A DNA stretch of 55,765 nt, taken from Chromera velia (Eukaryota > Sar > Chromeraceae). The notes beneath the pieces are model-generated. The model saw only the letters and a list, made by a program, of their open reading frames with translations. It was not told the origin of the DNA and did not search any database. Shown here piece after piece: positions 1-55,765 of the stretch. Positions within the stretch are counted from its first letter, which is position 1. Every line of letters begins with the position of its first letter. Location of the stretch: assembly GCA_018398765.1 (NCBI GenBank), contig JAHBMJ010000024.1, forward strand, positions 3,710 to 59,474, given 5' to 3'. The translations under genes were made by a program, and so were the position numbers.

Positions 1-2290
1 TTTGTCGCACTCTGTCGCACTTTTCCTGGAGTGTGCAATCGACAGGGCGCGACAAGAGATGAAGAGGGTCCGTGTGAAGTCTTTTTCTGTTCTTGCCTGC
101 TTGGTGACTTTTTTTTGTCGCATTCTGTCGCTTTTTTCCTGCAGTGTGCAATCGACGGGAGGCCACAAGAGATGAAGAGGGTCCGTCTGAAGCCTTTTCT
201 GTTCTTTCTTGCTCGGTGGTTGTACTTTGTCGCATTCTGTCGCACTTTTCCTGCAGTGTGCAATCGACAGGGCGCGACAGGAGATGAAGAGGGTCCGTCT
301 GAAGCCTTTTGTGTTCTTGCTTGCTTGGTGATTGTATTTTGTCACACTCTGTCGCACTTTTCCTGCAGTGTGCAATCGAGAGGGTGCGACAAGAGATGAA
401 GAGGGTCCGTCTGAAGCCTTTTCTCTTGGTGCCTGCGAGGTGACTGTATTTTGTCGCACTCTGTGGCACTTTTCCTGGAGTGTGCAATCGACAGGGTGCG
501 ACAAGAGATGAAGAGGGTCTGTCTGAAGCCTTTTCTCTTGGTGCCTGCGAGGTGACTGTATTTTGTCGCACTCTGTCGCACTTTTCCTGCAGTGTGCAAT
601 CGACAGGGTGCGACAGGAGATGAAGAGGGTCCGTCTGAAGCTTTTTCTCTTGGTGCCTGCTTGCTGAGTGTACGTTGTCGCACTCTGTCGCACTTTTCCT
701 GCAGTGTGCAATCGACAGCTAGGGTGCGACAGGAGATGAAGAGGGTCCGTCTGAAGCCTTTTCTGTTCTTGCCTGCTTGGTGACTTTATTTTGTCGCATT
801 CTGTCGCTTTCTTTGTGCAGTGTGCAATCGACAGGGTGCGACAAGAGATGAAGAGGGTCCGTCTGAAGCTTTTTCTCTTATTGCTTGCTTGGTGGCTGTA
901 TTTTGTCGCACTCTGTCGCACTTTTCCTGCAGTGTGCAATCGACAGCTAGGGTGCGACAAGAGATGAAGAGGGTCTGTCTGAAGCCTTTTCTCTTGGTGC
1001 CTGTGAGGTGTCTGTCTGAAGCTTTTTCTGTTGTTGCCTGCTTCGTGACTGTACTTTGTCGCATTCTGTCGCACTTTTCCTGCAGTGTGCAATCGACAGG
1101 GTGCGACAAGAGATGAAGAGGGTCCGTCTGAAGCTTTTTCTGTTGTTGCTTGCTTGGTGGCTGTATTTTGTCGCACTCTGTCGCACTTTTCCTGCAGTGT
1201 GCAATCGACAGCTAGGGCGCGACAAGAGATGAAGAGGGTCTGTCTGAAGCTTTTTCTCTTGGTGCCTGTGAGGTGACTGTATTTTGTCGCACTCTGTCGC
1301 ACTTTTCCTGGAGTGTGCAATCGACAGGAGGCGACAACAGATGAAGAGGGTCCGTCTGAAGCCTTTTTTCTTATTTCTTGCTTGGTGACTTTATTTTGTC
1401 GCATTCTGTCGCTTTTTTCCTGCAGTGTGCAATCGACAGGGCGCGACAGGAGATGAAGAGGGTCCGTCTGAAGCCTTTTCTGTTCTTGCTTGCTTGGTGG
1501 CAGTGTGCAATCGACAGCTAGGGTGCGACAGGAGATGAAGAGGGTCCGTCTGAAGCTTTTTCTGTTGTTGCCTGCTTCGTGACTTTATTTTGTCGCACTC
1601 TGTCGCACTTTTCCTGCGGTGTGCAATCGGCAGGGGGCGACGACAGGAGATGAAGAGGGTCCGTCTGAAGCTTTTTCTCTTATTGCTTGCTTGGTGGCTG
1701 TATTTTGTCACACTCTGTCGCACTTTTCCTGCAGTGTGCAATCGACAGGGTGCGACAAGAGATGAAGAGGGTCCGTCTGAAGCCTTTTCTGTTCTTGCCT
1801 GCTTGGTGACTTTATTTTGTCGCATTCTGTCGCACTTTTCCTGGAGTGTGCAATCGGCAGGGGGCGACAGGAGATGAAGGTCTGTCTGAAGCTTTTTCTG
1901 TTGTTGCTTGCTTGGTGGCTGTATTTTGTCGCACTCTGTCGCACTTTTCCTGCAGTGTGCAATTGACAGGGTGCGACAGGAGATGAAGAGGGTCCGTCTG
2001 AAGTCTTTTCTGTTCTTGCCTGCTTGGTGACTTTATTTCCTCGCATTCTGTCGCACTTTTCCTGCAGTGTGCAATCGACAGCTAGGGTACGACAAGAGAT
2101 GAAGAGGGTCCGTCTGAAGCTTTTTCTTTTGGTGCCTCCTTGGTGGCTGTACTTTGTCGCACTCTGTCGCACTTTTCCTGCAGTGTGCCATCGACAGGGT
2201 GCGACAGGAGATGAAGGGAGTCCGTCTGAAGCTTTTTCTCTTCTTGCCTGCTTGCTGAGTGTATTCTGTCGCACTCTGTCGCATTTTTTC
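1..2290. repeat. 112-bp satellite array, about 20 copies
   Basis: A tandem array with a period of about 112 bp (for example GTGTGCAATCGACAG recurs at 31, 144, 256, 368, 479, 592 and 703). It begins before the window and ends near 2290. Each unit contains the arms CTGTCGCAC and GTGCGACAG, an inverted pair about 31 bp apart, around a CTGCAG core, so every monomer could form a stem. Some copies carry a 4-5 bp CTAG-type insertion. The open frames found inside on both strands are by-products, because 112 is not a multiple of 3 and they change phase at every unit. Confidence 0.95.
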
Positions 2291-2795
2291 TGAAGAATCC
2301 CCAAAAACGCCCTTTTATGTTTTATGGGACTGAGTTGGCTGAGAAAAGAATCTGCAAACACTTTTGAACTGTTTAGTTTCCAGATAAAGAATTCCTAAAA
2401 ATATATTTTTACGTTTTGTGAGACTGTTTTACGTAAAGGAAGAATTCCTAAACACTTTTGTACTGTTTAGTTTCCGGATCAAGAATCTTTAAAAACACAT
2501 TTTTATGTTTTTTGAGACTGGCTTATGTGAGGGAAGAATCCTGAAAAATTTTTGTAATGTTTTGTTTCGGGATGAAGAATAAAAAAAAAACGTACTTTTA
2601 CGTTGTGTGACTAGCATTGCCACCGCTTAGGTTAAGGAAGAATCCCCCAAAATTTTCGTACTGTTTAGTTTCCGGATATTTCCGGACCAAGAATCCCTAA
2701 AAATGCACTTTTATGTTTGTGCAGAATAAACCCTCAATCATCATTGTATGCTTATGTGAGGGAAGAATCCCCCAAAATTTTCGTTCTGTTTGGGG
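2291..2795. repeat. degenerate AT-rich tandem repeat, about 95-125 bp period
   Basis: Four to five diverged copies of a unit containing 'gaagaatccc-aaaa', 'ttttatgttttgtgagactg' and 'ctgtttagtttccgga' follow directly on the satellite (TTTAGTTTCC near 2371, 2464 and 2664, with a weaker copy near 2559). It is clearly older than the array to its left. From 2796 to 3054 I see only a short GC-rich stretch of CGCG-type words and no gene. Confidence 0.7.
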
Positions 2796-3054
2796 GCGCG
2801 CCGCGCGAAGCACACGCGCTGAAAGCGCGCCGCCGACATCACCTATGCAGCGCCACCATGCGCCACCGCACGCACTGAGATCTTCTGTCCATTCACATAG
2901 ATTCCAAGAACGACCAAGAATCTCTCTTTCAATGCCAAAAACAGGGATGAACAGAAGTAATTGGATTTCCCTGAATGATGTGAGTTTACTGTCAAGGCCC
3001 CTGCTTGCATAGTTCCGCATAGTTTCAGGAGTCTTTCGTCTTGTACATTTCCTC

Positions 3055-5459
3055 ATGCCTCCAGTCTCTCGTCAGTTCCCTCCCTCTCGGCGTCCGGGGG
3101 GTGACGCGGAACAAGGAGAGGATGTTTCGATGGATGAGGAAGAACTTGCAGGCATGCTTGCAAATATGGGGCTCGAGTGTGGGATGGATGAGATGGAGGC
3201 TGTGGCAGAAGGGGAGGCATCTCCTGAAGTCGCTATGAAGATTGAGGGGCTGATTCGATATCTTCGTCTTTCAGAAGAAGCTTTTGCTGAATTCGAAAGT
3301 GCCTCGCAGAGCCGATGGGCGTTTTACATCGCACTTTGTTTGAATTCCGAGCTTCCTTTCGTGGCTACCGAGGCGTCCCACTTCTTCTTGGACCAGTTCA
3401 ACAACGCCTGCTCACCGGTGCTGAAGATGGTCACGAAAGAGGAGGGATCTGACAGACGGCACTGTCGAACCGGAGATTGTCAAAATCTGCCACACCATTG
3501 CTGACCGCCTCACAGCGGCCTGCAGCAACAACCTTGCCGTCGTTCGATGGAGCGCCCCCCTTCTCTGCCGCCTCCTCTTTCAGGACCGGCTGGCGTGTAA
3601 AGTCGGAAAGTTCCCCCATGAAGTCCCCCCCTTTGCCCTTTTCGATGCCCTTTCTGCCCTTCTTCACAGTAGCACTGCAGAGAAAATAGAGGCCGAGCTC
3701 AAATCACCTGAGGGAAGACATCAGGCACTGACCATATTGGGGAAGAGGGTGCCGATGTTGGGGGAGACCCTCTTCGCCGACCCTGACGTAGAAGAGTCAG
3801 AGTCCGAGTCAGACCCGATCTCTCCCCCCCAAGAGACGGTCGACAAAGCGATCGCAGAGGCGGGCCGCTATGCCGAAAAGACCCGCAATGCTGCTGCCGG
3901 GGCCCTAGCTGACCTGGCTCGTCATGTCACCCATCGCCTGGAAGTGAAGCACCCGTCTGCTCTCGGAGCACCCCCAAATTGTTTCCCGTCTCGTTGAGTT
4001 CCTCCTCTACCGACAGAGCCCTGCACAGACCCCCCAAACCCAACCGGGGAAGAGGGACCGTGCCACCGATGCTGCGGCTGCAGAGACGTTTGCATACGTC
4101 GCCGAGACTCTGGTGCTGCTCATTGATGGCACGTGTTGGCGTTGGGCGTTTGGAGCAGGGGGTGGCACACAGGAGAGGGAGAGGCTCACTGAGTTCCTCT
4201 CCCTCATTGCCTCCCAGGCCGCAGATGCACGGGTCCCTCCTGTAGGGCCCGTATCGAACCGTATGATCGCTGTGGGGTCTGGGCCTGGCCCTGGCCCTGG
4301 GCTGGCAGCCCTCGCACTGCCTTTTTCGGAGGCGGGGGCGGTGCCTGAGGAAGCGGGGCGACGCCTTTCGAGCAAGAAAGGCCCTATGAAGAAGGAGGAA
4401 GTGAGGGGGGGTGCGAAACTGATCTGGGGTCTGGCTGCCGGTGTCTCGGCCCTTTGCCACACCTCCTACAGTATGCGAATGAATGCAGCAGACGCGCGTG
4501 CCATTAATGATTTTTCCCGCCTTCTTGACTCGAATCTCCAGGCAGCTCGGTCTTTGCTCACCTGCCTCAGACAGCTGCTTGATGTCTCAGCCGAGGGGTC
4601 CTTCTGGATGTCCCGACTCCACAAACACATGGGAGGGGGGGGAGAAGGGGGAGGGCAATCGCTGGGGGAGTGGCTGCTTTCGTCTGCCGAACTCTCCATG
4701 GAAGCGTTCGTATCGACAGCAGCCCAGTATGCCTCCGGCTGTCTCGCAAACAAGTGGGGGCTTCTAGGGTCGAAGCCGGACTTCTTCAGCACTCCCCCCC
4801 GATCCGAAGGCGTCAAGTGCCCCCCTCCGGCCGCCGCCGCCAGAGAAAGCAACCCCCTGCAGAACATGCTTGTGTGGCAGTTGGCTGCTAACCCAGATCA
4901 TCAGTCTCTCCCCCGTGTGCGAAAGAGTCTGAGAGGGGGAAGCGGGGCAGGGTTGAATGAGGGAAGAGAACCCGAGTATGATGTCGTGAGCGTCTGTTTT
5001 GCAGGGCTGGACGCGTCCCTCCGACTGGAGGCAGCGACAACGATCGCCAGGGGGGGGAGGTTGAGAGAGGGGTTGCCTCAGAGGGCGTGTTGCTGGTTTG
5101 TCCCTTCTGTGTGGAGTGCCCGTGTGGTGTGGAACAAGGAGAGGGGGAACGAGGAGTTCCGCGGGGGGGTTGTTCCTCTTGCCCTCGCGTTCTACCACAA
5201 CGGTGTCGCGATGTGCTCGGACTTTCTCCACATGTTCAGGGCCATCTGCGGCAATGAGCCTGTGACTGAGAGGGAGAAGGGGGCAATGGCCGAGCTAAGG
5301 GGCTCTCTGCAGGTCACCCTCCTGTCCAACATTGCACAGTGCTGCCTGAGACTGGGGGAGAAGGAGCAAGCAGCAGAGGCAGCGAGGAAGGCCCTCAAGC
5401 TCGACCCCCGGCATGAGAAAAGCCTCCTTCGGTTGAAGAAGGCAACTGATCCAGAATGA
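3055..5459 (+). pseudogene. alpha-helical repeat / TPR-like protein, broken by two +1 frameshifts
   Basis: A coding region starts at ATG 3055 (MPPVSRQFPPSRR...) and ends at the stop at 5457-5459. It runs in frame 1 to about 3440, frame 2 to about 3970, then frame 3. Both shifts fall in homopolymers (GGAGGG near 3440, ACCCCCA near 3971), and dropping one base at each place makes the protein continuous (about 800 residues). The N-terminal half is acidic and helical, in the style of ARM/HEAT proteins. The C-terminus (about 5290-5440) has a TPR-like helix pair with NIAQCCLRLGEKEQAAEAARKA followed by LKLDP. A Gly-rich loop lies near 4630. I do not recognise a specific family. It is either a young pseudogene or an intact gene carrying two assembly errors; most host genes nearby read without such breaks. 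Confidence 0.55.
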
Positions 5460-6134
5460 TTTCAAAACATTGAAACCAATAGAAGGTGCTGACAATGCAC
5501 AATACAATTTGTTTATATTAAATTTATAATTGATATTTATCACATGTGGTACAGAACTAGGTAGAAAAACCTGAAGAGAAACGCTTGAAAAGTTCAGAAA
5601 ACATAAGTTGTTTTTCACTAGGTTTTTCAACAAATTTAAAGTTGTAAAATAGACTAAAATCCCTACAAAGCTTAATAACGAAATCGATACCGACCCCCTA
5701 ATTATTTTTACAGTTGTCTTACTTCTGTACTAGCTTCTGTATACTGAATTATAGTGATTATTACAATTAAGATTAAGATTAGTGATGAATTAAGCAGATA
5801 TAATTAATGCTGCATATTTTATTAATAATAAAATCATTATCACCATTAGTATCACCAATGCGATTCACCATTATCATTACTAGTATTATTATTATTTTTT
5901 TATATAATAACCGTTTTTATTTTTGCATATTTTTGCATTGCATGCATGTCGTCTGTATTAGTTTTGTTTATCATTAATTTTACTATTGATCTATCAAAAT
6001 TTTTAGTAGTTTAAAAAAGCCGGTGCCTAGGTCGGTGCTATTGATTGATTGATTGATTGATTGAATCGTATGAAGCTTATTTTATAAAAAGGTTCTACTC
6101 CATCATTTCTCATGTGCATTGTACAAAGCTTCAG
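5460..6134. other. AT-rich intergenic stretch
   Basis: No gene seen. It contains runs of ATTATTATT and a (TTGA)n microsatellite at about 6043-6065. It separates the TPR-like gene from the 3' end of the minus-strand glycosyltransferase-like gene. Confidence 0.6.
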
Positions 6135-6964
6135 TTAGTACTTGATCACTTTTCGCAGAAAAAGATTTTCTTTTGCCTTCTTTAACTCTCTCACAACAAT
6201 TCTGTATTCTCGGCTTCCCTGTGTGTACTGTTTTGCACGAAACACTCCATGATCTTCCCCACAATACCCGCACTTGGAGACGGACTCCATGTAGCAATGC
6301 ATGAATCCGTCCTCATCCATCGTCACCCCCTGGTCTTTTCTCAATTTATTGAAATCCGGGCTGGTGATTCTGGCCTTCGCAGACTTCTTCAGGTACTGCC
6401 GTGCGAGGAATGTCCCGGGCATCCACTCCTCTGCAACGTAAGCCTTCATGGGGCACTTCGGGCCTTCCTGTCCAGATGCCCGCTTGAGGAGGCTCTTTTG
6501 CTGCGCAACAAATTCCGACCACCCGCCCTGGTCACAGAAGTGATCTGCGAGGCTCTGGGCATCCTTCCGGATGAGTCCCAGCCAGGTCTGGTGGCCGATC
6601 TTGTTGTTGTCGAACAGTTCGTCCCCCCAGTCAATGGCGGAGGGAAACTTGAGGCCCTCTCTCCTAACGGTCCAGGCCTCAAACTCCCCCCAGGACTTCA
6701 GAGGCATGCTGTTATTGGGGAGCCAGAAGATCCATCGAGCGGAGGGGAATCGACCAAGGGCGCTCTTGATCATCCCCGCCAGAAGTCGGGGAGTCCGTTG
6801 GTCGCCCCATGCGAGACACGCTGCAGCGGAGATCGAAAAGCATTTCGTTTTGAATACAAACATTCAATAATTCAGAGAAGGAAACAAAGTTGGACCTCAG
6901 AAAACCTCACGCAGACCGGAAGATATGGAGAGCAAGACTAGGAGCAAGACGGATAGATGGAGCA

Positions 6965-7037
<73 letters not shown>

Positions 7038-7283
7038 CAGACAAAGACAAGAAAGAAAGAACGAACGAGGGAACGGCAGAAAGACGGAAGAAAGGAACGA
7101 ACGAAGGAAGGAAGGGAGAAAGAAGAAAGGAACGAAAGGAGGAGGAAGTGAGAAAGGAGGCCAGAAAGAACAAAGAAAGCAAGAAAACAGGAAAACAAGA
7201 AAGAAAGGAAGAAAACGGGATGAAAGGAAATGAAAGGAAAGAAGGAAACGAAACGAACGAACGAATCCACGAACGAATGAACC

Positions 7284-7348
<65 letters not shown>

Positions 7349-8749
7349 AGAGAGAAAGGAAGGAAGAAAGAAAGAAAGAAAGAAAGAGACACAGAAAGGA
7401 AGGAAGGAAGGAAGGAAGGAAGGAAGAAAGAGAGAGAGAGTGAGTGAGTGAGAGAGAGAGAGAAAGAGACATAGAAAGGAAGAAAGAAAGGAAGGAAGGA
7501 AGGAAGGAAGGAAGAAAGAAAGAAAAGGAAAGCCGGAAGGAAGAGAGGAAGGATGGAAGGAGTGAAGGAAGCAAGCAAGGAAGAGATACAGACGGCAGAC
7601 CATATTCCATCGTATTCGAGAGAAACAGATACCGTGTTTTCTTTCTTTTTCTGTTTTCCTTTCTCTTGAGCCATTGTCACCGACAGACGAACAGAAGGGT
7701 CACGAAAAACGAACGAACCAACGAACGAACGAACGAACGAAAGAAAGAAAGAAAGAAAGAAGGACGGAAGGAAGGAAGGAAGGAAGGAGGGAGGGAGGGA
7801 GGGAGGGAATGAATGAATGAAGGAAGGAAGGAAGGAGGGAAGGAAGGAAGGGAGGGAGACCTATTTTAAAAAGTCAGACAATGTGGGAGGGTCCCGGAAA
7901 AGTGTAGAGTCAAGCGCCGCTTGCCTCTATACCTCCCGACAGTATTTCACGTGATCACTGAAGTCACACGTTACTTTCTATGCCTCCACACAAGATAAGA
8001 AAGACAGGCAGACAGACCCTATACTTTTTTTCTTTTTCCATAAGTCCCTTCCCGGCTCTTCTTTTTTTTACGAAAAGGCAGACGGTCTGTATGGCTTCTT
8101 TCCCTCCTCTTCTTGGAGAGAGAGAGACGCCCAACTGGGACGCATAGACAGACTGACTTACTGCTTCGTTCTTTCTTTTTGTTCCTCCTCCTTTCTTTCT
8201 CACTTTTGTGGGTGGGAATGATAGGCAGAGGAGAAAGAAGCAGACAGATACACACACAAACACACAGAGGAGCACGCTCACGCACAGAGAAGGATAGACG
8301 GACGGAGGGAGGGAGGGAGGGAGAGTGAGACACAGAGACAATCAAGCAAACAAAGATCAAAAGAAACGAACGGAAAAAGAAGCAAAGGAGCAAATCGGTA
8401 GGACTGCATGTGTGTGAAGTTCGAACATACCAGCAAGCGGTTCCATCCATGCCCTGAAGGGCCCATCGAGGAGGTGCGCCGACGTGCTGTCAACGCAGGG
8501 AACAACCGCCACCTTCTCCTTCGACTCCTCCCGCAGCTTGCTCCACTCCCCGGGCATTGTCAATCTGGTGCCCCCCCCGCACTGAAGCAAGATGACGATC
8601 TCCACCTTCGAGGCACTCTTCCGAAAGAGGGAGCGAGCCTTTTGCTCCATAGGGAGCCTCTTAAGGGGATCCTTCTGCACGGCCCTTGCTGCTTTGGCCT
8701 TTTGCAGCACTTTCATCTTCCCAACAGAACGATTCTGTCGCGGCGGCAT
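6135..8749 (-). CDS. GT14 (core-2/I-branching, DUF266-like) glycosyltransferase homologue, two exons
   Basis: Minus-strand gene. Exon 1 is 8749-8431 (ATG, MPPRQNRSVGKM...), with donor G|GTATGT. Exon 2 is 6820-6135, with acceptor CTCCGCTGCAG. Phases match (319 + 686 nt = 335 codons), giving 334 residues. Family-like features are a first strand EIVILLQCGGGTRLTMPGEW, then LLAGMIKSALGRFPSARWIF with LPNNSMPLKSWGEF (the 'AL.dp...fvLLSeSciPL' element), GHQTWLGLIRKDAQ (like 'GSQWfaLtReHA') and YVAEEWMPGTFL. Enzymes of this family usually add GlcNAc or xylose in the Golgi. No N-terminal membrane anchor is visible, so a further 5' exon or a different location is possible. The 1.6-kb intron is filled with simple repeats. 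The assignment rests on motif resemblance only. Confidence 0.55.
6957..7860. repeat. compound purine-rich microsatellite inside an intron
   Basis: Runs of CAGA, GA, GAAA, GGAA, CGAA, GGGA and GAAT fill most of 6957-7860, inside the single intron of the glycosyltransferase-like gene. Almost every base on the plus strand is a purine. The long open frames on both strands (Arg/Glu-rich or Ser/Phe/Leu-rich) are translations of the repeat, not genes. Confidence 0.95.
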
Positions 8750-11517
8750 CTTTTGCTTTCAACAGAGTACCGTCTATACGTACCGATACAAGGAAGTGAG
8801 ACGTGCAGGTGTTGTCAGAACGCATGCAGGTCTCAGAAAGTCACTTGCATAGACGAAACGTGTTATGCGGCTTCCGGGGCTGCACTGTTCACCTTGCATC
8901 AAACGGAGATAAGCAGAAGAAGGGACCTCATTTGGTTCATGCATTCATGTTCATGCCATGCACGTTCAATTAACAACAGTCTGCGAATGCATGGCATGTG
9001 CCAACTTGAACCTGACATGCACTGCCTGACAGTTAATTACTCCGTGCGAGCTCTCTATGAGCTCTCGGCATGTAGAGTCGATCACATACATGAAGCGCAA
9101 CAAAAAGACGATTCGATTATATTAAGTGCCCCACACCTGTATCCGGGGCCACTTTGCTGGTACTCCCCTCCCTTTTTGTTGCACTGTTGCAATGATCGTG
9201 CATGTTGCACCGTAACTTGCACGGAAAGAAACCAATCTGTAGTCACATCCCGCCAGTATGCTCTGCGTTCTTAAGAGGGAACGGAGTGAACCGTTCTTTT
9301 CTGCAATCGAACCGACCCAGCGAATTTGTCATGTTGCGCTTTCCCCGATACATATATACACTCGACGCAACACGTTTCAGGGAGCTTGCAAAAGAAACGT
9401 CTCCAACTTTGACGAAGAAAACAAGGTCCAGGCAAACGAAATTTGGCTGAAGTTTTGCTTATGTGCACAAAAAGAATTGAGACTGCCCCTTCTCTCACAG
9501 GTGACGGCAGTGGGCGCTTGTCCCTTTTCTTTGAAGTGAGAGGGGAGCAGAGAACTTTGTCGCAGGAGTCAGGTCAAGGTCAGTCACAACCTGAGCGATT
9601 CCTTTGAACACACGGAATTACTTCCCTTGAAACGAGCGACTGTGATGATAGGTTTTCACACAGCATAAATGGCAGATGCGAATCAACAAGAGCTACAACA
9701 TTCCGGACTTCAGCGAAAGACGCAGCCGAACCCCAGGAGCATTCGTACCGACGACTTTCATGCAGAATTTCCAGATCAATTGCGGCATTCATACACAATC
9801 TCTCTGGAGTGGAAGCCAACGTGTTCTTCGTTCGATCTCTGTCACTAGACTGGGAGCTCTGTGACGCGTAAACTATTACCCCAAGCGAGACAGACTGTGT
9901 GCTAGGTGGATGCGGGTGCATGGAAATGCTGCAAGACAATGACGAAACAAAGCAGATGATAAAAGCGCTGGTGTACGTAACTGTGTGTGCAATTTCAGTG
10001 TTGTCGAGACTGGCAGGTTTCAGTGTTGTCGAGACTGGCAGGTCAGAGCACAAAAGCAAGACGCACGAAGGAACTCAACGAAGCGAGGTTGTGAGAGAAG
10101 AAACACAGAGTGATGGTGAAGATGGTGAAACGGGAGGAGAATGAGGTTTCACAAAGGCGCAGGATCAAGGAGGGGAATTTCATTGGACTGCTTTCTCTCT
10201 CTCTCTCTCTCTGCGTGTATGTGTGTGTATGTGTAAATGTGCGAGTGCATAGCTGCATCTGTGCGTGTGTGTGGGGGGGGGTCTTTGCGTGTGTGTGCGT
10301 CTCTCTCTCCCTATCTCTCTCCCTCTCTCTCTCTTTGTGTGTATGTGTGTGTGTGTGTGCGTGTGTGCGTGCGTCCATGCGTCCATGCGAGATTGAGTCC
10401 AATGAGTCCAATGAGTGTGTTATTGAGCGAGATTGAGTATTTATCCTATGCAATGTGATCGGTGTATCTTTGTATATGGGCTCCAGATGACACTAAATAA
10501 ACTACCAAAAAAAGTGCTCATGAACTGCCCTTTGTCCATTAGGTGTATGAGATTCAGTTTGCACTCTGAGTTTTCCCATCTATGAAAAACCTGAATAAGC
10601 AAGTGCCGAGCTTTGTATTTGTTGTCATGCAGGCGAACTTCCGTCAAATTTGGAGGTCGACGAATAAATTAAGCTTAATACACGTACTATGAAGGAATTA
10701 ATGACTAAATGGATCAGTATGTGAATAGTTGGATGATTAATGATGATTAGACAAATTTGGGAAGCAAAATCGAAGTCAAACGTAGAGCCATACTCTGCTA
10801 CTTTAACAAATAAGTTTGTACACATATAAATATAAAACATCAGAAATTCGTTTTCATTGGTAAAATAAAATATAAATCAGAGAATAATTGTAAGGATTTT
10901 TGACATGAATTGTACTGAATTATATTTGTATTGTATTTTATTGTTGCAGAATAATTAATTCACGTTTAAGACTTACAGCTAGACTTACAGGCTCAGAGTT
11001 TGTGTTTACCGGATAATAAAACGTTATACTAGCTTATCATTTTAATTGAATTTTTTTCTCTAAACAAGTTTTAAATTGAAATATTGAATTCATAAGCACT
11101 TTTAATTAATTTTTAAACTAATCATTCTTATAGAAGTAAACGGTCTGAACTACATACCACTATGACTTAAAAAGTGAGTTTACAACAGAGATATATTGTA
11201 CTGTCTGTACAAGTATGATCAAGTATGTTGAATACCATGTTCATTTTTTTTTTGTAATGTGACTGAACTTGAAAAGCATTAAATGAACTCATTTGAATAT
11301 ATATTGTCAACGCGTGGGCCTCAGGGAATGCCGGATGCCAACTACTCCTGCTTATGCCAAAAATCCCGGAGCTTATTTTAGGAATGGACTCCGACCTTCC
11401 CGGGCCTCGCGGGCCTCCCTCCCGCTCTTCATACATGGGAGGGCAGAACGAAGAGGGGGAGGCACCCGAGCCCCCATACGAAAACCAGAGAAAGCTTTTA
11501 AAATCTTTCAGCATTCT
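8750..11517. other. intergenic region with CT/GT microsatellite
   Basis: Between the starts and ends of two minus-strand genes I see no convincing gene. It holds a 25-bp tandem duplication at about 9991-10041 (tttcagtgttgtcgagactg repeated) and a CT/GT microsatellite at about 10190-10380. AT-rich sequence runs from 10600 to 11290. A 159-codon minus-strand frame at 9580-10059 has no recognisable features. Confidence 0.5.
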
Positions 11518-13065
11518 TTACAGCTCGTCGCGAATTGTGCTGGAGTGAAACATGTCGCCGTGGCGGGACGTGTCTTTGGGGAAGAGTGGGTGCTCCACAA
11601 CCGACCGCATCGCATCTTCAATGAACCTCACAGCCGCATCCACATCAACCTTGTAGTCGCGAAACTTTCTACTGCCCCGAGAACTCTCAGCCACTTCCAC
11701 TTGCGGCTCAAAGGCTTCCACGTCCTCGCTTTTGCCGCTGTAGTATTCGAGACCGGAGAGGCGCGCCAGGTCGCTGTAACACAGGTCCTCACAGTCGAAG
11801 ACCTCAACAACGCTGCCCCAACGCGGCAGAAACAACATGTGGGTCAAACCCGCTCCATGCATCCCCACCAGCACGTCTGCACTCATCACGCTCTCGGCTT
11901 GATTCACGAAGGGGACCCGTGCACTCACATCAAAATCTGCGATATCAATTTGCACGCGTGACGCTGGGTATTTGTTTCTGACAGCCTGCACGACGTCGCC
12001 CTCATTCAACAGCTTCCGCGTCCCACTGGTGGTGCCTGTGCCCCCACTGCGGGACAGAACAAGAACCTTGATGGGGACATCACTGGGTGGTGACCGAGCT
12101 TGCAATGCAGGTGCGAACTTCCAAAGTACGGGGTTGCCTCTGGTGATAAATTCAAGGAAGCTACGGAAGAAACCGCTGTGACGACAAGTGATGTCGTACT
12201 TGGCTTTTTCGGTCCCAGAGACCCCCACCGGTGCAAGACGTCCCGGCACAGCCATGCTGAAGAAGAAGTTGGGCACACTCCCGCGGGGGTTCATGCTCAA
12301 CGCCATTTCATCGTAACACACGCGCTTTCCCTTCAACTCGCCCACCGACATGACAGGCGCGTTGGGTGAGAAGCTCTTGAAGAGGTCCAGATAAGAGGAG
12401 CGAAAGTTTCTGGCCAAGTCGCTCCACATACGGATCTCCAAGTCGACAAAGCTGTGCTGCACTCCAAAGGTGAAGTCTTCACGCTCCACTGCGTCGATAT
12501 GCACCCAGTCTAGGAGGTGCAGAGTCAGATACAAGTTTGCAAAGTCGCACATGGCGTGGTAGAAGTTCGCGTGCGAGTCTGGTTTCAGGAAGATGGTCTT
12601 TGCTGTCACATGAAAGTCGCACTGTTCTTCCATAGGCACCCCGTCCCTCATCGGGGTCACCCAGCTCTGCTCATCTCCCCACCGCCTCCGAGTTCCTGAA
12701 GTGATCTTCTCGTTCGGTACCGTCAACACGACCCGCTTCCCATGGCAGGCTACAAAGTCCTCTCCACTGCACGCAAATGTGCTTTCCGCGTCCTGAAACA
12801 CCCAGTGCAATGAGTCGCGGTACGTGCGCACCACGCCGAAGTCGGCCCCAGACCAAAATGCGTCTTCCTTCTGACGCGTGGGCTCCAAGCGGGTGGGGTT
12901 CTCCACGAGTGAACAACTTTCAAACGCTCGGTTCTCCTGGTCAAAGTAAGGGTACCATTTGTATCCAAAGGAGTCCATTTTCGCAGTTATAGTGGTGATG
13001 ACACTCGGTGTACAGAGAAGTGCGAGAGCATGCGTCGAGCGAGGCATGAATGCCAAATCAGACAA
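11518..13065 (-). CDS. EOGT-like EGF-domain-specific O-GlcNAc transferase (GT61), ER-retained
   Basis: A single-exon gene of 515 codons on the minus strand. EOGT transfers GlcNAc from UDP-GlcNAc to Ser/Thr between Cys5 and Cys6 of EGF domains in the ER lumen. Diagnostic elements are NFYHAMCDFANLY (167-179, the FYH..CDF.NLY block), VLVLSRS (about 334-340), GMHGAGLTHMLFLPRW (401-416) and VFDCEDLCYSDLARLSGLEY (422-441). The protein ends in RDEL (512-515), a KDEL-type retrieval signal as in animal EOGT. The first Met opens MSDLAF; the second, at 13047, gives a cleaner signal peptide (MPRSTHALALLC...), so 13047 may be the true start. The gene is complete and undisturbed. Its upstream neighbour is the divergent EGF-repeat gene starting at 13945. 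Confidence 0.9.
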   Translation of the reverse strand: MSDLAFMPRSTHALALLCTPSVITTITAKMDSFGYKWYPYFDQENRAFESCSLVENPTRLEPTRQKEDAFWSGADFGVVRTYRDSLHWVFQDAESTFACSGEDFVACHGKRVVLTVPNEKITSGTRRRWGDEQSWVTPMRDGVPMEEQCDFHVTAKTIFLKPDSHANFYHAMCDFANLYLTLHLLDWVHIDAVEREDFTFGVQHSFVDLEIRMWSDLARNFRSSYLDLFKSFSPNAPVMSVGELKGKRVCYDEMALSMNPRGSVPNFFFSMAVPGRLAPVGVSGTEKAKYDITCRHSGFFRSFLEFITRGNPVLWKFAPALQARSPPSDVPIKVLVLSRSGGTGTTSGTRKLLNEGDVVQAVRNKYPASRVQIDIADFDVSARVPFVNQAESVMSADVLVGMHGAGLTHMLFLPRWGSVVEVFDCEDLCYSDLARLSGLEYYSGKSEDVEAFEPQVEVAESSRGSRKFRDYKVDVDAAVRFIEDAMRSVVEHPLFPKDTSRHGDMFHSSTIRDEL

Positions 13066-13944
13066 TTGACGGAATCCAATCGCAAAGGTGTCGGGAACAC
13101 ATGAAGTCAGGAGGTCTACAAAGACAAGCAGGCAGCAAGATCAGCGAGCCCAGCGTTTCCGCAAACTCAATTTGATGTGTGGAAAGACATTGTCAGATGG
13201 AGCAAAAATCGTACACTTAGTGAGTCTTCAAGACAGAATCCATACAGATGGGACTCAGACACCGCTTTCATGCAGTCAGTTAGCAGGGACGTCAGTCCGG
13301 CGTCCGCTGAGTCAAGAACAATGATTGAGGGTCTCAGTCAAGAAAAGGAATTCTTTGCATGGGCCCCGCGATTCTCATATGGCTCTCATTCTCTCGCGCT
13401 CTCAGTTTGTCCCATCAGAGACTGACGCGGACTTACTTCAAAATTATTAATAAAATTATTTTCAAAAATAATACCGACTCATATAATTGACAATTCTTTA
13501 AATTTAACCTGCATTTCCATTGAGGGACAAACTCGGCATCAATGAGAATATTCTTCACATAGGATATCATAGGATATCAAAGGGCCCCGGCATGGCCCCA
13601 ATTGGGCAATTGCGCGCGTAGACGGCCGGTTCAACGATTGCACGCGGTCATTGAACATGTACAGTGACTGCCACATTCTCCTGCATGACACGGGGTCACG
13701 GTCTGTACACCTAGGTATTGCCAAGGTCAATACACAATCTGAAGCATCCAGCCGCCTCCATTAAGAAGAAGGAGTGAAGTCAAACGCGTCTTCTTAAGCT
13801 GTTCCTCGAACTCGATTCTGGTCCACTGTTGTCCACGCAGCGGGGTGTTGTGCGAACACAATTTAGAGACTGCGCAAGCAGGCCATACAGGTCCTCACAC
13901 CGGCTCCGATATCAAGAAAGCTGACGAAGAGTGTTTCAGAGCCT
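13066..13944. promoter_or_regulatory. divergent intergenic region between EOGT and the EGF-repeat gene
   Basis: About 0.88 kb separates the two divergent start codons, so both promoters must lie here. I can see no defined motif. It contains an AT-rich segment at about 13437-13510 and a short repeat ATAGGATATCATAGGATATC at about 13559. Shared control of enzyme and substrate would be natural here but is not shown. Confidence 0.4.
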
Positions 13945-14323
13945 ATGAAAATCATGTTTTCGAGCACTGCACAGTTTCTTGCCGTTGTGCTCCTCTTTGC
14001 GTCAACGTCTCCTTCACACGGGCAAGGTCAGTCAATCGAGCAGGCCCCTGGGAACTTGACAATGCAATTGCAGGGTCCGACGTCTTGGCCATTATTTTCA
14101 TTCATGTTTGCTGAATGGAGAAAGCAGAAGAGTGCGAGCCGCTCCAATTTGTACAAGGTCAACGCGTGGGCTGTGCATGTCCGCTATGTAGTCCTACGAT
14201 GCCCTACGATGCTTGCGTGTGTCCTGTGCTCGTTTTCGTTCCACGTTATTGCTCCGTCCGTCACATCGAGAGTGCATGAGTGAGTGTTTGGGTGAGTGGA
14301 TGGGCCATGCAGTCCCTCCTTCT

Positions 14324-14354
<31 letters not shown>

Positions 14355-17300
14355 CCTGTGCCTGTGCCGGCCTCTTTAATTCTTCCATGCTGACCGTCAT
14401 GCAGTCGTTTCTCGTGCATGATGTAGTGGTGACATCTGTCATTGCAGAATGCACCCCCAGCCCGTGCGACCCCAATGCGGAGTGCACAGAATTGAATCCC
14501 GGTTTTATGTGCATGTGCAATGAGGGCTTCACTGGAGCCGGGGAAACATGCTTCGGTGAGTGTTCCCCCCCCCCTCCCCATTCTTGCTCCCTGTCTGCCT
14601 GTGACACTGCTGTTCTGGTCTTTGGGTCGATTGCTGGGCGGGAGGGTCTCTTCTGCTGTTCCGTCTCAAGGCGCTTCCATAGGTATTTTCAGCTGCTTGT
14701 TTCTTCGTTTGGAGCTGTAAAGCAAAGCATCAATGCCGGTTTGGCTTCTTGCAGACATTCTCGAGTGTCTAGCCACTCCGTGCGACCCCAATGCTGAGTG
14801 CACAGAACTCCCCGGATCCTTTGAGTGCATGTGCAATGAGGGCTTCGCTGGAGACGGGCAAATCTGCGACGGTGAGTGTTCCCCCCCCCCTCCCCATTCT
14901 TTGTCCCTGTCTGCCTGTGACACTGCTGTTCTGGTCTTTGGGTCGATTGCTGGGCGGGAGGGTCTCTTCTGCTGTTCCGTCTCAAGGCGCTTCCATAGGT
15001 GTTTTCAGCTGGTTGTTTCCTCGTTTGGAGCTGTAAAGCAAAGCGTCAATGTCGGTTTCCCTTTTTGCAGACATCGACGAGTGTGAAGACAGTCCGTGCG
15101 ACTCCAACGCTCAGTGCACAAACACCCCCGGATCCTTTGAGTGCATGTGCCTTGAGGGGTTTACTGGAGACGGCGTGACATGCACTGGTCAGTGTCTTTC
15201 TCGCCTTTCTTGATCGCCTACTGCTCTTTCCATGAGTGGGGGGATGGGTGGGAAGTTGCTTTGTCTGTTCTGTCTGAGGGTCTTCGTGGTTCGCTCTTCG
15301 ACGAGTACTCGATCGAGTTTGACTGTTGTAATGTCCCCTCCTGCAGACATCAACGAGTGCAACGCTGAGCCTGGACCATGCGCTGCCAACGCTCAGTGCA
15401 TAAACACTCCCGGATCCTTCACGTGCATGTGCAACGAGGGATTTACCGGAAACCCTTTGGACGTGTGCATGGGTGAGTGCCTGCCTGTCTTCAGCCGAGT
15501 GCTCTCCATTTGCCTGCCTGTCTGCCTGTCTGCCTGTCTGCCTGTCTGCCTGTCTGCCTGTCTGCCTGTCTGCCTGTCTGCCTGTCTGCCTGTCTGTCTG
15601 TCTGTCTGTCTGCCTGCCTGCCTACCTGTCTGCCTGACTGCCTGCCTGCCTACCTGTCTGCCTGCCTGCCTGCCTGCCTGCCCGTCTGCTTGTTGCCTGC
15701 CTTGCCAGCTTCCCCGGCTGTATTCGTTAATGAATGAACTGTCGGTTGGTTATTCACTCGGGCGGCTGGTGAGTATGTGGGTGGGTCGGTTGGGCTGTTT
15801 GAATACATTTGAATCGATGAGGGTGACGTTCCCTCCTGCAGATATAGACGAGTGCACTTATTATGTGTTTATTTATTTAATTATTTATTCATTTACTTAT
15901 TCTGTATTCTGTTTTTATGTTCGAATCGATGAGGGTGACGTTCCCTCCCGCAGAAATAGACGAGTGCACTTATTATGTGTTTATTTATTGATTTATTCTG
16001 TATTTTGTTTTCATGTTCGCATCGATGAGGGTGACGTTCCCTCCTGCAGATATAGACGAGTGCAGCGACATCCCCAATCTGTGCGATGACAATGCTTCGT
16101 GCACAAACACCGAGGGAGACTTCATCTGCGACTGCGATGAGGGGTTCGTTGGAGACGGCTTCAATTGCGGTGGGTTGGCATATGCATTTATTTTCGTATA
16201 TCCATTTATTCTGTGTGAACAAGAATTCTGTATGAATATAAATGCATGCGACGAGGGATTCGTTGGAGACGGCTTCACGTGCGGTGGGTTGGCGTGGGTG
16301 GGTGGGAGGGTGGACGGATCGGTGCATGGGTAGGTTCGCTCTGTCCCTGACTGCCTGTTTTTACCATCTGTCAGGGTCTTTCAATCTCATCGCTGCGCTG
16401 CAGAGCAATTGTGAAGCAAGCTTGCTTGGTTGGGCCCGTTGCCTGCCCTCTTGCAGGCCCGGACTTGTGCTCTCCCGATCCATGTACTGCCGTGATTGCA
16501 TTTACTTTCATACAGAATTCATCCACAAATAGTTGTGTGAAAGTAAATGCAGACCCGGACTTGTGCTCTCCCGATCCATGTGCTGACGATGCGGAGTGCA
16601 TGAACACTGAGGGAACCTTCGTCTGCGTGTGCAATGAGGGATTCACTGGAGATGGAGTGACCTCGTGCATCGGTGAGTGTTTCTCCCACCTTCCTTGTTC
16701 CCTTCCTACCGGCCTGCCTGCCAGTCTGCTCTACGGGTTGCTGCGTTACTGCGTGGGTGGGTGGGCTCTATTCTTTCTCTCTATTGACTTTTTCTTTTAG
16801 TCTGTGGAAGCTGCAGAGCGAAGCGACTATGCGGATACCTGTTTCTGCAGACATCAACGAGTGCGGAGACAGTCCGTGCGATCCCAACGCTGAGTGCACA
16901 AACACCCCCGGATCTTTCACGTGCATGTGCAATGAGGGATTTACTGGAGACGGCGTGACATGCACTGGTCAGTGTCTTTCTTAACTTACTTGATCGCCTA
17001 CTACTCTTTCCGTGGGTGGATGAGTGGGTGGGTAGGTGGGTGGGTGGGTGGATGGGTTGGCTATCGGTTGGTCTTTTCTTTCTCAGCCTCTTTGTGCGGC
17101 TCCTTTTTTCCAGTCGTCTCTCAACTTGCAGCATGTCGCTTCTTAAGCTGCCCGTCTGCCTGTCTGCCTGCCTGCCTGCTTGCTTGCTTGCCTGCCTGCC
17201 TGCCTGCCTGCCTGTCTGCCTGCCTGCCTGCTTGCCTGCCTGCCTGCCTGCCTGCTTGCCTGCCTGCCTGCCTTGCTGAGTCTCTTTTTGACTGCGCTGT

Positions 17301-19523
17301 CTGCTCGTGACCTACTCATTCGGCCGGTGGATAAGTGGGCGGCTGGGTCAAATGGGTCGGTTTGGCTGTTTCATGGATTGAAATAGATTATGGTGACGTT
17401 GCCTCTTGCAGACATCAACGAGTGCGGAGACAGTCCGTGCGACCCCAACGCTGAGTGCACAAACACCCCCGGATCCTTCACGTGCATGTGCAATGAGGGC
17501 TTCACTGGAGACGGCGTGACATGCACTGGTCAGTGTCTTTGTCAACTTCCTTTATCGCCTACTACTCTTTCCGTGGGTGGGTGGGTGGGTAGGTGGATGG
17601 GTTGGCTATCGGTTGGTCTTTTCCCTCTCAGGCTCTTTGTGCGGCTCCCTTTTTCCAGTCGTCTCTCATGTCGCTTCTTAAGCTGCCTGTCTGGCTGCCT
17701 GCTTGCCTGCCTGCCTGCCTGCTTGCCTGCCTGCCTGCCTTGCTGAGTCTCTTTTTGACTGCGCTGTCTGCTTGTGACCTACTCACTCGGCCGGTGGATA
17801 AGTGGGCGGCTGGATCGATTGGGTCGGTTTGGCTGTTTCATGGATTGAAATAGATTATGGTGACGTTGCCTCTTGCAGACATCGACGAGTGCGAAGACAG
17901 TCCGTGCGACCCCAACGCTGACTGCACAAACACCCCCGGATCCTTCACGTGCATGTGCAACGAGGGATTCACTGGAGACGGCGTGACATGCACTGGTTAG
18001 TGTCTTTCTCGAGTTACTTGATCACCTACTGCTCTTTCCGTGGGTGCGGGGATGGGTGGATTGGGTCGGTTTGGTTGTTTCATGCACCGAAATAGATTAT
18101 GGTGACGTTGTCTATCTTGCAGATATCGACGAGTGTGAAGACAGTCCGTGCGACCCCAACGCTGAGTGCACAAACAGCCCCGGATCCTTCACGTGCATGT
18201 GCAACGAGGGATTCACTGGAGACGGAGTGACATGCACTGGTCAGTGTCTTTCTCGCCTTTCTTGATCGCCTACTGCTCTTTCCGTGGGTGCGGGGATGGG
18301 TGGATTGGGTCGGTTTGGTTGTTTCATGCACTGAAGTAGATTATGGTGACGTTGTCTATCTTGCAGACATCGACGAGTGTCTAGCCACTCCGTGCGACCC
18401 CAACGCTCAGTGCACAAACACACCCGGATCCTTCACGTGCATGTGCAACAAGGGATTCACTGGAGACGGCTTCACGTGCGGTGGGTTGGCGCGGGAGGGG
18501 AAAATCTTCTGTTGCTGTGTGTCTCTTTCTAGCTTCGACCAGAGATCTCTCATCAGAATTGCTTCTGTTGATTCCTTTAATTCGTGCAGAAGTTATCAAT
18601 TACTTCGATGATCCGTGTGATGACAATGCTCAGTGCACAAACACTCCAAATCCTTTGTGTGCACGTGCAGTGAAAGGTTCACTGCAGATGGGATTGCGTG
18701 CACCTTGCTATCCTCTTGCCCGACTGCATCTTGAGTTGCTCTCTGCAAGTCCGCCGTCGTCCTCCATAGAGCTCTGTCCTCCTGTTCTTCGCATGTGAAA
18801 AACCTTTTGAACGTGTCTGTCCCAAGAAGCCGAGTTCTGGGCATTTTATGATCTCATTCACGCATCTTCTCCCCTGACCACTGCGGCTTGTGTGCTGGCC
18901 GCGTCAATGCAGAGAGGAACAAAGGGGCCAAGCAGGATGAAGGGAAGAAGTACGACTTCGGCAAACTGGACGGTCAGTAGAGTAAAGATGGCTTGAAACA
19001 GCTCGATGAACAAGGCTCTTTCTCGGGCTGTGTGGTGACGATCTCCACTGCTTCCTCATTTCGTGTCGCAGAAGTTCCCACTTCGTTTGTTCGCCGTTGG
19101 ATGTCTACCAAACCTGCATAATTTCTCTTTGTCTATTGTTCTTCAGGCCTGCTTAATTTATTTTTGTCTAGTATCCTGTGTCTATCGTTCTTCAGGCCTG
19201 CTTAATTTATTTTTGTCTAGTGTCCTTCAGGCCTTTTTAATTTCTTTTTGTCTATCGTCCTTCTGAGAATCAGGCCTGCTTAATTTCTTTTTGTCTAGTG
19301 TCCTTCAGGCCTGCTTATTTTCTTTTTGTCTATTGCCCTTCAGGCCTGCTGAATTTCTTTTTGTCTATTGTCTTCAGGCCTGCTTGGCGGTCTCGGCAAC
19401 TTGACGAAGAAGGGTCTATTCCCTGAGTTCGGGGGTGACTCAGGCTCAGAGAAGAAAAGTTTCAAGCTGTCCGATCTCAAATTCGATCTTCCATCGTTGG
19501 ACCAGCTTTTCCAAAAGGACTAA
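13945..19523 (+). CDS. secreted protein with 11 calcium-binding-type EGF domains, 14 exons
   Basis: Exons: 13945-14026, 14448-14555, 14755-14871, 15071-15187, 15347-15472, 16050-16169, 16553-16672, 16851-16967, 17412-17528, 17879-17995, 18123-18239, 18367-18480, 18913-18972, 19378-19523. All junctions are phase 1, giving 525 residues. Exon 1 encodes a clear signal peptide ([20 protein letters not shown]...). Exons 2-12 each encode one EGF domain of the pattern DIDEC-x4-C-x5[23 protein letters not shown]: the D-x-D-E-C calcium signature, the C-x-N-x4-F-x-C hydroxylation signature, and in nine domains the EOGT site C-x-x-G-F-T-G. O-fucose and O-glucose consensus sites are absent. The last two exons give a short charged tail ending LDQLFQKD. 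There is no membrane anchor. Several exon-intron units are nearly identical, so the array is still expanding. Confidence 0.88.
15480..15700. repeat. (CTGCCTGT)n microsatellite in EGF-gene intron
   Basis: CCTG/TCTG tetranucleotide runs fill intron 5. Similar CTGC/TTGC runs lie in later introns at about 17150-17275 and 17680-17742. Each starts just downstream of a donor in a duplicated intron copy, so the repeats were copied with the exons. Confidence 0.9.
15811..16064 (+). repeat. triplicated splice acceptor before EGF exon 6
   Basis: A 46-bp block made of polypyrimidine tract, CAG and the first 15 bases of the exon occurs three times: 15811-15856, 15923-15968 and 16019-16064 (periods 112 and 96). 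The spacers are AT-rich and similar to each other. Only the third copy continues into a full EGF domain. From the first two copies the frame is not usable: copy 2 meets a stop and copy 1 is out of phase. Confidence 0.85.
16133..16293 (+). repeat. duplicated exon end and donor (EGF exon 6) around a 67-bp insert
   Basis: A 47-bp block holding the end of EGF exon 6 and its GTGGGT donor occurs at 16133-16179 and 16247-16293, separated by a 67-bp insert (16180-16246) with imperfect inverted ends (GCATTTATTTTCGTATA and TATGAATATAAATGC). The period is 114 bp, a multiple of three, and reading through to the second donor stays open. Confidence 0.85.
16453..16588 (+). repeat. duplicated acceptor (EGF exon 7) around a 56-bp inverted-repeat insert
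   Basis: A 40-bp block holding the GCAG acceptor and the start of EGF exon 7 occurs at 16453-16492 and 16549-16588. The insert (16493-16548) begins TGATTGCATTTACTTTCATAC and ends GTGTGAAAGTAAAT, which are inverted copies of each other. The period is 96 bp, in frame, so use of the first acceptor at 16457 would add 32 residues. Confidence 0.88.
18592..18715 (+). pseudogene. decayed EGF exon
   Basis: After a TTCGTGCAG acceptor-like site, the sequence reads [14 protein letters not shown] and then loses frame. The second half of an EGF domain ([16 protein letters not shown]) continues in another frame. No donor follows where it should. It sits between exons 12 and 13, which join in phase without it, so this is a dead domain copy. 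Confidence 0.7.
19141..19384 (+). repeat. minisatellite made of acceptor-site copies
   Basis: The junction TTCAG|GCCTGCTT that opens the last EGF-gene exon (19378) is repeated upstream. CAG|GCCT occurs seven times, with CAG ending at 19146, 19195, 19230, 19273, 19308, 19343 and 19377, at a spacing of mostly 34-35 bp. Each unit also carries a T-rich tract TTTCTTTTTGTCTA. Only the last copy continues into the exon. Confidence 0.9.
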
Positions 19524-20428
19524 GCTGGAACGACTCGGATGTAAAGAGGCCAAAATATTGTTTCCAGTCCCTTCCGCTTCTTTTCATCAGAGCGGCTTCT
19601 ATGAATGATAAAAGTGGTATCGTATTCTTCCTGTCTTTTACAAGAGCGTTAATAGCAAAAATGTCTGACTCATGATTGTGGCTGCAAATGTTTTGACTGC
19701 CAGGATTTGATAGACTTTGCAAGGAGTCGGCAGACTCGCAACAATCTCTTGATGCATTCTATAAAAGCTTAACACTGTGTGAACATCCTACTAAAAGCTC
19801 TTGATTCTACTTTTTTGTGTTTTCAATGCCAGTTTCAATATAAACAAGCACAAACTGTTGTTAAAAGGGAAATATGAAACGCAGAAACTTCGATTATCGT
19901 TCGGTGTTTTATTTAGTATCTTTTATTTAGCATTTTTTAAGTGTTATTTACTTTTAATATGATCATCATTATGACTGTCAACTGGTCTTTGCCATTATTA
20001 TTGAAGCACAAGGCCAATCGTCATCATTCTCATCATCATAATATGCCATTGCCGTCGGCCCATACTAAGCGTCTAGCGTTTGGCAGGTCACAATATGCAA
20101 GACATTTGAACGCAGATTGTTATCATCTAGATGAAAATCCGATCAAAATTGTTTCCTATCTTTACCTATCCTATTTTGTTTTATTATTTTTATGTCTTTT
20201 ATGGAGTGTTACACCTGGTGACCTAGTGTTACACTCTCGAGGTCCTGTGTAGGATAGTGTAGGATGAATGCGCACTTGAGTCAGCACTTGAATGAAAAGT
20301 GAGAACAGTCATGTACGAATCAGTACGAATGAAGGTGTGCAGGCGCATCAAAGCCCGCCTCCAGCGTGTGTATCTGGGATTATCCAGGGCGGTCCGCATT
20401 ACCTAGGAAAAGCGCGGGCCCGCGGGGG
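19524..20428. other. intergenic, AT-rich
   Basis: I see no gene. The tail of the EGF-gene transcript presumably ends here. A short direct repeat (acctaGTGTTACAC) lies near 20210-20235. Confidence 0.5.
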
Positions 20429-20765
20429 NNNNNNNNNNNNNNNNNNNNNNNNNNNNNNNNNNNNNNNNNNNNNNNNNNNNNNNNNNNNNNNNNNNNNNNN
20501 NNNNNNNNNNNNNNNNNNNNNNNNNNNNNNNNNNNNNNNNNNNNNNNNNNNNNNNNNNNNNNNNNNNNNNNNNNNNNNNNNNNNNNNNNNNNNNNNNNNN
20601 NNNNNNNNNNNNNNNNNNNNNNNNNNNNNNNNNNNNNNNNNNNNNNNNNNNNNNNNNNNNNNNNNNNNNNNNNNNNNNNNNNNNNNNNNNNNNNNNNNNN
20701 NNNNNNNNNNNNNNNNNNNNNNNNNNNNNNNNNNNNNNNNNNNNNNNNNNNNNNNNNNNNNNNNN
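20429..20765. other. assembly gap (N run)
   Basis: 337 undetermined bases, flanked on both sides by G runs (GCGGGGG and a run of 15 G). It probably hides the 5' part of the LINE described next. Confidence 1.
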
Positions 20766-22977
20766 GGGGGGGGGGGGGGGATAAACTCAAGGGCCCGAAG
20801 CTCCATGATGATAGTCACTGGCCCTGTGTTCCCCCCTCCTTCTTCCCCCGCTTTTTCTCTGCACATGATAGAGGAAACCCTGAAAGGAATAAACGTGAAT
20901 AAGGCTGCTGGTCTTGATGGAATCGCCCCTGAACATCTCGCTCTTTGCTTCAAACACTCAACCCTTTCTCGCTTTCTCCTCTTTGTCTTCTTTAATCTGT
21001 TTCATTCTTTTTCATTTTGGCCATGTAGATGGAATGTCCTGAGGATTGCTCCCGTACCGAAGGGCCCCCCTTCTCTTGATTGTAATGAATGGAGGCCCAT
21101 TCACATTGTTAGTCTCCTGGGTAAGGTTTTTGCTCTTCTTATGGACGTCCGCCTTCGTAAAGAGACAAAGATCGGTGAGAGACAGCTAGGCTTCAGGAGG
21201 GGCGTGGGGACACGGGAAGCGTTCGCGTCCCTCTCTTCTCTCATTCTTCAGTCTAAGCACAAAAGGAAGCCCCTCATCGCAGCGTTTGTAGACTTCTCCA
21301 AAGCTTTTGATACAGTGCTCAGAGAGAAAATGTTACAAAGACTTAAGGACGAAGGGGTCAGTCAGGCGGACATCCACATGATTCATTCCATGTACTGTAA
21401 TGTGACAGCAAGGGTTGATGGGGGAGACAAGTGCTTGTCGGAGGGAGCGGGTGTGAAGCAGGGTGACCCTCTTTCTCCTCTTCTTTTTCTTCTGTTTATA
21501 AACAATTTGCACAAAGCCCTCAGCTCGGAGAACCAACAGCAGAGCGGTAATGAGGGAAGGAGCGCTTTGAAACCTGTCAAGCTTTCCTCGACCCTAATAG
21601 AGAGTATTGGATACGCTGATGATCTTGTGTTGTTTGCCCACAGCGCTGCAGACCTGCAGGAGAGACTCCAGCGCCTCGAGGTATACTGCAATGAGCACGG
21701 CCTCACGGTGAACTTGAAGAAAACAAAGATCCTCCGTCTATCGTCCCCTGATCCTCTCATTGAGCCCGACTCGGAGAGTCCCCTTTTGTTTTCAATGGAA
21801 GGCCGGTTGAGCATGTTGATAGATACAAATACCTAGGCAACTGGATCTTTGAGGGGGGGGATCTATCTAAAACTGTGAAAGCAAGAATTGAGTCGGCAGA
21901 AAGGGCTCTGGGGGGAGTATTTGGAACTCTCTCTTCAATTGGTTTTGTTTCTTCTTTCTCCCGAATTCAACTGTTCAAAGCTCTATGGGTGCCTGTGGCA
22001 ATGTTCGGTCTTGAAGCCCTAGCTCCCACTCAGGCAGTCAGATATTCAATGCATCTCTCGATGCATTGCAGCTCCGTTTTGTTCGCTGGTCTTTTGGTTT
22101 GTCCCAGAACTCTTTTGTTTCTCCCTCTCTTCACTCTTTTGGTTTGGAACCCTTTGGTTGTCTGCTTGCGAAACAAGTAGCCAGCTTCTTTCAGTCTCTT
22201 AAATCTATAGAACGCGCCTTGCCCACGGCTGTATGGGAGGCCTGCATCGCTGGTTCTTGTGCTCCCTTTGTCTCCTCCACCAAGCGTCTGGCTGTGCCCC
22301 TTGACAGTTCTCTCCTGGCAGACACAGATGAGCCACGCCAAGAAAAGCCAAAAAAGAAAGGAAAATTCAAACGGAAAGAGGCGTGTCGCAAGATTGAGAC
22401 GAATCAATGGCTTGGTGAATGGGCTAGAAGACAGGAAGGCAGCAGGAATAGAGACAGAATCTTCCATCCTCTTAGTGCCCTCACTGATTTCCAAAGAGAG
22501 AACCCTTCCAGACAGAGGCTCTCCATGCTCCTGCTTGCAGAAAGGAAATGGCAGTCATGTCCGTCAGACACAGGAAACGATCTACACATACGCACGTTGT
22601 CCCCTTGTCTTCTTAAATCCTCTGCAAACATCCGCCCTCTCCTGAGAGCGATGACGGGTGGTTTTGTGCAGCGGGGGGAGCTGGAGAAGACCTGCTCGGC
22701 TTGCTCTGGCAGAAAAGTTCGTGATGAGATCCATCTGCTCACGGAATGTGCGGACACAGAGAGGGAGAGACGGAAGCTTGACGAAATCATCAGCAGAATA
22801 AAGGAGCGCGCGCCCATTGAGAAACGGGTAGAAATTGCGCAATGGGTGGCTGTCTCAGCTGGTAGGGGAGTGGGGGAGAGTGAAAAGAAAGTCCGAGAGA
22901 TGATCGCTCTTATATCGTCGTTCCAGCCTCTGGCGGGTATGAGGGCGGTAGAAGAGTGTATAGCCAAATTGGCGTGA
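20766..22977 (+). pseudogene. LINE reverse-transcriptase ORF2 remnant
   Basis: The readable polyprotein fragments are in frame 3 (to 21836), frame 2 (about 21790-22180) and frame 1 (about 22050-22977). It has an RT domain with an intact YADD box, a thumb-like helical segment, and a C-terminal zinc-knuckle-like motif. No single frame covers the protein, so it cannot be made as it stands. Confidence 0.8.
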
Positions 22978-23100
22978 GTTCGTGTTGTCATGTTCGAATG
23001 GGTCAATGCGCTAGGTTAACAAACCAACATTGCATGTCATGCCCCGTGGTTGGCCAGAGCCTAAGTGGTGGCTCACCGGCTTTAACCGCCTCAATTCAAT
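20766..23100 (+). mobile_element. non-LTR retrotransposon (LINE), 5'-truncated at the gap, frameshifted
   Basis: Reverse transcriptase of the LINE type: KAAGLDGIAPEHL, the DFSKAFDTV metal motif, GVKQGDPLSPLLF and the catalytic YADDLVLF, in the frame open to the stop near 21836. The frame then shifts at about 21787 and again at about 22045. The third segment ends at 22977 and holds a Cys/His motif (CSACSGRKVRDEIHLLTEC) typical of LINE C-termini. No endonuclease domain is visible; it would lie in the gap. Both shifts and the missing 5' end mark a dead copy, unless the shifts are sequencing errors. Confidence 0.88.
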
Positions 23101-23705
23101 TCAGATTCAGTCACATTTAATCAATGAACCACTAGCACTAGAAAATAAGAAAAAGTAGTTACTAGGTTAAAGACTAAAAAGGCAAGTGGAGACTGTGAAG
23201 TCCCAGTGGACACTGTAAGAGGTAGCAAAGGTAGCCAAAGACAGAGCTAAAATGAGCTAAAACAATTATGAACAACCCGTATCAGAGGATACAAATCGGT
23301 GTAAAAAGAATTTAAAAAATCAATGAAACACTGAGAAAACAATTCAAATAAACCTTAGAAACATGATTGGTACGCTTCGTTTCACTAGGAGCACTAGACA
23401 GAACATCCTAGTAACTGATAGATCGAACATAAGGAAGGTGCTCCAAATGTCAAGTTTGGATATCCAAACCGATTTCGGAGAGATCCAAAGCTCTAAAGCA
23501 TCTTTATCATATTAGAAGAGAAGTGAGCAAGCCCTTGTTCGCCCTTGTTGCATCATCACTTGCATGCTTTATCAAATCGATCAGAGTTTTCACAAACCTG
23601 AAAGCCTGTTAGAGGCAAACGTATAGCGGCCAAAAGAAACAGACAGTCAAATGTCATGCAACTTAGACGTCATCAGCCGGAGCACGGTACACAGCTTTAA
23701 AAGGC
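23101..23705. other. AT-rich non-coding stretch after the LINE
   Basis: I see no gene. The sequence is rich in short A/T words and probably consists of LINE 3' flank and older transposon debris. Confidence 0.4.
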
Positions 23706-23719
23706 TTCGAGGGCTGTCC

Positions 23720-24315
23720 TGCAAGGACCTAGGAATTTAAACAGGAATTTAGATAGGAGTTCAAAGGGATTTAGACAGACAGGAATCTAAAGGATTCAAA
23801 GGAATTTAAAGTTCCAAATTTCTAAATTTTGGAGGTTGATTAATCAACTTGCACGATTTTTTATGAATTATGATAACTTAGATCAAATTTGATACTGACG
23901 GTGCTTCAACGAGCACAATCAATATCGAGGAATTAGTTTTAACTAATCCTATTCATGATTGGAATGGTTCCCTCTCAGTCAGCAGCCCAAAACATGCAAA
24001 GTTCAGAAGAGTTGTTAGTTGATCGCGGCCTAGGAAACCAGGCGGGCCACGGGGTGTGGTCTGAGCCTCAGGAGTGAGGCACACCCCCCTGCCGTTTGCG
24101 GGGGCGACCTTTATAGGACAAAACGGCGACAGTGCTCTAGGGCACCACTAAATCACTTATCACTTATCACTTAACTAGATAAGCAATCGACCTCCAAAAG
24201 TTGCTAAATTCATCTAAATTCCTCTTTTTAAATTCTTTTAGATTCCTGTACGTAACGTCTAAATTTCTTTCTGAAATCATTCCTCTAAATTCCTGTCTAA
24301 ATTCCTAGGTTTTTG
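23720..24315. mobile_element. non-autonomous element with about 120-bp terminal inverted repeats
   Basis: The left arm at about 23720-23838 (starting CCTAGGAATTTAAACAGGAA and ending TTTTGGAGGTTGATT) is the imperfect reverse complement of about 24185-24312 (starting AATCGACCTCCAAAAGTTGC and ending TTTAGATT...CTAAATTCCTAGG). About 350 bp lie between them, with no coding potential. A second right arm lies at about 30318-30455. It looks like a MITE or fold-back element. Confidence 0.65.
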
Positions 24316-24790
24316 GACGGGGCCCTGAGGGGGGGTCTGATACTTTAGCCTACTCAGGCTAGCTAAGCCTAGCTCAGAAACGCCCCGCCTTGATAGCTCT
24401 GGCAACAAAGGGACATAACGGGAAGGTGCGGGAAGGCCTATTGCGGGGAACCAATCAATTTTTTTTGAATCAATCAATGGGCAATCAATCAACCAATTAA
24501 TGAATAAATAAATTTATAATAATACCACATGCTTTCCTAATGGTGCCAAGAAGGCCCACTGCCACTGGGAATAGACTGAGACTGATCGATCTAGTGATCG
24601 ATCATGTTGTTAATTACGACAAATTTACGGGCTGAATCAATTCATTTGTAATTCAATGCTACCAATTATATTAGCGTTTTACAGCAACTTATATTTTGTT
24701 GAGCAACGCCTGTCATTTAAAACTCTTGTACATAGGCATTCCTGAAGACATTTGGTATGTCTTTTTCTTGAATAAAGAAGGTTCCTGCAG
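24185..24790 (+). repeat. duplicated flank A, left copy, ending in AATAAA and (CA)n
   Basis: About 600 bp that recur in the same orientation at about 30318-31020. Shared landmarks are GGGTCTGATACTTTAGCC, 'gcggggaaccaat', 'ccacatgctttcctaat', ATCGATCATGTTGTTAATTA, and TTGAATAAAGAAGGTTCCTG followed by CA and GAAA repeats. The AATAAA box before a microsatellite suggests a retroposed 3' end. The two copies flank the copia element. Confidence 0.8.
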
Positions 24791-24829
<39 letters not shown>

Positions 24830-25479
24830 GAAAGAAAGAAAGAAAGAAAGGAAGGAAGAAAGGAAGAAAGGAAGGAAGAAAGAAAAGAAAGAAAGAAAAG
24901 AAAGCAAGAAAAGAAAGCAAGAAAAGAAAGAAAGAAAAGAAAGAAAGAAAAGAAAGAAAGAAAGAAAGAAAGAAAAGAAAGAAAGAAAGAAAAGAAAGAG
25001 AGAAAGAAAAGAAAGAAAGAAAAGAAAAGAAAGAAAGAAAAGAAAGAAAGAAAAGAAAAGAAAGAAAAGAAAGAAAAGAAAGAAAGAAAAGAAAGAAAGA
25101 AAAGAAAGAAAGAAAAGAAGGAAAGAAAAGAAAGAAAGAAAAGAAAGAAAGAAAAGAAAGAAAGAAAAGAAAGAAAGAAAAGAAAGAAAGAAAAGAAAAG
25201 AAAGAAAGAAAAGAAAGAAAGAAAAGAAAAGAAAGAAAAGAAAGAAAAGAAAGAAAGAAAAGAAAGAAAGAAAAGAAAGAAAGAAAAGAAAGAAAGAAAG
25301 AAAAGAAAGAAAGAAAAGAAAGAAAGAAAGAAAGAAAGAAAAGAAAGAAAGAAAAGAAAGAAAAGAAAGAAAGAAAAGAAAGAAAAGAAAGAAAAGAAAG
25401 AAAGAAAAAAAGAAAAAAAGAAAGAAAGAAAGAAAGAAAGAAAAGAAAGAAAGAAAGAAAGACAGACAGAAAGAAAGAA

Positions 25480-25546
<67 letters not shown>

Positions 25547-25560
25547 AGGGAGAGAGAGGG
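24790..25560. repeat. (GAAA)n/(GAAAA)n purine tract, about 0.75 kb
   Basis: A CA run, then about 700 bp of GAAA/GAAAAGAAA units with almost no pyrimidine on the plus strand, then GA and GGGA. Very long open frames here (up to 650 codons on the minus strand) are repeat translations. Confidence 0.97.
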
Positions 25561-25809
25561 AGGAGTACAGAACACGTGGTGACGCCAGCGAGAGTCGACC
25601 CTTCTGAAAGGAGAAGAACCAAAGAAACTGGACCACACCACGAAGTGCTGCTCAGAATCATTGAGTAATCACCTACAGGAGCCATCGACAACAACGAAAA
25701 CGACAACAGCAAGGAAAAACAACAGAACCTGGACCACACCACGAAGTGCTGCTTAAATTGGCAGATTGATATTCTTGGTCCCCTCACAAAAACAAAGCAG
25801 TGTTGCACG

Positions 25810-26391
25810 GTGCCCAATTGTAGTACCTGCGCATCTTTCTGCTCGCTCGATGACTTTGAGTGGGAAGAAGAGCGATCAGCAACAATCAGGGAGGTGGGGA
25901 AGAAGGCGTTTGCTGTGCAGGCGGGGAAACAAGTGGTTGCATCGGGGGAGACGGTTGCAGAACTTGACTCCCAGTGCACGTTCTCGATTTTCCCCAGATC
26001 GAAAGTGCGCGTCATCCGCGAATGGCCCTGCGTATCTCGGTACGTAGAGGTCTTCGGACACAGGTCCGAGGCAGTCACCACCTCCAGGGGTTTGTGTTGT
26101 CTCCAGTATCCGTCTCCAGGGGGGGAGGGGACTGTTTCCGTGGTGCAGATCGGGAACATCACGGATAGTCCGGAAGCCGACCTCCTGATCCATGCGGGGG
26201 CGGTCGATCGGTTTGATGGGACTGCGGTTGTGAGGAGCGCAGGTGGAAAGTTCGTGCGCGTGGGTTTGCAACGAAAATTTGATCCACAGGGGGTGTACCC
26301 TTTCCGAGCAGCGACGGTGGTGAAGGCCCTTTCGGTCAGCCGGGTGGCAGGGGGGGTCCCTGTGTGCGATGTGCTTGCAAAGGAGCAGTGA
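25810..26391 (+). CDS. copia 5' ORF of unknown function
   Basis: 193 codons in frame 1 (MPNCSTCASFC...) directly upstream of the integrase region. It opens with a Cys-rich stretch (CSTCASFC) and contains no recognisable protease DTG/DSG. It could be part of gag/protease in decayed form. Given its position and open length I treat it as transposon coding sequence, not a host gene. Confidence 0.35.
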   Translation: MPNCSTCASFCSLDDFEWEEERSATIREVGKKAFAVQAGKQVVASGETVAELDSQCTFSIFPRSKVRVIREWPCVSRYVEVFGHRSEAVTTSRGLCCLQYPSPGGEGTVSVVQIGNITDSPEADLLIHAGAVDRFDGTAVVRSAGGKFVRVGLQRKFDPQGVYPFRAATVVKALSVSRVAGGVPVCDVLAKEQ

Positions 26392-26782
26392 GCTGCGCAT
26401 GTACCCTCTGTCTGTACGCTCTTTTCTGTGTTGATCAGATTTAGTTCCCATGCTTGCATTGAGTGTTTTCTGTGTGTGTATGAATAGGAGTTTGATTCTG
26501 CTTGGGTTGGTTCCCTGCAGAATCCTCCCGCACACGGGGATTCACTGAACACCACCCCAGACAACGACTCCCTCTCCTCTTTCAAAGGCAAATAGGGAGT
26601 AGCCACATGTTCCTCGATTCCTCGTCCTTTTGTTTCGAATTCTCTTCCTCCTTCTGTTCTTTTTCGCATGCTGCGTCAACACATTCGTTTTGGTCATGCT
26701 TCTCTTCCTCGTTTGAGTGCAAGCTTGAAGGAGCAAAAGGCTCTCTGCTGATGTTTTCGAACTCAGCCAGATTAATTCTGAT

Positions 26783-27799
26783 TTGGGAAAGAAGATTTCT
26801 CTTTTGGGTTTTCGGTATGTGTTCGTGATGAGAGATGCAAAGGCAGGGGTGGTGTTGACACGTGCGATGAAGAAAAGAACGGACACCGGTCCTCTCTCTG
26901 CTGTGTGTGAATGGATTGATAAGTACGGGCTCATGAAACGATTTGTGTCAGACAACGCAGGTGAGTTGTGTGAAGGTAAAGTGAAGGCAATGTTAGAAGG
27001 AAGGGGGGTGCATGTTTGCCCCCGACCTCCTGAGTCATCAATGGGGCCTGCAGAGCGATGGGTAAGAACGGCACGTGCTGGTCTGAGATCGATGATCCAT
27101 ACATGGAAGTTGCCTCTCGAATTCTTTCCGTGTGTGCTACGGGCCGTTGAGTATTCATACAATTGCACCGCGTCTGCTGAGACTGGCCGCTCTCCTTTGC
27201 GTTCTGCTTTGGGTGTCCGGCCTGACACCTCAACCATGCCTGGAGACCCTGTTGTGTTTGTACCTCCCTTTCACAAGAAAGTTCAGAATTCGCTTCGTCC
27301 CCCAGGAAAGGTAGGCATCTTCCTCTCTGTTGTCTCTCCATCCGAGTGGCAGTTAGTGCAATGGGATGCTCTTCGGGGTGATTGGTCAAGGGTCGTGCGC
27401 GTTCATCCGATGAAGCATGGTGTGAAGGCTTGCTCCCCTGGTGTCCTTCTCTCTTCGGGTTTGGTTGATCACATAGGGGAGTGGCTTTTGCCTGAACGCC
27501 GGCCTCGGTCAGAAGTCGGGGGGGGGGATAAGAAGAAAATTGACTGGGTCGGCGGGGGGCATGGGCCAGAAGAGAAAGAAACCGAAAGCAAAAACCTTCT
27601 TTCCTCCTCTTCTTCCTCTTCTTCTGTATCCTCCTCTTCTTCTTCTGCCCCATCTTCTTTCCCTGAAGTCTTGTACGGAGAACCAGTCGAATTGGATGAT
27701 CTGTCAGAAGAGAAGGCAGACCAGTCAGTCTGTGGATTTTGCTTTCATGAAGGCCACAGAGCGTTTCGATGCACTCAGCAAAAGAAAAAAAAAGAATGA
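26783..27799 (+). CDS. copia integrase with C-terminal CCHC zinc knuckle
   Basis: The integrase core (rve) reads YVFVMRDAKAGVVLTRAM (first Asp), FVSDNAGE (second Asp) and GPAERWVRTARAGLR (Glu), so the D-D-E triad is present. A Ser-rich linker follows and then CGFCFHEGHRAFRC, a C-x2-C-x4-H-x4-C knuckle. In most copia elements this knuckle lies in Gag, upstream. The frame ends just after an A9 run at about 27785-27794. The next segment (to about 28010) continues in frame 3. Confidence 0.8.
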   Translation: MGKKISLLGFRYVFVMRDAKAGVVLTRAMKKRTDTGPLSAVCEWIDKYGLMKRFVSDNAGELCEGKVKAMLEGRGVHVCPRPPESSMGPAERWVRTARAGLRSMIHTWKLPLEFFPCVLRAVEYSYNCTASAETGRSPLRSALGVRPDTSTMPGDPVVFVPPFHKKVQNSLRPPGKVGIFLSVVSPSEWQLVQWDALRGDWSRVVRVHPMKHGVKACSPGVLLSSGLVDHIGEWLLPERRPRSEVGGGDKKKIDWVGGGHGPEEKETESKNLLSSSSSSSSVSSSSSSAPSSFPEVLYGEPVELDDLSEEKADQSVCGFCFHEGHRAFRCTQQKKKKE

Positions 27800-28024
27800 G
27801 GATCCTGAGCTTTCTTTTTCCATTTCCGACACAGAGAAACTGTCAGGCAAGAATCAGATCCCTGTTTCTCCATCGGATCCTGCAGTCCGGGGGGGGAAGT
27901 TTGATCAAGCAATGGAAAGAGAGCTGAACAAACTTGAAAAGTTCTCGGTCCTCAAAGAGACAGACGGAGAGAAAGACGACGTGCCCGCTTCCTTGTCTCA
28001 TGTGCTGTTTGTTCCATCTTTCTT

Positions 28025-29494
28025 TTGTGTCGTTGGGTGTTCACTTGGAAGTTGAAGGACGGGGAGAGAATCCCAAAAGCTCGTCTTGTCTGCATGGGGC
28101 ATTCAGGAAGGGATCATCGCAATTGTGACACATATTCAGGCACACCTGATTCTTCAATCTTTCGTTTGTTTTTCATCTTTTGTCTGGTAAAGAATTGGGC
28201 GATGGCAATCACGGATGTCACGGGTGCCTTTCTCCAGGCGCCAATTGTCGGTTCTGCTGCCTCTTCTGTGCGTGTGAAGCTGCCTTCATTGTTTCCAAAG
28301 GGGAAGCGGTGGTCTTTCGTTGCAGGGGGGGTGTATGGCTTGAGAAAGGCATTGTGCGGACTGAAAGATGCTCCGCGCATCTTCACGCAATGGCTGAAGA
28401 AAGTGCTCTTCCGTCTCTTTTCCTTTTCTGAGTGTGTTGAGTCCATTTTGATCCAAACTCGTTCTCCCGTTCCTTCTCCCGTCCGTTCGTCAGATGAAAA
28501 ATTATGGGCTGACGTTGAGCAGGCAGACATCACCGCAGCGTGTCAGATGCATGTTGATGATTTGTTTTTACTTGCACCTGATCCGTTGGATTTGTTGAAG
28601 CAGTTTGGGAAGAACGTGGAGTGCGAAGATCCAGAGCTGATTGGAGCAAAGAGGAAGAAAGTGGTTGGTCTTGAGATGGCACATGACAGACAGAAGGGAG
28701 AAATCACTCAAGGACAAATGAGTTACGTCAGCACAGAGTCTCTTCACGAGCCGAAGAGAAGCCGTAAGCTCGAGAAGGCAGACTTCGAGAAGCCAGAAGA
28801 GAAAGAAGTAGACATGAGACTGGAAAAAATTTTCCGCTCATTGTTAGGGATGCTGGGATGGTTGTGCAAAACCCGTTTTGATCTTTCTTTTGCTTTTTCA
28901 CAGTTGTCTCGCTGGTCTTCCTGTCCCTCTCCACGTGTTCTTCGCACCCTTTCAACCGTTTTGTTTTTGGCTGTTGAGAAGGCATGCGAGCTTGTATTTC
29001 TTGCTGTTTGTCTGCCTGAACTGCGTTTGTTCGTCGATGCTGCTTATTGTGATCGACTGTGCGAAGCGAGAAGTGGGTATGTTTTTCAGCTTGCCAATGC
29101 AGACTGGCCGTTGACGTGTCGAGCAAATTTGATAGACTGGGCAAGCCACAGAGAGAAGAGACTCATGCGTTCCACCGCTGGAGCAGAACTGCTTGCTCTC
29201 TGTCAGGGTGTGTTGAGAATGCCTTTGCTTTTAAGGATCACTCGTATGCTTTTTGGAAAGGTGAAGGTGCATGTTCTGACAGACAGTGCAGCGCTGGTTG
29301 AGCAGCTCAAAAATAGAGTCTGCAAGAAAGAGCCGACCTTGCAGGGTCGTTTGCTTTTTGTGTTGCAAGAGTTGGAGGCAGTGGGGGCTTCCTTTGAGCA
29401 CGTTGATGGAGCCGTGAGTCAGATGGCGGATTGCCTTACAAAATGGAAGGATCCTGATGTGGCGTGGCCGAAACCGATGGATGCCGCTTATTAA
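28025..29494 (+). CDS. copia reverse transcriptase-RNase H (RVT_2)
   Basis: 489 codons. RVT_2 hallmarks are FTWKLKDGERIPKARLV, ITDVTGAFLQAP and LRKALCGLKDAPRIFTQWL, with the catalytic box as MHVDDLFLLAP, where the usual YVDD Tyr is His. The RNase H part has LFVDAAYCD, STAGAELLALCQ and VLTDSAALVEQL, ending near SQMADCLTKW. The domain is open to the stop at 29492. It is linked to the integrase segment by two opposite frame changes (about 27790 and 28015). Confidence 0.85.
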   Translation: MCRWVFTWKLKDGERIPKARLVCMGHSGRDHRNCDTYSGTPDSSIFRLFFIFCLVKNWAMAITDVTGAFLQAPIVGSAASSVRVKLPSLFPKGKRWSFVAGGVYGLRKALCGLKDAPRIFTQWLKKVLFRLFSFSECVESILIQTRSPVPSPVRSSDEKLWADVEQADITAACQMHVDDLFLLAPDPLDLLKQFGKNVECEDPELIGAKRKKVVGLEMAHDRQKGEITQGQMSYVSTESLHEPKRSRKLEKADFEKPEEKEVDMRLEKIFRSLLGMLGWLCKTRFDLSFAFSQLSRWSSCPSPRVLRTLSTVLFLAVEKACELVFLAVCLPELRLFVDAAYCDRLCEARSGYVFQLANADWPLTCRANLIDWASHREKRLMRSTAGAELLALCQGVLRMPLLLRITRMLFGKVKVHVLTDSAALVEQLKNRVCKKEPTLQGRLLFVLQELEAVGASFEHVDGAVSQMADCLTKWKDPDVAWPKPMDAAY

Positions 29495-29514
29495 GCATGC
29501 GCGTTAAGGGGGGA

Positions 29515-30064
29515 GTTAGTTAATTTCGCTTTCCCGGGCAGTCTCTCTTAGAGTCTTTACGGAGCCACTAGAAATTGGCAGTTATTTTCGGCAGTGTGAT
29601 TATTCTTTTTCTGGCGGTTTCGATCAATAGATTGCATTGCATAATATGAACAGACTCTTGTTATTCCTTTTCCGTAGTTAACTATACGTATGGTTCTAAA
29701 GCTCACTAGAACCTAGCGTCTAGAAGAATTGAATCGAGCATCCAATCGAATCGAAGCTTCCGAGCATCCTTCAAGACCCAGCGACTCCAGACCAGACGAC
29801 CAGTACTGAACCTTCAGACCTTAGCTCTGTAGACCGATACGTGCAATACCGATACAGTACAGCCAGTACTGAATGCTCAGAAAGAGCTTAACCGATACGT
29901 CACTTCATCTGTATATACCGATACGACTAGCCTTCTAGGCTCCTATAGCGTCATCTAGGTTAGATTTTGTCTCTGTCTAGCCAATCGCGTCGGAGGAGAA
30001 CAGAACACTAGCTAACTAAAGAGTCTGCACTCTGTCTGACTTTGGGGTCAGAGGAGTACAGAAC
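29515..30064 (+). repeat. probable copia 3' LTR
   Basis: It follows the polypurine tract and starts GTTAGTTAATTTCGC. It contains four copies of CCGATAC (29842-29935), candidate U3 repeats, and ends GGAGTACAGAACA. The boundaries are inferred, because no full 5' LTR is available for comparison. Confidence 0.5.
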
Positions 30065-30250
30065 AACATACAGGTATACACACATATACACACACATACA
30101 TAGGCATACACACACACGCAGGCATACATACATACACGTACCATGATGGAGGTGGGGAATAAGAGGAATAAAAATGAGCGGGGAAAAGAAGGGCACGCAC
30201 ACACACAACAGAAACTACACAACCCAACGATGAGCCATGCAAGGCATAGG
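30065..30250 (+). repeat. repeat B, left copy (CA-rich plus about 110 bp unique)
   Basis: A CA/CATA run followed by 'gtaccatgatggaggtgggg' through 'gatgagccatgca'. The same segment recurs at about 31590-31815. The two direct copies bracket the right copy of flank A. Confidence 0.8.
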
Positions 30251-30317
30251 TCTTTGCAGAGGTGGGAGGGGGGTCCGGGGAGGGGGCAAAAGTTTTTGTA
30301 TGAACAATTGACAATTA

Positions 30318-31014
30318 AGAGTTGCTAAACTTATCTAAATTCATCTTTTTAAATTATTTTATATGCCTGTCTAATTTTTTTTTAATTCCAGTCTAAATTC
30401 CTCTCTGAAATCATTCTTAGACTCATTACCCTAAATGTGTGTCCCAATTCCTAGGTTTTTGGAGGGAACTCTAGGTAGGGGTCTGATACTTTAGCCTAGC
30501 TCAGAAACGCGCCGCCTTGATAACTCTGGCAGCAGAGGGGTACTATCCCCGGTATAGCGAGAAGGCTTATAGCGGGGAACCAATTAACCCTAGAATCAAT
30601 GAATGCCAGTGGGCAATCAATCAATCAATTAATCAATGGGTAATCAATCAATCAATTAATCAATCAATGGGCAATTAATTCATCAATCAATCAATTAATG
30701 GGCAATCAATGGGCAATCAATCCGAATTAATCAATCAATGAATTAATGAATGAATTAATAATAATACTACATGCTTTCCTAATCGTGCCAAGAAGGCCCA
30801 CTGGGGATAGACTAAGAGTGATCGATCATGTTGTTAATTACGACCAATTTACGGGCTGAATCAATTCATTTGTAATTCATTGCTACCAATTATATTAGCG
30901 TTTTACAGCAACTTATACTTTGTTGAGCAACGCCTGTCACTTAAAACTCGTGTACAAAGGCGCACTCGAAGGCATTTGGTATATCTTTTTCTTGAATAAA
31001 GAAGGTTCCTGCAG

Positions 31015-31084
<70 letters not shown>

Positions 31085-31094
31085 AAGAAAGAAA

Positions 31095-31157
<63 letters not shown>

Positions 31158-31240
31158 GAGCAAGAAAGAGAGCAAGAAAGAGAGAGAGAGGGAGGGAGGG
31201 AAGGGAGAGGAGAGGAGAGGAGAGGAGAGGAGAGGGAGAG
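30318..31240 (+). repeat. duplicated flank A, right copy, with AATC and GA/GAAA microsatellites
   Basis: Homologous to 24185-25560. It has its own expansion of CAATCAATTAAT at about 30600-30760, then AATAAAGAAGGTTCCTGCAG, CA, GA, GAAA and GGAGA runs. From 31240 to 31590 there is non-coding sequence. Confidence 0.85.
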
Positions 31241-31589
31241 TCACAAACACAGTGACAGAGACAGAGGGAGAAGGAAACGGAGAGAGACAGAAGGGGGCAG
31301 AGAGACAGAAAAAGAAAAAGATAAAGAGGTGGAGAGCGATAAGCACGGGCTGTATGAAAAAAGTGTCTGCACATGCACGTGCAGTCACAGTGAGAACAAA
31401 TCAGAACCCAAATCCGAGGATTCACACTTGAATTGCCTTAAACCTCGACCCCATAGCCATGTGTCGAGAGGTATTTGTTTGTGGGTGCGTTTGTTTGTGG
31501 GTGCATTCGTTGGGTAAATAAAGTCTCATGCCGGGTCTCGTTTTTCACTTTCTGTCCTCCTTGTCGCGCACACATAGGCAGGCTACATA

Positions 31590-31815
31590 CACACACACAC
31601 ACACACACACATACACACATACACAGGCATACGCACACACAGGCATACACACACATACACAGGCACACACACACATACACACACACGCAGGCATACACAC
31701 ATACACGTACCACGACGGAGGTGGGGAACAAGAGGAATAGAGATGAGCGGGGAAAAGAAGGGCGCGCACACACACAACAGAAACCACACAACCCAGCGAT
31801 GAGCCATGCAGGTGT
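31590..31815 (+). repeat. repeat B, right copy, abutting the last visible calpain exon
   Basis: It matches 30065-30250, ending at GATGAGCCATGCA, seven bases before the calpain exon boundary at 31822. The transposon nest therefore touches the calpain gene directly. Confidence 0.8.
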
Positions 31816-31821
31816 ACCTAC

Positions 31822-34800
31822 CAACCATCATCCACAGGCCCCTCCTGATCAAAACCCAAAGCAGACGCGACGTCTGGGTGCTTCTCCCAGAGCCCCGATT
31901 GATTGCTCCAGTCTCCTTTCCACCTCCCCCCCGTGCCGGTGCCCCATGTGTTGCAGGCTCTCATGAAAGCTCCAGAGAACTTTCCCGGCTCTCTGTGCAC
32001 GCTCACGATGCCGTACGCGTGAAAATCTACGAGGCCTGTGCGCTCGTTGATGAACTCGTCGGATTCATGGGATCCCAGACTCACCTGGAAGGAGAGGGCA
32101 TGCAGAGAGTCCTTATGATGATGAGTGAATGGATGGAGAGGAGGGGAGGGGAGATAGCAGGAGAACAGGGGGACGAGAGACAGCGAGGAGGAGAGAACAG
32201 AAACATCTGTTGAGTGACTTTCAAAATTTCAGACCATGTCGAAAGACATGGTCAACCAAGGTCCCTCCCTCCCTGTCTTCTTTTCCATGACTGTCTCATG
32301 TGCGCCCGCGAGGCACGTGTGACTGTCTGACTATCAATTTTCTTATCTCTCTGTGTGTTTGTCTGTCCGTCCGTCCGTCCGTCCGTCCGTGTGTCTGTCT
32401 ATGCATCCACCGCTTTTTTCCTTCAGTTTCTCGATCAAAACACTCAATAAGGGGTCCGGAAAAGAAGGCCATCGGGTGCAGGAAGACAACGGAATAGCCC
32501 TCGCCCCTCCAGCATCCCCCACCCCTCACACACACACACACACACACACACAGAGGGAGGGAGGGTGGGAGGGAGGGAGAAGCATAGACTTACCACAGCC
32601 CTCCCCTTCTCGATCAATGTGATCAGCTCTTCTACGACCGGTCTCTTCTCATTCTTGGACAAGCGCGTGAAGTCGATAATTCTGTATTTCTGCTCCTCTG
32701 TAGGACCAAGCAAATGCTGGGAGCAGCAGTGGGGTCCGGGGGTGTTGAAGGAGCCGACCATCTCTGGGTAGCTCCCCTGCGACATTTAAAAACGCGCATC
32801 AAAATTGCACACTTATCCATCTTCAACACTTTAATTTCTTTTATCTAAAAGAAACCGACGAAGGAACATTGACACTCGACCATGCAGACTTCCTGAGTGC
32901 ATATTCCCTCGCTGCCTCGATGGGGATGCAATCCGAAGATTCCCTTCTCAATATTATAAAGCCGACCTACATGTCATCACTCATGCAGACTCAATTGAGC
33001 ACACCCACCCGTCACACAGCCTAACTTACCTGCATCTTTGCGAACGCCTTTTCCAAAAGAGGAAGCCACATTACGTTCCTGCCCACTCCGGAGGCATTCG
33101 TCCCAAAAAACTGCCACGAACCTCCACCTTTGTCGACTGCATATATGCACATTGAAGAAGAGTGCGCATAGGCCATATCTGTGAAGACACAACATACCAA
33201 AGATTCAATGTGTACTTTCTGAAAGGTCGCCCAGAAGCACCCACAACGGGACTGTCAAGACAGAGCTCGTACGATGTTCGTATACGGATTTTTTTCATTT
33301 TTTTGCGGAAGATAACCACGACAGCACACAATTGTATCGATAGCCCATGCTTCCTTTTTTTGGTGTCACCATTCGCTGTCTCATCCACAAATAATCATGC
33401 ATGCGTGTGCGTGATGTATCATCCATCCAGCACATCGATCGATCCATCTCCCTCCGCACCTGCAGGCAGAAAGTCATCCATCACCACGAGTCTCCACTGA
33501 GAGAGTTGAGGGCTCCAGACTCTCACCACACACATCCCCGAGTCGTCCAGAAAAGGACCTTCCTCGTCGTCTGAAGAAGAGCGGCCGTCAGGAATCACGA
33601 AGGCGTCTCGAAGTTTGGAGGGGAGAAGGGAAGCGTAACTTATGAAGGACTGCAAAAAGATAGCCATTCATCAAAGAATTCTTGACAAAATCTCATGTAG
33701 AAGCAAAAACGGATCGCTCTAATTCACGGAGAGTCACGAGGCGAACCCTTCGGTTGGGATTTTGGATGATCCAATGAAGGAAATGAAAAGAATTAAAGGT
33801 AAAAGAGGAAATTTGTAGCAACGGACAGACAGAGGGGAGAAGACAAACATTTGCTTTCAAAGGACGACGCCACACAAGAGCACAAAGAGGAAGAACTGAA
33901 GGAGCAAAGAGACGTCCTTGTGGAGCATCGCCTGGATCGAGAGACGTAATTCTTTTTTTTTGTATGAAAGTAAACGCCTCGATCGAGAGACGTAATACCG
34001 ACCAGATGCAGAGTTTTTCCCTTCCTTTCCTTGGTTTCCCTTTTCTTTTCCGCCTGTCTCTCCCCCCTCCAAGGCAGCCATTCTCAATCCATTAACGATG
34101 GATCAACAACGGCACTCACCGCAATCATGTAGCAGTTCCCGACTGCGCCCTGACTGGTGTCCTTGTAGGAGGGTCGCTGGGAGAAGAGGACAGGGGAAAC
34201 GTCTGCCTCTGCAGACAGATGCCAACAGCTCTTCATCACATCACATAGACATACAGTGCGACTGAAATGGAGGTACACAAAAATAAGAGATTGCACGAGA
34301 AAGAAAACTTTCATCCCTGCACAGACAGAGATGAGAAGGAGAAACAAAAGAAACAGGAAGGGAGTGAAGATGCATGTACTACGGGACGGACATGCACATC
34401 GGAGCCTTCCTCAAACTTTCAGGAAGCGAAACAATAGCTAGGGAGGCAGTAATGCAAAGTCATCCTTCGTCATGAATGAAAAGCAATGCAGATCTCTCTT
34501 TTTGCTCTTCGCCCGTGCGACGTCTGGATGTCTGCCTTCATTCACACAGTTGGATATGCCGTTGACGGGACTGCAGCTAACCCCCGTCGGTGGCCTTTCC
34601 GTCGAACCGCACGACCTTCCACCTGCCCCCCTCCGTCTCCCTCTCCAGAGACCCCACTGAGGTCTTGATGAGTCCCACCCCCTTCTCTACGGGGGGAACC
34701 GTGAAGGCTATCGCCTGTCTGTCCGTGCGAGGCGCTCCCTTGTCGTCGTCCTTCACGTACACCAACAGCAAGACGTCCCCGACGCTCCTGCCCACGAACC

Positions 34801-36349
34801 CCCATTCCTGCAGGCAGGAATGGGCACTCGCAATCGATAGGAAAAGATGTGGAAAGAGGAAAATGGAGAGCAGACAGCGGACCCATGCAGATGGAAAGGC
34901 TCGACAGGTGCCGGTGGAGAGAGACTGGATCAACAGAAAAAAAAACAGACGCACAGACAGACAGACAGACCTCTCCAGGCCGTGTATGAAAGTAAAGAAA
35001 AAAAAACACAGACGCACAGACAGACAGACAGACAGACAGACCTCTCCAGGCCGAAGGAACCCAACCGGTTGGGCACTTCCTCTGTACCTCACATCGAAGA
35101 CTCGGAGGATATCCAATGTGTCATTCTTTAAAAACAGCCGAGGTTTTACTAGGTGATCGCCCTTTTTAGGCGACGGGAACGGTCTGGGTCTTTTCATTCT
35201 CATCTCCGAAGCCCTGACTGCACTGACTCCCTCGAGATCACTCTTTTCACTGATTCCATAGAGCTTCTCCTTTTGCATTTCTTTTTCAATGTTTTTCATG
35301 GGGGCAAATAGAGGGTCCACAAACTTCTTCCCGTCTTTTCTGAGAGCAGCTGCCAGGTCTTTCAAGGCTTTCCTGTTAGTCTCTGTGTCCTCCAGTGTGC
35401 AGGCTGCACGAAGGTCCACCGTGCTGAGTGGTTTCTCTTTCTCAAAGAGACGACAGAGGCTCTCTGCACACGCCGAGCACTCCTCCCTCTCCGTTTGCCA
35501 CTCTCTGACCTCTCCCGACCCAATCTTTCCTCTCAACGCAGCTACGATGTCCTTCTTCCTGCCACACACGATGTTCTTCTTCTTCCCGTCCATCCGAATG
35601 CGATATTCCCACTCGCCCTCGAATCTGACCGCAAACACGCTCCCTGCGGGGCAGATGATTTCGCAGTTGCAGTTGGGTTTCAAATCATAGCTGAAGTTCC
35701 GTCGAAGCTGTCCTTCGGGGTCTATCGGCACAGCCATCCCCTGCTTCCCGCTGCAGTTCTGCACAGAGAATCGGATGCGCCGGGGGTCATGACAGACAGA
35801 GACGTCCCAGGGGAAAGAGCATCTGCAAGCACGCCCGGGGGAAAGAGGGAAAGGTGCCCATGCATATTGTTATTCCTGTGTGTACTGACTACTGCTCGCA
35901 TGTTTCACAAATTCATTCATGAAGTCTACATGAGGGGAATCAGATCATCAGACAAGGCCATGCATGGTACATTGGACTGCACGTTGGATGGACTCGCGTT
36001 TTGGCATCTTGTTTGCTTTAGTCGGATGTTGAGAGAGTTCTTTGACCGCCAGATCTCAAATGCACGTGAAAAGAAGGATTGACTGCTTGACTAGGTGCAG
36101 GTTCTCCGACCTGAGATCTTTGATGTTGGTCACCGCGTCCTTTGGGTACACGCAGGCGACCACAGAGTCCTCGAGAGCTGCAAAGGGCCCAGGGGGGGCG
36201 CCGACAGCCTCACTTTCGAAGACAGGCTCACTTTCGGATTCCTCAATGATACGGGGCGAGGTTTTTCTCTCACCCGGCGAGACAAATCGCTTTGTGAGCC
36301 CTACTGCAGAGAGCAGTAGGAAAAGGAGACGGGAGAGAGGGCGAGACAT
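31822..36349 (-). CDS. calpain-type cysteine protease with N-terminal signal peptide; 3' end not found
   Basis: Exons (minus): 36349-36092, 35758-35042, 34807-34582, 34208-34120, 33649-33460, 33136-33030, 32776-32594, 32084-31822. Phases agree at every junction and 677 residues are visible. Exon 1 encodes MSRPLSRLLFLLLSAVGL, a signal peptide, followed by an acidic stretch. Exons 2-3 encode a pre-domain I cannot name. The protease core has SQGAVGNCYMIA (catalytic Cys426), VVRVWSPQLSQWRLVVMDDF, WLPLLEKAFAKM, GLVDFHAYGIVSVH (His612) and ACNTWG (Asn635), so the C-H-N triad is present with family-like spacing. The last exon reaches VDDG-W; calpains normally continue (DG.FW...), and unspliced it meets TAG at 31820. 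The next exon is either beyond the transposon nest or lost. Confidence 0.82.
32331..32580. repeat. CCGT/CTGT and CA/GGGA microsatellites in calpain intron 7
   Basis: A (CCGT)n run at about 32360-32400 and a (CA)n-(GGGA)n run at about 32525-32580, both intronic. Confidence 0.8.
33929..33996. repeat. 22-bp direct repeat around a 24-bp insert in calpain intron 4
   Basis: The 22-bp blocks at 33929-33950 and 33975-33996 differ at one base and enclose 24 bp. Read in the gene's direction, the insert is TTTACTTTCATACA plus an A run. The arrangement is that of a target duplication around a tiny insertion. Confidence 0.85.
34936..35053. repeat. duplicated calpain exon-2 donor around a 14-bp insert
   Basis: The blocks 34936-34982 and 34997-35053 each hold the end of exon 2, its GTCTGT donor, a CTGT run and a T run. 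The only sequence between them is TTTACTTTCATACA in the gene's direction. The true donor is at 35042/35041; the second copy gives a decoy at about 34971. Confidence 0.88.
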
Positions 36350-36439
36350 CACAAACAACTGGCACGACAAAACATGGTCATCGCACTTCACAAAGAAGGT
36401 AATCTTCCCATGTGTTCTCAATGAACCAATGAAGGAAGG

Positions 36440-36940
36440 TTAAGAGCATGTGGAGACCCCCAGAATCAGCGACAGAAACTGCATGACGTTTGACTGCGGC
36501 CGGCCTGACTTCTCGTTCGCCGCGATATTAGAGGCTGCATGTGCCGTCTCCTTCCGTTCGTTGTTCTCTTTCCAATCACAAGAGGACACCCAGGTCCAAA
36601 GCACGTTCTTTAAAACTCAAACCCAGCAAAAACCCAACATCCATCCTTGAATCCTCTTGCCCCCACCTGCAATGACGGCGACGGCGACGATCTCTGGAAG
36701 CTCCAAGTTCAACAAGCCTTGGAGAGACGTGACGGGGAGCTGTTGACTTAAGGATGGCCGAAGAAACCCCAAAGACGGTGTGTTTCTCACAGACCAGCTC
36801 ACAGGTTGCTCAAGCTCCCCCTGCCCGCTTCGTCTGTGCGTCTGTACTGACCCTGATCTGCTCAGGATGGACTGAGGTGGAAGGAAGGCGAGACAAACAC
36901 CCAACTGGGCGACCAGAAGAACCACCCTGGAAAGCGCCAT
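36440..36940 (-). CDS. small probably plastid-targeted membrane protein, TatA-like segment
   Basis: Exon 1 is 36940-36667 (ATG, MALSRVVLLVAQLGVCLA then FLPPQSILSRSGSVQ), with donor GCAG|GTGGGG. Exon 2 is 36534-36440, with acceptor ACATGCAG and stop TAA. Phases agree (274 + 95 nt), giving 122 residues. The start is a signal peptide followed by Phe and a basic Ser-rich stretch, the pattern of plastid import in red-lineage complex plastids. It is followed by LNLELPEIVAVAVIA, which resembles the start of a TatA/Tha4 helix (L-P-E then hydrophobic), but the usual FGPKKLPE hinge is missing. A second hydrophobic stretch is VMQFLSLILGV. Function unknown. It lies just upstream of, and in line with, the calpain gene. 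Confidence 0.45.
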
Positions 36941-37594
36941 TTTCTCACAAGTCCACAACTCCAAACTTGCTGCTTCTAAACCTGACAGAGGCGCGTTAAG
37001 GGAGACTTTGACAACCAGCTATGAGACAATCGACACAAGAAAGCGGCAAGAGGTCTTGAAGCTAGGGCAGGGCCTCGATCGGTTCTTTTGCATGGGAGGG
37101 CTCCTGCGTCACGCAGACCGTGCGAACTCCGTCACCAGTCTGAAATCAACTGAAAAAAATATGAAAACGTGCCCCTCAAGAGTAAACTGCGGGGCCCAAT
37201 GGGGCCCATGCATGGACCACCACAACTGACGCACGCCATGCAATGCTCATCTGACGCAAGCAAGCTTGCGAACGGCCCCGGAAAGCAAGAAAAATCAGAA
37301 CTGCACGATTGACGCACGCCGGCCATGCAGCCTCACGCCGACCCCCCCCCCCCCCGCGGAAAAAAAGCATGTGCGGAACCCCCCCCTCCCTCGGGAAAAA
37401 AGCCCGGGGGTAAGTGCATAACCCATCTGATGCACGCATGGCCCAAATTTAGCTTTTCGGGGCTGGGTTTTTGGTGAAAGACACTGTGCATACACGCGTA
37501 GGCTGGGGTATTTCTATTTTGTAAGTGCCCCCCACTTTATTTTCTAGGGTCATGCATGCACTGATCAACTGTTGCATATATGGATGGAGAGGAG

Positions 37595-37945
37595 ACGCGA
37601 TTGCTTGAATGAAAGACGAATGAATAAACGGAGGGAGGAGACTCGGGCCGACGACGGTTACTTGAATGAAAGACGAATGAATGAACGGAGGGAGGAGACG
37701 TGGTTACTTGAATCAAAGACGTATGAATGAACGGAGGGAGGAGACGTGGTTGCTTAAATCAAGGACGAATGAATGAACGGCGGGAGGAAACGCGGTTATA
37801 TGAATGAAAGACGAATGAATGAACGGAGGGAGGAGACTCGGTTGCTTGAATGAAAGACGAATAAATGAATGGAGGGAGTAGAACCGGTTGTATGGAAGAA
37901 AGACGAATAAATGAACGGAGGAAGGAAATGTGGTTACACAAATGC
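37595..37945. repeat. 46-bp minisatellite, about 7.5 copies
   Basis: Units such as 'cttgaatgaaagacgaatga' then 'atgaacggagggaggagacg' repeat at 46 bp; the first copy is 57 bp. They drift in sequence along the array. The minus-strand open frames here (Phe/Ser/Ile/Arg-rich) are by-products. From 37000 to 37595 there is no gene; a C12 run lies near 37350. Confidence 0.9.
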
Positions 37946-38059
37946 GACGCAAAGGAATAGATGGAAAGAGGGAACGTGGGTGAATGAATGGAAGTAAAAA
38001 GAATGGAGGACAGGGGGGGGCTGAAGGAATGAAGAGGCCCACGAATACCTACGAACAAA

Positions 38060-41000
38060 TGAATGGAGGAGGAACATAATTCAAGCATGTATCGAATCGG
38101 ATGGTCTGCGCCTCCAGCTTCAGTCCCTCCTGGGGAGCTCAACTCTGGATACACTTTCAATGAGTTTCTCGAATTCGGAAGACCAAAACGTCTGACCTTT
38201 TTGTATTACAAAACTGTTGCTCCCACGACTGTCTCTTCTCCAGTTTTTTTCCATTGCCAATCGTTTTTTCTTCGCAAAACTTCACAAAACCACTTCACGA
38301 TAAATTGACGGAGTTTATGAATGAAACTAAATAAACTCGATCCCTTCTTGACAAAGTGCTAATTGAAGCTCACAATCGAGTTCCAACATGTTGCATGCAT
38401 ACAGAACTGAATTTATGTATGCAAGGGATCGGGATCGTGACAAGCTTGCATGGGAATCAGGGCCGGGGGGGGGAGGGGAGGGGGGTAACGGGGGCTGGAG
38501 AGTATAGGCCAGACGCCGCCACGCAAGCAGTTTGTAATAACTTTGTATCATCTGCCCCTCATATACAGGGACGCGGCATACATAACAAAAACCTCAATCA
38601 ATTGTATCATCAGTCTGTTAAACGGTTGAGGACAACCATTTTGAGCGAAGGGGATGTGTTATATAGTACTTTACCTTATGTATTGCCTCGATGGAAGCAT
38701 GAGAGAAAACAGATAAAAAAATACTAAAAAGAAAATATTGTTTCCTAGAAGTTAGTTAAAAATATTTAACTTTTAAGAAAGTCAGACCAAAATATTTAAC
38801 TTTTAAGAAAGTCGAACCCAACCGACTTTAAAGTTGGTTCCATCCAACTTTCAAGAAAGTACAACAAAAAGTTTCGACTTTAGGTTTTCAGCCCAAAACA
38901 TGAAAACTTGGTTGAATCAAGGATCAGGAAAAGATTACCCAGGACAATGTCTCTTCTTTTCTTGAGATCTTTGGGCCTTCGACTTGACAGAGACATAGTT
39001 CTGACTCGAGTATCCCTGACAAAACTTTGGACAACAGTTGACAAACAACTTTGATAGACCACGGGAATTCATACTAGGTGATTGACGCTAGCTAGTACCA
39101 GTCTTCTGCAGTTTCAAATAACAAATTGATTAAAACCGTTTCTGTCCCTCTCTAGTAAACCAAGTTAGGAGGAGCCTAGAACAGGGGCGTGAGTCGGACA
39201 GAGGGTGCTGTAATGTTTATCTGTGAACACGTAGTGTGTAGACATGCCATTGGGTGCGGGAGCACGCCATGCACGGCGCAGTCAGACTGGGGTGCGCCGC
39301 TTAGACTTCAGACGGCGCGGCCCTGCAACGCATGCTTGCACGCGCAAGCCAAAAAAAATGGCAGTCTCCGAAAAAAAAGACTCGTTCAAGTGTTTGCAAG
39401 TCAAGGTAGAATGCTGTACTTAGAAGAGAGACTTCGTTGCGCTTCGTTGCGTTTGGTGAAACCGAGTCGTCTGCTCATTCGGATGTTTTTCGAACCCAAC
39501 GAGAATTGTTTGTTCTTCGTTTGGTTCGTCTTATCAGGTTGATTCTTTTTACTCTCCCTCTAGCTCCACCCTGGATTTCATATGTATGTATGTATATCAC
39601 TGGTGTGGTGATACCATTTAAGGTTTAGGGCAGGGCCAACATTATAAAGACCTTGCAATGTTAACATTGCTGTAGTTGAGGCTCCATATCTCTAGTCCTC
39701 CTTTACATTAAGCTTACGCGAGGTAGGCTATAAAAGTGAAGATATGTGAAGATATGAGTTTGAGGAGTATATTTCAGTCTACTAGGGACCGCTAACTTGG
39801 GATTGCTTTGATTGCTATCATCTAGCGGAGTCTCGGAAACGCTCGGAGAAATATTAGTCATCAAGACGCTTCTGCCACTCTTGACTGTTTCACCCACTAA
39901 GGCATCCGCTTGTCTGTAGGCCTAGCTGTAGGCGGGGCGCTTACGCATAGCATAGTACCTGCATTCCCCAAACGGTCCCTTCTTCTCTCCTTACCTCCTT
40001 CCAAATAATTAAGTAGGTAAGGATAGACGACTGCCCGAGATCCCGTTCTCCTAGGACACAGGCCTAGGTTGTTAATTCATGCTTGCTCGGAGACAAGGAA
40101 GTCTTCAGATACAACTAAACAGTGGTAACTGCTTAAGTCTATGCAACAGCATATTACTGAGAAGGGGTAATGTACAACATAATACTACGGCTTTCACTAT
40201 AGCTCTCTCCCTAATTTCTTCTTCAACCCTCCATCTTAGACTAGCTTTCACCAAGATGAAAAGTCCAAAGTCTCTTCTGAATTTAATATATCTTGAATAG
40301 ATTTCTCCCAATACTTCTTCCACTTTATTCCACTTTGCAACCTCTTGTTTCTTGTTTTATCACTGACAGTGAAAACCTTGATTTTTTGTCTTTTTAATTC
40401 CTAGTTCAATTCACTCCGACGTCTCGGCATACGTTCTCAAAGTTGGCCTAGACGATGTTTTACTGCCAGTGGGCTCCGGGATACTATTGGAGCCTGTAGA
40501 AGTCTGGTGTGGAAATGACATCCTGCGTGGTAGTATACATAAGTAGTACGATGTTACATGTGACGCACTCCGTGCCTAGCTCCGTGCAAATGACATAGAA
40601 AGCGAAACTAATTCTTCTTACCCTGCATGGGCTGAAATTTGCATGGTAAACGCCCCTTTAGCCTAGCCTTCAGGTGATTCAGAATTGTTTTTCCGGGCCT
40701 ACTAGCTTAGCGTGCATCAAATTACGTTTTATCTTTATGTCTTTCTCTCTCAACAGAAGGTAGCCTTTGCCAAGGCAGGAAGATGTTATAAAGGTTTTGC
40801 GCCACCTTTGATCTCCTTAATTCTTTTGTCTTAAATTTCTATATTACATTAAATTACTATTGAAGCTACAATAATATAAGCCGTAGTATGAGCCACTGTC
40901 ACAAACGATAAGATAAGCCGCGAATTGAAAGTGTTCCCTAATGCTCCTAGAATTCAGATTAATAGGAAAAAGCGGAACTTTCTGATAAAGTAGGCTAGAT

Positions 41001-41970
41001 CCGCCCATCATATATGAGGATACAGCATGCATATTAACAAAACCCTCAATCATGATGGTTATGTTACTGTGGCCCCCCTGCCATGGCTGATGGTATGTTA
41101 AAGTCGTAGTACCCCTCAAAGCTCGTTAAAATAATAGTACCCCCCTAAGCTCAACCACGATCCACCAAAAGTTTGCAAGTTTGCGTCCCCAGCTGGCTAG
41201 CTTCAATCCCGTAGCCCCCGGTTGACGCGGTATAAACCGCGCGTGCATATACATGCATATAAACATAGCCGCCGGCGGAGTGGGTGTAAACTAGTCAGCT
41301 AGCTAGTCAGATACCGTGGCCGCCGGCCGCCGGCGGAGCTGGCCAACGAAATTGAACTTTTAATAGTTTATGAACTGTTGGGAACCGCAGTATATTCCCG
41401 AGAACCGCCGGGAACATTTCAGTACATTATATATAGTCGGAGTACTGCACCATAATTGCAGGCATCTCTTTGACAGGAATATTCATGAATTTTTGACCCC
41501 TGTATCCTGCTATATCATGCATAGTTTGTTTTTTTTGTTACTTCAGTTCGCTCCCTCAGCCTCCCTGACTCGGACCCTGAGAAGGGACAGTCTTTGGGCA
41601 AAACTGCTGTCGATAAATTAGCTTATAGCGTTTAAATTGGACAGATGCTTACTTAGCGCGATTTACTATTGATTAGCTTAACCGGTAGTATTGTCCTGCA
41701 ACAGAAAAAAAACTAACTAAACCTAACCAGTATAGGACAATCATAGTTGCAAAAAATTGAGGAAACTAAACTAAAGGTAAATCTTCCACCCAATTTTGGC
41801 GGCTTAAATCACCCGATATAAATAATTTGTTTAGTAATTCTAGTTGCATTTTGCAAATCTAATGGAAGTTCTAGTCATGACTCATGATTTTATTAATAAT
41901 TTCAGTTTTTTTCTAAATATTCTTCCGTTACTCTTCCTAAATTTTTAAGTAAAATAAAGAAAAATAATGA
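38060..41970. other. long non-coding region
   Basis: I see no supportable gene over nearly 4 kb. It holds a 30-bp tandem duplication near 38758-38815 (AAAATATTTAACTTTTAAGA), then ACTTTAAAGT-type inverted words. A GC-rich patch with repeated GCCGCCGGCGGAG lies at about 41267-41340. Base composition changes several times, as expected of old transposon debris. Confidence 0.5.
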
Positions 41971-41976
41971 TATATA

Positions 41977-43648
41977 TTGCATACAGGCTAGCAGCCTAGG
42001 AATACAGATGCACAGAGGATAGAGATGTCCCGACTGAGTACAAAGTCCAAGGACTGTCAGATCAGGCGAGGGCGTGAAAAGAGGTTTCAACCAGTGTGGA
42101 TCGATCAGAGTGAATGCAGGCAGAAGGAAATATTCTGCCGTTCAGGGTTTGACCAGCCGTAGCCCCCAGCCGCACATGCGAGAGCGCACGGTATCTGGCC
42201 GGGGCATGCCGGAACCACTATGTGGGACGCAACATAGCGGCATACAACATACATTACTTTTTCTTCTTTTCTTTCCTTCCTTCCTCCCTCTTCTTATGGT
42301 GAGCGTGTGTACCGTCAAGACAGACAGACAAGGCTACAAGGGCAGTTCACTTCACAACATGAAACCTAGATCGGTTAAAAGACATCCTCCTCTGCTCCTT
42401 CCCCACAAACAAGCCAACAGTAGCCACTGAGGGATGAATGAACTAACAAGTGACCACAACACAAGCCTCTGGAACGCTGCCAAAGAGAAGGATGCATGAA
42501 CGAACGGGGGGCCGACATATGCATGCACGCTTGAGCCCGTCAGCTACTTGAAAGTACTGCTGCACAGACGTAGATTCGAACAGAGGACTAGACGGGGACC
42601 GAGAAGATGCTTTTCTTTCTTTTTCTCTTGCCTGTTCTCCTTTTGTCTTTTCTTTCTCTCATCAATTTATGCCAAAGGTCAAAAAGTACGATCAAGCATG
42701 GCCACAGACCAAACAAAGCGATGCAAGGCATGCCATTACCCTCACCTATCCTTCCGGCCAACAAAGAAAGGAGAGGAAGTATGCGCTGTGCGCGCACTTT
42801 TCTGGAACCGCCAGAGGAGGATCGGCGTACACAAGCACCAACCAAACCAGAGGAAGGCCCGCCTGTCACAAGGAACAACCAAAGCGTACAAGGAAGGAAA
42901 GAAGACAATTCTTCGCGCCAGAGAGACGGAGCTTGTTGGAGCTGGCAAAGGTGGGGGTTGCCAGAAGAATCCAGGAAACCCATCACACAGCCCTGGGGCC
43001 ACAGGAAATGTCCACTTCCCCAAATTTGTTCCAGTAGCTCTTGGCATCAACCAACCCAAGTTGGCCAAAGAGCACCACCAAAACAGAAGCAAAGAGACGA
43101 CTCCAGACAGTAGTCACAGTAAAAAGGATATGGAGACGGCAAACGCAACATCAGCGCTTCACTTTTGTTTTCTGGTTCAGCTTCTATTCAGTCGTAAGAC
43201 CACAACCACAGAAAAAAATGATAATGGGGATGGAAGTAGTTGGTTGCAGTGGCTAGCGAAGGCGATGGAAAGGGCAATAAAAAAAATAACTCAGACCAAC
43301 AGTCTCCTTCATGGGTGAAAGAAGTACTGAAAAGTCCGAAATCATTTCCCCGGATTGACGAGGTCTGCTGCCATATTGCACACAGGCTAGCAGCCTAGGA
43401 ATACAGATGCATAGAGGATAGAGATATCCCGGCCGAGTACAAAGTTCAAGGACTGTCAGATCAGGCTAGGGCGGGAAAAGAGGTTTCAACTAGTGTGGAT
43501 TGATCAGAGTGAATGCAGATAGAAAGAAATATTCTGCTGTAAAAGGTTTAACCAGCCGTGACCCCTGGCCGCACATGCGAGAGCGTGCAGTATCTGGCCG
43601 GGGCATGCCGGAACTACTGTGTGGGACGCAACATAGCGGCATACAACA
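41977..43648 (+). mobile_element. compact element with 273-bp terminal direct repeats (LTR-like)
   Basis: 41977-42249 and 43376-43648 are direct repeats of exactly 273 bp each, about 88-90% identical by eye. They start TTGCA(T/C)ACAGGCTAGCAGCC and end GCGGCATACAACA. The five bases ATATA flank both outer ends (41972-41976 and 43649-43653), a likely target duplication. The 1.1-kb interior has overlapping open frames but no recognisable gag, pol or clear primer site. It resembles a TRIM/LARD-type non-autonomous LTR element. Confidence 0.75.
42548..43318 (+). CDS. possible ORF inside the terminal-repeat element
   Basis: 256 codons (MKVLLHRRRFEQRT...), basic, with KRCKACHYPHL, one hydrophobic segment near residue 30 and another near residue 210. 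Two other frames are also open over parts of the same stretch, so open length alone is weak support. No family recognised. Confidence 0.25.
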   Translation: MKVLLHRRRFEQRTRRGPRRCFSFFFSCLFSFCLFFLSSIYAKGQKVRSSMATDQTKRCKACHYPHLSFRPTKKGEEVCAVRALFWNRQRRIGVHKHQPNQRKARLSQGTTKAYKEGKKTILRARETELVGAGKGGGCQKNPGNPSHSPGATGNVHFPKFVPVALGINQPKLAKEHHQNRSKETTPDSSHSKKDMETANATSALHFCFLVQLLFSRKTTTTEKNDNGDGSSWLQWLAKAMERAIKKITQTNSLLHG

Positions 43649-43653
43649 ATATA

Positions 43654-45157
43654 ACTTTTTTTTGTATTAGATTTTTTTTTTTAAGGCAAGACCACTTGAC
43701 TCTGACACTAGTCTAGGCAGACGAAGATGATGTGTGATGATGATAATGACCAAATATTCTTGCTTGGTACAAAACTTTAGACAAAACCTCTAGCAAAACC
43801 TAGAGTAAAACTAAGGGGAAAATTATATAGTGACGATGGAATGAAACACAAAATAAAATTGTTTAGACCATCTATACTTCACTTTTTCGTGACTGAAACA
43901 ATTTGACGTTGAATTCGTGCATGAACTGGCGCACTGGTGCATGCAGCATTCCGATTGATTTTCAAGTTTGAAGTTTAAATGCAGACGGCATTCCAACCAT
44001 GGACCTAGCACACAGATCAGACGAGACAAGACCGTTTGCGTCTCTCTCTCTCTCGCTTTCCCTATCCAACAGATGCAGTCTCTTTCCTAGTCCCTCACCC
44101 CCCAGCAGGAAAACAAGAACCTCCTTTTATGATGCGATCAGGCGGGGAGGACCGAGGAACAAGGAGTGCAGAAAGAAATGGAGCTTGAAATTGAGCAAGT
44201 CGACAACACAGAAAAAGCAACCAAAAACGAAAGAAACTTCGAGGCTTCAAGGCTCCTGTACGTATATTTCGGCATATGGAGGTCTGTAGAGTCAGTGTTG
44301 TTGGTGGATGGGGAGGATGGATTGTTTGACGAGATCAATCACTCGATCGATCGATCAATTCAGTGGCCTCTCCTGAATTTATTTTCTCCTGGTGGCGTCG
44401 CTTCAAAATTCCCTTGCGGGCTGTGAACCCGACATTGACAGCTGCTGGCGTTTCTCTCTTCTGTGCACGCATGAATGAATGTCAACGTCCCGACGAATGA
44501 AGCTATTCATATACAAACAAACACACGCTCGCGCTCGCTTAAAATCCATGTTCCACCACACAAAACAAAGCCAAGCAGGCAAGAGGTAAGAAAGAAGTGC
44601 AGAGTCAATCAACAACGCGAGGTCACATGCATTCATACAATGCCCACCTACTGAAACAGACAGAGGCAAACAAACACACAGACAGAGGCATTTCATTGAC
44701 ATGAAACACTCACTCACTCACTCACTCACTCGTCAACTTATTTACAATCATGAACATTGATTCATGAATTCGCTCATTCTTTCTTCATTCTCTGTTTTCG
44801 TGGATTCCTCACGCTTGGACGGTCTCTTTCATCTCTCCCGCCCCTTCTTTGTTTTGCTCGTTCACGATCTTTTGGAGATTTCTGCACACACACACAGAGG
44901 GGGGGCACACCTCAACTTTCACAAAAAAAAACAAAAGGCCAGAAAACCACGCATCCTTCCCTCTATATTGACTCAAGCGAACGCTTCCCCAACTTTCCTT
45001 CCCTCTCCCACCCCCGTGTCCGTGCCTCCCAGCTTTCCCCCATGACGTCCTCAGAGATCAATCGACGCACGCAAGGACGCATCAAAAATTTCGATGCGTC
45101 CTTGCGTGCGTCGATTGACGTCCTCAAAGATCCCTTCAACGTCCATTCATCCACCCC
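43654..45157. other. non-coding stretch before the IspH 3' end
   Basis: Contains T-rich tracts (about 43655-43685), a CT run near 44041, and (CTCA)n at about 44708-44731. The short open frames are not convincing. Confidence 0.45.
45043..45132. repeat. 56-bp fold-back insert between 17-bp direct repeats
   Basis: 45060-45115 is almost a perfect hairpin: AATCGACGCACGCAAGGACG... pairs with ...CGTCCTTGCGTGCGTCGAT over about 24 bp with a 9-base loop. It is bracketed by TGACGTCCTCAGAGATC (45043-45059) and TGACGTCCTCAAAGATC (45116-45132). It lies just 3' of the IspH stop codon. Confidence 0.9.
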
Positions 45158-48060
45158 CTAGATCACCCATAAGCAAAAAAACAAAGAAACCGACCGCGGG
45201 AGTTTCCAGTTCACATTCTCCTCCACGTCCACCACCTCCTCCACGCTGCTCACGCCGTACGCCATGAGCTTGTCAATCACACCCTGCACGGACAAACATC
45301 AAAAGCATGTGGACATACGCTCTTGAGGCTTCCGCGTGCAGAGAAAGTCTCGGCCCACACGAGTGCACACGAATTTGAAGGCAAAGGAAAAAATTGAGAA
45401 AACGTCTGTTCCTTCACTGCTACGCCGGAAAGAGAAAAGAGAGCACGAACGCGACGGAAAGGGAAAAGCAAAACCACAGAGAGGTGTGAAGTGCTGATAC
45501 CGAGGAACTTCCAGCAGAGAAACAGAGATCGAAAGTCAGAAGTCCCACGCACCTGCACAATGTCCTCCGGTGTGCTTGCCCCCGCCGTCAAGGAGACCCT
45601 CTTGACGCCCTCCAGCCACTCCGGCTTCACGTCATCTGCGCAGTTGACGAGGTGCGCGTTGACCCCTCTGTTCGTTGCGACCTCCCTCAGCCGGTTGCTG
45701 TTGGAAGAAGTGTGGTGACCGACAACGATCGTCAGATCGGTCTGCAACAGTTAGAGAGAGAGGAGAGGAGGCGGGGGGGACAGAGGACACAGGGGGCAAA
45801 TGGATTTCGGGACACACCGACAAGCAGTGTGAGGAAGAGAGGAAAGTCCTACAAAAATAGCAAAACACCTGCACTCACTCAAACTTTTCCGCAAAATGAG
45901 GGGTGCAAGATGAGAGAATAAGCATGTAGGTGAAAAATGCAGACAGAAGGAGATGGGCAGGGAGGGAAGAAACCTTTGAGCCAACAGCTCACATCTTCAA
46001 CAAAAGCCTTGAGGGCGTTCTGTCTGTTCGTCGTTGCGTAACAGATGGAACCGGAGGGGATGGTCTTCGACTGCGGGAATTTCTTCAGGAGGGCACCTGC
46101 AAGGAGAGACACACATGTGGAGTTGTCTTGTCGTTCGATCTTCTCTGGTTCGGCTGCTCTGCCTGTCTCAACCACACACATATGCGTGCACGCGAGCGCG
46201 AATGGCTGGAGGGAGAAAATTCTTGAAGAGGTTTGAGAGAGGGAAAGCGTCTGAATGAAGTTTTTCATCCATTTTCGCATTCTCCTTTTTTGTCTTTGCG
46301 ACGCAGCCCTGGACCAAGAGACTGAGGGGAAAGCGAAGAGACGTAGAAAATGAAGGACGGAACGAAAGAAGGAAAGAAGGAAGAGGGGAAGGAAACCGAA
46401 GGAAGGAAGGAAGGAAGCCAAGAAGTACAAACTGTCTCCCTCACTCACCCAGAATTTCTGCGCAGTCATCCATAGAGAGCGTCGTTTGGGTGGCATAGAA
46501 GATCCTGAGAACAGCAGACGAGAGGAGAGAAAAGGAATACAGACGTTTGAGCGCTGAGAACGAATGGATTGTCAGCATCTCAAAAACGCGTCGCAGCGAC
46601 ATCAGAACCGACTCACCGGTGTCAAAAGGTTAAAATTCGCTCCTCAAGGGGCTCTGGCTGGAAGAGAACCACTCCGATTTGAAACAACGAAAAAAAATGA
46701 AAAGTGAAAAGTTGCCGCAAGGAAAAGGAAAGTGCACACGATACACATACAGGCCTATCAAAACCTGCTCAGACGTTCACAGGAAAGCACAACCACTGCC
46801 TGACTTGTCATCGGGACCGAAGGGGAGCTTGTCGACGTCCTCGGGGGTCTCCAGGACGGTCGTCTGCTCGGGGGCCTCCGCAACCACTCCCTGGATCTCA
46901 ACTGCACCCATGCACGCACGCATGTCCACGCACGCAAATGAGACGAACGGACACATGAGTACAGAAACAGAAGAGAAGTCTCACAAACCGCCGTCTCCTC
47001 CAGGGAGTCTTCGACCGCTTTCTGAATCCCGTCTAGACGCTGTTAGTCTCTTCCATTCACTGAGTCAATCAATCAGAGTGCGAAGAGGACAAGTCAGGGA
47101 AGAAAGGGGTGCAATTCCAAACTTACCGAGGGTCTACTCATTCAACCCTCCATTCTTTGTGGTTACAGTGCCGGTCTCACGAGTACACCAACCTCTGCTT
47201 CCTCTACACAGTCAGCCAGAAGGACACACGAAATGCGCATTTCCTTTTTTCATTGCTTCTCCTCTCATGACTGACAGGCAGACAGAGACAGACAGACTCC
47301 ATGGATTTTCTTCACAGAAAGACGGACAGACAGAAACAGAAGCCACCTTCCTCTCCCAAGTTCCCATCTCTTCTTTCTTTGCCTTCCTCTCCCAAGTTCC
47401 CATCTCTTCTTTCTTTGCCCCTACAATCCACTTGTCCATCTCTTGTCCTGTCGAGCTGTGCGTGCACTTACCGTGCTTCTTGTGTCCGATGAGGACGATG
47501 TTCTCTCCCTTGGCTGCCGCCTTCTTCACGTACACGTGGACCTTGGTGACCAGAGGGCAGGTGGCGTCGACCTCGTACAGCTGTCTGTCTGCAGCCTGCT
47601 GACGGACCTCGGGGGGAATGCCGTGGGCAGAGTAGATCACCTTGGCGCCCTCAGGAACATCAGCAAGGTCCTCAATGAAGATCGCCCCCTTCTCCTGCAC
47701 AAACAGGGAGGATGGGAAGAAACGCATTTTCCCCTTCTCTCTTCACAGACATACATTTTCTGTGTGTATCTTCACATCGTTTCTGCAGAAAAAAACAAAA
47801 CGCGAGGGCGCACAAATTATCCATTTATGTCCACAACATGTACGTCCACTCGAGTCCCGGCAAAACCTCTCAACACCCACACCCTCCCTGACTGACCCTG
47901 AGACGGTCACACACGATTTGGTTGTGCACGATCTCGTGCTTCACATAGACGGGCGCTCCCCAGATCTTGATGGCCGCCTCAACGGTGTCGATCGCCCTGG
48001 TGACACCCTCACAGAACCCCCTCGGGGCTGCGAGCATCAGCTTGATCCCTCCCTCAGCAT
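45158..48060 (-). CDS. 4-hydroxy-3-methylbut-2-enyl diphosphate reductase (IspH), exons continuing from FBPase
   Basis: Last enzyme of the MEP isoprenoid pathway: it reduces HMBPP to IPP and DMAPP with a 4Fe-4S cluster, in the plastid. Exons (minus): 48060-47897, 47694-47472, 46901-46805, 46504-46449, 46096-45993, 45741-45553, 45283-45158, all phase-consistent. The three cluster cysteines are visible: [20 protein letters not shown] and [10 protein letters not shown]. Active-site features are [47 protein letters not shown] and [11 protein letters not shown]. The tail ENVNWKLPR is typical. The first exon starts in phase 1 without ATG or leader, and upstream in line is the linker exon 48509-48398. 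Note the unusual tail [11 protein letters not shown] before TAG. Confidence 0.93.
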
Positions 48061-48098
48061 CTGCACGGACGCATAAACAAATAGACACACGGACACAC

Positions 48099-48130
48099 AC
48101 GGACACACACACACACACACACACACACAA
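48099..48130. repeat. (CA)n in the intron between linker and IspH exons
   Basis: A CA run at about 48099-48128 (GT on the coding strand), near the acceptor at 48061. A similar CA run at about 49112-49165 sits just before FBPase exon 7, and GA at about 48698-48720. Confidence 0.85.
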
Positions 48131-48397
48131 AGATGACCTTTTCTCTCCCACCTGGAATGAAAAACAAGAAACCAATGAACCCTGAGGAGCTCCCGATTCG
48201 ACTTTCCCATCTGCCGCGACAGCCACCAGAAGCAGCAGAAGTGGAGGAAAGAGCCAGACAGCAAAAAGAGGGGGGGGGGAAGAAAGAAAGACAGAGCGAG
48301 CATCAGACAGAGCCAGAGACAGAACGGAAAAGGGAGGCAAGGAAGAAAAACACAAGCAAGCCGCAGGTCACACAGAGGACCACAAAGAGAGACTGAC

Positions 48398-48509
48398 TGC
48401 TTGACTTTGTCGCCACATTCAATTGCAGTTCCTCCTCGGCTTCTGCGCTCTTCACCACGTCCCCTCCCACAGTCACCTTCTTGTTCATGCCGTCTCTCTC
48501 AGGCCCGAC
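48398..48509 (-). CDS. linker exon joining FBPase and IspH
   Basis: Acceptor CGCATGCAG at 48510, donor AGCA|GTCAGT at 48398/48397, 112 nt. It enters in phase 0 (matching the last FBPase exon) and leaves in phase 1 (matching the first IspH exon), encoding 37 residues beginning VGPERDGMNKKVTV and ending NVATKSS. Unspliced, the frame runs on to a stop at 48303 through a hydrophobic stretch, which is the alternative FBPase C-terminus. An ATG overlaps the acceptor, so a separate IspH start (MQVGPERDG...) cannot be excluded, but it would lack any targeting signal. Confidence 0.6.
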
Positions 48510-48824
48510 CTGCATGCGACAGTCGTTGTGCACACACACGAATCATTTTTCTCTGTTGGGTGAGTTTTCGTTTTCGTCCATGCAGTTGCCCCCAGACAGA
48601 GCCTGTCGCGAGAAGGTACGCTCTACAGGAAATGGGAGACTTGTAGGCACACGTGAAGGCGCGAGCGTCCGCATACACACGCAGGAAGAGAGGGACAGAG
48701 AGAGAGAGAGAGAGAGAGAGACCTTAAGAGAGAAAGAGGATTGGCTGCGGGACGGAGGGGAGAGGGAAAGGTGTTCATTCAAAAAAGCGCAAGTCTCTTC
48801 TCTTGCGTGTGAGAATTGACTGAC

Positions 48825-51488
48825 CAGCATATTAAATCTCTTGACCTCCTCCTTGCTTCCCATCGCCACCTGTGTCTTATCGTTCAGTCCTCCGGATACA
48901 GGCAGGTCCAGGAGGGAGAACAGACCGTTCGACGACGCCCCCCCTGCCTTCTCGATCACGTAGGCAAGCGGTGCGGCCTCATAGAGAAGCTTCAATTTGG
49001 AAGGGAACTGGGGCGAAGAGGGGGTCACAAAGACACCACGCCCCTTCACGAGAAGCTGGTTTACGTCAGGAACAAACCCACCCGTGTACCGGAGAGTGTA
49101 TTTGTTCTGCACACACACGTACACACACACGCACACACACACACACACACATTCACGCACACACACACATTCACGCAATGGATAAAAAAGGCGGAACGGG
49201 TGGAGACGGAAAGGTCAAAAGGCGCAAAAACCACGAGGGTGGCAGAAGAAAAAAGAGGAAGACATGAAAACCAAGACACAAAAAGGAAAGTCAAACAACC
49301 CAACGTGACAGAAGCAAAAAAGCAAAATTGTCGTTCTACAGCTAGCAAAAACACCCGAAACAAACACCCCTCCCCCCTGTCTGACCTGCATCCAGAAGTC
49401 AACGAGGGACTTGTATCCCTTGTTATCCTGAGTGGCTCTCAAGTTGCCTGCACAAAGCGAAAACAAAACACGACAACAAGCACGAAGACATTCCAGAAGA
49501 CCGCCACTCAAAAACGACCACCGCGTTCAGGCAGCATGTAGCCCGCGCGCCAAACTATAAACCCAAAGCCATCCAGCTGCCTCGAACTCTCCACTCTTTC
49601 CCACTCTGCACTCGATTCTCTCCAGACTGATTGCTCGCTTGTCCTGTGGCGCCCCCCCCCAAAAAAGACACACTTCGGCTGAGTGCATTGAGAGAAGGGG
49701 GGAATTCATGGGAGAATCAGGAAATGAAAGGGGAAGACTCCTGGGCCCTTTGCTCCTCCCGTCTCTCGCAACTCTGAAAGCTCACACACCGCCTTCTCCC
49801 CCTCACCTGGAGAGAAGAGCTTTCCCTCTTCCAGTGCCGCAATCTCATTGGAGTGAACGAAGTACCCGTGCTGCCCGCTCAGGTCGTCTCTCAGAGTGAA
49901 CTCATGAGCCCCCGGCACGCCGTCAATGGCTAGCGTGACCATCGTGCGGGGGCCGTACACAGCCATCCCCGCAGCGCTCATCTCCCTCCCCGTCACGCCC
50001 CTCAACTGCTGGGAGGGCCAGATGCCGAAGATGGTCCCGACAGCGAAGTCGGCATCGACTGCAACAAAAAAGAAGGTGAGGGAGGAGAAGGGGATAGACA
50101 GAAAGGACAGAGAAACAGCGAGACGGGAGAAGAGAAAGGGTAAAACCAAAACCAAAACTTGAAGAGGGAAACAGAAGAACACAAAGTAAGACGTCCCACC
50201 ATCCTCACACAAAGCCCGTGCACGCACCCACCGATGGAGGACCCATCAAGAGGGTCAAAAGCGACACTGTAATCGTTCCCCCCCATTCTCTTCTCCACCG
50301 GCTCCTCCTCCGAAGAGGCCACAGCAACCACACCTGCACATATGCGCACGAACACCCATGACTTTCGTTCGCACAAATAAAGACACATACGCAACAAAAA
50401 TGTGCGCGTGCATGCGCGCATGAACAGACGTAGACTGTTCGGAAGAGGCCGCTAAATGGACGGATGCATTCGCATTGCTCTGTCACATCATGACGGGCGG
50501 CCTCTCATCCCAGGGTGAGAAAAATGAAAAAAATTGTGCAGCAATCCCGCCTCGGTCAGACCGACAGAAAGGAACGAAGCGTGAGCTTCACAACTGCTCT
50601 CCAGAAGAAAGAGGTCGTAGGATGCTTGACAGGCAGGCCCGACCTTTACTCTTTTTCTTTCCCTGCGTGAGAAGAAAAAGGGAGAGAACCTGCCAGACTC
50701 ACCAGAGGATGCGAGGTTTGCCATCAAGATGTCATTCGCAAGGACGTCGATAGCAAGCTGCACACAGGAGGTCGAGCGCGTGTCAGAAGAAGCGGGGACC
50801 AAGGCATACATAGGTGGAGAAAGGAAAACGAGCAGATCAGAAGTGCGGAGAAGGACACGTGAACTCGTCCACAACAAATGCACAGGAGGGGGGAAGGCCC
50901 ATGGGAACGTGTCCAGCGGAAATATTGAGAAGGGGGCAAGAGACGAGGCAAGCAAGCAGTGGCACAAGGATGGATGGGGAAGGCAATGATGGCTCCCCCG
51001 TCCCCTGCCCCTCTTCAGACCCAGTCCCACTCCTGACCTGATTGTCTCCCAGCTCATTGAAGCACGCTGTCTTGTCACAAGAGGCCGTGCGAACCTGCGG
51101 AGAGGAACAGACAAACAGAACAAACACACGCGTCAGTCTCGTCGTTCCGTCCACTAGATGGCAGAGCTCATCGGTCCACAGCGTCCCAGAACACTGCCCC
51201 TCCCCTTCTTACCTTGTAACTGATAAGTTTGACTGCCTCCAGGATTCCGTTCACGACTTTCCGGAGTTTCGGGTCGACATTATTCGAGTCAAGCCATTCG
51301 TGCACCGTCTCCAGCCTTTGAGTCTGGATGGTCTCAGGCCCATACAGGTCAAGAGAGGACAAGTGAGAGGCTCTCCGAAGTGGTTGTGACCTTTGGAAGG
51401 ACCCTCCTTGAAATCTCAACTGAAAGGCAGAAGCAAGAAGACCCTCGAGAGAGAGGACTACAGTTAGAAAAGAGAAGACTGCCTGCAT
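48825..51488 (-). CDS. plastid fructose-1,6-bisphosphatase
   Basis: Hydrolyses fructose-1,6-bisphosphate to fructose-6-phosphate. Exons (minus): 51488-51213, 51094-51038, 50757-50703, 50333-50232, 50058-49807, 49447-49386, 49106-48825; 362 codons, all phases consistent. The N-terminus MQAVFSFLTVVLSLEGLLASA is a signal peptide cut before FQLRFQGG, then a basic transit-like stretch: a bipartite plastid leader. Catalytic features are ASSEEEP (metal-binding Glu), FDPLDGSSI (Asp156, Asp159), VGTIFGIW, AVYGPRTM, KYTLRYTGGFVPDV and LLYEAAPLAYVIEKAGG (Glu311). Two Cys (CDKTAC) lie near residue 100; the usual chloroplast redox-loop insertion is not obvious. It ends GSKEEVKRFNML at donor GTCAGT with no stop codon, whether spliced to 48509 or read into the intron for 90 more codons. 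Confidence 0.93.
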
Positions 51489-52215
51489 CTTCCCTTCCCT
51501 GTCTTCCCTTTTCTTCTCTCAATAAACCAAAATCGCACCCAAAACTGATCTCTCTGGCAACTCCAGGCTACCCTGAGCAGAGACGACCACTACAGACGTT
51601 CAGATTGATAATTTTATACTCCGAAGAAGAGACCATCCGAACACTTGCAGCTCAGTTTGTGTAAATGAGGGTTCGAAATCCTCTTCCAAAGAAAAGAGAC
51701 GCCCCGTCAATCAGTCATGCGCCGAATGGCCCGGCCCCGCTGATCGACGCACGCAGACGTGCCGGCGTGCGAGCAGCCCCGTAAAGCGAACACTGTCCAT
51801 TTCCATTCATGCAGTGCATGTAATTCCGTGCCTCCATTCGAGGTCTTTACGGGTCCATTCATGCCCCCTCGAAAGGCGGAGGAAAATTTCCGCGGAAGGC
51901 GGAGGAAAATTTCCGGAAGGCGGAGGGCCAATAAAAAAAAACTATAAAAAAAATCTGACAGGGTGAAACGACTGAAAGGAGACGCGCTTTTCGACACACA
52001 GGAAAGCTTCTATCTCCGGTAGAAGAGACATCTAAAGTTGCCCCCGATGCCCCTGACCGTCTGAGATCCTGCACAGGAGCTTTGGTGGCCGAAAACAGGC
52101 AGGAAGACAGAAGAATGGACAAGGATGCGAAACCGAGACGGGCTAGTGTTGCTTTGAGTCTCTCAATTTATTAAACCGAGGTAGTAGCAGATATTATTGC
52201 AGTCATCGGCTCCAG
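51489..52215. other. intergenic, upstream of FBPase
   Basis: It holds the FBPase promoter. At about 51868-51930 the words GGCGGAGGAAAATTTCCG recur two to three times (GGAAAATTTCC is itself palindromic), which could be regulatory but is unproven. Confidence 0.4.
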
Positions 52216-52338
52216 ATGAGCAATGAACAGGCCCATAACTTTGCAGAAAGAAGTCTCAGTGTCATTTGCCGCTTGCATCCCGGAGACAGCCTCCAGCGGC
52301 TTCCAGCAGGCTTGAAGATAGCTTCCTCCGTAGAGACG
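52216..52338 (+). CDS. candidate first exon of an unrecognised gene
   Basis: ATG at 52216 (MSNEQAHNFAERSLSVICRL...) to GAGACG|GTGAGT at 52338/52339; 41 codons, phase 0. A TGTGCAG acceptor follows at 52475. No product recognised. It stands at the head of the repeat array below, so it may start a transcript through it. Confidence 0.3.
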
Positions 52339-52886
52339 GTGAGTAAGAGACAGCAGATCTGTAGGTCCCGTCTCCTTCGCCTGGTGTGGCTTTGCCTGGG
52401 CTTATTAGGGGCTTATGTGTAGTTCAATGTAGACACAATCAAATGTTTGTTCTTCTGGATTGATATGGTGTGCAGATTGTTGCCTCTTGCTCAAGTTTTC
52501 GTGGGGAGACTGCTGGTCCTAACCTTTTCTGAAGACTGCTGTCTCTGTCTTTTTCTCTGTGGACGCGGTCTTCAACTGGCCTGTCTGCTTCCCGGAACTG
52601 ACCACCCGGATTGGAGAATGGCTTGTAGCATCTTTTCTGGGGCTTGGGACGTCTGCATATCGAGGGAAACCCAGGGAGACGCCACAGATTGGTAAGTCAG
52701 AAAGATCTCTTTGGTAAGCCTGCAATTAATAGTCTGGAGACGGAGACGGGAGGTCGATCCTCGCCGTCTCTTTTGCCCCGTCTCTCGCATGCTTCCCCAT
52801 TTCTTTTTCCATTTCCCTCTCCACGCTCTTCTGAATTCTAATACACACAGTCTATTGGTGTGTGTCCATTCCCCTGCTCCTTGCAG

Positions 52887-55443
52887 ACCGTCGTCTCTTC
52901 CCGGACCGTCGTTCGGCCTCTACGAGAGGAGGAAATCTTCCCATTGTTCGTCTCCGTGAATGGCCCTCACTTGCCCCTTTCTGCACTTCCACTCCCTGTG
53001 GACCTTCCTTGTCTCTTCTCTGCTCAGGTCGGGTCACTTCTTGATCGATCGGTGCAAACCGTGTGGGATGTGAATGGGGAGAAGGAGGGGAATGCGAAGA
53101 GACGGAAAGCAGACGTCGGGGCTAGTTAGTAGAGGCGTCAGCCCAGACTCTAAGGCAAGTCGAAGACCGTCAAGAGACGTCAGCTGCCACCCCCTTCTTG
53201 TTTGCATTTCTGTTCGCTTTCATTCACTCCACTCTCCGTCCGCCCCGCAATCCCGCTTTCTCTCCTGCCTTGCCTTTCCGGATCCTCTCTCCTCCTTCTC
53301 TTCTCTTCCCCTTTGTGTCCCTTTCCACACAATCAGCGTGTGTCTGATTCTGTGCAGACTATCCTTTCCCCGGGCACCGATGACCAACCGTTACGGCGTG
53401 CGCCTCGTGATGCAGAGGATGGAGTGCCCCGATAGATTTGATCAATCGTCCACGTAAATGCTCGGCCCCTTCTCTGGACGCCCTCTCTCTACGAACCTTC
53501 GGCCGGAGCCACTTTTCTGTTCAGGTCAGCTGTTTGTCCATCGTTGAAGACAGAGTGCCTGATACGTATCTGGGGAGAACGAGGGAGGGAAGGGGTGTAG
53601 ACAGCGAAAAAGAAAATGAGAGGGTGGTTGGCTGAGACCTCGATCTGCCCAGAAGCACTCTGTAGATAGGTCTTTCTTCGCATCTCTTTTCCCCTCTGCT
53701 TCCATTCTCACATTTTCTCTCATTTTTCTCTGTTTTTTCCCTCCTCTACCCCTCTCATCTCTTCTCCTCTCCTGTATTTGTGTCTTCTCTTCCCTCTCTT
53801 TCTACTTCCTGCGCACATACTGATAGATGGAGAGCACAAATAGAAGGAGGGAGAGAGAGAGAGGCAGACAAGGAGACTGATGTCGCCGCATTGATACTAC
53901 TCTCCCGTTTTGAATACCTTATTCACACTGTGCCGGCGTGTTTCCTCTCTGTGATGCTGTGCGCAGACAGTCTTTCCCTGGACCAACAACCTGTCCGTCC
54001 GGCTGGCTGTACAGTCGCTGGTTGGAAGAGATGAGCGCCCCCGTAGTTTGTCATCGTGACTCTCTCTCCGGGCACCTTCTCTACACTTCTCTGTTCAAGT
54101 CAGCTCTCTTTTGATCGTGTGGAGCGTTGATGGGTAGAAGGAGGGAGAACACGGAGAGACGGAAAGAAAACGGGGGGCTGGCTGGATGAGTCGTCAGCCC
54201 AGAGGCAAGCGAGAGACCGTTAGAGAGCCGAGCAGGGTTCCTCTTGTCTTTTTTCATTTTTACATTCCATTCAGTCCGATCCCCTTCCTCTCTTGCCTTT
54301 TCCCTTTCCCTCTCCTCTCTTCTCTTCCTTTTCGTCTCTCTCTCCCGCGTCTCCCTTTCCCTTTCTGTCTATGCCCCTCATTCTTTTCCCCTTCCATTCT
54401 GTTCCTCCCTATCCGCTGTCTCTTGAATGTCTGTCTATCGATCAAAAGAAGGAGACCATTCAACTCACGGGAATGCAGAAAATGAGTGAGCATATGAACG
54501 CAGACAAACGGAAAAAACGGAAACTCTAAGACAAGAGGAAGGCATACAGAATCAGAGAGAGTGCTTAATTGAGCCCAGCGACGATAGGTCCTCGCCTGGC
54601 CCATCTCCGTCATGTCCCCTCCCCCCCTTAGCGAACTTTCCTTTTACGCAATCTGCGCGAATGCACGTCTCCCTCTGATTCTCTGCAGACCGTCGTCCCC
54701 CAGACCAATGGCTGTACGAGGACATGAGCCACATCACTGTGTGATTGTGAATGCCGTCTCCCTTGCGCGGCTCTGCACTTCGCGTCTCTCTGGGCTTTCA
54801 GCGCCACTTCTCTCATAAGGTCAGCCTTCTGTCCATCGTTGCAGATGGTCTGAGACCTGAGTGGAAAGAAAGAGGGGAAGAGCGAGAAGACAGACCAAGA
54901 AGAGAGGGGGGTCGTTGATTGAGTTCTCGGCCTACCTATAAGTGCGTTCGATAGACGAGCTGCTGGGTCTTTGTTGGATCCTCTTTCACCTTCCATCCCC
55001 GTCCTGTCTCTTTTCCCCCCTGCCCTTTTCGTCTCGTCTCCTTCTTTCTCGATGCCGTCTCCTCTCTGGCTCTGTGATAGTACTTGCCCACATACACTCG
55101 CACACCGGCAAGTGGAGATCCTAAATAGGGAGGGGGAGAGAGAGAGAGAGAGCCTGGAGAAAGAGTGGAGAAGGTGAAAAAACGGCAGACAGGCAAGTGT
55201 CGTCTGCTTGACACCGCTCTTCTTTCCTGAAGCGCTCTTTCCCACCATGTGCGCGCGTGCTCTTCTCTCTCTGATTCTGTGCAGACTTTGGTCTCCTCAA
55301 CCACGCGTCCGAATGCATGCTCACGTGTTCAAGGAGATGGGTCACGGCAGTTTGTCGCCGTGATGGCCCCCTCACTTTGCCCCTAATTGCACGCCTCCTC
55401 TCCGCTTGTCTCTGCGGACCTTCAGCGTCGATTCCCTTCTGAG
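52887..55443 (+). repeat. diverged tandem array with splice-like borders, five units
   Basis: Five blocks each start after an acceptor-like CAG (GCAG|AC in every copy) and end at a GTC(A/G)G donor-like site: 52887-53027, 53358-53524, 53967-54098, 54689-54819, 55285-55443. Between them, related words recur, such as GTCAGC...TGTCCATCGTTG, 'tctctgattctgtgcag' and 'ggagggagag'. Block lengths (141, 167, 132, 131, 159) do not keep one frame and most contain stops. They could be a decayed exon array or a spliced non-coding RNA. Confidence 0.5.
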
Positions 55444-55554
55444 GTCAGATCTCTTCCGGTGGTTGTAAACTGCCCATGATCCTCTCTCTCTTTCCTCTCT
55501 GCTCCCTTCCCCTCTCGTTCTCATATCCCTCCATGCCCCTTGCTTCTCTCGCCA

Positions 55555-55765
55555 GACAGGCAGACAGCAAGACAAACAGACAGACAGCCAGACAACTGCA
55601 GACACCAGGCAGGCAGACAGCAAGACAAACAGACACGCAGGCAAACAGACAGCCAGACAACCAGACAGTCAGACAGGCAGAGGGCAGACGGCCAAACAAT
55701 CAGACAGTGAGACGGGCAGAGAGAAAGGCGGGCACAGCGGACGTGCAGACAGATCGGACAAATAG
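55555..55765. repeat. CAGA/CAGG microsatellite at the window end
   Basis: Degenerate (CAGACAGGCAGACAGC)n runs to the end of the window. Confidence 0.9.

What the first reader, a model, noticed from the sequence alone, without database searches (positions are those of the whole stretch)
45158..51488. FBPase and IspH appear to form one spliced gene: a plastid bifunctional fusion
Seen: seven FBPase exons with a plastid leader end at a good donor with no stop codon. A 112-nt exon (48509-48398) enters in phase 0 and leaves in phase 1, exactly matching the FBPase end and the first IspH exon. The IspH part has no ATG, no leader and no room for another 5' exon. The joined frame is 718 codons without interruption, and the cluster cysteines and FBPase metal ligands are all present. 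Known: both enzymes work in the plastid, in carbon fixation and in the MEP pathway, which draws on triose phosphate. Inferred: one leader carries both, coupling their expression or location. I know of no described FBPase-IspH fusion.
Basis: partly seen in the sequence, partly recalled or inferred. Interest (0 to 1): 0.92.

Follow-up and report, generated by a model that had tools for sequence, protein, structure and literature searches.

The report
Known Chromera SBPase–IspH fusion gene
Two plastid enzymes, one of the Calvin cycle and one of isoprenoid synthesis, are really made as one fused protein in this alga, but this very fusion was published in 2014 and traced across the malaria-parasite relatives in 2019.

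Summary
On the minus strand, 16 exons (51488-44809, all 15 introns GT-AG) join into one 730-codon frame. The second is IspH/HDR. A public 651-aa protein from a 3529-base contig equals the model through residue 614, so its source crosses both linker junctions without introns.

It is not new. Petersen et al. 2014 (PMC3971594) described the Chromera velia sbp3-hdr gene from full-length cDNA, with the same 7+1+7 introns, ~40-residue hinge and single hdr gene. Janouškovec et al. [quoted passage not shown]

What I add: SBPase active-site residues are intact in the Chromera and Vitrella fusions but largely missing in the other four distinct fusions examined, whose IspH sites are intact. One of these, from Cardiosporidium, is still predicted to fold as SBPase: a retained pseudoenzyme. 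My searches returned no statement of this in print.

The parts
51213..51488 (-). exon 1: start codon, signal-peptide-like stretch ending ASA|F (read by eye), transit-like stretch, start of SBPase
   Evidence: model; identical in P0001
51038..51094 (-). exon 2 (SBPase; Cys98/Cys103 pair CX4C)
50703..50757 (-). exon 3 (SBPase)
50232..50333 (-). exon 4 (SBPase; motifs SEE and DPLDGSS)
49807..50058 (-). exon 5 (SBPase)
49386..49447 (-). exon 6 (SBPase)
48825..49106 (-). exon 7 (C-terminal part of SBPase; no stop)
   Evidence: FBPase_C match to residue 361
48398..48509 (-). exon 8: linker (hinge), phase 0 in, phase 1 out
   Evidence: present in P0001
47897..48060 (-). exon 9: start of IspH (Cys416); in-frame ATG at 48037
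47472..47694 (-). exon 10 (IspH; Cys500)
46805..46901 (-). exon 11 (IspH)
46449..46504 (-). exon 12 (IspH)
45993..46096 (-). exon 13 (IspH; Cys598); P0001 reads on into the following intron
45553..45741 (-). exon 14 (IspH)
45195..45283 (-). exon 15 (IspH)
   Evidence: start of the tail shared with relatives; beyond the reach of P0001
44882..45194 (-). intron XV (313 nt) with a 30-nt, 97% inverted repeat (45058-45087 / 45089-45118)
   Evidence: Petersen et al. 2014 could not Sanger-sequence intron XV (~350 bp) because of repeats

Best explanation
This is the nuclear sbp3-hdr (SBPase-IspH) gene of, very probably, the photosynthetic alveolate Chromera velia. One gene and one signal-plus-transit leader give a single 79 kDa precursor bound for the plastid. 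Its N-terminal half is an SBPase with an intact active site and a CX4C cysteine pair like that of plant SBPases; its C-terminal half is a chlamydial-type IspH with its cluster cysteines and substrate-site residues intact; a hinge of about 40 residues joins them. Shown here: gene anatomy, agreement with an intron-free public record up to residue 614, intact residues, IspH found at one locus only. From print: full-length cDNA. Inferred: both halves are active, and the main effect of the fusion is shared targeting and matched amounts rather than channelling, because the SBPase product is not the IspH substrate.
For: Open 730-codon spliced model with 15 GT-AG introns; calculated mass 79.2 kDa. Pfam FBPase 67-223, FBPase_C 240-361, LYTB 408-683. 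Best PDB sequences: P. falciparum LytB 4n7b and moss SBPase 5iz3. P0001 identical through residue 614; its contig is shorter than the genomic span. IspH matched at one locus only in the own assembly (3 of 3 matches in this gene). Vitrella fusion 60% identical over 91%. 10 of 10 SBPase sites, both cysteines of the CX4C pair and 12 of 12 IspH sites intact. Petersen et al. 2014: cDNA KC899090, same intron layout, ~40 aa hinge, single hdr.
Against: No tool named the organism; Chromera is inferred. No enzyme assay or localisation of this protein was seen. The C. velia genome has two other SBPases (SBP1, SBP2) in the photosynthetic clade, so the Calvin role of SBP3 is not certain. P0001's DNA could not be read, only its protein, and it ends before exon 14. 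The protein passes the cut-offs of 2 of 8 NCBIfam IspH models and fails 6, some of them for narrower or fused forms.
Confidence: 0.95

Rival explanations
1. Two neighbouring genes in tandem, with a separate IspH 5' leader exon hidden in 48825-48066.
For: An in-frame ATG at 48037 (Met408), and pyrimidine-rich intron stretches that read as hydrophobic peptides.
Against: P0001 crosses both linker junctions; a published full-length cDNA is said to match the genomic contigs; the same domain order occurs in six other protein records.
Confidence: 0.02
2. One fused precursor is cut in the hinge inside the plastid, so the two enzymes act apart.
For: The hinge is poorly conserved and varies in length among the fusions aligned.
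Against: No cleavage data seen either way; a dead SBPase half kept in other fusions is easier to understand if it stays attached (inference).
Confidence: 0.25
3. Assembly artefact joining two loci.
For: Repeats are said to be common in the C. velia genome.
Against: The frame stays open over every junction; the record P0001 and the published contigs and cDNA agree.
Confidence: 0.01
4. The SBP3 half does not serve the Calvin cycle in the alga but another sugar-phosphate route, or is mainly structural.
For: Two other SBPases of the photosynthetic clade exist in C. velia. The best-scoring named SBPases without IspH in the listing are from Euglena and chlorarachniophytes (that these genera are chlorarachniophytes is recalled).
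Against: All ten catalytic sites and the CX4C pair are intact in both photosynthetic algae, Chromera and Vitrella, and most of the ten are lost in the four other distinct fusions; only one of those four has a known organism (Cardiosporidium, a parasite), three do not.
Confidence: 0.25

Closest known systems
SBP3-HDR fusion of Chromera velia (KC899090; Petersen et al. 2014, PMC3971594)
   Same: Same domain order, bipartite leader, ~40 aa hinge, 15 introns as 7 + 1 (hinge) + 7, single hdr gene, repeat-bearing intron XV
   Different: Intron XV is 313 nt here and was estimated at ~350 bp there; KC899090 itself could not be opened here to compare letters
SBP3-IspH fusions of chrompodellids, Digyalum and apicomplexans (Janouškovec et al. 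2019, PMC6733595)
   Same: Same order; chlamydial-type IspH
   Different: In the four distinct fusions examined besides Chromera and Vitrella, most of the SBPase active site is missing
IspH-RPS1 and IspH-UbiA fusions of bacteria (PMC4746011)
   Same: IspH fused to another protein
   Different: Different partners and lineage; known here from search listings and the start of the abstract only

Membership tests
Sedoheptulose-1,7-bisphosphatase (SBPase) | Closer to solved SBPases than to solved FBPases | tested here: met
   5iz3 324 bits and 7b2o 313 bits vs 122 bits for the best FBPase, 1fta
Sedoheptulose-1,7-bisphosphatase (SBPase) | Metal and substrate sites (equivalents of FBPase E97, E98, D118, D121, N212, R243, Y244, K274, E280, numbering recalled, plus the Gly of DPLDG) | tested here: met
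   10 of 10 present, each identical in 34 of 34 SBPases compared
Sedoheptulose-1,7-bisphosphatase (SBPase) | CX4C cysteine pair (thioredoxin role recalled) | tested here: met
   Cys98, Cys103; 34 of 34 references
Sedoheptulose-1,7-bisphosphatase (SBPase) | Hydrolyses sedoheptulose-1,7-bisphosphate | not testable with these tools
   needs an enzyme assay
   best 199 bits against a cut-off of 521; these models are made for prokaryotes, so a eukaryotic FBPase might fail too, and no such control was run; one search is the better test
IspH/HDR (LytB) | Family profile over cut-off | tested here: met
   PF02401 297 bits vs 24.5; TIGR00216 309.9 vs 187.85 and NF002190 399.1 vs 389, while 6 of 8 NCBIfam IspH models are not reached
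IspH/HDR (LytB) | Three cluster cysteines and the HMBPP-site residues (E. coli numbering recalled) | tested here: met
   12 of 12 sites, each 60 of 60 in the bacterial-type references used
SBP3-HDR fusion family | N-terminal SBPase, hinge, C-terminal IspH in one frame | tested here: met
   intron layout as published
SBP3-HDR fusion family | One mRNA | tested here: met
   P0001, seen as protein only, 12 introns absent from its source, up to residue 614; full-length cDNA in print
SBP3-HDR fusion family | Plastid location of the protein | not testable with these tools
   leader read by eye only; no localisation seen

The most novel reading that the evidence does not exclude
When photosynthesis was lost, the SBPase half of the ancient SBPase-IspH fusion lost its active site, by different residue losses in different lineages, yet stayed in frame, folded and attached to IspH. 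It is a kept pseudoenzyme that now serves IspH (assembly, stability or import), and its removal in Toxoplasma, Plasmodium and piroplasms was a later, second step.
Probability: 0.4. Interest if true: 0.5.

Novelty: already known. Interest (0 to 1): 0.25.

Why it matters
The fusion is a published marker tying the plastids of photosynthetic algae to those of malaria-type parasites. The added point, a dead but still folded Calvin-cycle domain fused to an essential enzyme of a non-photosynthetic plastid, would make 'why keep a broken photosynthesis enzyme' a testable question, for example with the proteins of Cardiosporidium, a parasite of sea squirts.

Tried and rejected
Rejected: separate genes, assembly artefact, FBPase label (see rivals).

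A hidden SBPase relic in front of other IspHs was looked for with Pfam at E up to 0.1: no FBPase family match in Toxoplasma P0025 (long N-terminal extension), Babesia P0036, the unnamed Plasmodium-like P0040, or Selendium P0010. This agrees with the 2019 paper; the other Plasmodium and coccidian records were not scanned.

The first hand-made exon joining had three donors off by one base and gave stops; corrected.

A tree of IspH had 37 rows: 7 fusions, 11 other apicomplexan-type rows and 19 bacterial-type rows; a 20th, P0076, dropped out because it lacks the motif used for trimming. It does not resolve the order inside the fusion clade. The fusion label needs 4 changes on it, well-supported branches force at least 2, and in 0% of 200 bootstrap trees are the fusions one side of a branch. 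That fits one gain and several losses but does not prove it.

A second homolog search, with the alignment of fusions, showed no new fusion among the 120 listed of 7542 hits (6 of the 7 known fusion records listed, P0009 not). Rfam: 0 matches in the window at gathering scores. The Cardiosporidium genome paper PMC7737231 has no mention of IspH, sedoheptulose or fusion in its main text (term search only). Paper searches by the names SBPase-IspH and the like missed both fusion papers because these write SBP3-HDR and SBP3; (pseudoenzyme) returned none.
Full report
What is there. On the minus strand, 16 exons from 51488 to 44809 join into 2193 nt, 730 codons plus TGA, with 15 introns that all begin GT and end AG.

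What the two halves are. Pfam gives FBPase (67-223), FBPase_C (240-361) and LYTB (408-683). Among solved structures the first half is nearest to SBPases (5iz3, 324 bits; 7b2o, 313 bits) and much further from FBPases (best 122 bits). It also stays far below NCBIfam's class 1 FBPase cut-offs, though those models are built for prokaryotes and I ran no eukaryotic FBPase as a control. So it is SBPase. The second half passes PF02401, TIGR00216 and NF002190 (2 of 8 NCBIfam IspH models; 6 are not reached) and is nearest to P. falciparum LytB 4n7b. The named hits next in line in the profile search are Chlamydiae (P0162, P0174, P0189, P0191), which agrees with the Chlamydiae-like origin stated by Janouškovec et al. 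2019.

Is it one transcript. P0001 is a public 651-aa protein from a 3529-base contig. It equals the model through residue 614 and then runs into intron 13, with the letters of the window's own reading of that intron. The genomic span of that frame, 51488-45879, is 5610 bases, so the contig must lack introns; it looks like a partly spliced RNA. I saw the protein only. Petersen et al. 2014 report a full-length cDNA and state that it matches their genomic contigs.

It is already published. Petersen et al. 2014 (PMC3971594; I read passages, and sections 10 and 15 in full) describe the Chromera velia SBP3-HDR fusion: a signal and transit peptide, an N-terminal SBP, a hinge of ~40 residues, a C-terminal HDR, seven introns in SBP, intron VIII in the hinge and seven in HDR, a single hdr gene, three SBP and four FBP cDNAs. 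My model has the same layout. In the own assembly (177.8 Mb) IspH matched at one locus only, and the FBPase family matched on eight contigs, the window's included. They could not sequence intron XV (~350 bp) because of repeats; here that intron (44882-45194, 313 nt) holds a 30-nt, 97% inverted repeat with 1 nt between the arms, which may be why (inference). Janouškovec et al. 2019 (PMC6733595; passages only; [quoted passage not shown] No tool names the window's organism; Chromera velia is inferred from this match.

Relatives. Among the 120 best of 1626 hits, 7 records carry both domains: P0001, Vitrella P0002, P0004 (EukProt, transcript GHVL01033696, organism not named to me), two Cardiosporidium cionae proteins (P0005, and P0006 which is partial), and two unnamed ones (P0008, P0009). 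In an IspH tree of 37 rows, rooted at the midpoint for drawing only, the 7 fusions and the 11 other apicomplexan-type rows used fall on one side of a branch (support 100/98); the Cardiosporidium proteins and P0008 group with coccidian, Plasmodium-type and Babesia rows (98/91). The order inside is otherwise unresolved, and the fusions as such are not one side of a branch in any of 200 bootstrap trees.

What I add. I aligned the SBPase part of the fusions with 34 of the 42 SBPase records without IspH in the listing (left out: five tandem or multi-domain ones, P0003, P0007, P0028, P0099, P0119, and three further ones, P0095, P0097, P0103). These references were listed because they resemble the Chromera protein, which favours it somewhat. 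Of 122 near-invariant columns, Chromera keeps 108, Vitrella 115, P0004 54, P0005 43, P0006 33 (43 columns not covered), P0008 40 (10 gaps) and P0009 40 (19 gaps). At ten active-site positions, each 34 of 34 in the references, Chromera and Vitrella keep all ten; P0004, P0005, P0008 and P0009 keep 2, 2, 1 and 4; P0006 covers five of the ten and keeps one. None of the four keeps either of the two adjacent glutamates. P0004 does keep the CX4C cysteine pair, a point against simple decay of everything. All keep 12 of 12 IspH sites, and P0004 to P0009 keep 119-128 of 144 near-invariant IspH columns, against 130 and 131 in the algae (60 of 110 eligible references used). Between the two Cardiosporidium proteins the SBPase-like part is 156 of 219 identical and the IspH part 297 of 323: the former changes faster but stays in frame and alignable. 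AlphaFold of P0005 gives mean pLDDT 86 but pTM 0.55, so the placement of the two domains is not to be trusted; its model matches moss SBPase 5iz3 with target TM 0.88 at 21% identity. The alignment behind the model held stand-alone SBPases, so this is support, not proof. The main text of the 2019 paper, at its passages on SBP3 and sedoheptulose, says nothing on active-site residues; supplements were not open to me. Paper searches that returned no statement of it: (open-licence papers only; listings read, and passages of three papers).

How it most likely works. In the alga, one leader delivers both enzymes to the plastid in equal number. The SBPase half has the cysteine pair of plant SBPases (thioredoxin role recalled), and IspH needs electrons, from ferredoxin in plastids (recalled). 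Both halves would thus work when the light reactions run, and the Calvin cycle makes the triose phosphate that the MEP pathway uses (recalled). Direct channelling is unlikely because the SBPase product is not the IspH substrate. In Cardiosporidium, and in the three fusions of unknown organism, SBPase activity is predicted to be gone and the domain to remain as part of the IspH protein, either useful or merely not yet removed. I hold a useful role at about 40%.

Verdict.

Noticed in passing
window 45043-45132 (intron XV): 30-nt, 97% inverted repeat with 1 nt between the arms, with a 17-nt direct repeat (94%) at both sides; a possible cause of the published sequencing failure of this intron.
   Followed up: partly
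P0004, P0005, P0006, P0008, P0009 (relatives): Most SBPase active-site residues are missing while the IspH residues are intact: a fused pseudo-SBPase in the fusions outside Chromera and Vitrella.
   Followed up: partly
window 11521-13140, -: Long open frame with a glycosyltransferase family 61 match, E 1.5e-13.
   Followed up: no
window 14192-14797 and 15214-16089, +: EGF-like domains in two open frames, perhaps exons of one EGF-repeat gene.
   Followed up: no
window 27938-29494, +: Copia-type reverse transcriptase (RVT_2) frame, E 1.7e-10; the upstream frame 26729-27799 looks integrase-like by eye but had no Pfam match.
   Followed up: no
window 20292-21836, +: Reverse-transcriptase-like frame, judged by eye, with a stretch of N inside; not analysed.
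   Followed up: no
window 3951-5456, +: Open frame with a tetratricopeptide repeat near its end.
   Followed up: no
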